Shown here: in pieces, positions 1-64,000 of the stretch
How positions within the stretch are numbered: the stretch's first letter is position 1
How the letters are laid out: every line of letters begins with the position of its first letter
From: Membranipora membranacea
Lineage: Eukaryota; Bryozoa; Gymnolaemata; Cheilostomatida; Membraniporidae
Assembly (NCBI GenBank): GCA_914767715.1
Contig: OU612067.1
Span: 25,704,162 to 25,768,161, forward strand
Length of the DNA: 64,000 bases
Reading direction: 5' to 3'
Notes under the pieces: model-generated
What the model saw: the letters and a program-made list of their open reading frames with translations, nothing else
Databases searched by the model: none
Told to the model about the DNA's origin: nothing
Program-made: the position numbers and the translations under genes

Positions 1-81
1 CAGGGTACATCCCGCTTCGCAACGTATACTATCAGACGTAAATGCACCCGCTACAAGCTCCGCTTGTAAGCTTTTTTAGAC

Positions 82-263
82 ACCAGCTCTGCTGGGATGG
101 CTTCGCCACCAGTACGACCCTCAGTACACAGCTCTGCTAGGTTGGCTTTGCCACCAGTACGACCCTCAGTAAACAGCTCTGCTAGGTTGGCTTTGCCACC
201 AGTACAACCCTCAGTAAACAGCTCTGCTAGGTTGGCTTGGCCACCAGCACGACCCTCTCTAGG
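82..263. repeat. 45-bp minisatellite, four copies
   Basis: The unit CAGCTCTGCTAGGTTGGCTT plus GCCACCAGTACGACCCTCAG and a short tail is repeated four times with few changes. 45 bases is 15 codons, and one minus frame is open through all copies, but no exon signals support coding. Confidence 0.85.
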
Positions 264-536
264 CTGAAGTTATCTATCCAGGAGTTCTATACCCAGGAGT
301 TATCCTCTCTCGGCTCATTCATGGTGAGTTTGTTTCGCTAGATACAGTTAGCCTGAAAACCAAACCCTAGCAAGGTCACGGCCAGGTGTTCCACCCTTTT
401 GATATTTCTCGTACCACAACAGCAATTTTCTGAGCTAGTCGATTCGACAAGCTTTAAGAAGTTATGAGCCATTATGGCATATTCAGTAACGTTGAAGTTG
501 AACAATGACAGAAAGATTGCAGATAAAATTACTCAC

Positions 537-896
537 CATATGATCGGGTTAGGATGGTAGTACTTCCCATGTCTCATCCATGGAATCAGTTTCTTTTTAA
601 CTAAAACGTCTAGGTTTGAGGAATGATTTCGACCATATGTGCTAGCTTTGTTGGCTCCATCTCCTGTAATACAGTCCTTTCTTTTTCTAGGAGTGTTTCC
701 CTGTTTTACGTCCAAAGACTTGCACTGTAGGGGAATGTAGTCCTGCTGTTTTTCTAGATTTGGCGTGTTTGGATTTGTATTGTTTGTCATAATAATATCA
801 CCTTGTTTTGATGAGTTTGAGCTTTCCCAGATTCTCAACCAGTGCTTGAAGGCAGGACCTAACTGTTCTGGAGTGCACCAACCAATCCGCGGATCC
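537..896 (-). CDS. Possible first exon of an unidentified minus-strand gene
   Basis: A frame from ATG (MDPRIGWCTPEQLGPAFKHW) stays open for 120 codons to a good donor, GTGAGTAA, at 536. The N-terminal 30 residues look protein-like (many Trp, Gly, Pro), while the rest is polar and Lys/Asn rich. No downstream exon was found before the window ends. Family not recognised. Confidence 0.35.
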
Positions 897-3271
897 ATAA
901 ACCAAAAGGTTTCGAAATTGTGGACAAAGTTTCACCAGCTGGGTGTGGTGGGTGGGTCTGTTCGGTTACAAGTGAGAATTGAATCTAACGAGATTTATGT
1001 GCACGCATGCGTGAATTTATCAGGACTATACGGGGTACGACCAGTGGGCCCCAGCTAATAATTATAATAAATTTGCAGGAACTCGTTCTACATAATAATG
1101 TTTATTCCAGGGCAAAATAATAGGAGTCGGTCAATGATAAGTGCGATGTACTATCAGAGGATTTTAATTGGCTGAGTCTTCAAGTAATTGCCAAGTACAT
1201 AAAAGGTAACCTCGGTTTAAGCAGAACACACGTGCTTGAAAATGTGATTCGGAGAACTAAGTGAGGGTAACTCCTAGAAATATATACGAACCAAGTTTCC
1301 AAACTCAATATAATTTCTAGCAGGGAGGCCCCCACCATTCTCCCTGCCCCCACCCTCCCTGATTCTAGTCAGAGTCTTGCCATATTTTCTGATGATTTTT
1401 AAACAACAATTTTATGAGAGAAAGAGGAGACGGTATGTGAAAGTATAACGCAGTGACAAAGATATACAGCAGGCTGCAGCTTGAATGCATGTTACTTCTT
1501 TTTACTAATTACTATAACTGAATGAACATCTTCAAAGGATACTGGGGAGTATGAAATCCTGTGTGAAGACGTCAAATATGCTGAAAGGTGCAAATATTGA
1601 AGAGCGTAAGTATAAGTGATGACAGAAGAATAATGTCACTATTTAGACATCCCTTATGGAATGGAAATAAGATGATGTTGTCATGCCAGCCAAGTCCCAT
1701 CTGACCTCACAATGCAGCTGCCTACTTGTTGTCTTTTGTTTTGCGAAAGGGGTTAAACATATGTTTTAGTGCATTGAAACGGAACCAGATGAAAATGTCA
1801 CTGGAAGCTGTGAGCATACCTGACAAGTTGTCTGGGCGCTATATCTGGTGGTGCATCACCTTGCGGGTGGGATGGTCTGAGGGACACTCAAACCCTCCCG
1901 CCGATGGCACAGGGCAGCACCCAAGCCGCCAAAGCTCTTAGTGGTGGATAACTAAAATTTTCCCAATTCTAGCAAGTTAAACAACTTTCAAACTAAATGG
2001 AATTGGTAATAATAGGTTATAGTAGGTAGAAAACTAGACCTCATCTCAGTTGACTATGCAAACAAAATTTCGCTAAGCTCTTAGGCGCATAAGTGGGGTG
2101 GTTATATGGTTGTCTGGTATCATATGGTCATCAGTTCAAATATCTGGTGATACCCTATCAAATAGGGCTGGAAGCAGGGAGTTTGGGACCAAGCTCCCAA
2201 ATTCCCTGCTCGAAGTGAGGATCTGAGATTGCAGCATGTAGTTATCTACACATATCCAATGAAAGGATAACTCCAAAAATTATTAAAACCTCATAACCAT
2301 AAGAATCCTTGTAGAAACCTGTATTTGACAGAGGTAAATCAAGTTTGTTCCCTCTGCGGTGGTGAAGTGATAATTGCAAAATTCATGTATCGAGGCGCTG
2401 TACCACAACACACATATGTGGCTTTAAATATTCCTCCAGATCAGCAGAAGCACATGTTCTAAGATGGAGGCGCTTCTAGCATTTCAACCATTCTGTCTTT
2501 GGATCATGTTTTGGCAGTTTTGACATTGAAATTTCAAGGATGTTGCACTTAAGAACTGTGAGTGCCGTGCCAATAACTTATTACGTAAATGTAGCTTATT
2601 AAGGTCAGAAGGATAATTTTGTACATAAATTTGATTTCTGATTGGATATTTCAGCTAGCAAAGTATTAAGAAATAGTCTCAAATTCTGCGTGCATACCAT
2701 ATTACCATTACCTTACCTTAGAGAAGCTATGTCAATGTTATGCTTATCCTAATATATTTTATTTGTTGTGGATAGAAATGACCAAAGTAATATCACATGA
2801 TATTGATTAGCCATATACGTAGTAGGCCTAGAGAGTAAAACGATCAGATTGTAATCATTCTCAAACTTGGTCAATCTAATAAAAATGGATTCGATCCTGC
2901 CAATTGCTGGTCTGGTATGTTTGTAAGATATAAAGTATATACATCATTACAGGGAACATCGTACAGTGATAGAGCCCCCATAAACATTTTCAGAAGTATG
3001 GTCAACAAGAGCAAGTGTAAAAAAAATGGTTTGCAGCATATCGGCTAAGTAATTGATGGCGCCATAACATATATGAGCGGAACAGTTATGCAGTGTAGCA
3101 ATTATCAAAAAGTTAAAAACTACCTTTGAACAAAGCAACATAGACATGGAGCTAAATGTCCAACTCATTACAGGGCACTCATAATAGAAGGATATGTCAC
3201 CGACAAAAATTGTGATTCAGTTTACAGTATGAATCACATTCACTCTGAGTTGGCGAGTTTACTATACACAA
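897..3271. other. No recognised gene; one hairpin
   Basis: Short open frames (1726-1941 plus, 2947-3168 minus) have no splice or family support. At 2174-2208 GCAGGGAGTTTGGGA faces TCCCAAATTCCCTGC, related to hairpins at 27125 and 28746. Confidence 0.5.
2758..2763 (-). terminator. Possible poly(A) signal for the fusion gene
   Basis: TTTATT on the plus strand is AATAAA in the gene's direction, about 510 bases after the stop at 3272. It is the first such signal I find, but a hexamer in AT-rich DNA is weak evidence. Confidence 0.2.
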
Positions 3272-3649
3272 TCACTTTGTACTATAACCGAGCTTCTGAA
3301 GAAGACTTTCCTTAGTAGACTTATTGTTACACTTTGTAGTGTCTCGTTTGTCTACTGCTGGATGGAGTATGAGCATCTTCTGCAGAGTGCTTCGTACTTC
3401 TGGGTCCTGGCTGTAACCTTTCTTCTTCATACACCAGATTGCATTAGTTGTCATGTCATGCATTGATGTTTTGCCATCAGCTTGCTTAATCTGATCAGCA
3501 ATAGCACCAAGGAATGCTCCTCTTTCTGACATTCCTCCAACTACTGTTGAAATCAATAACAGAGTGTGCGCCCTGTCCAGTACTATGCTATTTCGCTGGC
3601 TGGTGGAGAGTCCAGAATATACGGGTTGACAAGCCTGAATTATGACCAC
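3272..3649 (-). CDS. Last exon: caspase p10-like half with the catalytic Cys
   Basis: The exon follows a TTTTACAG acceptor and joins the previous exon in phase 0. It opens with VVIIQACQP, the strand carrying the caspase nucleophile (family consensus QACRG; Arg-Gly is Gln-Pro here). About 28 residues on, LLLISTVVGGMSERG resembles the p10 stretch with STxPGxxSWR, so the Arg that contacts the substrate Asp seems kept (S-E-R for S-W-R). From Cys to that Arg is 36 residues, against 44 in caspase-3, so the loop normally cut between large and small subunits is short. The rest (IWCMKKKG, STLQKMLILHP) fits p10 helices. A Lys/Asn-rich tail of about 25 residues ends at TAA. I assign this by motif; the protease may act as a single chain. 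Confidence 0.8.
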   Translation of the reverse strand: MVIIQACQPVYSGLSTSQRNSIVLDRAHTLLLISTVVGGMSERGAFLGAIADQIKQADGKTSMHDMTTNAIWCMKKKGYSQDPEVRSTLQKMLILHPAVDKRDTTKCNNKSTKESLLQKLGYSTK

Positions 3650-6600
3650 CTGTAAAATTCAATCATAGATATGTGTTGAATTTGCAAAGTCTTCAGACTC
3701 AGACATCGTAGAGGTAAATTCTAAGTCAAAGTGATAACTAAAAGTCTCAAACACAGGGGAGGACGATTAACGGATAGTAACATTGTAACGAATTTGTACT
3801 TTGATCCACACAGCGGATATCCTGGTGCTATCTCCACAATATCCAGTTATGATCCAATCTATGTAATATATATTCTAAGATAAACCGCAGGTTAACTTAC
3901 CAATGGGATGTGCGCAGGTAGCCTCGCCTTCAGCAGATCTAGAATATTCGATATCGGCATTTTAGAGTCATTGGCACCTGCTAGATTTCCGGCTTCTCCG
4001 TGTGACATCAGCGAGACAACAAGTAGTGAGAGGCCTTCAGATAGCAGCTTACTGAGCTCACTATCGATGGTGGGAGGTAGCTTTTTCGCATCAGTCCATT
4101 CGAATAAGCTGGTCGTGATCCCAACATGCGTTAAGCTGTCTCCGATGGCGTTAGCCTCCTCAGTAGCACCCTCTCTCTGATCTGTGCTATACAGCACTAA
4201 TCCAAACGACTTGACATGAGTCTGCATGATTGGTATGATGTACTGATCACTTCTATCAAAGAGCAGACTGATATCTTCTGTGTTTAGTGGGTGTTTCTCT
4301 ACAAGCTCCTTCAGTGTCTTGGCCTCACCTGATCAAAAACACATCGTTCAAATGATAGTTTTAACCAGTTATATATTTCGTATAGCTCATCTGGGCATGG
4401 CCACAGTATAATAAGCGTATAATTCTCAGTTTTTTATTTTTTTATCAAAATTGAAGACTGGAAGAGATATAAATCGCAGGGTACGATCAACATTGCTGCC
4501 CTTCATGTTGTACATATTTTATGCATATTTTATACTTACTTGATAAGTTGATGTTTGAAACATACTGCTTGAGCACATCCTGTCCCTTTTCAACAACGGC
4601 TGAACCTGAAATGGAGATAATTGGGTGTTTAAAGCTGCTGATAGAGAGACCAAATATTCATTGATTCGTTGTGTAGAGTGATCAAAGCTCAGATGCGTGT
4701 TAACACATCGATTCTAAAGTGGAACACCGGAGCCACTCCCATAAACCTCACATGTTCTCTATTCCATTCTAGTTCTCGTTCTAAAAATCGGCCCAGGGAG
4801 TGTGAAAATGAAGACCAATTACATTTTAGTGCAAACATATAGATCTTTTAGCACTCATGTCGGAATAAATCAGCAAATTTTGATACTCTTCAGGTATATT
4901 TGATTCATGAATATCTACTCACATGGATACATCAGCGGTGTTGGGATATCAGCATCCTGTGCACAGCTGAAAACCTCATCCCCACTGTAGATGTTACGAG
5001 CTGGTTCATTGGCTGCTAGAGTTTCTGTTTGAAACCAGGAGGGATCCACTTCTGTATGAGGAGACGGGTTGCTTGTAAGTAAGCAATGTGAACAATAGAA
5101 AACAGTCTCATAACGCACTCCTCTCCAAACAGATTTCAGCTCAGCAATCAGCTGTTGAAGAGAAGCCAGTTGTTTTGTCCAAGCCTCAGCGACGTTTTTA
5201 GGAAGAGCGAGAGTCAGTAGTGTGACACGGTTGTCAGAAGCATTGTGCAGCAGGTATTTCTGTATTCTGTTGCTTTGGGATACAACAGCACCATTAGTAC
5301 CAACAGCAGGAGAAGAGAATGGCTCGGAATTTTTATCCAGATATGCCGCTGTGATTAGTGAGAACACGTAGCCTGGAACTTTAAAACCACGCAGGTATAG
5401 ATCTACTTTAAGAGGTATACGGTTAGTAAAATCCCCTGGCGCTTTGATCTTTCTAGTGGCAAAGTATGGTATGATGTATTTCTGATCACATGGTCTAGCA
5501 TCTGGCCCACATAGATGGACTAGTTGAAATGATCTCAGAATTTCCACTGCAGCATTAGCTGGTAGTTGTGATTCTCTCTCCAACATATTTACGAGTAAAG
5601 CTGCTTCCATGACCCCAGACCTATTGTAAGTCGTTATCATATCCTGATATTTATATTCTCCTATTGACTTGCCGTCATGTTCAAAAGGGATAAAATTATC
5701 CAAACGGGTCGACCAGTCTTTATCATGGGTGTGGCTATAGAGGATTGCTATCAGGCCAGTTATGATCTGGTGGCGGTGGAAGACATAACAGGAGAGCTTA
5801 GGATTGTTTTTGAACCACATCAGTCGTCCGATTTCATGTAGATATTCCAGGGTCACGTGATCAGGGTCATTGGGGAACTTGATATCAATCTCTGAAAGTT
5901 TGATAAACGGCTTGGTTGTTTCTGACTCGATATCAACAAGCATAACATACCAGCTGCCAGGTATTTCAGTATTCAATACGGCGCCTACAGCTACCAGCAT
6001 TTCTTTAAGTGAGTCAATATCAGGTTTAGATGATTTGGTCGAGAAACCTGAAATCATATTAACCCTTATCAGAAGCTCTGAAATGTCAGTGAAGCTTTTC
6101 ATGATGAAAATTGGACTCAGGGATGATGCCACATGTGTTTCGGACTTGATTATTTTGTGGCGTAATTTCTCGGTTGTGTCAATAAGCTGCTGTTTCCTCA
6201 GATTGTAGCACTCATCAGATATCTTATCACAGTGAGTCAGAACTACTACTGGTCGACAGAGAGTAGGACAAGCTATGTACATGTGGGACAGCCAGTCGAG
6301 GCAAACATCCTGACATGCAGCTTCCTCTCCCTGCTGTACTACTAATCTGTCAAACTCTGCAATGTCTATCACAAGGAGTGGAACACTTTGCGACTTAAAT
6401 GACAGTTGGTAGGCAAAGTTATAGATTTTATGCCCTCCAAAGTCAACAAAGACCAGCTTAGTGTTCTGGTCGACAGCTGCCTCACAGACTTTGAATACTT
6501 TGGTAGCCTCATCTAACATCCCTTCAGTAGATGTTCGTGATGTGAGTACTCTTTTGTTCTGCTGAACACTCTTCACCAGACTTGTTTTCCCTGCTTCACT

Positions 6601-9600
6601 CTTTCCGATAACAGTCACAGGTATGAATCGCAGATTACTACCTTTTTCCAATTTTAGGTCTGAATAGTATTTTCTCACAGCAGTCACACCCTGTTTGCAG
6701 ACAGCATATGGAGGAGATGTTAGTGCAGTACAGCCGTCACAGTCAAAAGTTGTGAGTGTTTTGATGCTGAACAGGCTCTCAGGTAGTGTGGTGAGTGATG
6801 AGTTGTCACTGATATCCAGTGCACGAAGGTTACTCAGCTCTCCTACGCTGCAATAATAAATTATGTTTTTTACTTAACGAGGAAAATATACAATCTTCAC
6901 TGTGTATATATTTCTTACTTGCTGAATGAAAATCTCCATTTGCATTAGCATCATTAAAACTTTTTTGCTTTTTTGTTCTTTACTTGTCGGATAACCATGT
7001 TTGGTTTGGTAGGTAGTAATGAGTCAGAAAATTTACTAAAGACTGTCCGCTATATCTTTAGTCCTTAATTTAGCATATTGCCGAATCCTGGTGTCAAGTT
7101 CTCAAACTCCTACTCAATAATGTAAGAACCCAATTTAGCTAGCAATTGCCAATAAAACCTTCAGGTGGTAGTGGGTAGACAACTAGTGCTAAAACAAAGA
7201 GGATTCTCACTCCGTCTCGGACAGCATCGGGAAAGTTCGACGCTTACGAACTTTCCAGATACTGTCCCAGACGGACCCAGACAGTCTGGGATTGTGTCAT
7301 TTTCATTTTCACATTAACTGGGATGGTTATCTGGGATGGTCATCTGGGACAATGTTCACCAGCCATTATGGCTGGTGCACATTGTCCCAGACTACCATCC
7401 CAGATAACCTAACCTAACCTAACCTAACCTAACCTGATACATTTTAATGCCTCCAGCTGAGTCAGTGAACTGATGCTGTAATAAATATACATGTATATTA
7501 ATACATAATGTCAGATGAGGAACCAGATCCGCCTCATTTCTTCTATATCATTTTCGCACCAGGCCGTTATCCCACCTCCCGTTATCCCATGAAGCCATTT
7601 CCCCCCTGGATGAGTTACCATGCTGCCATTTTCCTGCTTTGACAATTTCTCACCAATCCATTTTTCCACCAAGACATTTTCAGTTTGGGCTGTTTTCCGA
7701 ACAAGCCAATTATCCTCCAAGAAAAATTCCAAATGGACTGTTTTCCCACCAAGACCATTTATCACACCATGCAGTTTTCCCGGCATAGTTTTTTTTAACA
7801 TAATACTAACAGTTTTCATGTCCAGCCAACGTTGTAAAAGGCAGTTTGGGTAATGGACCTGTGACTTGATTTCATTGTTAAAGTTTGTGGATTTTGTTTT
7901 GAGTTTTCCAGCGCACAAGTAATTGTACAACTGACTGATTTCAACAAGATGGTCTCAATGTTATAAAATACTTTTTCAGCAAAAGAACTTTATTGTTCCT
8001 ATAGCGTTTTCTGTACCAATCAGAGAAGAACTGCGAGATCATATTAATGTAATTGATAAATTACTGACCAATGACATTTTTTCACACGCCATTTTGCTAC
8101 TACACATTATTTATAAGTTGTACAGCATTCTACGAGCCATATGTATTGCTGAAGAGATATCTGGTAAACGCTGACAAGGTTATTGGCAAAATCCCTCTTT
8201 AAAATGAAGCTTACACCATGTGTGTACACTGCATGGCCTGACCATGCATGTTAAAGTTTGTTGTACTAATTTTCAAGCTATTATCAATAACCACCAAACA
8301 ATGTAAAGAAAATTAAACTCCTTTTGGGGTTTGAGGCTACCATTTTTTTCCGAGACAATTTCATAACATCCAAGCTTTATCAAACTTTGGAATTGTTTCC
8401 TCTTGTAATAGTTTGGGATCCTGGGGTCAAAATCCATGTTGAAAGTGTAAAAGCTGAGTTTCATACATTATTTAGTATAAGTGTTATATTTTTGTATTCC
8501 ACTCTCAGACCAGAAATCACAAGGGTTGTTTTATGGAATTTCACTCATCTTAATCAGGGGGGACATCTTTTTCCATAATCAACTTTTCAGAACATATCTT
8601 TAACTTGTGATTAGCTTTGTATAGGAATTAAAAATCATTTACCCAGATTGTTGATGTGCTGCCAATTGCGCAACGTCATGACCTTACATTAATTTTCTGT
8701 GTTTGTCATCTTGAAAGGTATTTTTCAATTATCTATGGGCTTGTCAGATAAACTGAATCAGCAGAAATTTTTTTAAGTGTCTAGAGAAAAATAATTGAAA
8801 AATTTATTCAGCTATCTCTGATCAGTTGGAAATTATAATGAATTCAATCGAGTATGCCCCTTTATGAATGAAGTGAATTGACGTAACGCTAAACAATCAT
8901 GATCGTATTGCGTGTAATTGTTGCAAATTTAAGTGTTTAGCTGTTTTAAAAAAGCTCTACATTAACAGAAATCCAGGCTTGAGACATTCTGAACGATATC
9001 ATATAATTCTAACTCATTATTCAGACACAATTAACCTGTTTTTAACTATATATCATTATTTATGTTTCGTTTTCTATTCGTAACAGATGATTCTCAACAG
9101 TGCATTTACGATGTGTTATGTCTCAAAAACCAATTCAGACAAAATTGTGCGATCAAGCTATACTTTCATCAATTTTAATCACTGAAATCAAGACAATATC
9201 ATTTTAAGTTACAGAAGATTGGGGATGCACAGGAAAGATTCCATTCTATCGGTGAACACAAGCAGATGAATGAGCTGCCACAGATACTATGATTCAATTT
9301 TGCTTGCCTTTGGTTTTTCTAATTAACACATTATGTAGGACAGTAAAACAGTTAGATATAAATGTCAGACAAATACACTCAACCTAAACCATGAGTTAAT
9401 AAAGTTGCTAGCTCTGTTTAGTTACCAGGTTACAAACTCCAGCCTATCCAGCTTGGACTTGAAGGAACCTATAAGTCATGCTCCGTTAACCAGTCCAGGT
9501 CAATCCTGTAAATAAATCTGAAAAGCCTAACGATTACTATGAGATGCACACTTGGGGAGGTAGTAGGCAAATATTTATGAGAATGACGCCTTGCTGAGGT

Positions 9601-12600
9601 GTGTTGATCTTGAGAGATGTTCTCACTAAGTACTTAAGCATTGTTGTCGTGGTAATGGCTAAACACTTTGAGTCTGCGGTCACATCTGCGTCCGAGAGCT
9701 TGGGAAGTTTTGGAGTTCTAAAGACCAGTGGTGTTTGTTTTTTTGTTATTCCGTCTCATTATGCAGAAAAGACTTGCAGCCCTCCTTTGCACAGCTTCAA
9801 GCCTGTTGGCCAGACCATCATTCACACAGTTTCATGCGGCCAATGCAAATCAGCACCAGTCTTACTGGTTGGCTGTATGTGTCTTTTTCACAGCTTTGGA
9901 GATGGTCAGAACGTTGCACCTATTAAACCTTAATGTGCTGTTAGTTTTGGAAGTGATGTTGATTATGTGAGTTCGCCAGGTTAGCTTGCTGTTAAAGGTA
10001 ACTCCTAGATATTTGACACCTTTGAGCTCTAAGTATTTTAGTGTGGTGTTGTTACAGTGGCGCTGAGGGGGCCAATAATGCTTTGAGAAAGTCAAGAGTT
10101 GCCTTCTCATGTGGTCGATCTCAAAGTCAAATCTTCCAACAAGCTTGTGAGGGTTTGAAGAACATCCTGCAAGTCCTGGCGGTTTTGAGTTGTATTGTAT
10201 ACCATTATGTCTTCCAGTAGTGTATTCATAGCATGGGCCAGGGGGCCATGGTCCTACCATCCTACCACTACCACCCCATCAATTTTGAAAAAAACTCTTA
10301 AAATTGCCATAAGTGTTTTAAATACGCAATGACTCTATTTACGATTATCAATAACAGGTAATCAGGGGGCGCCTTGTGTAATATGAATGGATAATGAAGC
10401 AATAAAGCACCAATGAAGCTGTTTTATAATGGCAAATTTCAGCTTGCTATGAGGTTTAGAGTTCATCAACACATCAAAACTGATACATGTGAGCTATCCT
10501 TCAGCGCCATGGCCGGCCCTAAAACATACTTCGGGCCAACTTGAACAAACAGCCTCTGAACATTGCATGTTCTAAATTGGTTCCACACTATATAATAAAT
10601 GTTCACCGTTTCTTTTTCAGTTCTAAGTATCGATCACAGTAGAGATCAAATGATGTCCCTCCCTGTAACCCTAAGATCCCTGTGGCCAAATTATTGTCAA
10701 TTTTCTTCTCAAAAAGGACTGGAATGTCTCACAACTGCCTCTGATTTTTGATAGTTTCCTGGGGGAGGTTCCCCTTACCCTCTGGCGGGAAGGCGCTGAA
10801 GCACCCCTCCCGCCCCAATCCCGCCTGGCCCCACCACTTCAAAACCCATGGACACAGCCCTGATGTCATCTGCAAATAAGCGGACTATGCATTTAGTGTT
10901 CTCAGGTAAGTCATTTATGTAATACTTGAACAGAGTAGATTCTATGACTGATCCTAGGGGTACTACTGATATCACATCGGCCATTGATGATTCATCACTA
11001 TCACCCAACGCTCTCTGCTTTCTTCCAGACAAGAAGTCTTCTATGAATAAGACAACTTGGAACATTGAACTAGCTTGTCAACCAGAAAACAGCAATCAGA
11101 GTTACCTGAATCTGAAAAAGGACTTACCAGGGGTTGCTTGTCCTCAGGGAAGGTGGTCGAGGGCTGGAGACCTGACCGTCATTCTTTTGAGAACTCTGGT
11201 ACTAACACCATCTTGTCCGGGTGCCTATTTGACTTTCAGGGATATTAGGTGTTTCTGTACACCCTAAGGGGCAATGATGTTTTCAGGCATCTTGGAGGCG
11301 AGTGTGAGGTATTGGTATGGGATGGGGTCTGAAGGATGTGAGAATACTGACGTGAATTGTTTATTTTGAACTTCTGCCTTGCCTGCCAGTCAAATATGCC
11401 AAAAATCTGTTGAGCTATTCCTCTTGACTGTTATCCTCATCAGTAAACATTCTGTGGACATACTCCGGATGTTGTTTCCTCATCATTTTTGACCACTTGA
11501 CCGCAGGTGATACAATTAACCTTTATTTACTTACTTACTTTACTAAATAAGGCTACTGTGCCTTTTACACCTCTTTTTCAATCTGTTCATCTTCAATCTC
11601 ATGGAGTTGCTTGTCAATCCAGGGATGCGAATCTCTGCGTCATTACTGCTTCTGGGGCACATAGATGTCGATGCCTTGAGATTCGTGACAACAAGGGTGT
11701 TATTCTGTCAGGAGGAGAGGCTCAAAGATGGACTGTGTTAAACCGTAATTGCCGAGTATGTCTCTGAATTTGGTATGTAGGGTTGGTATGTGGAGCCAGA
11801 TGTAAGTGTCATATTTGACCAATCGAAGCTATAAACTAGAGTAGGCCATCTTGTTTCTGTTATATTAAAGCATTCTGAAATTGATTCGCCTCAACTCAAG
11901 CCTGGTAATGTGAAGGTACGTAATTTTTGCTACAATATTTGTGGAATTTCTGTGTCGGGGATCCAACATCAGAAGATAAAATATAGTGGTTGTGGTCTGA
12001 GAAAACTACCTGGCGTTATTCGGGGCCTTAGATATCCTATCTTCTCAAATAAACTCCTTTGTGATTATTCGGAACCAACAGTGATGCCACAACCTTTCCA
12101 TCAGCGGTGTAAGGAAGATGAAAAGATAGTTGGGACATTAAACTGGAAAGCGAGTCATACATCTTTCCATCATTCAGTGAGTGCCCAAGGTTTTTCCATG
12201 ACCATCCCTTGTGCACAACAGGAATTCTAAATTTTCGGCAGCAAAAAAAAACAAATCTTCTTGGTGTAATGAACCCAAAAATGACCAAAAGTGTAATTGA
12301 TTGAATTTCCTAGTTGAGGCGCAGTTCTAGACTGATGAAGCTATTATATGGCCAATTTTGATCAAAATGTGGTGCGTTTTTTTTATCTTGTAACTGTATG
12401 CGTGATTGTTACTGCAATAGACATGTGCTTTTCCCCTGTGCATCCTACGATGAGATTATGAATCAATTAGTCTCCAAATGAACCTTCATCCATTTTGATG
12501 ACTTGCAATTACTTTTCTAACAGCTTTATTCCCTGTACAATACGGGACCTGAAACTGACCAAGCACTAAACAAGGCTAATACACCAATGTAGGATGGGTA

Positions 12601-15600
12601 ACGGTTACTGCTCTTAACCTGACGCCCCTACCCACGGGATGGTAAAATGGAAAAATGTTATTCTATTATGTAGGCTAAACCTATGTCCAACAATCAAGGC
12701 ACGACTCTTCTGCCAGCTAGGCATCTATAGTGATGTTGTCTTGATTTCAGTGATTTAAGTTGATGAAAGTATAGCTTGGTCACAAAATTTTGTCTGAATT
12801 GGTTTTTGAGACATAACACATCTTAAATGTACCGTTGAGAATCATCTGTTACAAAAGGAGAAGAAAATCTAAATAATTTTGTGGGTAGTAAAAAACAGGT
12901 TAACTGTGTCTGAAAATGAGTTAAAATTATATGATAATGTTCAGAGTGTCTCTAGCTTGTATTTCAGTTAATGAAGACCTTTTTTAAAACAGCTAAACAC
13001 TTAGAATTTGCGACAATGACATACAATACGATCATGATCGTATAGCATTACGTCAATTCACTCCATTCATAAAGGGGCATACTCGGATTGAATTCATTAT
13101 ACTTCCCAACTGATCGGAGATAGCTGAATAAATTTTTCAATTATCATTCTCTAGACACTTATAAAAATTTCTGCTGATTCGGTTTATCTGACAAGCCCAT
13201 AGATAATTGAAAAAAAAACTTTGAAGATGACAAACACAAAAAATTGATGTAATGTCATGACGTTGCGCTATTGCCAGCACATCAACAATCTGGGTAAATG
13301 ATTTTTAGTTCCTATGCAAAGCTAATGGTATCGGGAAACTATATCCAGATTAACATTAGTGAAATTCCATAAAACCCCCCTTGTGATTCCTGTTCTGAGG
13401 GTGGAATACAAAAATATAACACTTATACTTGATAATGTATGAAACTCAGCTTTTACACTTTTAACATGGATTTGGACCCCGTGATCCCCGACTATAAAGA
13501 GAAGAGACAGCCGCTTAAAATCCGAAAGGCAATTCGTGAAGACCAATGAGCATGAACATTAATAATTCCATTGAAGAATCTGTCCTATCAAAATAAGGGT
13601 GGCCATTCATTGTAGGCCAGACATAGATGATGTCTGGTAATCTATACTTACATAACTTGTCATTGACCTTTGCGACAGTTTTCCAAGTGCCAAATGGGAT
13701 TTCGGCAAACAAAAATCAATAAACACCTTTAGAACAAAAAATATCAACCTAATTTTAATTAATCGTCCTATCCTTCCAAATCACTTTGAAGTACATCAAA
13801 CGACATCTGAAACTGAATCTCATGAAGATGAGAGGAGTTAAGAAATTTAGTGTATGAATTCAAAGCATCCAATTTTGAGAGATACAGCAGAAACTCATTT
13901 AAAACAACTTAGAGGGGTTCAATAACTTGTAATGACAGGTCTTCTAAAAGTGAATCTTAGTGGACATATAATTCTTTGTTTTCAAAAGACAACATTTAGA
14001 AAAAAAGGGATAAAGAGGCACATTGCAGAGAGATGATTAATGCATGTCTTCTTGTTTACAAGAAAAGGCAAAGCTGTGATCTATTTCTATGAGAATTGTT
14101 CCACATGCGCACTGTACTCGCTGTCTACCGGGGGCCCTTGGGCTTTTCACCAGCTTCACTAGGAATTAGGCTAATGACTGCCCACTCTCCTCAGAGCTGT
14201 ATTGGTGAAAGTAATACTGATTGAATGCAAAATATTATTTACAATAATGAATTATTGTGGGGATATGGCTAAGTGGGAAAATCACTTGCATGCATGACGG
14301 GAGGTGGGAAAAGGACATTGAGAAGTTTTCCTATACTATATACTAACTAGAAATGCAGGGGTGTATATTAAGAGATGTAATAGAGATGTAAATAAAATCT
14401 GGCTTCACCGGGATTCGAACTCAGGCCTCTCGTGCAAAGCCATCTAATCCAGGTGTTTAAATATAATGATGTAGTGGGTGTAAGTATTAATGAATAGAAA
14501 AGTAAACCTCATAGTAGTGGTGTAACTCCTCCTTTGTCACTCTGGTCTAAGAACCAATTTGGCTTCACCAAGAATTAAACTTGGGCCTCTTGCGCTGTGA
14601 TCGAGCGCACTAGCCACACAGCCACGCCTGCCCACTGGAGCTCATGGATTTAAATTGAATATGAATTGGAAAAGTAAGCTGTTGTGTAATTTTGTTTAAA
14701 CTTATGTTTTTCAAGCTTTCATGGCAGAAATCAGGCAAAAAAAGTGTAAAATATATTATATGCACACCCTCACCTGGTTTTACTATACATTTATGGTTGA
14801 AGACGGGGCTTTGATTCAGCCATTTCTTCTATTTTTTTAAAAAACACGTTTTGAAAAAGTAATATGAGGCACTGGATATGGGTTTCTTTAATTTTAGTTT
14901 GTATACATATACATTTATCATAAAAAGAGAACTTAGAATTTGTGGACAAGTTACCCAAAGTTGTACTTAACTGTGAACTGGTTCAGTTACAAAGTTGAAT
15001 ATTTAAGAACCAAAATTAAATCTTATAGCCTTCTAATATAAAAACACAGAAATAAATTTACCCTTTAATGATCTTTTTTATCCAAAATAAAATTTATATT
15101 GATCATCAGACTGAGAATAGCAGGTACATACTCACCACTCAGGTAGCTGTTTGAGGTCACAGCCGCTCACACGTAACTCACTCAGTGCTCTCAGCTCACA
15201 CAGCCACTCAGGTAATGTGTGTAGAGCTCCATTACCTGATACACCTAATACCTCCAGCTGAGTCAGTGATCTAATACTGTAATATATAATATATAATATA
15301 GATAATTATTAATACATCACATGAAATGAGAGGAGGTGCTTTGTAAACAAGTTAAGTCGTATATCATAAGGATCTAATGGCAGCCCCTCAGTACGTAATC
15401 TTGTGTTTATAAAATCATCTCAAAAGTATAATTTCCTTAGCACCGATCTCTCTGCGACCGGGGAGGGGGGGGGAAATTCTCCTTGCTGTGACAGATAGTT
15501 GACAACAAGAAGTGAAACGACAAATAATTATTTGCATGTCATACGCTATATGATATAAGAATTCAAGACTAACTTCTAGTTATATAGAAATAGAGGGCAT

Positions 15601-18600
15601 TGGATATCCTACATTCCATTTCTACATTGATTAACAATCGAGGATAACAACTTCATATCTGCATCCAAAGATCAAAATTCAATAATAGCAAAACCTCAAA
15701 TTTAAAAATGAAATGCTCATTTATTGAAGGTGAAGAAAAATGATAGATAGTCATGGCTGAACAATATTAGTAATTATTTTTGAAAAAATAAATTTTAGTC
15801 TGCATCCTTACTATGCAGCCACTAAGTCATAGCTGGCAAGAAGGCAACCCATTTTTTCATCACTTTATTTGTAAGTTAACATTTCAAAAAATTGAAGATT
15901 ATTGCAAAAATCTTTTTATCAGTGACAATGCTGTAGTAATTGATAGACTGAAAATAGCAGGTACAGACTCACCACTCAGGTAGGTGTTTGAGATCACATC
16001 CGTCCACACTTAACTTTCTCAGTGATCTCAGCTCACACAGCCACTCAGGTAATGTGTGTAGAGCTCTATTAAATGATACATCTAATACCTCCAGCTGAGT
16101 CAGTGATCTAATACTGTAATATATAACATATATAGATAATTATTAATACATCACATGAAATGAGAGAAGGAGCTTTGTAAACAAGTTATGTCGTATATCA
16201 TAAGGATCTAATGGCAGCCCCTCAGTACGTAATCTTGTGTTTATAAAATTATCTCAAAAGTATAATTTCCATAGCACCGATCTCTCTGCGACCGGGGGGG
16301 GGGGGGGAATTCTCCCTGCTGTGACAGATAGTTGACAACAAGAAGTGAAACGGCAAATAATTATTTGCATGTCATACGCTCTATGATATAAGAATTCAAG
16401 ACTAGCTTCTAGTTATATAGAAATAGAGGGCATTGGATATCCTACATTCCATTTCTACGTTGATTAACAATCGAGGATAACAACTTCATATCTGCATCCA
16501 AAGATCAAAATTCAATAATAGCAAAAGCTCAAATTTAAAAATGAAATGCTCATTTATTGAAGGTGAAGAAAAGCTTAGTCAGTGATCTAATACTATAATA
16601 TATACATGTATATATATAATAATACATCATGCGAGATGAGGAGCAGGATCCACCCTATTTCTTCTATCTCATTTTCGCACCAGACCGTTACATAGTCACG
16701 GCTGAACAACATTAGTAATTATTCTTGAGACATATAATTTTTAGTCTGCATCCGTACTATGCAGCCTTACAATAAGTCATAGCTGGCAGGAAGGCAACCT
16801 ATTTTTTCATCACTTTATTTTTTAAGTTATTTATGTTTTTATTTTATGTATTTATTTTATTTTATGTAGTTATTTTAAGTTATTTATGTGATTATTTAAG
16901 TTATTTAAGCCATTTATGTCACATCATGAAAAACATTAGTAATAATGAATTGTTGCTGACACTAAAAGTATATATTTATATATAAGTTAATATTTCAACA
17001 AATTGAGGATTGCAAATATCTTTTATCAGCAGTGACAATGCTGTAGTAAATGATAGACTGAGATTAAGAGATACAGACACACTGTCAAACAACTCGCTAT
17101 GATGGAATTTTCTACACTTGATTACTACATTAGTTAATCAACGGCATATTATAATTTTATATTTGAATCCTAAAATCTAGAATTAAGACAGAAGTTTGGC
17201 AAAATTCGAATGTGAAGGCTAATTTATTGGAATGTAGAATTAAAAGATAATATAGTTATTGTTATCAACGTTAGACATTATTCTTAAACTTGACAGATTT
17301 CCCAAGTCTCAATCCTTATAACACAGCCTTTTGATAATGTATCGCTGGTAAAAGACAACCTGTTTATTCACTTTAGCTTAGTTATTAATATTTCACAGCC
17401 TCCTCAAAGGTAAGGATTATTGAAGAAATAAAAAACAAAATATGAATCGACTCGACAGACTCACCACTCAGGTAGCTGTCTGAGATCACAATCTCTAACA
17501 CGTAACTCCCTCAGTGCTCTCAGCTCACACAGCCACATAGGTAATGTGTGTAGAGCTTTATTACCTGAGGATTATGCTGATTGACTTGAATTTTTAGAGC
17601 TGCTTACTCTCTGTGATTTTATTTCTGAGATGTCTAAAACTGTTTTTAACAATATTGTATATATATTAGTTGTGTTGTTTTTAACTGTGCAAAGGTATCC
17701 TCTTGCCTACATACCATCTATCGCCCACCAAAGTGCAGGGCTCAAAAGCGTTTAAAGAGATTTTTTCCTTACCACATGTCAGCTTTCAACAAAGTTTAAA
17801 TTTCACATTTTCATGTACCGATCCAATTATATCGCTTGCTGATACATGGATTAAAATAATATACCTATCCTAACCTTACCTAATGGCTGGTTCACATTGT
17901 CCCAGACGACCATCCCAGATAACCTAACCTAACCTAACCTGAGACAGTTAATACCTCCAGCTGAGTCAGTGAACTGATGCTGTAATTAATATACATGTAT
18001 ATTAATACATCATGTCAGATCAGGAGCCAGATCCGCCTCATTTCTTCTATCTCATTTTCGCACCAGGCCGTTATCCTACCTCCCACTAACTCATGAAGCC
18101 ATTTCCCCCCTGGATGAGTTACCATGCTGCCATTTTCCTGCTTGGAAAATTTCTCACCAATCCATTTTTCCACCAAGACATTTTCAGTTTGGGCTGTTTT
18201 CCGAACAAGCCATTCTTCCTCCAAGAAAAGTTCCAAATGGACAATTCCCATTTATCACACCATGCAGTTTTCACGGCTTAGTTTTTTTTTAACATATATG
18301 AACAGTTTTCACGTCCAGCCAATGTTGTAAAAAGCAGTTTGGGTAATGGACCTGTGAGTTGATTTCATTGTTATAGTTTGTGGATTTTGCTTTGAGTTTC
18401 CAGCGCACAAGTAATTGTACAACTGACTGATTTCAACAAGATGGTCTCAATGTTATAAAATACTTTTTCAGCAAAAGAACTTTGTTGTGCCTATAGCCTT
18501 TTCTGTACCAATCAGAGAAGAACTGCGAGATCATATTAATGTAATTGAATGAATTACTGGGCATTGGGACATTTTTTCACACGCCATTTTGCTACTACAC

Positions 18601-21600
18601 ATGAGCCAAAAGTCGTACAGCATTCTTCGAGCCAAATGTCTTCCTGAATAGATATCTGGTAAACGCTGACATGGTTATTGGCAATATCCCTCTTTAAAAT
18701 GAAGCTTACACCATGTGTACACTGCATGGCCTGACTATGCATGTTAAAATTTGCTGTACTAAATTTCAAGCTATTATCAATAACCACCAAACAATGTAAA
18801 GAAAATTAAACTCCTTTTGGGGTTTGAGGCTACAATTTTTTCCGAGACAATTTCATAATATTCAAGCTTTATCAAACTTTGGAATTGTTTCCTCTTGTAA
18901 AGAGAAGAGACAACCGCTTAAAATCAGAAAGGCAATCCGTGAAGACCAATGAGCATGAACATTAATAATTCCATTGAAGAATCTGTCCTATCAAATAAGG
19001 GTGGCCATTCATTGTAGGCCAGACATAGATGATGTCTGGTAATCTATACTTACATAACTTGTCATTGAACTTTGCGAAGAGTTTTCCGAGTGCCAAATGG
19101 GATTTCGTCAAACAAAAATTAATATACACCTTGAGAACAAAACATATCAACCTGATTTTAAGTAATCGTCCTATTCTTCCAAATCTCTTTGAAGTACATC
19201 AGACGACATCTGAAACTGAATCTCATGAAGATGAGAGGAGTTAAGAAATTTAGTGTATGAATTCAGAGCATCCAATTTTGAGAGATACAGCAGAAACTCA
19301 TTTAAAACAACTTAGAGGGGTTCAATTACTTGTAATGACAGGTATTCTAAAAGTGAATCTTAGTGACCATAAAACTCTTTGTTTTCAAAAAACAACATTT
19401 ACCAAAAAGGGATAAAGAGGCACATTGCAGAGAGATGATTAATCCATGTCTTCCTGTTTACAAGAAAAGGCAAAGCTGTCATCTCTTTCTATGAGAATTG
19501 TTCCACATGCGCACTGTACTCGCTGTCTACCGGGGGCCCTTGGGCTCTTCGCCAGCATCACTAGGAATTAGGCTAAAGATCTGTTATAAGATTTCTGTTA
19601 TATTAAAGCATTCTGAAATTGATTCGCCTCAACTCAAGCCTGGTAATGTGGAGGTACGTAATTTTTGCTACAATAATTGTGGAATTTCTGTGGCGGGGAT
19701 CCAACATCAGAAGATAAAATATAGTGGTTGTGGTCTGAGAAAACTACCTGGCGTTATTCGGGGCCTTAGATATCCTATCTTCTCAAATAAACTCCTTTGT
19801 GATTATTCGGAACCAACAGTGATGCCATAACCCTTCCATCAGTGGTGTAAGGAAGATGAAAAGATAGTTGGGACATTAAACTGGATAACGAGTCATACAT
19901 CTTTCGATCATTAAGTGAGTGCCCCAGGTTTTTCCATTACCATCCCTTGTGCACAACAGGAATTCTAAATTTTCGGCAGCAAAGAAACACAAATCTTCTT
20001 GGTGAAATGAACCCAAAAATGACCAAAAGTGTAATTGATTGAATTTCCTACTTGAGGCCCAGTTATAGACTGATGAAGCTATTATATGGCCAATTCTGAA
20101 CAAAATGTGGTGCGTTATTTTTTATCCTGTAACTGTATGCCTGATTGTTACTGCAATAGACATGTGCTTTCCCTTTGTGTAGCCTACGATGAGATTATGA
20201 ATCAATTAGATCAAATGAACCTCCATCCATCTTGATGACTTGCAATTACTTTTCTAACAGCTTTATTCCCTGTACATTACGGTACCTGAAACTGACCAAG
20301 GACTAAACAAGGCCAATACACCAATGTCGGATGGGGAACCGTTACTGCTCTTAACCTGACGCCCCTACCCACGGGATGGTAAAATTGAAAAATGTGATTC
20401 TATTATGTAGGCTAAACCTATGTCCAACAATCAAGGCACGACTCTTCTGCCAGCTAGGCATCTATAGTGATGTTGTCTTGATTTCAGTGATTTAAGTTGA
20501 TGAAAGTATAGCGTGGTCACAAAATTTTGTCTGAATTGGTTTTTGAGACATAACACATCTTAAATGTACCGTTGAGAATCATCTGTTACAAAAGGAGAAG
20601 AAAATCTAAATAATTTTGTGGGTAGTAAAAAAACAGGTTAATTGTGTCTGAAAATGAGTTAAAATTATATGATAATGTTCAGAGTGTCTCTAGCTTGGAC
20701 TTCTGTTAATGTAGACCTTTTTTAAAACAGCTAAACACTTAGAATTTGCAACAATCACACACAATGCGATCATGATTCACAGCAATTCACTCCATTCATA
20801 AAGGGGCATACTCGGATTGAATTCATTATAATTCCCAACTGATCAGAGATAGCTGAATAAATTTTTCAATTATCGTTCTCTAGACACTTATAAAAATTTC
20901 TGCTGATTCAGTTTATCTGAAAAGCCCAAAGATAATTGAAAAAAAACCTTTCAAGATGACTAACACAAAAAATTAATGTGATGTCATCACGTTGCGCTAT
21001 TGCCAGCACATCAACAATCTGGGTAAATGATTTTTAATTCTTACGCAAAGCTAATGGTATCAGGAAACTATATCCAGAGTATTAGCTCTAAGTATTGAAC
21101 AATTTAATCACAAGTTAAAGATATGTTTTGAAGGGGTGATTATGGAAAAAGTTGTTCCCCCTGATTAACATGAGTGAAATTCCATAAAACCCCCTTGTGA
21201 TTCCTGTTCTGAGGGTGCAATATAAAAATATAACATTTAAACTCAATAATGTATGAAACTCAGCTTTTACACTTTTAACACGGATTTTGACCCCGGGATC
21301 CCCGACTATAAAGAGAAGAGACAGCCGCTTAAAATCAGAAAGGCAATTCGTGAAGACCAATGAGCATGAACATTTATAATTCCATTGAAGAATCTGTCCT
21401 ATCAAATAAGGGTGGCCATTTATTGTAGGCCAGACACAGATGATGTCTGGTAATCTATACTTACATAACTTGTCATTGTCAGTTTTCCGAGTGCCAAATG
21501 GGATTTCGGCAAACAAAAATTAATAAACACCTTTAGAACAAAAAATATCAACCTAATTTTAAGTAATCGTCCTATCCTTCCAAATCGCTTTGAAGTACAT

Positions 21601-24600
21601 CAGAGGACATCTGAAACCGAATCTCATGAAGATGAGAGGAGTTAAGAAATTTAGTGTACAAATTCAAAGCATCCAATTTTGAGAGATACAGCAGAAACTC
21701 ATTTAAAACAACTTAGAGGGGTTCAATTACTTGTAATGACAGGTATTCTAAAAGTGAATCTTAGTGACCATAAAACTCTTTGTTTTCAAAAGACAACATT
21801 TACAAAAAAGGGATAAAGAGGCACATTGCAGAGAGATGTGTAATGCATGCCTTCTTGTTTACAAGAAAAGGCAAAGCTGTCATCTATTTCTATGAGAATT
21901 GTTCCACATGCGCACTGTACTTGCTGTTTACCGGGGGCCCTTGGGCTCTTCGCCAGCTTCACTAGGAATTAGGCTAAAGATCTGCCCCACTCTCCTCTAA
22001 AACTCACATTGGATTGGTGAAATTAATACTGATTGAATGCAAAATATTATTTACAATAATGAATTATTATGGGGATATGGCAAAGTAGGAAAATCACTTG
22101 CTTGGATGACGGGAGGTGGGAAAATGACATTGAGAAGTTTTCCTATACTATATACTAACTAGAAATGCAGGGGTGTATACTAAGAGATGTAATAGAGATG
22201 TAAATAAAATCTGGCTTCACCGGGATTCGAACTCAGGCCTCTCGCGCACAGCCATTTAATCCAGGTGTTTAAATATAATGACTTAGTGGGTGTCAGTAGT
22301 AATAAATAGAAAAGTTAACCTCATAGTAGTGGTGTTACTCCTCCTCTGTCACTATGGTCTAAGAACCAATTGGCTTCACCAAGAGTTAAACTTGGGCCTC
22401 TTGCGCTGTGATCGAGCACACTAGGCACTCAGCCACGCCTGCCCACTGCAGCTCACGGATTTAAATTCAATATGAATTGAAAAAGTAAGCTGTCGTGTAA
22501 TTTTGTTAAAATTTTCTGTTTTTCAAGCTTTCATGGCAGAGATCAGGCAAAAAAGGTGTAAAATATATTATATGCACACCCTCACCTGGTTTTACTATAC
22601 ATTTGTGGTTGAAGACAGGGCTTTGATTTGGCCATTTCTTCTATTTTTTAAAAAACATGTTTTGAAAAAGTGTTATGAGGCACTGGATATGGGTCTCTTT
22701 TATTTTATATGCATATACATTTATCATAAACACAAAACTTAAAATTTGTGGACAAGTTACCCAAAGTTGTACTTAACTGTGAAGTGGTTCAGTTAAAAAG
22801 ATGAATATTTAGGAGCTAGCCTGCAATAATTATGCAAGAACCAAAATTAAACGTTACAGCCTTCTAACATAAAAATACAGAAATAAATTTACCCTTTTAT
22901 GATCTTTTTTATCCAAAATAAAATTTATATTGATCATCAGACTGAGAATAGCAGGTACATACTCACCACTCAGGTAGGTTTTCAAGACCACACAAGCTCA
23001 CATGTAACTCTCTCAGTGATCTCAGCTCACACAGCCACTCAGGTAATGTGTGTAGAGCTCTATTCCATGATACATCTAATACCTCCAGCTGAGTCAGTGA
23101 CCTGATACTGTAATATATACATGTATATATATAATAATACATCATATGAGATGAGGAGCAGGATCCACCCCATTTCTTCTATCTCATTTTCGCACCAGGC
23201 TGTTAGATAGTCACGGCTGAACAACATTAGTAATTATTCTTGAGACATATAATTTTTAGTCTGCATCCGTACTATGCAGCCTTACAATAAGTCATAGCTG
23301 GCAGGAAGGCAACCTATTTTTTCATCACTTTATTTTTTAAGTTATTTATGTATTTATTTTATGTATTTATTTTATTTTATGTAGTTATTTTAAGTTATTT
23401 ATGTGATTATTTAAGTTATTTAAGCCATTTATGTCACATCATGAAAAACATTAGTAATAATGAATTGTTGCTGACACAAAAAGTATATATTTATATAGAA
23501 GTTAATATTTCAAAAAATTGAGGACTACGGATTGCAAATATCTTTTATCAGTTACAATGCCGTAGTAAATAATAGACTGAGATTAAGAGATACAGACTCA
23601 CTGTCAAACAACTAGCTATGATGGAATTTTCTACACTTAATTACTACATTAGTTATCAATGGAGGATTTTCATTTTATATTTGAATCCTAAAATCTAAAA
23701 CTCAGACGGAAGTTTGGCAAATTCCAATGTGAAAGCTAATTTATTGGAATGTAGGGATAAAAGATAATATAGTTATCGTTATCAACGTAAGACATTATTC
23801 TTACTTAAACTTGACCGATTTCTCAAGTCTGAATCCTTATAACACAGCCTTTCGATAATGTATCGCTGGTAAAAGAAAACCTGTTTATTCACTTTAGCTT
23901 AGTTATTTATATTTCACAGCCTCTTCAAAGGTAAGGATTATTGAAGAAATAAAAAACAAAATATGAATTGACGCGACGTGACAGCCTCACCACTCAGGTA
24001 GCTGTCTGAGATCCAATAACTCCCTCGGTGCTCTCAGCTCACACAGCCACACAGGTAATGTGTGTAGAGCTTTATTACCTGAGGATTATGCTAATTGACT
24101 TGAAATTTTAGAGCTGCCTACTCTATGTGATTTTATTTCTGAGATGTCTAAAACTGTTTTTAACAATATTGCGTCCAATGAAGACCATCCTCTTTTTTGT
24201 TGTGTTGTTTTTAACTGTGCAAAGGTATCCTCTTGTCTACATACCATCTATCGCCCACCAAAGTGCAAGACTCAAAAGCGTTTAAAGAGCTATTTTCCTT
24301 ACCACATGTCAGCTTTCAACAAAGTTTAAATTTCTCATTTTCATGTACCAATCCAATATTACCGCTTGCTGATACATGGATTAAAATAATAAATCTCCCC
24401 TAACCTAACCTAATGGCTGGTTCACATTGTCCCAGACGACCATCCCAGATAACCTGACCTAACCTAACCTAACCTAACCTGATACATTTTATACCTCCAG
24501 CTGAGTCAGTGAACTGATGCTGTAATAAATATACATGTATATTAATACATAATGTGAGATGAGGAACCAGATCCGCCTCATTTCTTCTATATCATTTTCG

Positions 24601-27600
24601 CACCAGGCCGTTATCCCACCTCGCAATATCCCATGAAGCCATTTCCTCCCTGGATGAGTTACCATGCTGCCATTTTCCTGCTTGAACAATTTCTCACCAA
24701 TCCATTTTCCACCGAGACGTTTTCAGTTTGAACTGTTTTCCGAGCAAGCCATTTTTCCTCCAAGAAAAATTCCAAATGGACTGTGTTCCCACCTAGACCA
24801 TTTATCACACCATGCAGTTTACCCGGCATCGTTTTTTTTAACATTTATTAACTGTTTTCACGTCCAGCCAACGTTGTAAAAAGAAGTTTGGGTAATGGAC
24901 CTGTGAGTTGATTTCATTGTTATAGTTTGTGGATTTTGTTTTGAGTTTTCCAACGCACAAGTAATTGTACAAATGACTGATTTCAACAAGGTGGTCTCAA
25001 TGTTATAAAATACTTTTTCAGCAAAAGAACTTCGTTGTGCCTATAGCCTTTTCTGTACCAATCAGAGAAGAACTGCGAGATCATATAAATGTAAGTGAAT
25101 AAATTACTGACCAATGGGCAGAACATAAATTAGAACATTGGGGCATTTTTTCACATGTCATTTTGCTACTACACATTATTCAAAAGTCGTACAGCATTCT
25201 TCTAGCCATATGACTTGCTGAAGAGATATCTTGTAAACGCTGACAAGGTTATTAGCAAAATCCCTCTATAAAATGAAGCTTACACCATGTGTGTACACTG
25301 CATGGCCTGACCATGCATGTTAAAGTTTGTTGTACTAATTTTCAAGCTATTATCAATAACCATCAAACAATGTAAAGAAAATTAATCTCCTTTTGGGGTT
25401 TGAGGCTACAATTTTTTCAGAGGCAATTTCATAATATTCAAGCTTTATCAAAATTTGGAATTGTTTCCTCTTGTAAAGAGAAGAAACAACCGCTTAAAAC
25501 CAGAAAGGCAATTCGTGAAGACCAATGAGCATGAACATTAATAATTCCATTGAAGAATCTGTCCTATCAAATAAGGGTGGCCATTTATTGTAGGCCAGAC
25601 ACAGATGATGTCTGGTAATCTATACTTACATAACTTGTCATTGAACTTTGCGAAGAGTTTTCCGAGTGCCAAATGGGATTTCGGCAAACAAAAATTAATA
25701 AACACCTTGAGAACAAAAAATATAAACCTAATTTTAAGTAATCGTCCTATCCTTCCAAATCACTTTGAAGTACATCACACGACATCTGAAACTGAATCTC
25801 ATGAAGATGAGATTCAGTTTCAGGCTAAAGATCTGCCCACTCTCATCTAGAACTCACATTGTATTGGTGAAATTAATACTGATTGAATGCAAAATATTAT
25901 TTACAATAATGAATTATTGTGGGGATATGTCTAAGTGGGAAAATCACTTGCTTGGATGATGGGAGGTGGGAAAATGACAATGAGAAGTTTTCCTATACTA
26001 TATACTAACTAGAAATGCAGGGGTGTATACTAAGAGATGTAATAGAGATGAAAATAAAATCTGGCTTCACCGGGATTCGAACTCAGGCCTCTCGCGCAAA
26101 GCCATCTAATCCAGGTGTTTAAATATAATGATGTAGTGGGTGTAAGTAGTAATAAATAGAAATCTTACAGCCTTCTAACATAAAAATAGCAGGTACAGAC
26201 TCACCACTCAGGTAGGTGTTTCAGACAACAGGAGTCCACTTGTAACACTCTCAGTGCTCTCAGCTCACACAGCCACTCAGGTAATGTGTGTAGAACATTA
26301 TCTGATACTTTAAATACCTCCAGCTTAGTCAGTGATCTAATACTGTAATATATAATATAAGCTGATTGGTGTATTTATACACAATTGTATGAATATTGGT
26401 TTAATATTTCACTCGGCTGACAAAAAATGGGATCAGGGAGGAATATCCTCTATCACAGTGTCTCATACATGTTCATACTCTCTAAACAGGATTGTGATTT
26501 CTGTTTGGAGATCAATTATGATAACACAATTAAACTTCATAATGAGATCTATACGAGCTTGTAATCTCTAAACAAAAAGCTTGAACCATGGCAAAACACC
26601 AGAAAGACAAATTTTCAATACGGCTCAATTGTGTGTTTAAGAGAGAATGTCATCTCAAAAAGCAGAGTTGACTCCGCAATGAGATACCATAACTCACTTC
26701 TGTAGCTGACCACAGTTTGTTATGTCTCTCAGTGTGATCTCTCTCAGGTTAGCGGCTATCTTATCTAGGTTAGGTGGGATATCACCCTTAATGTACATAT
26801 GTGTGATCTCCAGTCCTTGTGTAGCTGCTGATAACTCATCAGGTGTATATGATGTGAGAACACTATCACTTATATAGGGGATGGAATCGATGTCTCGCTC
26901 TGAGGTATGACGGTACCAGATCTCATACTTAGAACCTGTAAAAGTGAGTCAATATATCACTGATTGGGATAGCAAGACTAGAAATAATTCATACAATGAC
27001 ACATTTTAAAATTAAAATTTCTGCCAAGCGATCTGTTGGATACCTCCACATCAACCACGGGGAGACAACTCACAATATTGATTTTATAATAAGCATAAAA
27101 ATCTAAATTAAAATCAATATCAGAGCAGGGTGTTTGGGACCAAACTCGCTGATCATAGGCCACCTGATGTTTCTCTTCTTGTAGTTGCGCCTTCAAACGG
27201 TTGCTAGTATGTGGTATCCGTTAGCAAAGTTTGATTATGTGATATCACAAATTCGTACTCCCAACAGTGTGGGCAGTAGTGGCAGTAGTGTCACTGGTGA
27301 TTATCATACTGACTCTCGTGATCTGACTGGGCATGTAGATCACTGATAAACTAGGCTATAGTTACCACAAAGTAGATGTCGTAAGGCTAAGTATAAATCA
27401 TGCGTGACTTTAAATTGCGCATGTGCAAGAACAATGAGTTTAGTCTAGGTCCTGAGAGAAAATTTGGTCAGGGAGAATGGGATAGCCCCTGCATGAACTG
27501 CCAATCAAAATCAGCTAATAGTGACAAGAGAGAATAACTATCAATATCAATTCCGCACGCATTGAAGAGCATACCACCAGAGCAGGTAGCCAATCAGATG

Positions 27601-27813
27601 GCTTCGGAATTCCGAGGCTCAATTTTGCAGAGATCAGCTCATGCCCAGAGCTGAGCATGCGCAGAATGGGTGATTATTATAATCCAGCATTATAATCAAT
27701 CAAATATACAGCAGACTTCATAGGCTATTATCATACTCACCAGTGGCCGATAGTCCGGCTCTACTGTCAACATGATCTCCTCTCCGGTTATGTGTTCCAA
27801 AATAATTCTCCAT
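3272..27813 (-). CDS. LRR-Roc-COR-caspase fusion protein (whole gene model, 10 exons)
   Basis: Exons, 5' to 3' on the minus strand: 27813-27741, 26935-26698, 26342-26205, 23107-22967, 16113-15973, 15276-15136, 6847-4923, 4605-4540, 4328-3901, 3649-3272. Every junction is GT-AG and the phases fit; they sum to 3669 bases, exactly 1223 codons with the stop. Predicted order: N-terminal 25 residues, LRR cap (26-104), eight cassette LRRs (105-290), last LRR and linker (about 291-360), Roc GTPase (about 365-550; P-loop GKSEAGKT near 372, DFGGH near 426, THCD near 495), COR (about 560-900), helical linker (930-990), caspase-like domain (995-1222; His near 1064, Cys near 1104). ROCO proteins are signalling GTPases that act as dimers, and caspases cut after Asp. 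From the domain order I infer a cytosolic sensor linked to proteolysis. No signal peptide or membrane segment is visible. Which cassettes are spliced in is not knowable from DNA alone; others may be skipped. Confidence 0.8.
3901..4328 (-). CDS. Exon 9: helical linker and caspase p20-like half
   Basis: The exon starts after TTTTTGATCAG and ends at CCATTG|GTAAGT. About 38 helical, charged residues come first; they could be the end of a small adaptor fold, but I cannot name one. The caspase-like part then starts at VKSFGLVLYSTDQREG, where the Arg followed by Gly matches the position of the first Asp-binding Arg of caspases. It continues through an alpha-helix (ATEEANAIGDSL) and reaches LLVVSLMSHGEAGNLAG, the strand and loop holding the catalytic His. 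MPISNILDLL matches the helix before the QAC strand. His to Cys across the next junction is 40 residues, close to 42 in caspase-3. Introns on each side are 251 and 211 bases. Confidence 0.85.
4540..4605 (-). CDS. Exon 8: 22-residue linker exon between COR and caspase parts
   Basis: This 66-base exon has an ATTTCAG acceptor and a GTAAGTAT donor and starts and ends in phase 1. It encodes a hydrophilic helical stretch including GQDVLKQYVSNINLS. It is too short for ORF searches but is required: without it the Roc-COR exon and exon 9 still match in phase, so it could also be skipped without a frameshift. Confidence 0.7.
4923..6847 (-). CDS. Exon 7: last LRR, Roc GTPase and COR domains
   Basis: One 1925-base exon follows a TTATTGCAG acceptor. 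Its first 45 residues are a last LRR with LPESLF, followed by the linker SPPYAVCKQGVTAVRKYY seen between LRR and Roc in animal ROCO proteins. The Roc domain shows the P-loop GKSEAGKTSL, the switch II DFGGH and the base-recognition THCD. COR follows, with an MLVAVGAVLNTEIPG helix, IGRLMWFKNNPKL, the EAALLVN region and a late CSHC cysteine pair. No kinase domain follows, unlike LRRK proteins; the donor after LMYP leads to the caspase exons. The reading frame is intact throughout. I see one GTPase departure: THCD in place of NKxD, which is common in Roc domains. Confidence 0.92.
6848..7210. other. Intron next to the Roc-COR exon, shared with array 2
   Basis: No gene. The sequence is closely matched at 37036-37396, with the match ending near 7210 and 37396. 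This shows that the two ROCO loci are paralogous copies beyond their exons. Confidence 0.7.
7211..7435. mobile_element. Foldback MITE followed by (CCTAA)n
   Basis: Several nested hairpins are visible: GGGAAAGTTCG facing CGAACTTTCC, and a larger one centred on ACCAGCCATTATGGCTGGT with ACAATG and CATTGT arms. It repeats CTGGGA / TCCCAG motifs. The right end runs into AACCT repeats. A related, longer copy lies at 52657-53090, and short end fragments (TGGCTGGTTCACATTGTCCC) sit in every LINE tail of the arrays. No coding capacity. Confidence 0.6.
7436..7475 (-). pseudogene. LRR cassette remnant (5' part only)
   Basis: The last 40 bases before the acceptor at 7475 encode SSLTQLE in frame; it then runs into the (CCTAA)n tail. 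The other half is missing: the plus-strand left flank is MITE and then intron sequence, so this copy was cut by a rearrangement. Confidence 0.65.
7476..8408. repeat. Intronic unit sequence with a degenerate GGAAAATGG pattern
   Basis: No gene. Related copies are at 17980-18902, 24520-25480, 53162-54114 and 62309-63235, with shortened ones at 42170-42455 and 45630-45915. On the minus strand, 7560-7800 keeps short spaced GG(T)GGGAAAATGG-like words, which leave accidental open frames of 60-139 codons. The frame is not kept between copies, so I do not call a protein. Confidence 0.6.
8409..13494. mobile_element. Long-terminal-inverted-repeat element, copy 1, with internal RT
   Basis: The left end (TAGTTTGGGATCCTGGGGTC) and right end are inverted copies of each other, and the match runs inwards about 750-800 bases (8409-9200 against 12735-13494). 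TAA flanks both ends, and related units at 18897-18908, 25475 and 63230 show the empty site TTGTAAAGAG. So the element is real and made a 3-bp TAA duplication. TAA target sites occur with PIF/Harbinger-type DNA transposons, but I find no transposase; the interior is decayed reverse transcriptase sequence. It may be a nested or composite element. Confidence 0.75.
9600..11420 (-). pseudogene. Decayed non-LTR retrotransposon reverse transcriptase (copy 1)
   Basis: Reading right to left there are fragments of one RT in several frames. A fingers region with QFTSVFS and KAPGQDGVST (11400-11200) comes first. A palm region follows with VPLGSVIES, YYINDLPENTKC and LFADD (11000-10850). A thumb and C-terminal region has VKYLGVTFNSKLTWRTHI (10050-9950). 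LFADD is the catalytic motif. The order and spacing fit a jockey/CR1-like ORF2. Frameshifts and stops break it, so it is not functional. Confidence 0.75.
13498..14330. repeat. Intronic unit sequence
   Basis: No gene seen. The stretch is part of the repeated intron unit and matches 18905-19575, 21308-22150, 42430-43250, 45900-46770, 49515-50360 and 63235-63905. Short open frames on both strands recur but decay between copies. Confidence 0.6.
14390..14640 (-). repeat. Dimeric tRNA-derived SINE
   Basis: Two tRNA-like halves on the minus strand. One (about 14635-14555) has GCGTGGCTGTGTGGC as box A, an anticodon-type stem GCGCT/AGCGC and a T-arm CCAAG/CTTGG. The other (about 14440-14400) has the box B GAGTTCGAATCCC. 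Both end in GGTGAAGCC. It is not a working tRNA: the acceptor stem does not close and the anticodon loop lacks T33. Confidence 0.6.
15136..15276 (-). CDS. LRR cassette exon 6 (two LRRs)
   Basis: A 141-base phase 2-2 exon, acceptor TATTACAG and donor GTGAGT. It encodes IRSLTQLEVLGVSGNGALHT, then LPEWLCELRAL, then SELRVSGCDLKQLPE: two LRRs, the second of the L-x-x-L-x-V-x-x-C type. It lies 697 bases downstream of the next cassette within a duplicated unit of about 830 bases. Confidence 0.85.
15277..15972. repeat. Intron of the 830-bp cassette unit, with G run
   Basis: No gene. Nearly identical introns occur at 16114-16570, 38138-38590, 38610-39313, 39455-40142 and 40284-40740. Each holds a homopolymer G run (8-13 bases) at about 180 bases from the exon, with a different length in each copy. 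Confidence 0.75.
15973..16113 (-). CDS. LRR cassette exon 5 (two LRRs)
   Basis: A 141-base phase 2-2 exon with intact splice sites. The first LRR has LDVSFNRALHT, the second LRKLSVDGCDLKHLPE. Its flanking introns closely match those of the cassette at 15136-15276, but the two exons differ at the exposed beta-strand positions. Confidence 0.85.
16574..16612 (-). pseudogene. LRR cassette remnant at a deletion junction
   Basis: Only about 24 bases of a cassette 5' end (AGCTTAGTCAGTGATCTAAT on the plus strand) remain, fused directly to intron sequence. The same junction (GAAGAAAAGCTTAGTC) is at 38592 and 40735, so one deletion was copied by later duplications. Confidence 0.7.
16613..17464. repeat. 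Intron unit with AT-rich TTATTTATG minisatellite
   Basis: No gene. It holds imperfect repeats of TTAAGTTATTTATG at 16826-16920. Matching blocks are at 23335-23430, 40985-41080, 44460-44555, 47965-48060, 51560-51655 and 61145-61240. Confidence 0.7.
17465..17979 (-). pseudogene. LRR cassette split by a LINE fragment (array 1)
   Basis: The halves 17465-17568 and 17943-17979 add up to exactly 141 bases, the normal cassette length, when one copy of the ACCTGA target duplication (17563-17568 and 17937-17942) is left out. The 3' half reads RELRVRDCDLRQLPE. Splice sites survive at both ends, but the insert introduces stops right after VSG, so this exon cannot be used. Confidence 0.85.
17569..17936 (+). 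mobile_element. 5'-truncated LINE fragment with (CCTAA)n tail
   Basis: Plus-strand insert: a remnant of a retrotransposon ORF2 C-terminus (this copy is partly eroded near 17660), a short 3' UTR with GCTTGCTGATACATGG, and then a (CCTAA)n tail split by a MITE end. The 6-bp target duplication ACCTGA flanks it. Confidence 0.65.
17980..19589. repeat. Intronic unit with an unfilled long-TIR site
   Basis: No gene. It matches 62309-63918 almost throughout, including the chimeric junction near 19577 (AAAGATCTGTTATAAG). The empty TAA site of the long-TIR element is at 18897-18902. Confidence 0.65.
19590..21304. mobile_element. Partial long-TIR element: interior part and right end
   Basis: It matches 11860-13494 of copy 1, ending in the same TIR and TAA (21305). 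The left TIR and the RT region are missing. The unit sequence before it (18903-19577) repeats after it (21305-21980), so this arose by recombination between a filled and an empty unit rather than by insertion. Confidence 0.7.
21305..22966. repeat. Intronic unit with dimeric tRNA-derived SINE
   Basis: No gene. The SINE lies at 22190-22445 on the minus strand with box B at about 22225 and the second tRNA-like half at 22380-22440. The remainder is shared unit sequence. Confidence 0.6.
22967..23107 (-). CDS. LRR cassette exon 4 (two LRRs)
   Basis: A 141-base phase 2-2 exon with TATTACAG acceptor and GTGAGT donor. It reads LDVSWNRALHT and LRELHVSLCGLENLPE. It heads a 3.5-kb-type unit in which a broken cassette (23991-24519) lies about 0.9 kb further along the plus strand. 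Confidence 0.85.
23991..24519 (-). pseudogene. LRR cassette split by a LINE fragment, 12-base deletion form
   Basis: Halves 23991-24082 and 24483-24519 flank the same insertion site. The 3' half has lost 12 bases in the second LRR compared with the copy at 17465. This deletion is shared with 41642 and 45116, and groups those copies. Confidence 0.85.
24083..24476 (+). mobile_element. 5'-truncated LINE fragment with (CCTAA)n tail
   Basis: Plus-strand open frame 24144-24329 with YRPPKCKTQKRLKSYFPYHM. This resembles the C-terminus of CR1/jockey-like ORF2 proteins, where a P-x-C-x-T-x-R-x-x-S-F-F-P pattern is common. The (CCTAA)n tail (24397-24476) is interrupted by a MITE end. Confidence 0.7.
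24520..26204. repeat. Intronic unit, shortened, with truncated SINE
   Basis: No gene. It carries the GGAAAATGG-type block (24600-24840), an empty long-TIR site near 25475, and half a SINE with box B near 26075. It joins cassette 26205 after a deletion of the usual 0.9 kb. Confidence 0.6.
26205..26342 (-). CDS. LRR cassette exon 3 (two LRRs, one residue short)
   Basis: A 138-base phase 2-2 exon, one codon shorter than the standard. It reads FKVSDNVLHT in the first LRR and LRVLQVDSCCLKHLPE in the second. It is the first cassette after the capping exon and the most divergent in array 1. The one-codon loss is in the first repeat and keeps the frame. Confidence 0.8.
26698..26935 (-). CDS. Exon 2: N-terminal LRR-cap exon (copy A)
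   Basis: A 238-base exon, phase 1 in and phase 2 out, with CTTTTACAG acceptor and GTGAGT donor. It encodes a region with YEIWYRHTSE, SYTPDELSAATQGLEITHMY, IPPNLDKIAANLREITLRDI and GQLQ. The second half already has LRR rhythm, so it most likely caps the solenoid. The first half (about 40 residues) is a conserved lead-in that I do not recognise. A near-identical copy lies at 28323-28560. Confidence 0.75.
27741..27813 (-). CDS. Exon 1: start codon exon (copy A)
   Basis: It starts with ATG (MENYFGTHNRRGDH), runs 24 codons plus one base and ends at a GTGAGT donor that fits the phase of exon 2. An in-frame TGA lies three codons before the ATG. The same start and donor are kept in copy B at 28983-29049, with a two-codon length difference that preserves the frame. 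That conservation supports it as real coding sequence. Confidence 0.7.
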
Positions 27814-27885
27814 AATACCTCAATCTGTCAATCTAGTCGGGTCTAATATTGTGGCTATCTGATTGTGACAGTGAGTGTCAGGTAC

Positions 27886-28088
27886 ACTCAAAGATAATAA
27901 AATTCTTGATACTTATAGAGTGATAATTTAACAATGGTCAAAGACTGCACTAAAGACTCTTGATGATGTAATCGATCTTTCACAATTCTAGTTCAAAGTA
28001 TCTTTGACTACTCAAAGATAGTAAAATTCTTGATGCTTTATTAGGATGATAATTTCGCAAGGTCAAAGACTGTGTTAACGACTCTTGA
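27886..28088 (-). promoter_or_regulatory. Duplicated repeat block upstream of start exon copy A
   Basis: Two imperfect direct repeats of about 78 bases (27886-27963 and 28010-28088) lie 75 bases before the ATG. Each holds CTCAAAGATA, then TAAAATTCTTGAT, then GGTCAAAGACTG and GACTCTTGA. The same pair is found before copy B. The position suggests promoter elements; no factor can be named from sequence. Confidence 0.35.
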
Positions 28089-28322
28089 ATCCTGATACAA
28101 AAAATGGGATCAGGGAAGAATATCCTCTATCACAGTGTCTCATACATGTTCATACTCTCTAAACAGGATTGTGATCTATACGAGCTTGTAATCTCTAACC
28201 AAAAAGTTTGAACTATGGCAAAACGGCAGAAAAATAAGTTTTCAATACGGTTCAATTGTGTGTTTTGGAGAGAATGTCATCTCAAAAAGCAGAGTTGACT
28301 CCACAGTGATACCATAACTCAC

Positions 28323-28560
28323 TTCTGTAGCTGACCACTGTTTGTTATGTCTCTCAGTCTGATCTCTCTCAGGTTAGCGGCTATTTTATCTAGGTTAGGT
28401 GGGATATTACCCTTAATGTACATATGTGTGATCTCCAGTCCTTGTGTAGCTGCTGATAACTCATCAGGTGTATATGATGTGAGATCTCTATCTCTTATAA
28501 TGGGGATGGAATCGATGTGTGGCTCTGAGGTATGACGGTACCAGATCTCATACTTAGAAC
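28323..28560 (-). CDS. LRR-cap exon, copy B (duplicated exon 2)
   Basis: A 238-base duplicate of 26698-26935 with open frame and intact splice sites. The differences are mostly amino acid changes around EPHIDSIPIIRDRDL, while the LRR-like half is nearly unchanged. It could join exon 3 in frame as an alternative 5' end, or be left from a duplication. Each possibility needs transcript data. Confidence 0.6.
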
Positions 28561-28982
28561 CTGTAAAAGTGAGTCAATATATAACTGACTGGGATAGCAA
28601 GACTACAAATAATTCATACAATGAAACATTTTAAAATTAAAATTTCTGCCAAGCGATCTCATGGTTACCTCCACACCAACTACAGGGAGACAACTCACAA
28701 TATTGATTTTATAATAAGCATAAAAATCTAAATTAAAATCAATACCAGAGCAGGGAGTTTGGGACCAAACTCCCTGATCAGAGCCACCTGATGTTTCTCC
28801 TCTTGTAGTTGCATCTTCAAACGGCCGCTAGTTTGTGGTATCCGTTAGCAAAGTTTGATTATGTGATACCACAAATTCGTACTCGCAACAGTGTGGGCAG
28901 TAGTGGCACTAGTGATTATTATAATCCAGCATTATAATCAATCAAATATACAGCAGACTTCATAGGCTATTATCATACTCAC

Positions 28983-29049
28983 CAGTGGCCGATAGTCCGG
29001 CTCTACAGTCAACAAGATCTCCTCTCTGTGTTCCAAAATAATTCTCCAT
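28983..29049 (-). CDS. Start codon exon, copy B
   Basis: Duplicate of exon 1: ATG, MENYFGTQRGDLVDCRAG, same donor and phase, 22 codons plus one base. It lies 422 bases upstream of cap exon copy B. Together they form a complete alternative 5' end of the same gene, or the start of a lost tandem copy. Confidence 0.55.
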
Positions 29050-29121
29050 AATACCTCAATCTGTCAATCTAGTCGGGTCTTATAATTGTGGCTATCTGAT
29101 TGTGACAGTGAGTGTCAGGTA

Positions 29122-29329
29122 CACTCAAAGATAATAAAATTCTTGATGCTTATAGAGTGATAATTTAACAATGGTCAAAGACTGCACTAAAGACTCTTGA
29201 TGATGTAATCGATCTTTCACAATTCTAGTTCAAAGTATCTTTGACTACTCAAAGATAGTAAAATTCTTGATGCTTTATTAGGATGATAATTTCGCAAGGT
29301 CAAAGACTGTGTTAATGACTCTTGAATCC
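29122..29329 (-). promoter_or_regulatory. Duplicated repeat block upstream of start exon copy B
   Basis: Same two-repeat block as at 27886-28088, nearly base for base, at the same distance from the copy B ATG. Homology between the two 5' regions stops just beyond this block, so the duplication included the likely promoter. Confidence 0.35.
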
Positions 29330-29751
29330 TGATACTCGGTGGTTGTTTACAATTCAGTAATTTAATCAAGCGGATGCTTATTTGAGGTCAATACAAGTAT
29401 TTATTTTGTTCCAAATTTAGAAGTGAATACAAAATGCCCATTTAAAATTGTAAAAGTATAAAGATATTAATTCAAAAGAAAATGATAATAAGCTTATCAA
29501 ACGAAAGTGTAATTACCAATATATCCTGGGTCCTCTTGCTTATAATATATCCAGTCTCCAAAATGTAAATAATCCAGAGTAAAAATAATTCATGGTAAAA
29601 TTAATTATCAAAATATATATCTGATGGGACCATTTTAAATATAGGCCTACAGCACTTTGATTAAATTTCAATACCAATAGTACTTTCCCCGAGCCAGACA
29701 CTCAAAGTAAATAAAGACATGTGCTTACATTCATATTTCATGCTATTTTAG
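29330..29751. other. No recognised feature
   Basis: AT-rich sequence between the copy B upstream block and a possible plus-strand exon. I see no gene or repeat. Confidence 0.4.
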
Positions 29752-29920
29752 GGGTGCTGAGAAAGGAAAGGACGGCGCATTTCGGAGTGCATATGGCAGA
29801 CTCAACAGCTTGCACTCCTTTCAGAGGAGTGTGCCTAAAACTATCGACGAGACTGAGGCAGCTTATATGAGGGTCAGTGATATGGTGTTAAGGAAGATTT
29901 CGAATATTATATCTGGTTAG
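29752..29920 (+). CDS. Possible terminal exon of an unidentified plus-strand gene
   Basis: After a TGCTATTTTAG acceptor, a frame stays open for 55 codons to TAG. It begins GAEKGKDGAFRSAYGRLNSL and contains PKTIDETEAAYMRVSDMVL. The composition is richer in G and C than its surroundings and looks protein-like. No partner exon was found upstream on the plus strand in the window, so it may be a retrocopy fragment or a stranded exon. I do not recognise the family. Confidence 0.3.
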
Positions 29921-31709
29921 AGTATGTATATGGAATCGCTTATAAAAAAAATATCCCAAGACTTTAGCGTAACACAGTGAATAGGACCAGCCCTTCTTGT
30001 GAAAGTTGAGTTGTTTTTCATCATCCTCATGTAGATATGCCTAAATTTTCTCTACTAGCAAAATTTTATATTCTCCCTTGTTTGCCCAAACACAGATGGA
30101 ATTCTCTTTTGAGGTGTCAAACACCAAACCAATATTGAATTATATGGGGAAAATTGACCTGCTTTTTTAGGCCTATGAGGGTATTTTTCCATCGTGACTT
30201 TGGGCAGAACATTGAGAGTACTGATCTCACTATCGATGTATTTGTGAAAGCCTGCAATACACACCAACATGGCCACCCCTCATAGCAAGTCATATCAGCC
30301 TTCGGATTATTATGGTAGATTATCATATCCAAAAACACGTATAATTGTCCCGGTTACTGTCTGAAACTAGCGATGGTTGCTATTTCCTGACCTGACTGGC
30401 TTGTTGGCGGGAAGAGAGCCAATCTCAGGTCGCTGAAAGCATTTACTGAGATAATATTGAAAGTGAAACTAAAATTCACTTTATCAACATTATTCATGGC
30501 AAATGATAATAAAGCTCAAGGTTATGTATTACTTAGCGATATAATATTAGTGGTCTCAAATTTCCGGATTTGTAAGGGCTTGGTGGTCTAAAAGTTTTGG
30601 TCTCGAAGTTCTTCTGATGGCTCGAATTTTTTGCCACAAAGTTTAAGTTTCTCAAGTTGTGTGCCAGTTGGCAGGAATGTCTTTGGGGTCCTTGCTACTG
30701 AGCACTCTCAGAATCTTTGACTGTCCAGAGTGAAGCTATATGTTATGAGAGGCATCCAGTATCAGCGTTTATACTTGTGTTTGTATAAAAAACATTCCTA
30801 CTTTTGTGGGCACATATCACATCATATCTATCATTTGAAGCCGCTCTGATAATTTATTTTCATATCCTGCACAACAAAAACTCCTGAGCGTCACACCACA
30901 GCTTGTGCTTATTATCCCGGTAACACACGACTTGCCATTAGTAAAAATATCAATTTTAAATCTTGTTAATGTCACAAAACTTTCTCTTATAGAATTAACA
31001 GACAGTGCCTAAGCAATTCAAAAGATTATGATGGTGATTAATAGTTTCTATAATCTGCTCATAAACTGTGATAATATTTGATAAAATAACAGTTACTTGT
31101 AACCAGAATAACCAGGATAATGAAGGATTGGAAGAGATATCAAAAATAAATCAGGCGAAAAGATTATAAAGATTTATTTTGTTGATCTGATAAGTTTTCT
31201 ATAAATAGAGTGAGTTTTTGAGCATATCGTACAAAAATATGAGTCATAAAACAGATGTGGGGAGATAACCACTGATGGTGCTTGGTATGCAATTGGCTAG
31301 CTACAAATTCTCTACGGACCGGACCTGGACACAGCACTCCTGTGGCAACAATTGCCTTGCGGTTAAGAGCCCATCTCTTTTTATCCAGTATGAACTGCTT
31401 GGAGTGTGAATGGGATCCATTGTGAGACATATCGTGAAAGTTTGCTGGAATGAACAAAGTTGACTAAGGATACAAGTGAAAAACCAGGCTCAATTGCATT
31501 AGTGTTGGCAAGAGCTCTGCAGTTGCTTCACATTCTCCCATCACCACCTTGGTGCCTGTATACTGAGAGTTAAAATTATCGGCGAATGAATATATCCCAT
31601 CCCGTGAATATATCTACTTACAACAGAGCTCAATTAATCGAAGCATATTCAAAATCACTGTTCGTTTACACTTAGCACATTGAACATGGACAAAGTAGGT
31701 GAACACGAA
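29921..31709. other. No recognised gene
   Basis: Unique AT-rich sequence. A 97-codon minus-strand frame at 31164-31457 has no splice context or family resemblance that I can see. Confidence 0.4.
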
Positions 31710-34700
31710 TCAGCCAATACGTGGCACCAAGAGAAGCAGATCACGTACATGACCATTATAATCTATATCAATGCGCTGATTAGTTTGTTCTATTCGCACA
31801 CTGTGATGTGCTAACATATCACTACACAACGTAATCCTGTTGTTGTGATCAGTAGTGGTAGTATTAAGTTCGTTTATGTTGCGTTGTACCTCTGCGGCAG
31901 CAACACTTGAAGCATTCGATTGCGCTTCAAGTGTTGTTAAGTTCCCACGGAGCGCCATATTATCATTGATTGCTCGTTGAATCCTGATGGTTTGATCCTT
32001 TTGCATCTGCCTCATCGTAGTCTGTCTAACAACAATCTCTCGTACTTGTTGCTCAATTTGTTTAACAAGAGGAGCTTTTCTGTCACCACCAGTGTTTTGA
32101 AGTTCGTCTGAATAAAAAATAGACAAAGCAAAATTGACAGATGCACAAGCACGGCATAATCCATCAAGCTCCGCCAAGAAACATTCCTCAGTTGAACAGC
32201 TTTGCTTTTCAAGCAAACATATTTCATATAAATAATAACTTAAGCCATTATTATTACAAAACATGTGGTAGGAAATAAAAAAATAACCACTGTTCACATC
32301 AAAGTATTCTCATAGCAAAGGACAAAAAGACTAATTTTACTGGCGCAAGAACATTATGGAATGATCTAATCGGTTTCAATTTGCGAAAACTCAGGGTCTG
32401 GAGCAGCCGTAGGCAACCCGCGGCCTTTTCGCCGGTGCGGCGTAATGGGTTATATTTAGTGGTCTTATTTTGGTATTATTTCATTCGCCATTCTGCTTTA
32501 ACATGAGCTTCAATTTGAAAAAAGCCTCGAGCATGGAAAGAGAATCCTTTCCTAACTTTTGGATGTTGAAGTTACAACATTCTAGGAAGTTAAAGTTGTT
32601 ATATCTGTTTGCAAAACTGTCATTTTGATTGTTCTGAAGTGATTATAATCCATTGATTCAGTTGTGGGTTAAGGACAATACTTTCGTCCGGTAGTGAAAC
32701 AACCAAGAATATATATAATACAAGAAAGGCAGATTTGTAACAAAAAAGTTGCTCCAGAATTTTCGCTGAAATGTTCCAGGGTGACTCCCATTTGACAATC
32801 ATTTATACAAAAATTTCCTTGCCTTTGCTCAACCACTTGAAACTTAGATTATAATTGTAACTTGAAGACTTACTTTGAGGCTGCTATTTTGCATCACATC
32901 TTATACACCACATTTTATTGTATCATGGGAGCAATTTCCAGCTTTAAAATCCAAATATTGAGGATGCTATGGCATGGCCTCTCAAACTTTCAGGTGATCA
33001 CCTTCAATTGGCATTGGGAATCAGCGAGCACTCCGTGTGGGACGTCACAATGCATCATACTTATTATGATAAAAATATTCTGGGATTTAGTGGGGCTCGA
33101 ACCTAGGTCCTTAAGGCTCAGCAGGCAACATCGCTACAACTGATCTATATTGTATACTGGTTTACAGAGCTAGACCTTGTTGTGCGATGGCAGCGGCATT
33201 GCCTGCTGGTGTGAAAGTCCCAGGTATGGATTTTAATCATCATCCTATCAGTGGAATTATTAGTAGAATATACTCATAATAAGTATGACGCGTTGTGACG
33301 TGATTCTTAATGCCGATTGACTATCATCACTTTGAAAGCTTGAGAGACCATAACTTCCTCAATATTTGGATTCTAAATCTGGAAATCTCCCACATGATAG
33401 AATCAAATATGGAGCATAAGATGTGATACAAAGTAGCAGACTTAAAGTAAGTCACAAAAGTCACAAAACAAGATAAAATTTAAGTACTTTTTTGGAGCTT
33501 ATGCGGAGTCTTATCTTAAAACAAGGCCTCGCTGATGGTTGTTTGCAAGATTGGCTTATGTTAGGGGGATATGCATTGATATGAATTCATGGATTAGTGG
33601 TAAAATACACAGTGTGGCTATTAGTGGAGAAATTTCATCAGTATATAACATTGTGTCAGTAATTAGATGTAGCTGAAATTCTGACAGCTCAACCATTCTT
33701 CGTTAACTGAAAGTGACGTCCCAGTAACAACCTTAAAAAAACAGGCAAGCTATTTGACATATGTTTACAAGGGGTCAGCTGAAGCATTACTGAACTTTTG
33801 GACCAATCAAAGATGAGAAATTGTTTCCAGCAAGCATACATAAATTGCCATATGCCTGTACTGTGTACAGGATCAGACATATTCTTCTAATCCAGCTGTG
33901 GGCAACCTGCGGCAGTTTTGCCAGTGCGGCCTAATGGGTAATCTGTTTTGGCCTAATTGTGGCCTTATGTCTGTGAAAATCACACATTCAAGTTTCAACT
34001 GTCATGTGGATGTCCAAGTATGCATCACCCTGTACAAGCACAATTCATTGTTGGGATATCAAAATATTGGCATTCTGTATCAACCATGCGCTAAGTTACT
34101 TACATGTAGAAACAAAAGGAACTTCCCAAGCCATTCTACACAAAAGCATCATGAATGTACTGGTGCCAACTACTTTTTCACGCGCTTCCATTTCAACAAA
34201 TATCCCAAACAGTGAAGAAATTGTCGTAATATTGTGAGAGAAAAGCAATTTAATCAATTCTTTCACCTTTGGATATTCAACTACAAACTGTGTTTTGCAA
34301 AGCTGTAATTTTGAGCAAGAATGGAAAAGTGGTTCCATCAAAAATTTGACATTGTTACAAGTGCGCCAGCATTTTGCCTGAAATGTTCCAGGTTGAATCT
34401 CATTGACAAGTATGAAAATATTTACTGCACTTCTTGAGCGCCCATCCTGCCCTTTGCCCTACTGCTCGAAACACTGGGAAACAGCCATGTACACAACCGT
34501 TTCCCAGACACAAAAATTCAGTAGATTAGATAAACAAGATAAAGTTAAACTGATGCAGTTGAAAAATCTGATGCTTATTGCAACATAACAATAAAATTTT
34601 TATCGACACATAATTCTGCATTAGTTTGTATAAAATACACAGTGCAGAATTATACTTAGCGTTACAAGTTTGTGCTGGAAAAATATGTTGTGGCCTTTTG

Positions 34701-35855
34701 TGTTGATTCTGCTGATTCTATTTACATGGTTGCTTCAAACTTTAGTTTCTCAGATCTTAAAGAGTTCCAAGATTACTACGGTGTAAATATCCGTTTTCAC
34801 AAGACAACCGTACAAAAATAGCATCTCACTCAACTCAAATTCCAATACTCACCGTTCTCTTTCTTATCGATCGCATTACCAGCAGGTGGAATATTTTGCG
34901 TGAATTCAACACAAACCCCAACGGATGGAAAACCCCCATCACCGCTAGTCTCATCTGTGTCTTCTAGAAGAAGCTTCGGTTTGCGCCTCATATTTTCGCA
35001 AGAAGTAATCCTTACATTCAAATCCTGTCTTAGCTCTTTCATTTGCTCAGTAATCTGCTCACGAGCAGATGTCATTCGTACTTCTATTTTACGTTGTAGC
35101 TTTTGTTTGTATAGTACCAAGTCACGTTTACTGTAATTGGTGGAGACAACTTCATCAGAGTGAGCTTTCAGCTTCAGTTCTCTGAAACTCTTCTGCAACT
35201 TTTTCTTAGATGCTTCGAGATTTTCTATTCTTGTTGATTGAATTGTCACTTTCTTATCTAATTTGATGCACTTTTCCTCGCCTCGTTGAATTGCATCCTT
35301 TAGATCTGCAATCATCGCGGTCTTTTCAACATTTTGTTCTTTGAGCGATTGAATAGAGTTCTTGAAAAGTTTCATGTCATCACATATTTTAGTCTGTAGA
35401 CCAGTTATAACTGCCTTCCACTCCTCAATCCCAGAGAATTTTGATTCGAGGTCTGAAATCTTTTCCTCATATCTTGACAGTTTGGGTTTGATGGTTTCAT
35501 GTATGACTTGCCCGTTGATTACAGTTTGGCTTTGTATATCCTGCAAGTTTTTGGCCTGTTGATCTAGACATCCCTGTTGGTGGGTATATTCTTGCTTTGT
35601 TGGTAAATCTTGTTCACGTTGTGTCAGTTTGTATTGCACCTCTTCATCAAATGCTGAAAAATTAATTATGACAAACTGTTACCACACAAAGCTCTTTATC
35701 AATTGCTGGAATATTACGACCCTGATGAAATTCTATTGCGCCAGTACTCAGGACATTTGACAAGCAGCCTTTCACATGCAGGCAATGGCCATGGTTACGG
35801 AGTGGATTGTCTTACCTGTTATCTTTTCTCTGATGAGCTTTTCCACCTCAGTCAT
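31710..35855 (-). CDS. Coiled-coil protein, three exons found
   Basis: Exons 35855-35816 (from an in-frame ATG), 35653-34853 and 32107-31710 join through phase 1 GT-AG introns and total 1239 bases, an exact 412-residue frame. The start reads MTEVEKLIREKITAFDEEVQ. Exon 2 is one long charged coiled coil with heptads of Leu, Ile and Lys/Glu (for example LKEQNVEKTAMIADLKDAI), then a Ser/Gly-rich loop (DTDETSGDGG). Exon 3 is another coiled coil (QIEQQVREIVVRQTTMRQ) ending in HVRDLLLLVPRIG. No catalytic motif. The frame stays open upstream of the ATG (FTRSAGLVEFRREL), so a further 5' exon is possible. It shares strand and direction with the LRR arrays, but no shared domain is visible. Function unknown; a structural or oligomerisation role is a guess. 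Confidence 0.65.
32399..32815 (+). mobile_element. hAT-like element fragment
   Basis: It begins with CAGCCGTAGGCAACCCGCGG, the kind of end found on hAT transposons, and its right part (TGAAATGTTCCAGG) is related to 34378-34430. There is no transposase frame. It lies in the 2.7-kb intron of the coiled-coil gene. Confidence 0.4.
33050..33130 (-). repeat. tRNA-like fragment
   Basis: The minus strand has CTAGGTTCGAGCCCCAC, a box B and T-loop sequence, with GCCTGCTGAG upstream. The rest of the cloverleaf does not fold by eye. Probably a tRNA-derived SINE remnant. Confidence 0.35.
33894..34435 (+). mobile_element. hAT-like element fragment
   Basis: It starts CAGCTGTGGGCAACCTGCGG and is related to 32399-32815 over its ends. 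The minus frame at 34096-34341 may be a relic of transposase (it has KVKELIKLLF and FGIFVEMEA), but I cannot confirm the family. Confidence 0.4.
34436..34852. other. No recognised feature
   Basis: Remainder of the intron of the coiled-coil gene. I see nothing beyond AT-rich sequence. Confidence 0.4.
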
Positions 35856-36165
35856 CAACTCTCTTCTGAACTCAACCAATCCTGCTGATCTGGTGAAATA
35901 CCTCTGCCTGTACTTGTGTCTGCCTCATCTAAGTCTAAGTCTAACTCTACAATACCAAAAGATTTAGTTAGCATCAGTTTGGCAGAGCATTTTCATATAT
36001 CATGTTTTCATAATCTTCCTTGACTCTTTCTTCATTTGCAAACCTCCGAAACCTGTGGTTCATATTTCATCTACTTGCATTACACTGTATGAGGGAATCT
36101 TGTTCCGTTGAGCCTATCTTCATGCATGCATGTTCTATGTGTGTACAGACATGCAGGGGTTGTAT

Positions 36166-36313
36166 TAGTCTAAGTGCTCAGACTCCGATCCAAGGCGCAG
36201 GGAGTTACTCGGCAAGTAACTCCCTGCGCCCTGCTCAGACTCCAAGGCGCAGGGAGTTACTTGCGCAAGTAACTCCCTGCGCCTTGGATTGGAGTCTGAG
36301 CACTTAGACTAAG
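36166..36313. repeat. 148-bp palindrome with two nested hairpins
   Basis: Outer arms AGTCTAAGTGCTCAGACTCC (left) and its complement (right) enclose two inner hairpins, each GGCGCAGGGAGTTACT facing AGTAACTCCCTGCGCC. Nearly every base pairs. It lies between the coiled-coil gene and the truncated Roc exon, near a rearrangement point. Confidence 0.85.
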
Positions 36314-36489
36314 TTTAGCTGATGTATTCTATTTATGCAGTTGCTGCCAATATTAAAAGAAGAGTGAACATAAGTATTTTGTCGGGTCATCATACTCATC
36401 ACTAAGAGTTTTCTGTGTTAACAGAAATTGTGAGCGGACAATTCGAATGGAATGCTTTCGATTTCCATCATGACTAAAAGAAAAGATAT

Positions 36490-36560
36490 GCCCCGGCAGG
36501 GATTTGAACCCGGGCCTCCTACGTTATAGACTTTGATGCTACCTTGCACAGCAATATCTA
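36490..36560 (-). repeat. tRNA-like 3' half
   Basis: The minus strand reads GGCCCGGGTTCAAATCCCTG followed by CCGGGGCA: a T-arm and acceptor 3' strand. The matching 5' acceptor strand is absent, so this is a tRNA-derived fragment rather than a gene. Confidence 0.45.
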
Positions 36561-36698
36561 TTCATCACAGGAGATCTTGCCTGGTCATCTAAATACAAAC
36601 TCATTGAATACAATGTCAATCCAATGATATAATATTGACTAGAACTATAACTATACAATAGCAATAATGAATGTAATTTATTTAGCAGGCAGGGTTAA

Positions 36699-37035
36699 TT
36701 ACACAATAATGGTTGCTGGTTGGGTAATGATATATGGGTCAGTTTCAAACAATTCTAGAATTGTACAGAATTGTCTAACAATTCTTGGGTATGAAATGAA
36801 GTGAGGTATGAATCGCAGATTACTACCTCTTTCCAATTTTGGTTCTGAATAGTATTTTCTCACAGCAGTCACACCCTGTTCGCAGACAGCATATGGAGGA
36901 GATGTTAGTGCAGTACAGCCATAACAGTAAAAAGCTGCAGTGAGTGTTTTGATGCTGAACAGGCTCTCAGGTAGTGTGTTGAGTGATGAGTTATTAGCGA
37001 TATTCAGTGTACGAAGGTTACTCAGCTCTCCTACG
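36699..37035 (-). pseudogene. Truncated paralogue of the Roc exon (last LRR and linker only)
   Basis: From the acceptor at 37035 it matches exon 7 of the fusion gene through the last LRR, SPPYAVCEQGVTAVRKYY and LERGSNLRFIP. The match stops at about 36804, just before the P-loop. Unrelated sequence then stays open to TAA at 36699-36701. All GTPase, COR and caspase parts are lost. With the cassettes at 37997-60917 it could still make a LRR-only protein of array 2, or splice onward; no donor in the foreign tail is convincing. Confidence 0.75.
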
Positions 37036-37396
37036 CTGCAATAATAAATTATATTTATTACTTAACGAGAAAAATCTACGATCTTCACTGTGTATGTATT
37101 TTTTACTTGCTGAACAAAGATCTCCATTTGCATTAGCATCATTCAAACTCTTTTTCTCTTTTGTTTTTAACTTGTCGGATAACCATATTTGGATATGGTG
37201 GGTAGTAATGAGTCAGAAAATATACTAAAGACTGTCCGCTATATCTTTAGTCCTTAATTTAGCATATTGCCGAATCCTGGTGTCAAGTTCTCAAACTCCT
37301 ACTCATTAATTTATGAACCCGATTTAGCTGGCAATTGCCAATAAAACCTTCAGGTGGTAGTGGGTAGACAACTAGCGCTAGAACAAAGGGGATTCT
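37036..37396. repeat. Intron paralogous to 6848-7210
   Basis: No gene. See the matching intron of the fusion gene; this copy ends in CCCTAAATA repeats at about 37405-37440. Confidence 0.7.
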
Positions 37397-37530
37397 CACT
37401 CTCCCCTAAATCCCCTAAATACCCTAAATACCCTAAATTCCATTAGATCAGCAGTTGTAAGTTTATTAACAAAGTCACAAAAAAACCTCCCATTACAATA
37501 TACCTATATATACTTTAATTTGCAAACAGA

Positions 37531-37532
<2 letters not shown>

Positions 37533-37562
<30 letters not shown>
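37533..37562. repeat. (AT)n microsatellite
   Basis: About 15 perfect AT repeats, in otherwise unremarkable intron sequence (37397-37996). Confidence 0.95.
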
Positions 37563-37564
<2 letters not shown>

Positions 37565-37996
37565 TCTGCTTCTCCACAGACTAACCACATACATTAAATG
37601 TAGTCAGAGCCATGTTTTGATATTTGGCCATAATTGTTTGCAATTTAGTAGATGGCTAAATTTTAACTGTGACCAACTAGTGAAAAATTATAATATTTCT
37701 TGATATTAGTATATACCAGTTCATCATGTCATGTGAGATGTGATGATGACCATTGTAAATAAATTATATTGTTTATCAAAAACGCAAATTACTCAAAATT
37801 ACATTTTATGTTGATGTTCTTGCAGTATCGTTTTAATACATTTATCTAAAGTGATGAAATGATATTACAACCAAAATTTCATTAGCCATAGAATGACTTC
37901 CTTGTGATCCAATGTACATCTTTCATCAAAATGATTTGATAGGTAAATGCTAGATCGATTTGCAGACTCAGACTAAGTATAGGATGTCACACTCAC

Positions 37997-38137
37997 CCCT
38001 CAGGTAGCTGCTTGAGATCACAGTAGCCCACATGTAACTCTCTCAGTGCTCTCAGCTCACACAGCCCCTCAGGTAATGTGTGTAGAGCTCCATTCCATGA
38101 TACATTTAATACCTCCAGCTTAGTCAGTGATCTAATA
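37997..38137 (-). CDS. LRR cassette exon, array 2 (a)
   Basis: 141 bases, phase 2-2, splice sites intact. It reads LNVSWNGALHT, LPEGLCEL (Gly for the usual Trp) and LRELHVGYCDLKQLPE. It is the cassette nearest the truncated Roc exon. Confidence 0.8.
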
Positions 38138-38595
38138 CTGTAATATATAATATATATAGATATCTATTAATACATCACATGAAATGAGAGGAGGAGCTTT
38201 GTAAACAAGTTATGTCGTATATCATAAGGATCTAATGGCAGCCCCTCAGTACGTAATCTTGTGTTTATAAATCATCTCAAAAGTATAATTTCCTTAGCAC
38301 CGATCTCTCTGAGACTGGTGGGGGGGGGGAGGGATTTCTCCCTGCTGTGACAGATAGTTGGCAACAAAAAGTGAAACGACAAATAATTATTTGCATGTCA
38401 TACGCTATATGATATAAGAATTCAAGACTAACTTCTAGTTATATAGAAATAGAGGGCATTGGATATCCTACATTCCATTTCTACATTGATTAACAATCGA
38501 GGATAACAACTTCATATCTGAATCCAAAGATCAAAATTCAATAATAGCAAAAGCTCAAATTTAAAAATGAAATGCTCATTTATTGAAGGTGAAGA

Positions 38596-38622
38596 AAAGC
38601 TTAGTCAGTGATCTAATACTGT
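38596..38622 (-). pseudogene. LRR cassette remnant at a deletion junction
   Basis: Same fused junction (GAAAAGCTTAGTCAGTG) as at 16574 and 40735; only the 5' end of the cassette is left. Confidence 0.7.
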
Positions 38623-39313
38623 AATATATAATATATATAGATAATTATTAATACATCACATGAAATGAGAGGAGGAGCTTTGTAAACAAGTTATGTCGTA
38701 TATCATAAGGATCTAATGGCAGCCCCTCAGTACGTAATCTTGTGTTTATAAAATCATCTCAAAAGTATAATTTCCTTAGCACCGATCTCTCTGCGATCGG
38801 GGAGGGGGGGGGGGGAAATTCTCCCTGCTGAGACAGATAGTTGACAACAAGAAGTGAAACGACAAATAATTATTTGCATGTCATACGCTATATGATATAA
38901 GAATTCAAGACTAACTTCTAGTTATATAGAAATAGAGGGCATTGGATATCCTACATTCCATTTCTACATTGATTAACAATCCTTATAACAACTTCATATC
39001 TGAATCCAAAGATCAAAATTCAATAACAGCAAAAGCTCGAATTTAAATATGAAATGCTCATTCATTGAATGTGAAGAAAAATGATAGATAGTCACTGCTG
39101 AACAATATTAGTAATTATTTTTGAAAAAAATTAATTTTAGTCTGCATCCTTACTATGCAGCCATTAAGTCATAGCTGGCAAGAAGGCAACCCATTTTTTC
39201 ATCACTTTATTTTTAAGTTAACATTTCAAAAAATTGAAGATTATTGCAAAAATCCTTTATCAGTGACAATGCTGTAGTAAGTGATAGACTGAGAATAGCA
39301 GGTACAGACTCAC

Positions 39314-39454
39314 CACTCAGGTAGCTGTTTGAGATCACAGTAGCCCACATACAACTTTCTCAGTGATCTCAGCTCACACAGCCACTCAGGTAATGTGTGT
39401 AGAGCTCCATTCCATGATACATTTAATACCTCCAGCTTAGTCAGTGATCTAATA
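39314..39454 (-). CDS. LRR cassette exon, array 2 (b)
   Basis: 141 bases, phase 2-2. It reads LNVSWNGALHT and LRKLYVGYCDLKQLPE. The first repeat equals that of cassette (a); the second differs at beta-strand positions. Confidence 0.85.
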
Positions 39455-40142
39455 CTGTAATATATAATATACATAGATAATTATTAATACATCACATGAA
39501 ATGAGAGGAGGAGCTTTGTAAACAAGTTATGTCGTATATCATAAGGATCTAATGGCAGCCCCTCAGTACATAATCTTGTGTTTATAAAATCATCTCAAAA
39601 GTATAATTTCCTTAGCACCGATCTCTCTGCGACCGGGGGGGGGAATTTTCCCTGCTGTGACAGATAGTTGTCAACGAGAAGTGAAACGGCAAATAATCAT
39701 TTGCATGTCATACGCTCTATGATATAAGAATTCAAGACTAACTTCTAGTTATATAGAAATAGAGGGCATTGGATATCCTACATTCCATTTCTACATTGAT
39801 TAACAATCGAGGATAACAACTTCATATCTGCATCCAAAGATCAAAATTCAATAATAGCAAAACCTCAAATTTAAAAATGAAATGCTCATTTATTGAAGGT
39901 GAAGAAAAATGATAGATAGTCATGGCTGAACAATATTAGTAATTATTTTTGAAAAAGATAAATTTTAGTCTGCATCCTTACTATGCAGCCACTAAGTCAT
40001 AGCTGGCAAGAAGGCAACCCATTTTTTCCTCACTTTAATTTTTAAGTAATTATTTCAAAAAATTGAAGATTATTGCAAAAATCTTTTATCAGTGACAATG
40101 CTGTAGTAATTGATAGACTGAGAATAGCAGGTACAGACTCAC

Positions 40143-40283
40143 CACTCAGGTAGCTGTTTGAAATTACAGGAGATCACATATAACTCTCTCAGTGCTCTCA
40201 GCTCACACAGCCACTCAGGTAATGTGTGTAGAGCTCCATTATATGATACATATAATACCTCCAGCTTAGTCAGTGATCTAATA
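40143..40283 (-). CDS. LRR cassette exon, array 2 (c)
   Basis: 141 bases, phase 2-2, acceptor ATATTGCAG. It reads LYVSYNGALHT and LRELYVISCNFKQLPE. It is 829 bases from cassette (b) within near-identical introns. Confidence 0.85.
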
Positions 40284-40734
40284 CTGCAATATATAACATA
40301 TATATAGATAATTATTAATACATCACATGAAATGAGAGGAGGAGCTTTGTAAACAAGATATGTCGTATAACATAAGGATCTAATGGCAGCCCCTCAGTAC
40401 GTAATCTTGTGTTTATAAAATTATCTCAAAAGTATAATTTCCATAGCACCGATCTCTCTGCGACCGGGGGGGGAATTCTTCCTGCTGTGACAGATAGTTG
40501 ACAACAAGAAGTGAAACGGCAAATAATTATTTGCATGTCATACGCTCTATGATATAAGAATTCAAGACTAACTTCTAGTTATATAGAAATAGAGGGCATT
40601 TGATATCCTACATTCCATTTCTACATTGATTAACAATCGAGGATAACAACTTCATATCTGCATCCAAAGATCAAAATTCAATAATAGCAAAAGCTCAAAT
40701 TTAAAAATGAAATGCTCATTTATTGAAGGTGAAG

Positions 40735-41641
40735 AAAAGCTTAGTCAGTGATCTAATACTATAATATATACATGTATATATATAATAATACATCATGTGA
40801 GATGAGGAGCAGGATCCACCCCATTTCTTCTATCTCATTTTCGCACCAGGCTGTTAGATAGTCACGGCTGAACAACACTAGTAATTATTCTTGAGACATA
40901 TAATTTTTAGTCTGCATCCGTACTATGCAGCCTTACAATAAGTCATAGCTGGCAGGAAGGCAACCTATTTTTTCATCACTTTATTTTTTAAGTTATTTAT
41001 GTATTTATTTTATGTATTTATTTTATTTTATGTAGTTATTTTAAGTTATTTATGTGATTATTTAAGTTATTTAAGCCATTTATGTCACATCATGAAAAAC
41101 ATTAGTAATAATGATTTTTCGCTGACACTAAAAGTATATATTTATATATAAGTTAATATTTCAACAAATTGAGGATTGAGGATTGCAAATATCTTTTATC
41201 AGTGACAATGCTGTAGTAAATAATAGACTGAGATTAAGAGATACAGACTCACTGTCAAACAACTAGCTATGATGGAATTTTCTACACTTGATTACTACAT
41301 TAGTTATCGATGGCGGATTTTAATTTTATATTTGAATCCTTAAATCTAAAACTCTGACGGAAGTTTGGCAAATTCCAATGTGAAAGCTAATTTATTGGAA
41401 TGTAGAAATAAAAGATAATATAGTTATCGTTATCAACGTAAGATATTATTCTTACTTAAACTTGACCGATTTCTCAAGTCTGAATCCTTATAACACAGCC
41501 TTATGATAATGTATCGCTGGTAAAAGAAAACCTGTTTATTCACTTTAGCTTAGTTATTTATATTTCACAGCCTCTTCAAAGGTAAGGATTATTGAAGAAA
41601 TAAAAAACAAAATATGAATTGACGCGACGTGACAGCCTCAC
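40735..41641. repeat. Intron unit with cassette remnant and AT-rich minisatellite
   Basis: No gene. A cassette-end remnant at 40735-40770 is followed by sequence as in 16574-17464. Confidence 0.7.
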
Positions 41642-42166
41642 CACTCAGGTAGCTGTCTGAGATCCAATAACTCCCTCGGTGCTCTCAGCTCACACAGCCA
41701 CACAGGTAATGTGTGTAGAGCTTTATTACCTGAGGATTATGCTAATTGACTTGAAATTTTAGAGCTGCCTACTCTATGTGATTTTATTTCTGAGATGTCT
41801 AAAACTGTTTTTAACAATATTGCGTCCAATGAAGACCATCCTCTTTTTTGTTGCGTTGTTTTTAACTGTGCAAAGGTATCCTCTTGCCTATATACCATCT
41901 ATCGCCCACCAAAGTGCAAGACTCAAAAGCATTTAAAGTGCTTTTTTCCTTACCACATGCCAACTTTCAACAAAGTTTAAATTTCTCATTTTCATCTACC
42001 AATCGAATATTATCGCTTGCTGATACATGGATTAAAATTATAAATCTCCCCTAACCTAACCTAATGGCTGGTTCACATTGTCCCAGACGACCATCCCAGA
42101 TAACCTAACCTAACCTAACCTAACCTAACCTAACCTGATACCTCCAGCTGAGTCAGTGAACTGATG
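41642..42166 (-). pseudogene. LRR cassette split by a LINE fragment, doubly deleted form
   Basis: Halves 41642-41733 and 42139-42166 carry both the 12-base deletion of the 23991 copy and a further 9-base loss in the 5' half. Only 45116-45625 shares both. Confidence 0.85.
41734..42132 (+). mobile_element. 5'-truncated LINE fragment with (CCTAA)n tail
   Basis: Open frame 41795-41980 with TIYRPPKCKTQKHLKC, related to the copy at 24144. The (CCTAA)n tail is longest here (42104-42136). Confidence 0.7.
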
Positions 42167-44091
42167 CTGTAATAAATATACATGTATATGACTTGCTGAA
42201 GAGATATCTTGTAAACGCTGACAAGGTTATTAGCAAAATCCCTCTAGAAAATGAAGCTTACACCATGTGTGTACACTGCATGGCCTGACCATGCGTGTTA
42301 AAGTTTTTCGTACTAATTTTCAAGCTATTATCAATAACCACCAAACAATGTAAAGAAAATCAAACTCTTTTTGGGGTTTGAGGCTACAATTTTTTCCGAC
42401 ATAATTTCATAATATTCAAGCTTTATCAAACTTTGGAATTGTTTCCTCTTGTAAAGAGAAGAGACAACCGCTTAAAATCAGAGATGCAATTCGTGAAGAC
42501 CAATGAGCATGAACATTAATAATTCCATTGAAGAATCTGTCCTATCAAATAAGGGTGGCCATTTATTGTAGGCCAGACACAGATGATGTCTGGTAAACTG
42601 TACTTACATAACTTATCATTGAACTTTGCGAAGAGTTTTTCGAGTGCCAAATGGGATTTCAGCAACCAAAAGTTAATAAACACCTTTAGAACATAAAATA
42701 TCAACCTAATTTTAAGTAATCGTCCTATCCTTCCAAATCACTTTGAAGTACATCAGACCATTCTCCCTGATCAGACGACATCTGAAACTGAATCTCATGA
42801 AGATGAGAGGGGTTAAGAAATTAAGTGTATGAATTCAAAGCATCCAATTTTGAGAGATACAGCAGAAACTCATTTAAAACAAGTTAGAGGGGTTCAATTA
42901 CTTGTAATGACAGGTATTCTAAAAGTGAATCTTAGTGACCAAAAAACTCTTTGTTTTCAAAAGAAAACATTTACAAAAAAGGGATAAAGAAGCACATTGC
43001 AGAGAGATGATTGATACATGCCTTCTTGTTTACAAGAAAAGGCAAAGCTGTCATCTATTTCTATGAGAATTGTTCCACATGCGCACTGTACTCGCTATCT
43101 ACCGGGGGCCCTTGAGCTCTTCGCCAGCTTCACTAGGAACTAGGCTAAAGATCTGCCCACTCTCCTCTAGAACTCACATTGTATTGGTTAAATTAATACT
43201 GATTGAATGCAAAACATCATTTACAATAATGAATTATTGTGAAAAATGACATTGAGAAGTTTTCCTATACTATATTCTAACTAGAAATGCAGGGGTGTAT
43301 ACTAAGAGATGTAATAGAGATGTAAAAAAAAAATCTGGCTTCACCGGGATTCGAACTCGGGCCTCTCGCATAAAGCCATCTAATCCAGGTGTTTAAATAT
43401 AATGATGTAGTGGGTGTAAGTAGTAATAAATAGAAAACTAAACCTCATAGTAGTGGTGTAACTCCTCCTTTGTCACTATGGTCTAAGTACCAATTTGGCT
43501 TCACCAAGAATTAAACTTGGGCCTCTTGCGCTGTGATCGAGCACACTAGCCACTCAGCCACGCCTGCCCACTGGAGCTCACAGATTTAAATTGAATATGA
43601 ATTGAAAAAGTAAGCTGTTGTGTAATTTTGTTAAAATGTTCTGTTTTTCAAGCTTTCATGGCAGAGATCAGGCAAAAAAAGTGTAAAATATATTATATGC
43701 GCAACCTCACCTGGTCTTAGTATATATTTGTGGTTGAAGACAGGGCTTTGATTCAGCCATTTCTTCTATTTTTTAAAAAACACGTTTTGAAAAAGTGTTA
43801 TGAGGCACTGGATATGGGTCTCTTTTATTTTATATACATGAACATTTATCATAAACACAGAACTTAAAATTTGTGGACAAGTTACCCAAAGTTGTACTTA
43901 ACTGTGAACTGGTTCAGTTGCAAAGTTGAATATTTAGGAGCTAGCTTGCAATAATTATGCAAGAACCAAAATTAAATCTTACAGCCTTCTAATATGAAAA
44001 TACAGAAATAAATTTACCCTTTTATGATCTTTTTTATCCAAAATAAAATTTATGTTGATCATCAGACTGAGAATAGCAGGTACAGACTCAC
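42167..44091. repeat. Intronic unit with dimeric SINE
   Basis: No gene. A deletion fuses TACATGTATATG to GACTTGCTGAAG at 42188, shared with 45655. SINE halves lie at 43330-43380 and 43495-43570 (minus). Confidence 0.65.
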
Positions 44092-44232
44092 CACTCAGGT
44101 AGGTGTTTGAGACTACAGTAGCTCACATCTAGCTCTCTCATTGATCTCAGCTCACACAGCCACTCAGGTAATATGTGTAGAGCTCGATTCCATGATACAT
44201 CTAATACCTCCAGCTGAGTCAGTGACCTGATA
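44092..44232 (-). CDS. LRR cassette exon, array 2 (d)
   Basis: 141 bases, phase 2-2. It reads LDVSWNRALHI and MRELDVSYCSLKHLPE. The acceptor is TACTTCAG, one base different from its relatives but still usable. Confidence 0.8.
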
Positions 44233-45115
44233 CTGAAGTATATACATGTATATATATAATAATACATCATGTGAGATGAGGAGCAGGATCCACCCCATTT
44301 CTTCTATCTCATTTTCGCACCAGGCCGTTAGATAGTCACGGCTGAACAACATTAGTAATTATTCTTGAGACATATAATTTTTAGTCTGCATCCGTACTAT
44401 GCAGCCTTACAATAAGTCATAGCTGGCAGGAAGGCAACCTATTTTTTCATCACTTTATTTTTTAAGTTATTTATGTATTTATTTTATGTATTTATTTTAT
44501 TTTATGTAGTTATTTTAAGTTATTTATGTGATTATTTAAGTTATTTAAGCCATTTATGTCACATCATGAAAAACATTAGTAATAATGATTTTTCGCTGAC
44601 ACTAAAAGTATATATTTATATATAAGTTAATATTTCAACAAATTGAGGATTGAGGATTGCAAATATCTTTTATCAGTGACAATGCTGTAGTAAATAATAG
44701 ACTGAGATTAAGAGATACAGACTCACTGTCAAACAACTAGCTATGATGGAATTTTCTACACTTGATTACTACATTAGTTATCGATGGCGGATTTTAATTT
44801 TATATTTGAATCCTTAAATCTAAAACTCAGACGGAAGTTTGGCAAATTCCAATGTGAAAGCTAATTTATTGGAATGTAGAAATAAAAGATAATATAGTTA
44901 TCGTTATCAACGTAAGACATTATTCTTACTTAAACTTGACCGATTTCTCAAGTCTGAATCCTTATAACACAGCCTTTTGATAATGTATCGCTGGTAAAAG
45001 AAAACATGTTTATTCACTTTAGCTTAGTTATTTATATTTCACAGCCTCTTCAAAGGTAAGGATTATTGAAGAAATAAAAAACAAAATATGAATTGACGCG
45101 ACGTGACAGCCTCAC

Positions 45116-45625
45116 CACTCAGGTAGCTGTCTGAGATCCAATAACTCCCTCGGTGCTCTCAGCTCACACAGCCACACAGGTAATGTGTGTAGAGCTTTAT
45201 TACCTGAGGATTATGCTAATTGACTTGAAATTTTAGAGCTGCCTACTCTATGTGATTTTATTTCTGAGATGTCTAAAACTGTTTTTAACAATATTGCGTC
45301 CAATGAAGACCATCCTCTTTTTTGTTGTGTTGTTTTTAACTGTGCAAAGGTATCCTCTTGCCTATATACCATCTATCGCCCACCAAAGTGCAAGACTCAA
45401 AAGCGTTTAAAGAGCTTTTTTCCTTACTACATGTCAGCTTTCAACAAAGTTTAAATTTCTCATTTTCATCTACCAATCCAATATTATCGCTTGCTGATAC
45501 ATGGATTAAAATAATAAATCTCCCCTAACCTAATGGCTGGTTCACATTGTCCCAGACGACCATCCCAGATAACCTAACCTAACCTAACCTAACCTGATAC
45601 CTCCAGCTGAGTCAGTGAACTGATG
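45116..45625 (-). pseudogene. LRR cassette split by a LINE fragment, doubly deleted form
   Basis: Halves 45116-45207 and 45598-45625; it shares both deletions with the copy 3474 bases to the left. Confidence 0.85.
45208..45591 (+). mobile_element. 5'-truncated LINE fragment with (CCTAA)n tail
   Basis: Open frame 45269-45454, nearly identical to 41795-41980, with a shorter (CCTAA)n tail. Confidence 0.7.
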
Positions 45626-47598
45626 CTGTAATAAATATACATGTATATGACTTGCTGAAGAGATATCTTGTAAACGCTGACAAGGTTATTAGCAAAATCC
45701 CTCTAGAAAATGAAGCTTACACCATGTGTGTACACTGCATGGCCTGACCATGCGTGTTAAAGTTTTTCGTACTAATTTTCAAGCTATTATCAATAACCAC
45801 CAAACAATGTAAAGAAAATCAAACTCTTTTTGGGGTTTGAGGCTACAATTTTTTCCGACATAATTTCCTAATATTCAAGCTTTATCAAACTTTGGAATTG
45901 TTTCCTCTTGTAAAGAGAAGAGACAACCGCTTAAAATCAGAGATGCAATTCGTGAAGACCAATGAGCATGAACATTAATAATTCCATTGAAGAATCTGTC
46001 CTATCAAATAAGGGTGGCCATTTATTGTAGGCCAGACACAGATGATGTCTGGTAAACTGTACTTACATAACTTGTCATTGAACTTTGCGAAGAGTTTTTC
46101 GAGTGCCAAATGGGATTTCAGCAACCAAAAGTAAATAAACACCTTTAGAACATAAAATATCAACCTAATTTTAAGTAATCGTCCTATCCTTCCAAATCAC
46201 TTTGAAGTACATCAGACCATTCTCCCTGATCAGACGACATCTGAAACTGAATCTCATGAAGATGAGAGGGGTTAAGAAATTAAGTGTATGAATTCAAAGC
46301 ATCCAATTTTGAGAGATACAGCAGAAACTCATTTAAAACAAGTTAGAGGGGTTCAATTACTTGTAATGACAGGTATTCTAAAAGTGAATCTTAGTGACCA
46401 AAAAACTCTTTGTTTTCAAAAGAAAACATTTACAAAAAAGGGATAAAGAAGCACATTGCAGAGAGATGATTGATACATGCCTTCTTGTTTACAAGAAAAG
46501 GCAAAGCTGTCATCTATTTCTATGAGAATTGTTCCACATGCGCACTGTACTCGCTATCTACCGGGGGCCCTTGAGCTCTTCGCCAGCTTCACTAGGAACT
46601 AGGCTAAAGATCTGCCCACTCTCCTCTAGAACTCACATTGTATTGGTTAAATTAATACTGATTGAATGCAAAACATCATTTACAATAATGAATTATTGTG
46701 GTGATATGGCTAAGTGGGAAAATCACTTGCTTGGATGACGGGAGGTGGGAAAATGACATTGAGAAGTTTTCCTATACTATATTCTAACTAGAAATGCAGG
46801 GGTGTATACTAAGAGATGTAATAGAGATGTAAAAAAAAAATCTGGCTTCACCGGGATTCGAACTCGGGCCTCTCGCATAAAGCCATCTAATCCAGGTGTT
46901 TAAATATAATGATGTAGTGGGTGTAAGTAGTAATAAATAGAAAACTAAACCTCATAGTAGTGGTGTAACTCCTCCTTTGTCACTATGGTCTAAGTACCAA
47001 TTTGGCTTCACCAAGAATTAAACTTGGGCCTCTTGCGCTGTGATCGAGCACACTAGCCACTCAGCCACGCCTGCCCACTGGAGCTCACAGATTTAAATTG
47101 AATATGAATTGAAAAAGTAAGCTGTTGTGTAATTTTGTTAAAATGTTCTGTTTTTCAAGCTTTCATGGCAGAGATCAGGCAAAAAAAGTGTAAAATATAT
47201 TATATGCGCAACCTCACCTGGTCTTAGTATATATTTGTGGTTGAAGACAGGGCTTTGATTCAGCCATTTCTTCTATTTTTTAAAAAACACGTTTTGAAAA
47301 AGTGTTATGAGGCACTGGATATGGGTCTCTTTTATTTTATATACATGAACATTTATCATAAACACAGAACTTAAAATTTGTGGACAAGTTACCCAAAGTT
47401 GTACTTAACTGTGAACTGGTTCAGTTGCAAAGTTGAATATTTAGGAGCTAGCTTGCAATAATTATGCAAGAACCAAAATTAAATCTTACAGCCTTCTAAT
47501 ATGAAAATACAGAAATAAATTTACCCTTTTATGATCTTTTTTATCCAAAATAAAATTTATATTGATCATCAGACTGAGAATAGCAGGTACAGACTCAC
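45626..47598. repeat. Intronic unit with dimeric SINE
   Basis: No gene. Nearly identical to 42167-44091, plus about 50 bases around 46700 that the other copy has lost. SINE halves at 46845-46895 and 47010-47085 (minus). Confidence 0.7.
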
Positions 47599-47739
47599 CA
47601 CTCAGGTAGGTGTTTGAGACTACAGTAGCTCACATCTAACTCTCTCATTGATCTCAGCTCACACAGCCACTCAGGTAATGTGTGTAGAGCTCTATTAAAT
47701 GATACATCTAATACCTCCAGCTGAGTCAGTGACCTGATA
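47599..47739 (-). CDS. LRR cassette exon, array 2 (e)
   Basis: 141 bases, phase 2-2. It reads LDVSFNRALHT and MRELDVSYCSLKHLPE. The second repeat equals that of cassette (d), while the first equals that of 15973-16113, a mosaic pattern. Confidence 0.85.
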
Positions 47740-48613
47740 CTGTAATATATACATGTATATATATAATAATACATCATATGAGATGAGGAGCAGGATCCAC
47801 CCCATTTCCTCTATCTCATTTTTGCACCAGGCCGTTAGATAGTCACAGCTGAACAACATTAGGAATTATTTTTGAGACATATAATTTTTAATCTGCATCC
47901 GTACTATGCAGCCTTACAATAAGTCATAGCTGGCAGGAAGGCAACATAATTTTTCATCACTTTATTTTTTAAGTTATTTATGTTTTTATTTTATGTATTT
48001 ATTTTATTTTATGTAGTTATTTCAAGTTATTTATGTGATTATTTAAGTTATTTAAGCCATTTATGTCACATCATGAAAAACATTAGTAATAATGAATTGT
48101 TGCTGACACTAAAAGTATATATTTATATATAAGTTAATATTTCAACAAATTGAGGATTGAGGATTGCAAATATCTTTTATCAGTGACAATGCTGTAGTAA
48201 ATAATAGACTGAGATTAAGAGATACAGACTCACTGTCAAACAACTAGCTATGATGGAATTTTCTACACTTGATTACTACATTAGTTATCGATGGCGGATT
48301 TTAATTTTATATTTGAATCCTTAAATCTAAAACTCAGACAGAAGTTTGGCAAATTCCAATGTGAAAGCTAATTTATTGGAATGTAGAGATAAAAGATAAT
48401 ATAGTTATCGTTATCAACGTAAGACATTATTCTTAAACTTGACAGATTTCTCAAGTCTGAATCCTTATAACACAGCCTTATGATTATGTATCGCTGGTAA
48501 AAGACAACCTGATTATTCACTTTAGCTTAGTTATTTATAGTTCACAGCGTCTTCAAAGTTAAGGATTATTGAAGCAATAAAAAACAAAATATGAATCGAC
48601 TCGACAGACTCAC

Positions 48614-48663
48614 CACTCAGGTAGCTGTCTGAGATCACAATCTCTAACACGTAACTCGCGCAG
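48614..48663 (-). pseudogene. LRR cassette fragment cut by other sequence
   Basis: The donor and 50 bases of a cassette (VRDCDLRQLPE) remain. The rest, and about 0.6 kb of unit, is replaced by the element at 48664-49222. Confidence 0.75.
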
Positions 48664-49222
48664 CGAAAAAATTTTTGTAATTTTTTGTGCCTTGTCAGAA
48701 TTTTCATCTGACAGCGCCCACCCTCTTGCAAGGAGGGAATTTTTTTCCAAAGGTTTGTGAAATGAAAGGTTATATGGAACTTTTCAGTGATAATGCAGAA
48801 GCACTTGTAACAAAAAGACTTTTTAATACAAATCTGCCCTTCGTCCAAAAAGACGGTTTTGCAAGAAATACTAATTACTAATTTGTTTGAGAACTTTGTA
48901 ATTTTAACAATAACATCCTAAGGTCACTGTTTTGTGTTATTTCGAAAAGAAAACAACATGAGAAAGTTGTTGGTACCAGTAACACAGTTCTGATGATTTT
49001 GTGTAGAGTGGCTGGGGAAGCTTTGCTACATCATAATACTGAATGGGCACTATTTTAAAATATCTTGTACTTACAGAGCGTTATGCATTCTTGGGTCTCC
49101 ACATAACGAAAGAGGAATCAAATTTGATGTGTAATAACTTTTGTAGGCACAAGGCCACAAGTAGGCCGCAAAAGATTACCCATTAGGCCGCACAGGCTAA
49201 AAGGCCGCAGGTTGCCCACAGC
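48664..49222 (-). mobile_element. hAT-like fragment replacing part of the array
   Basis: Its right end, GCCGCAGGTTGCCCACAGCTG, is the complement of the hAT-like ends at 32399 and 33894. The left end has no matching terminus. Unit sequence resumes at 49225. Confidence 0.45.
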
Positions 49223-49224
49223 TG

Positions 49225-51192
49225 AATTAGGGCATTGGGACATTTTTTCACACGCCATTTTGCTACAACACATTATTCAAAAGTCGTACAGCATTCTTCG
49301 AGCCATATGTCTTGCTGAAGAGATATCTGGTAAACACTGACAAGGTTATTGCAATATCCCTCTTTAAAGTGAAGCTTACACCATGTGTGTACACTGCATG
49401 GCCTGACCAAGCATGCTAAAGTTTGTTGTACTAATTTTCAAGCGTTTGGGGTTTGAGGCTACAATTTTTCCCGAGACAATTTCATAATATTCAAGCTTTA
49501 TCAAACTTTGGAATTATTTCCTCTTGTAAAGAGAAGAGACAACCGCTCAAAATCCGAAAGGCAATTCGTGAAGGCCAATGAGCATGAACATTAATAATTC
49601 CATTGAAGAATCTGTCCTATCAAATAAGGGTGGCCATTTATTGTAGGCCAGACACAGGTGATGTCTGGTAATCTATACTTAGATGACTTGTCATTGAACT
49701 TTTCGAAGAGTTTTCCGAGTGCCAAATGGGATTTCGGCAAAAATAAATCAATAAACACCTTTAGAACAAAAAATATCAACTTAATTTTAAGTAATTGTCC
49801 TATCCTTCCAAATCACTTTGGAGTGCATCAGACGACATCTGAAACTGAATCTCATGAAGATGAGAGGAGTTAAGAAATTAGGTGTATGAATTCAAAGTAT
49901 TCAATTTTGAGAGATACAGCAGAAACTCATTTTAAACAACTTGGAGGGGTTCAATTATTTGTAATGACACGTATTCTAAAAGTGAATCTTAGTGAACATA
50001 AAATTCTTTGTTTTCAAAAGACAACGTTTACAAAAAATGGATAAAGAGGCACATTGCAGAGAGATGATTAATGCGTGTCTTCTTGTTTACAAGAAAAGGA
50101 AAAGCTGTGATCTATTTCTATGAGAATTGTTCCACATGCGCACTGTACTCGCTGTCTACCGGGGCCCTTGGGCTCTTCGCCAGCTTCACTAGGAATTAGG
50201 CTAAAGATCTGCCCCACTCTCCTCTAGAACTCACATTGTATTGGTGAAATTAATACTGATTGAATGCAAAATATTATTTACAATAATTTATTATTGTGGG
50301 GATGTGGCTAAGTGGGAAAATCACTTGCTTGGATGACGGTAGGTGGGAAAATGACATTGAGAAGTTTTCCTATACTATATACTAACTAGAAATGCAGGGG
50401 TGTATACTAAGAGATGAAATAGAGATGTAAATAAAATCTGGCTTCACCGGGATTCGAACTCAGGCCTCTCGCGCAAAGCCATCTAATCCAGGTGTTTAAA
50501 TATAATGATGTAGTGGGTGTCAGTAGAAATAAATAGAAAATTGAACCTCATAGTAGTGGTGTAACTCCTCCTTTGTCACTATGGTCTAAGAACCAATTTG
50601 GCTTCACCAAGATTTAAACTTGGGCCTCTTGCGCTGTGATCGAGCGCACTAGCCACTCAGCCACGCCTCCCCACTGGAGCTCATGGATTTAAATTGAATA
50701 TGAATTTGAAAAGTAAGCTGTTGCGTAATTTTGTTTAAATTTTCTGTTTTTCAAGCTTTCATGGCAGAGATCAGGCAAAAAAAGTGTAAAATATATTATG
50801 CACACCCTCACCTGGTTTTACTATACATTTGTGGTTGAAGACGGGGCTTTGATTCAACCATTTCTTCTATTATTTAAAAAACACGTTTTGAAAAAGTGTT
50901 ATGAGGCACTGGATATGGGTCTCTTTTATTTTATATACATATACATTTATCATAAAGACAGAACTTAAAATTTGTGGACAAGTTACCCGAAGTTGTACTT
51001 AACTGTGTATTGGTTCAGTTACAAAGTTGAACATTTAGGAGCTAGCCTGCAATAATTATGCAAGAACAAAAATTAAATTTTACAGCCTTCTAATATAAAA
51101 ATACAGAAATAAATTTACCCTTTTATGATCTTTTTTATCCAAAATAAAATTTATATTGATCATCAGACTGAGAATAGCAGGTACATACTCAC
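49225..51192. repeat. Intronic unit with dimeric SINE
   Basis: No gene. Empty long-TIR site near 49527; SINE halves at 50435-50490 and 50600-50670 (minus). Confidence 0.65.
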
Positions 51193-51333
51193 CACTCAGG
51201 TAGGTGTTCGAGATCACATCGGCTCACATGTAACTCTCTCAGTGATCTCAGCTCACACAGCCACTCAGGTAATGTGTGTAGAGCTCCATTAGCTGATACA
51301 TGTAATATCTCAAGCTGAGTCAGTGACCTGATA
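51193..51333 (-). CDS. LRR cassette exon, array 2 (f)
   Basis: 141 bases, phase 2-2. It reads LHVSANGALHT and LRELHVSRCDLEHLPE. Splice sites intact. Confidence 0.85.
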
Positions 51334-52215
51334 CTGTAATATATACATGTATATATATAATAATACATCATGCGAGTTCAGGAGCAGGATCCATCCCATT
51401 TCTTCCATCTCATTTTCGCACCAGGCCGTTAGATAGTCACGGCTGAACAACATTAGTAATTATTCTTGAGACATATAATTTTTAGTCTGCATCCGTACTA
51501 TGCAGCCTTACAATAAGTCATAGCTGGCAGGAAGGCAACATAATTTTTCATCACTTTATTTTTTAAGTTATTTATGTATTTATTTTATGTATTTGTTTTA
51601 TTTTATGTAGTTGTTTTAAGTTATTTATGTGATTATTTAAGTTATTTAAGCCATTTATGTCACATCATGAAAAACATTAGTAATAATGAATTGTTGCTGA
51701 CACTAAAAGTATATATTTATATATAAGTTAATGTTTCAACAAAGTGAGGATTGAGGATTGCAAATATCTTTTATCAGTGACAATGCTGTAGTAAATAATA
51801 GACTGAGATTAAATGATACAGACTCACTGTCAAACAACTAGCTATGATGGAATTTTCTACACTTGATTACAACATTAGTTATCAATGGCGGATTATAATT
51901 TTATATTTGAATCCTAAAATCTTAAATTAAGACAGAAGCTTGGCAAATTCCAATGTGAAAGCTAATTTATTGGAATGTAGAAAAAAAAAGATAATATAGT
52001 TATCGTTATCAAAAATAGATATTATTCTTACTTAAACTTGACAGAGTTCTCTAGTCTCAATCCTTATAACACAGCCTTTTGATAATGTATCGCTGTGGCA
52101 AAAAGACAACCTGTTTATTCACTTTAGCTTAGTTTTTTATATTTCACAGCCTCTTCAAAGGTAAGGATTATTGAAGAAATAAAAAACAAAATATGAATCG
52201 ACTCGACAGACTCAC

Positions 52216-53161
52216 CACTCAGGTAGCTGTCTGAAATCACAATCTCTAACACGTAACTCCCTCAGTGCTCTCAGCTCACACAACCACACAGGTAATGTGT
52301 GAAGAGCTTTATTACCTGAGGATTATGCTGATTGACTTAAATTTTTTGAGCTGCCTACTCTCTGTGATTATATATCTAAGATGTCTAAAACTGTTTTTAA
52401 CAATATTGCGTCCAATGAAGACCATCCTCTTTTTAGTTGTGTTGTTTTTAACTGTGCAAAGGTATCCTCTCGCCTACATACCATCTATCGCCCACCAAAG
52501 TGCAGGACTCAAAAGCGTTTAAAGAGCTTTTTTCCTTACCACATGTCAGCTTTCAACAAAGTTTAAATTTCTCATTTTCATGTACCAATCCAACTTTATC
52601 GCTTGCTGATACATGGATTAAAATAATAAACCAAACCTAACCTAACCTAACCTAATGGCTGGTTCACATTGTCCCAGATGACATCGGGATGCCATCCCAG
52701 ATGCTTATCCCAGATGGTCCCAGTCTTATGTTCACATTATAAAATTCATCCCAGACAAGCAGTTAGGTTTTTGTCTGGGATAGTGCTGGGCTGATGTTCA
52801 CATTGTTTAGGATCGTCCCAGATAGTCTCAGATCGACCCACATCATGCAAATGTCTGGTTCACATAGCACCCAGATGCAAAATGAGTCCGGGTCCGTCTG
52901 GGACAGCATCGGGAAAGTTTGACGCTTACGAACTTTCCAGATACTGTCCCAGACAGACCCAGACAGTCTGGGATTGTGTCATTTTCATGTTCACATTAAC
53001 TGGGATGGCTATCTTGTATGGTCGTCTGGGACAATGTTCACCAGCCATTATGGCTGGTGCACATTGTCCCAGACGACCATCCCAGATAACCTAACCTAAC
53101 CTAACCTAACCTAACCTAACCTGATACATTTAATACCTCCGGCTGAGTCAGTGAACTGATG
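52216..53161 (-). pseudogene. LRR cassette split by LINE and MITE
   Basis: Halves 52216-52319 and 53125-53161 add up to 141 bases without one ACCTGA duplicate (53119-53124), the undeleted form. Confidence 0.85.
52320..53118 (+). mobile_element. 5'-truncated LINE fragment with long MITE in its tail
   Basis: Open frame 52381-52566 (HTIYRPPKCRTQKRLKSFFP). The (CCTAA)n tail is split by the full-size foldback MITE at about 52657-53090, whose CTGGGACAATG and CATTGTCCCAG arms pair. Confidence 0.7.
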
Positions 53162-54676
53162 CTGTAATAAATATACATGTATATTAATACATCATGTGAG
53201 ATGAGGAGCCAGATCCGCCTCATTTCCTCTATCTCATTTTCGCACCAGGCCGTTATCCCACCTCCCGTTATTCCATGAAGCTATTTCCCCCCTGGATGAG
53301 TTACCATGCTGCCATTTTCCTGCTTGGACAATTTCTCGCCAATCCATATTCAGTTTGGGCCGTTTTCCGAACAAACCATTTTTCCTCCAAGAAAAATTCC
53401 AAATGGACTGTTTTCCCACCAAGACCATTTATCACACCATGCAGTTTTCGCGGCATGGTTTTTTTTAAACATATATTAACAGTTTTCACGTCCAGCCAAC
53501 GTTGTAAAAAGCAGTTTGGGTAATGGACCTGTGAGTTGATTTCATTGTTATAGTTTGTGGATTTTGTTTGAGTTTTCCAGCGCACAAGTAATTGTACAAC
53601 TGACTGATTTCAACAAAATGGTCAAAATGTTATAAAATACTTTTTCAGCAAAAGAACTTTATTGTGCTTACAGCCTTTTCTGTACCAATCAGAGAAGAGC
53701 TGCGAGATCATAATAATGTAATTGAATATCTTACTGACCAATGGGCAGAACATAAATTAGAGCATTGGGACATTTTTTCACACGCCATTTTGCTTCTACA
53801 CATTATTCAAAAGTCGTACAGCATTCTTCGAGCCATATGTCTTGCTGAAGAGATATTTGGTAAACGCTGATAAGGTTATTAGCAAAATCCCTCTTTAAAA
53901 TGAAGCTTACGCCATGTGTGTACACTGCATGGCCTGCTCATGTATGTTAAAGTTTGTTGTACTAATTTTCAAGCTATTATCAATAACCACCAAACAATGT
54001 AAAGAAAATTAAACTCCTTTTGGGGTTTGAGGCTACAATTTTTTTCCAATACAGTTTCATGACCTTCAAGCTTTATCAAACTTTGGAATTGTTTCCTCTT
54101 GTAATAGTCGGGCCCCCGGGGTCAAAATCCATGTTGAAAGTGTAAAAGCTGAGTTTCATAGATTAATTAGTATAAGTGTTATATTTTTGTATTCCACCCT
54201 CAGATCAGGAATCACAAGGGGGGTTTTATGGAATTTCACTCATATTAATCAGGGGGACAACTTTTTTCATAATCATTTTTTCAGAAGATATATTTATCTT
54301 GTGATAAAAGTTTTCAATATTTATAGCTAATACTCTGGATATAGTTTCCTGATAGCATTAGCTTTGCAAAGGAATTAAAAATCATTTACCCAGATTGCTG
54401 ATGTGCTGCCAATAGCGCAACGTCATGACACTACATTAATTTTTTGTGTTTGTCATCTTGACAGTTTTTCTTTCAATTATCTATGGGCTTGTCAGATAAA
54501 CTGAATCAGCAGAAATTTTTTTAAGTGTCTAGAGAATAATAATTGAAAAATTTATTCAGCTATCTCTGATCAGTTGGAAATTATAATGAATTCGATCCGA
54601 GTATGCCCCTTAATGGATGGAGTGAATTGACGTAACGCTATACAATCATGATCGTATTGTGTGTAATTGTTGCAAA

Positions 54677-55248
54677 TTGTTGTGGATTGATCAAAGAAGT
54701 TTCTGTATTGTCTTTGTACATAACCTAGTTAGAGCCGGCCGCTGGATAGATCCTGACGTAACAATATTAACTTTAAATGATAAGTCAGCGGCCAGACAGA
54801 CAAAGTCCTCTATGCCGTAACAAATTACCTGTTTATTCACCCTACACAAGAAAATTTCATATAAAACTTTAATCTTAGAGTTCAACAAATGGCTTGATCC
54901 TTGGCTGCCAGACAGACAAAGTAGTCCTTTTTGCCGTAACAAATTACCTGTTTATTCACCCGACACAAGAAAATGTTAAATAAAACTTTAATCTTAGAGT
55001 TCAGCGATTGGCGTGATCTAACTCCACGCCAATTAGGAGTTTTCAACAACTAGACTTGTTAATTGTACATGTTGAGTTAATGGTAAATTTGGATATCTAT
55101 TGAGTAAGTGGTAATTATGATACAAAAGAGACAGTGAATAATTGATAATTATCCCTTATCTCTAAAAGGGGCTGCTCTGGTAGCGTCTACAAAAGTAGTC
55201 GTCATGGACGGTCACCTTAGTACCACCATGAGGTGAAACCAACACAAA
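54677..55248. mobile_element. Insertion within the left TIR of copy 2
   Basis: Copy 1 has the uninterrupted sequence (GCAAATT joined to TAAGTG, 8925). The insert is flanked by CAAATT on both sides, probably its target duplication, and its ends are weakly inverted (TTGTGG/CCAACA). Inside, about 118 bases with GCCAGACAGACAAAGT and CAAATTACCTGTTTATTC are directly repeated (54788-54900, 54906-55010). No ORF; class unknown. Confidence 0.55.
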
Positions 55249-55899
55249 TTCTAAGTGTTTAGATGTTTTAAAAAAGCTCTACATTAACAGAAATCCAAGC
55301 TTGAGACATTCTGAACGATATCATATAATTCTAACTCATTATTCAGACACAATTAACCTGTTTTTTACTATATATCATTATTTATGATTCGTTTTCTATT
55401 CGTAACAGATGATTCTCAACGGTGCATTTACGATGTGTTATGTCTCAAAAACCAGTTCGGACAAAATTGTGCGATCAAGCTATACTTTCATCAATTTTAA
55501 TCACTGAAATCAAGACAATATCATTTTAAGTTACAGAAAATTGGGGATGCACAGGAAAGATTCCATTCTATTGGTGAACACAAGCAGATGAATGAGCTGC
55601 CACAGATACTATGATTCAGTTTTGCTTGCCTTTGGTCTATTCTAATTAACACATTATGTAGGACAGTAAAACAGTTAGATATAAACTTCCGACAAATACA
55701 CTCAACCTAATGAGTTAATAAAGTTGCTGGCTCTGTTTAGTTACCAGGTTACAAACTCCAGCCTATCCAGCTTGGACTTGAAGGAACCTATGAAGTCATA
55801 CTCCATTAATCAGTCCAGGTCAATCCTGTAAATAAATTTGAAAAGCCTAACGATTACTATGGGATGCACACTTGGGGAGGTAGGAGGCAAATATTCATG

Positions 55900-57700
55900 A
55901 GAATGACGCCTTGCTGAGGTGTGCTGATCTTGAGAGATGTTCTTAATGAGTACTTTAGCATTGTCGTGGTGGTAATGGCTAACCACTTTGAGTCTGCGGT
56001 CACATCTGCGTCCGAAAGCTTGGGAAGTTCTAAAGACCAGTGGTGTTTGTTTTTTTTGTTATTTCGTCTCATTATGCAGAATAGACTTGCAGCCCTCCTT
56101 TGCACAGCTTCAAGCCTGTTGGCCAGACCATCATTCTCACAGTTTCATGCGGCCAATGCACTCCAGCACCGGTCTTACTGGTTGGCTGTACGTGTCTTTT
56201 TCACAGCTTTGGAGATGGTCAGAACGTTCCACCTAACAAAAATTAATGTGCTGTTAGTTTTGGAAGTGATGTTGATTATGTGAGTGCGCCAGGTTAACTT
56301 GCTGTTAAAGGTAACTCCTAGATATTTGACACCTTTGAGCTTTAAGTATTTTAGTGTGGTGTTGTTACAGTGACGCTGAGTGTGGCCAATGATGCTTTGA
56401 GAAAGTCAAGAGTTGTCTTCTCATGTGGTCGATCTCAAAGTCAAACCTTCCAACAAGCTTGAGAGGGTTTGCAGAACATCCTGCAAGTCCTGGTGGTTTT
56501 GGGTTGTATTGTATACCATTATGTCTTCCAGTAGTGTATTCATAGCATGGGCCAGGGGGCCATGATCCTTCCATCCTACCACTACCACCCCATCAATTTT
56601 GAAAAAAACTCTTAAAATTGCCATAAGTGTTTTAAATACGCAATGACTCTATTTACGATTATCAATAACAGGTGATCAGGGGGCCCCTTGTGTTATATGT
56701 ATGGATAATGAAGCAATAAAGCACCAATGAAGCTGTTTTATAATGGCAAATTTCAGCTTGCTATGAGGTTTAGAGTTCATCAACACATCAAAACTGATAC
56801 ATGTGATCTATCCTTCATCGCCATGGCCGGCCCTAAAACATACTTTGGGCCAAACTTGAACAAACAGCCTCTGAACATTGCATGTTCTAAATTGGTTCCA
56901 CACTATATAACAAATGTTCACCGATTCTTTTTCAGTTCTAAGTATCGATCACAGTAGAGATTAAATGATGTCCGTCACTGTAACCCTAAGATCCCTGTGG
57001 CCAAATTCTTGTCAATTTTCTTCTCAAAAAGGACTGGAATGTCTCACAACTGCCTCTGATTTTTGATAGTTTCCTGGGGGAGGTCCCCCTTACTCTCTGG
57101 CGGGAAGGCCCTGAAGCACCCCTCCCGCACCCATCCCGCCTGGCCCCACCACTTCAAAACCCATGGACACAGCCCTGATGTCATCTGCAAATAAGCGGAC
57201 TATGCATTTAGTGTTTTCAGGTAAGTCATTGATGTAATACTGGAACAGAGTAGATTCTATGACTGATCCTAGGGGTACTACTGATATCACATCGGCCATT
57301 GATGATTCATCACTTTCACCCAACGCTCTCTGCTTTCTTCCAGACAAGAAGTCTTCTATGAATAAGACAACTTGGAACATTGAACTATCTTGTCAACCAG
57401 AAAACAGCAATCAGAGTTACCTGAATCTGAAAAAGGATTTACCAGGGGTTGCTTGCCCTCAGGGAAGGTTGTTGAGGGCTGGAGACCTGGCCGCCATTCT
57501 TTTGAGAACTCTGGTACTAATACCATCTTGTACGGGTGCCTATTTGACTTTCAGGGATATTAGGTGTTTCTGTACACCCTAAGGGTCAATGATGTTTTCA
57601 GGCATCTTGGAGGCGAGTGTGAGGTATTGGTATGGGATGGGGTCTGAAGGATGTGAGAATACTGACGTGAATTGTTTACTTTGAACTTCTGCCTTGCCTG
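55900..57700 (-). pseudogene. Decayed non-LTR retrotransposon reverse transcriptase (copy 2)
   Basis: Same fragments as copy 1: VPLGSVIES, YYINDLPENTKC and LFADD (57290-57150), and a C-terminal MQRRAASLF (56105-56080), the QRRAA motif common after the RT thumb. Stops and frameshifts are shared in part, so both copies come from one decayed ancestor. Confidence 0.7.
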
Positions 57701-59801
57701 CCAGTCAAATATGCCAAAAATCTGTTGGGCTATTCCTCTTGACTGTTATCCTCATCAGTAAACATTCTGTGGACATACTCCGGTTGTTTCCTCATCATTT
57801 TGACCACTTGCCCGCAGGTGATACAATTAACCTTTATTTACTTACTTACTTTACTAAATGAGGCTACTGTACCTTTTACACCGCTTTTTCAATCTGTTAA
57901 TCTTCAATCTCATGGAGTTGCTTGTCAATCCAGGGATGCGAGTCTCTGCGTCATTACTGCTTCTGGGGCACATAGATGTCCATGCCTTGAGATTCGTGAC
58001 AACAAGGGTGTTATTCTGTCAGGAGGAGAGGCTCAAAGATGGACTGTGTTAAACCGTAATTGTCGAGAATGTCTCTGAATTTGGTATGTAGGGTTGGTAT
58101 GTGGAGCCAGATGTTAGTGTCATATTTGACCAATCGAAGCTATAAACTCGAGTAGGCCATCTTGTTTCTGTCATATTAAAGCATTCTGAAAGTGATTCGC
58201 CTCAGCTCAAGCCTGGTAATGTGGAGGTACGTAATGTTTGCTACAATATCTGTGGAATTTCTGTGGCAGGGATCCAACATCAGAAGATAAAATATAGTGG
58301 TTGTGGTCTGAGAAAACTACCTGGCGTTATTCGGGGCCTTAGATATCCTATCTTCTCAAGTAAACTCCTTTGTGATTATTCGGAACCAACAGTGATGCCA
58401 TAACCTTTCCATCAGCGGTGTAAGGAAGATGAAAAGATCGTTGGGACATTAAACTGGAAAGCGAGTCATACATCTTTCCATCATTCAGTGAGTGCCCCAG
58501 GTTTTTCCATTACCATCCCTTTTGCACAACAGGAATTCTAAATTTTCGGCAGCAAAAAAAAACAAATCTTCCTGGTGTAATGAACCCAAAAATGACCAAA
58601 TGTGTAATTGATTGAATTTCCTACTTGAAGCTCAGTTCTAGACTGATGAAGCTATTATATGGCCAATTTTGATCAAAATGTGGTGCGTTTTTTTTATCCT
58701 GTAACTGTATGCCTGATTGTTACTGCAATAGACATGTGCTTTCCCTCTGTGCATCCTACGATGAGATTATGAATCAAATTAGTCTCCAAATGAACCTCCA
58801 TCCATCTTGATGACTTGCAATTACTTTTCTAACAGCTTTATTCCCTGTACAATACGGGTCCTGAAACTAACCAAGCACTAAACAAGGCCAATACACCAAT
58901 GTAGGATGGGTAACGGTAACTGCTCTTAACCTGACGCCCCTACCCACGGGATGGTAAAACGGAAAAATGTTATTCTATTATGTAGGCTAAACCTATGTCC
59001 AACAATCAAGGCACGACTCATCTGCCAGCTAGGTATCTAGAGTGATGTTGTCTTGATTTCAGTGATTTAAGTTGATGAAAGTATAGCTTGGTCACAAAAT
59101 TTTGTCTGAATTGGTTTTTGAGACATAACACATCTTAAATGTACCGTTGAAAATCATCTGTTACAAAAGGAGAAGAAAATCTAAATAATTTTGTGGGTAG
59201 TAAAAAACAGGTTAATTGTGTCTGAAAATGAGTTAAAATTATATGATAATGTTCAGAGTGTCTCTAGCTTGGACTTCTGTTAATGTAGACCTTTTTTAAA
59301 ACAGCTAAACACTTAGAATTTGCAACAATCACACACAATGCGATCGTGATCGTATAGCGTTACGTCAATTCACTCCATTATTAAAGGGGCATACTCAGAT
59401 TGAATTCATTATAATTCCCAACTGATCAGAGATAGCTGAATAAATTTTTCAATTATCATTCTCTAGACACTTAATGTAATGCCATGACGTTGCGCTATTG
59501 GCAGCACATCAACAATCTGGGTAAATGATTTCCTATGCAAAGCTAATGGTATCGGGAAACTATATCCAGAGTATTAGCTCTAAATATAGAAAAATTTAAT
59601 CACAAGTTAAAGAAATGTTTTGAAAGGGTGATTATGGAAAAAGTTATCCCCCCTGATTAACATGAGTGAAATTCCATAAAACCCCCCTTGTGATTCCTGT
59701 TCTGAGGGTGGAATATAAAAATATAACACTTAAACTCAATAATGTATGAAACTCAGCTTTTACAATTTTAACACAGGTTTTGACCCCGGGATCCCCGACT
59801 A

Positions 59802-60782
59802 TATAGAGAAGAGACAACCGCTTAAAACCAGAAAGGCAATTTGTGAAGACCAATGAGCATGTACATTAATAATTCCATTGAAGAATCTGTCCTATCAAAT
59901 AAGGGTGGCCATTTATTGTAGGCCAGACACAGATGATGATGATGATGAGAAATTTTCCTATACTATATACTAACTAGAAATGCAGGGGTGTATACTAAGA
60001 GATGTAATAGAGATGTAAATATAATCTGGCTTCACCGGGATTCGAACTCAGGCCTCTCGCGCAAAGCCATCTAATCCAGGTGTTTAAATATAATGATGTA
60101 GTGGGTGTCAGTAGTAATAAATAGAAAAGTAAACCTCATAGTAGTGGTGTTACTCCTCCTTTGTCACTATGGTCTAAGAACCAATTTGGCTTCACCAAGA
60201 ATTAAACTTGGGCCTCTTGCGCTGTGATCGAGCACACTAGGCACTCAGCCACGCCTGCCCACTGGAGCTCACGGATTTAAATTGAATAAGAATTGAAAAA
60301 GTAAGCTGTTGTGTAATTTTGTTAAAATTTTCTGTTTTTCAAGCTTTCATGGCAGAGATCAGGCAAAAAAAGTGTAAAATATATTATATGCACACCCTCA
60401 CCTGGTTTTACTATACATTTGTGGTTGAAGACAGGGCTTTGATTCAGCCATTTCTTCTACTTTTTAAAAAACACGTTTTGAAAAAGTGTTATGAGGCACT
60501 GGATATGGGTCTCTTTTATTTTATATGCATATACATTTATCATAAACACAGAACTTAAAATTTGTGGACAAGTTACCCAAAGTTGTACTTAACTGTGAAG
60601 TGGTTCAGTTATAAAGTTGAATATTTAGGAGCTAGCCTGCAATAATTATGCAAGAACCAAAATTAAATCTTACAGCCTTCTAACATAAAAATACAGAAAT
60701 AAATTTACCCTTTTATGATCTTTTTTATCCAAAATAAAATTTATATTGATCATCAGACTGAGAATAGCAGGTACATACTCAC
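59802..60782. repeat. Intronic unit with dimeric SINE
   Basis: No gene. A GATGATGAT microsatellite at 59931-59947 marks a deletion point. SINE halves at 60025-60075 and 60185-60255 (minus). Confidence 0.65.
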
Positions 60783-60917
60783 CACTCAGGTAGCTGTTTG
60801 AGGTCACAATCGCTCACACGTAACTCACTCAGTGCTCTCAGCTCACACAGCCACTCAGGTAATGTGTGTACAATACCTGATACAGCTAATACCTCCAGCT
60901 GAGTCAGTGACCTGATA
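60783..60917 (-). CDS. LRR cassette exon, array 2 (g), two residues short
   Basis: 135 bases, phase 2-2. It reads LAVSGIVHT and LSELRVSDCDLKQLPE. The six-base loss in the first LRR keeps the frame. It is closest to the cassette at 15136-15276. Confidence 0.8.
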
Positions 60918-61777
60918 CTGTAATATATACATGTATATATATAATAATACATCATGTGAGATGAGAAGCAGGATCCACCCCATTTCTTCTATCTCATTTT
61001 CGCACCAGGCCGTTAGATAGTCTCGGCTGAACAACATTAGTAATTATTCTTGAGACATATAATTTTTAGTCTGCATCCGTACTATGCAGCCTTACAATAA
61101 GTCATAGCTGGCAGGAAGGCAACATAATTTTTCATCACTTTTTTTTTAAGTTATTTATGTATTTATTTTATGTATTTATTTTATTTTATGTAGTTATTTT
61201 AAGTTATTTATGTGATTATTTAAGTTATTTAAGCCATTTATGTCACATCATGAAAAACATTAGTAATAATGAATTGTTGCTGACACTAAAAGTATATATT
61301 TATATATAAGTTAATATTTCAACAAATTGAGGATTGAGGATTGCAAATATCTTTTATCAGTGACAATGCTGTAGGAAATAATAGACTGAGATTAAGAGAT
61401 ACAGACTCACTGTCAAACAACTAGCTATGATGGAATTTTCTACACTTGATTACTACATCAGTTATCAATGGCGGATTTTAATATTATATTTGAATCCTTA
61501 AATCTAAAATTCAGACAGATGTTTGGCAAATTCCAATGTGAAAGCTAATTTATTGGAATGTAGAAATAAAAGATAATATAGTTATTGTTATCAACCTTAG
61601 ACATTATTCTTAAACTTGACAGATTTCTCAAGTCTCAATCCTTTTGGTAATGTATCGCTGGTAAAAGACAACCTGTTTATTCACTTTAGCTTAGTTATTA
61701 ATATTTCACAGCCTCTTCAAAGGTAAGGATTATTGAAGAAATAAAAAACAAAATATGAATCAACTCGACAGACTCAC

Positions 61778-62308
61778 CACTCAGGTAGCTGTCTGAGATC
61801 ACAATCTCTAACACGTAACTCCCTCAGTGCTCTCAGCTCACACAGCCACATAGGTAATGTGTGTAGAGCTTTATTACCTGAGGATTATGCTGATTGACTT
61901 GAATTTTTAGAGCTGCCTACTCTCTGTGATTTTATTTCTGAGATGTCTAAAACTGTTTTTAACAATAATGCGTCCAATGAAGACCATCCTCTTTTTAGTT
62001 GTGTTGTTTTTAACTGTGCAAAGGTATCCTCTTGCCTACATACCATCTATCGCCCACCAAAGTGCAGGGCTCAAAAGCGTTTAAAGAGATTTTTTCCTTA
62101 CCACATGTCAGCTTTCAACAAAGTTTAAATTTCACATTTTCATGTACCGATCCAATTATATCGCTTGCTGATACATGGATTAAAATAATATACCTAACCT
62201 AGCCTTACCTAATGGCTGGTTCACATTGTCCCAGACGACCATCCCAGATAACCTAACCTAACCTAACCTTATACAGTTAATACCTCCAGCTGAGTCAGTG
62301 AACTGATG
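61778..62308 (-). pseudogene. LRR cassette split by a LINE fragment (undeleted form)
   Basis: Halves 61778-61881 and 62272-62308 sum to 141 bases; the right target duplicate is ACCTTA (one change from ACCTGA). Confidence 0.85.
61882..62265 (+). mobile_element. 5'-truncated LINE fragment with (CCTAA)n tail
   Basis: Open frame 61943-62128 with YRPPKCRAQKRLKRFFPYHM, then a short 3' UTR and the (CCTAA)n tail split by a MITE end. Confidence 0.7.
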
Positions 62309-64000
62309 CTGTAATTAATATACATGTATATTAATACATCATGTCAGATCAGGAGCCAGATCCGCCTAATTTCTTCTATCTCATTTTCGCACCAGGCCGT
62401 TATCCCACCTCCCACTAACTCATGAAGCCATTTCCCCCCTGGATGAGTTACCATGCTGCCATATTCCTGCTTGGACAATTTCTCACCAATCCATTTTTCC
62501 ACCAAGACATTTTCAGTTTGGGCTGTTTTCCGAACAAGCCATTCTTCCTCCAAGAAAAGTTCCAAATGGACAATTTCCCATTTATCACACCATGCAGTTT
62601 TCCCGGCTTAGTTTTTTTTAACATATATGAACAGTTTTCACGTCCAGCCAATGTTGTAAAAAGCAGTTTGGGTAATGGACCTGTGAGTTGATTTCATTGT
62701 TATAGTTTGTGGATTTTGCTTTGAGTTTCCAGCGCACAAGTAATTGTACAACTGACTGATTTCAACAAGATGGTCTCAATGTTATAAAATACTTTTTCAG
62801 CAAAAGAACTTTGTTGTGCCTATAGCCTTTTCTGTACCAATCAGAGAAGAACTGCGAGATCATATTAATGTAATTGAATGAATTACTAGGCATTGGGACA
62901 TTTTTTCACACGCCATTTTGCTACTACACATGAGCCAAAAGTCGCACAGCATTCTTCGAGCCAAATGTCTTCCTGAATAGATATCTGGTAAACGCTGACA
63001 AGGTTATTGGCAATATCCCTCTTTAAAATGAAGCTTACACCATGTGTACACTGCATGGCCTGACTATGCATGTTAAAATTTGCTGTACTAAATTTCAAGC
63101 TATTATCAATAACCACCAAACAATGTAAAGAAAATTAAACTCCTTTTGGGGTTTGAGGCTACAATTTTTTCCGAGACAATTTCATAATATTCAAGCTTTA
63201 TCAAACTTTGGAATTGTTTCCTCTTGTAAAGAGAAGAAACAACCGCTTAAAATCAGAAAGGCAATCCGTGAAGACCAATGAGCATGAACATTAATAATTC
63301 CATCGAAGAATCTGTCCTATCAAATAAGGGTGGCCATTCATTGTAGGCCAGACATAGATGATGTCTGGTAATCTATACTTACATAACTTGTCATTGAACT
63401 TTGCGAAGAGTTTTCCGAGTGCCAAATGGGATTTCGTCAAACAAAAATTAATAAACACCTTGAGAACAAAACATATCAACCTGATTTTAAGTAATCGTCC
63501 TATTCTTCCAAATCTCTTTGAAGTACATCAGACGACATCTGAAACTGAATCTCATGAAGATGAGAGGAGTTAAGAAATTTAGTGTATGAATTCATAGCAT
63601 CCAATTTTGAGAGATACAGCAGAAACTCATTTAAAACAACTTAGAGGGGTTCAATTACTTGTAATGACAGGTATTCTAAAAGTGAATCTTGGTGACCATA
63701 AAACTCTTTGTTTTCAAAAAACAACATTTACAAAAAAGGGATAAAGAGGCACATTGCAGAGAGATGATTAATCCATGTCTTCCTGTTTACAAGAAAAGGC
63801 AAAGCTGTCATCTATTTCTATGAGAATTGTTCCACATGCGCACTGTACTCGCTGTCTACCGGGGGCCCTTGGGCTCTTCGCCAGCATCACTAGGAATTAG
63901 GCTAAAGATCTGTTATAAGATTTCTGTTATATTAAAGCATTCTGAAATTGATGCGCCTCAACTCAAGCCTGGTAATGTGGAGGTACGTAATTTTTGCTAC
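62309..64000. repeat. Intronic unit and start of another partial long-TIR element
   Basis: No gene. It is nearly identical to 17980-19670, including the same chimeric junction at about 63907. The window ends inside the element. Confidence 0.7.

Follow-up and report, generated by a model that had tools for sequence, protein, structure and literature searches.

Does a single gene at this locus encode an LRR-ROCO GTPase that ends in a caspase, so that sensor, switch and protease would be parts of one polypeptide, and is such a gene unique in its genome? The window, i.e. the whole 64-kb stretch of DNA that was analysed, corresponds to C3:25704162-25768161 of a 339-Mb genome comprising 18 contigs.

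Gene model and predicted domains

The gene is located on the minus strand at 27813-3272 of the window and comprises ten exons, which are translated into 1222 aa without an internal stop; all introns of this model have GT/AG borders, and their phases match. Exon 1 (27741..27813, 73 nt) contains the start ATG (MENYFGTHNRRGDHV...), and exon 2 (26698..26935, 238 nt) encodes the N-terminal part of the LRR region. Exon 3 (26205..26342, 138 nt) and exons 4, 5 and 6 (22967..23107, 15973..16113 and 15136..15276; 141 nt each) are LRR cassettes of phase 2-2. Exon 7 (4923..6847) is one open frame for the last LRRs, a linker of the type PP..V.KQG (PPYAVCKQG), the Roc GTPase and COR, and is followed by a linker of about 22 residues (exon 8; 4540..4605, 66 nt). 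The caspase p20-like part with Arg1006 and His1064 (MSHG) is encoded by exon 9 (3901..4328), and the QAC motif (Cys1104), the p10-like part with Arg1140 and the stop TGA by exon 10 (3272..3649). All of these exons are on the minus strand, as is an optional LRR cassette outside the 1222-aa model (17469..17986, approximate borders), which is split by a 374-bp GT..AG insert; with the insert spliced out, 46 open codons result. All nine donors of the gene model rank within the top 5.3% of the GT sites on the minus strand of the window, and the acceptors are unremarkable by a crude pyrimidine count.

The original prediction had located the gene at 3272..6847; exons 7-10 are indeed found there, but the start codon and most of the LRR region are at 15136-27813. 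Its length of 1222 residues is reproduced exactly by the ten-exon model, and the open, phase-matched exons carry the Roc, COR and caspase motifs (GKSEAGKT, DFGGH, THCD, MSHG and QAC) at the places given for them. Two coiled-coil ORFs (35678-34830 and 32309-31710) were tried as N-terminal exons and rejected, because a phase-matched start is provided by exons 1 and 2 at 27.8-26.7 kb. Scans for Rfam families and tRNA genes gave no matches, no NCBIfam match exceeded its curated cut-off, and PADLOC returned a single weak, unrelated row.

The domain order of the predicted protein is LRRs, Roc-COR and caspase. N-terminal LRRs, a feature of group 1 ROCO proteins, are represented by matches to LRR_14 (87 bits), LRR_8 (84 bits) and other profiles. 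Roc (Pfam PF08477) passed its cut-off of 27 with 28-29 bits, and the P-loop GKSEAGKT is intact; in a phmmer search of exon 7 against PDB, the best match by sequence was a prokaryotic Roco (E 2.6e-8). The Pfam COR-A profile gave 15.4 bits, below its cut-off of 35.3; a COR directly C-terminal to Roc was recovered by fold, through an AF2 prediction and a fold search that led to Roco and LRRK structures, with LRRK1/LRRK2 among the best matches. The mean pLDDT was 71, in a prediction whose alignment included prokaryotic ROCOs and whose fold is therefore not independent of them. With E values of up to 0.05 allowed, Pfam gave no NACHT or NB-ARC ATPase in the 1222-aa model; Roc is the switch, and the protein may work like an NLR without either of these.

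It is very improbable that the fusion is an artefact of the gene model, with exon 7 belonging to a ROCO gene and exons 8-10 to a caspase gene of its own. Two genes would fit with a stop in the exon 7 frame directly past its donor, with an in-frame Met near the start of the caspase core, and with one AATAAA/ATTAAA in intron 8 (at 4438), whereas AATAAA and ATTAAA are absent from introns 7 and 9, and the phases match at all three junctions, the 66-nt exon 8 fitting on either side. The reading as one fused gene is also favoured by the related loci presented below.

The caspase domain

Pfam Peptidase_C14 was matched at residues 1003-1190 with 41 bits (cut-off 21.4), covering positions 15-232 of the 233 positions of the profile, i.e. 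both p20 and p10. Exons 9 and 10 when joined gave 45.2 bits, exon 9 alone gave 17.9 bits (below the cut-off of 21.4) and exon 10 by itself gave no match; hence, the full C14 match is made by the splice join of exons 9 and 10. C14 membership of residues 995-1222 had been set beforehand as the point on which the prediction of a caspase would stand or fall, and the profile search kept this region inside C14.

The residues Arg1006, His1064, Cys1104 and Arg1140 align with their counterparts in L086, a caspase of canonical QACRG type that is encoded in the same genome (57 of 205 positions identical, E 9e-11 in a search among eight loci), in an alignment that spans p20, the exon 9/10 junction and p10. 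The columns of Arg1006 and Arg1140 are, as we take it from caspase structures, those of the S1 Asp-pocket arginines. Both catalytic motifs and both Asp-pocket Arg positions are thereby kept as had been claimed, and the near-normal spacing of the catalytic motifs holds as well, with 58, 40 and 36 residues for R1006-H1064-C1104-R1140; the same four sites in human caspase-3 are spaced by 57, 42 and 44 residues.

When compared directly with PDB, the window caspase gave weak matches, of which the best was the p10 of metacaspase-4 (E 0.026); its p20 matched an ancestral caspase-3/6/7 (E 0.05). The similarity to metacaspase-4 p10 is weak throughout (E 0.026-0.17), and p10 is absent from the family p20 profile, which combines 12 p20 pieces from paralogs with that of the window. 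This profile matched 180 PDB sequences, the best 60 of the 180 being all caspases, and the best among the listed matches include the animal initiator caspases CED-3, caspase-8 and caspase-2, in which the dyad and the Arg positions are alike. A PDB profile made from the window caspase and one ancestral caspase was discarded as evidence for being circular, and, with a pLDDT of 43, the AF2 prediction for isolated exon 9 carried no information.

An intact caspase His-Cys dyad in the predicted protein is supported by these alignments, in which His and Cys are invariant in 13 of 13 caspase sequences. The invariance speaks against a pseudoprotease that would act as a scaffold or a dominant-negative, a reading we regard as unlikely. 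It draws on QACQP in the window caspase where QACRG or QACAG is canonical, and on the fast evolution of the caspase relative to its Roc-COR; for bacterial vWA-MoxR conflict systems, about 70% of the effector-position caspase domains are argued to be pseudoproteases (accessible part of PMC7159879). A catalytic caspase remains the preferred reading, also in view of the tandem copies of the gene (see below).

Related genes in the genome

A search of the genome with the C14 profile gave at least 145 matches (140 of 515 candidates scored); there were no matches in 14 control genomes, a set whose make-up is not given and from which nothing is drawn. Twenty of the 145 loci were picked non-randomly, mostly as strong matches from different clusters, and 10 kb of each were used. 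Exon-7 sequence is present upstream on the same strand in 17 of the 20 picked loci, the best segments being 25-49% identical; in one of these (L095), only the first 78 residues of exon 7 are matched. No exon-7 sequence was found upstream in the 10-kb regions of L093, L104 and L105, and the absence of Roc-COR from L104 is uninformative, since that region reaches just 0.5 kb upstream of the caspase match. A downstream frame with HG and QAC or QSC is present in all 16 loci beyond L095 that have exon-7 sequence. In the 15 loci with one contiguous Roc-COR exon (L102 was left out of this set, its Roc-COR exon being split), the frame stays open for 620-648 aa and retains the P-loop, D[FL]GG and THxD. 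At the level of coding sequence, both Roc-COR and caspase are under constraint, with dN/dS of 0.28-0.60 for six Roc-COR pairs (dS < 1) and of 0.15-0.46 for four caspase p20 pairs; in a fifth p20 pair (L088-L103), dS is zero.

In the corresponding search with exon 7, 69 of 416 candidates were scored, which gave at least 69 matches. All of them are in long frames, one of which has an internal stop, and most belong to tandem clusters located on C3 and C5. For 21 of the 69 ROCO matches, a C14 match is located less than 4 kb downstream on the same strand, a count that used the coordinates of 72 of the 145 C14 rows, the remaining 73 having been judged by eye, with none near a ROCO match. One of the 21 (C11:3048919) has a p10-type match only. 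The conserved order, in the fetched loci and by coordinates in these 21 of 69, argues against separate genes.

Five of the 69 matches, at C3:25.62-26.02 Mb, are 96-100% identical to exon 7. In the window and these five close copies (6/6), exons 8, 9 and 10 have the same lengths, splice sites and stop, and their frames are open; the identical order, strand and exon sizes in all six would be hard to reconcile with a ROCO gene and a caspase gene that merely lie side by side. The four active-site motifs (His, Cys and both Asp-pocket Arg), as aligned with the canonical caspase, are kept in all six at a dN/dS of 0.36, which argues against a pseudoprotease. Among the six copies, exons 8-10 differ by 2.3%, and introns 7-9 by 3.2%.

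Window-type caspases were also found in one member each of the clusters at C3:19.39, C3:21.94, C3:14.68 and C5:5.77 Mb (4/4). These are 47-57% identical over p20 and 46-48% over p10, and the intron immediately before the QAC strand is common to all. In the fourth of them (L116), p20 is interrupted by an in-frame stop; hence, this copy, and with it some members of the family, are probably dead. Altogether, at least 43 loci of the 339-Mb genome have a Roc-COR exon with caspase sequence downstream (21 + 6 + 4 + 12 further picked loci outside the 69), a count for which intactness is established in the subsets stated and which does not include the other 38 of the 69 ROCO matches.

Two types of caspase are represented: the window type has p20 in one exon and reads QACQ, and the second type reads QACAG, QACSG or QSCSG, with p20 in two exons in L089. 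The distances for Roc-COR and for caspase are correlated (Mantel r 0.43, 2 of 10000 permutations, 16 genes), which again favours fused over separate genes. From the sequence groupings we infer that caspase effectors may occasionally have been exchanged between family members: the caspase of L100 groups with L094 and its Roc-COR with L088/L103, and in the window gene, divergence is far greater for the caspase than for Roc-COR.

LRR cassettes, proposed function and known systems

Intact LRR cassette exons number 11 in the window; each is 135-141 bp long, open, of phase 2-2 and made up of two LRRs. Four belong to the gene, and the other seven form an array upstream of it, at 38-61 kb (37997..60917, minus strand; cassettes 38137-37997, 39454-39314, 40283-40143, 44232-44092, 47739-47599, 51333-51193 and 60917-60783). 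The array is probably a neighbouring paralogous unit. A single giant gene spanning the whole array is not favoured, because the array is separated by the first 245 bp of a second exon 7 copy (36804..37048, minus strand), which ends just before the P-loop, and by a further exon 1/exon 2 pair with open frames (28323..29049, minus strand; exon 1 copy 29049-28983, exon 2 copy 28560-28323), which may represent alternative first exons or a remnant.

For the analysis of diversity, nine cassettes of equal length were used, and two with in-frame indels were dropped. Each cassette has two LxLxxNxL strands, whose x positions, eight in all, were defined as the concave codons; at these positions, which follow the LRR consensus but were fixed after the alignment was inspected, pN was 0.392 and pS 0.170, as compared with 0.048 and 0.078 elsewhere, and none of 2000 random eight-codon sets had as many replacement differences. 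One of the eight, position 13, is invariant. Among the 36 cassette pairs, which are not independent of one another, 20 have a homologous flank, i.e. at least one 300-bp flank less than 12% different, a cut that caps the intron figure: concave codons differ by 35.2%, other exon codons by 4.4% and introns by 4.2%, and exon divergence exceeds flank divergence in 20 of 20. The codon pattern is a sign of diversifying selection on the concave LRR face, to which gene conversion could contribute.

A similar excess of concave-face replacements, together with shuffled LRR exons, is described for brown-algal LRR-ROCO candidate immune receptors, which also have LRR-ROC-COR and phase-2 LRR exons in common with the present genes (PMC11378527). 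The brown-algal exon is a 72-bp, one-LRR unit in a plain LRR-ROC-COR protein, whereas here it is a 141-bp, two-LRR unit and a C-terminal caspase is added; exons of the brown-algal type were not found among the window cassettes.

We consider it rather likely that sensor and executioner are combined in one intracellular protein, the LRR-ROCO GTPase with a terminal caspase that is predicted at this locus, and the predicted protein probably serves as an intracellular immune sensor. The combined role of sensor, switch and protease that the original prediction proposed for one protein remains a putative one. Tentatively, LRR-ROCO-caspase genes, dozens to hundreds in number, may form a receptor superfamily of this eukaryote, which is probably an animal, judging by its caspase type: a one-polypeptide, GTPase-driven counterpart of the inflammasome, with a repertoire made by tandem genes and by shuffled, diversifying cassettes (possibly alternatively spliced), and with interchangeable caspase modules of at least two kinds. 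In the known inflammasomes and apoptosomes of animals, sensor, adaptor and caspase are separate proteins that assemble, and initiator caspases are recruited to their separate sensor via CARD or DED prodomains; here, sensor, switch and protease are predicted in a single polypeptide.

A role in ordinary development or cell turnover, with a family grown by neutral tandem duplication and not as immune receptors, appears unlikely. It would be consistent with arrays whose truncated and split cassettes resemble birth-and-death, and DAPK-type ROCOs act in apoptosis generally. The large size of the family speaks for an immune receptor instead, as does the replacement excess at ligand-facing LRR codons, which recalls the brown-algal candidate receptors (PMC11378527).

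As an immune sensor, the protein would bind variable non-self or damage ligands through its LRR arc; binding would reorient the LRRs about the LRR-Roc linker and change the nucleotide state and the monomer-dimer state of Roc-COR. Caspases are activated by induced proximity, and the change in Roc-COR would bring together, or free, the caspase domains as an active dimer, which would cleave substrates after Asp and thereby lead an infected or damaged cell to regulated death or to inflammatory signalling. New specificities would arise as genes and phase-2 LRR cassettes are duplicated in tandem. For the bacterial CtRoco, the accessible part of PMC11052575 describes a very large GTP-induced change with the LRR-Roc linker as hinge, and monomerisation driven by GTP, the active form being the GTP-bound monomer. 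Since GTP monomerises CtRoco, a dimer-activated caspase might need the GDP state, the opposite of a simple 'GTP = on'; alternatively, the caspase may need a higher assembly.

If this reading is true, a germline fusion family that is switched by a GTPase, and not by a STAND ATPase, would provide a simple test system for induced-proximity caspases and a direct route to the coupling between Roc-COR and its effector, which for LRRK2 is an open question. Bacterial LRR-Roc-COR-effector systems would also be tied to eukaryotic immunity, and ROCO LRR exons would be seen as a diversification device for a second time, after brown algae.

The claim that a ROCO with its own caspase is novel has to be narrowed, as the Roc-COR-caspase layout is already described in bacteria: the C-terminal domains of the counter-invader LRR-AP-GTPase(Roc)-COR proteins are of at least 24 kinds, one of which is caspase, and one bacterium may have 11 copies (PMC8195603). 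Domain order, C-terminal effector slot, caspase and many paralogs per genome are shared with these proteins (PMC8195603, Fig. 6D); introns, a metazoan-type caspase (QAC, Asp-pocket Arg) and cassette LRR exons distinguish the present genes. In a literature search judged by titles and abstracts, with most subscription papers and the protein databases outside it, no eukaryotic ROCO-caspase family was recognised; hence, what is new, by literature search only, is an expanded eukaryotic LRR-ROCO-caspase family with cassette LRR exons.

Among eukaryotes, the accessible part of PMC4104024 describes Trichoplax ROCOs joined to CARD, death and TIR domains, an early-animal expansion with death and immune domains that resembles the present family; these are adaptor domains without a caspase protease, whereas a caspase is present here. 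The expanded amphioxus caspases with novel architectures concern death-fold domains (accessible part of PMC3196919). LRRK1/LRRK2, MFHAS1 and DAPK1 have the Roc-COR core in common with the present protein, but carry a kinase or no catalytic effector in place of the caspase (in part from PMC11378527).

Three pattern matches in viral contigs yielded no relative. In our own sample of 83 prokaryotic ROCO ORFs (some cut by contig ends), no caspase was found among 37 scanned C-terminal tails of at least 110 aa, and the existence of bacterial ROCO-caspases is taken from PMC8195603 and not from this sample. The effector domains that were found in the sample comprise three TIR domains, three MCU domains and one PD-(D/E)XK nuclease.

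Inserts in LRR cassettes

Six LRR cassettes (short exons encoding two LRRs each) on the minus strand of the window are split by inserts of 374-805 bp, at approximately 17986-17469, 24527-24017, 42174-41668, 45633-45142, 53169-52220 and 62315-61782; a lone head lies at 7483-7432. The insert site is the identical codon in all six. Because the inserts start with GTTAGGTTAGG and finish with CCTCAG, the exon would be restored by splicing; after predicted removal of the insert, the frame is open in four cassettes and carries a stop in the other two. The inserts look like an introner-like element that was propagated via duplication of the cassettes.

Other features of the window

A partial copy of exon 7, the Roc-COR exon of the main gene, together with adjoining sequence occupies 37048-36699; the copy covers the initial 245 bp and breaks off directly ahead of the P-loop, followed by unrelated sequence containing a stop, and is either a paralog that has been truncated or the source of a product with LRRs alone. 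Two coiled-coil-like long open frames (35678-34830 and 32309-31710, minus strand) are located between the two LRR arrays, and Pfam gave nothing over cut-off for them. A second exon 1/exon 2 pair (29049-28323; about 94-96% identity to that of the main gene) is possibly an alternative promoter. Furthermore, a minisatellite (45-bp unit, 3.9 copies) is found at 84-257.

Family members elsewhere in the genome

The caspase frame of paralog L114 (C3:21935000-21938100) runs on into a hydrophobic C-terminal stretch, which looks like a tail anchor. In L116 (C5:5767100-5770200), the N-terminal (p20) part of the caspase is broken by an in-frame stop, and this locus is probably a pseudogene within the family. 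Roc-COR matches at C1:30534588, C11:2957942, C11:3048919 and C3:14198711 lie within single open frames of 1634-2462 aa; some family members therefore have a very long exon, in which other domains are perhaps fused.
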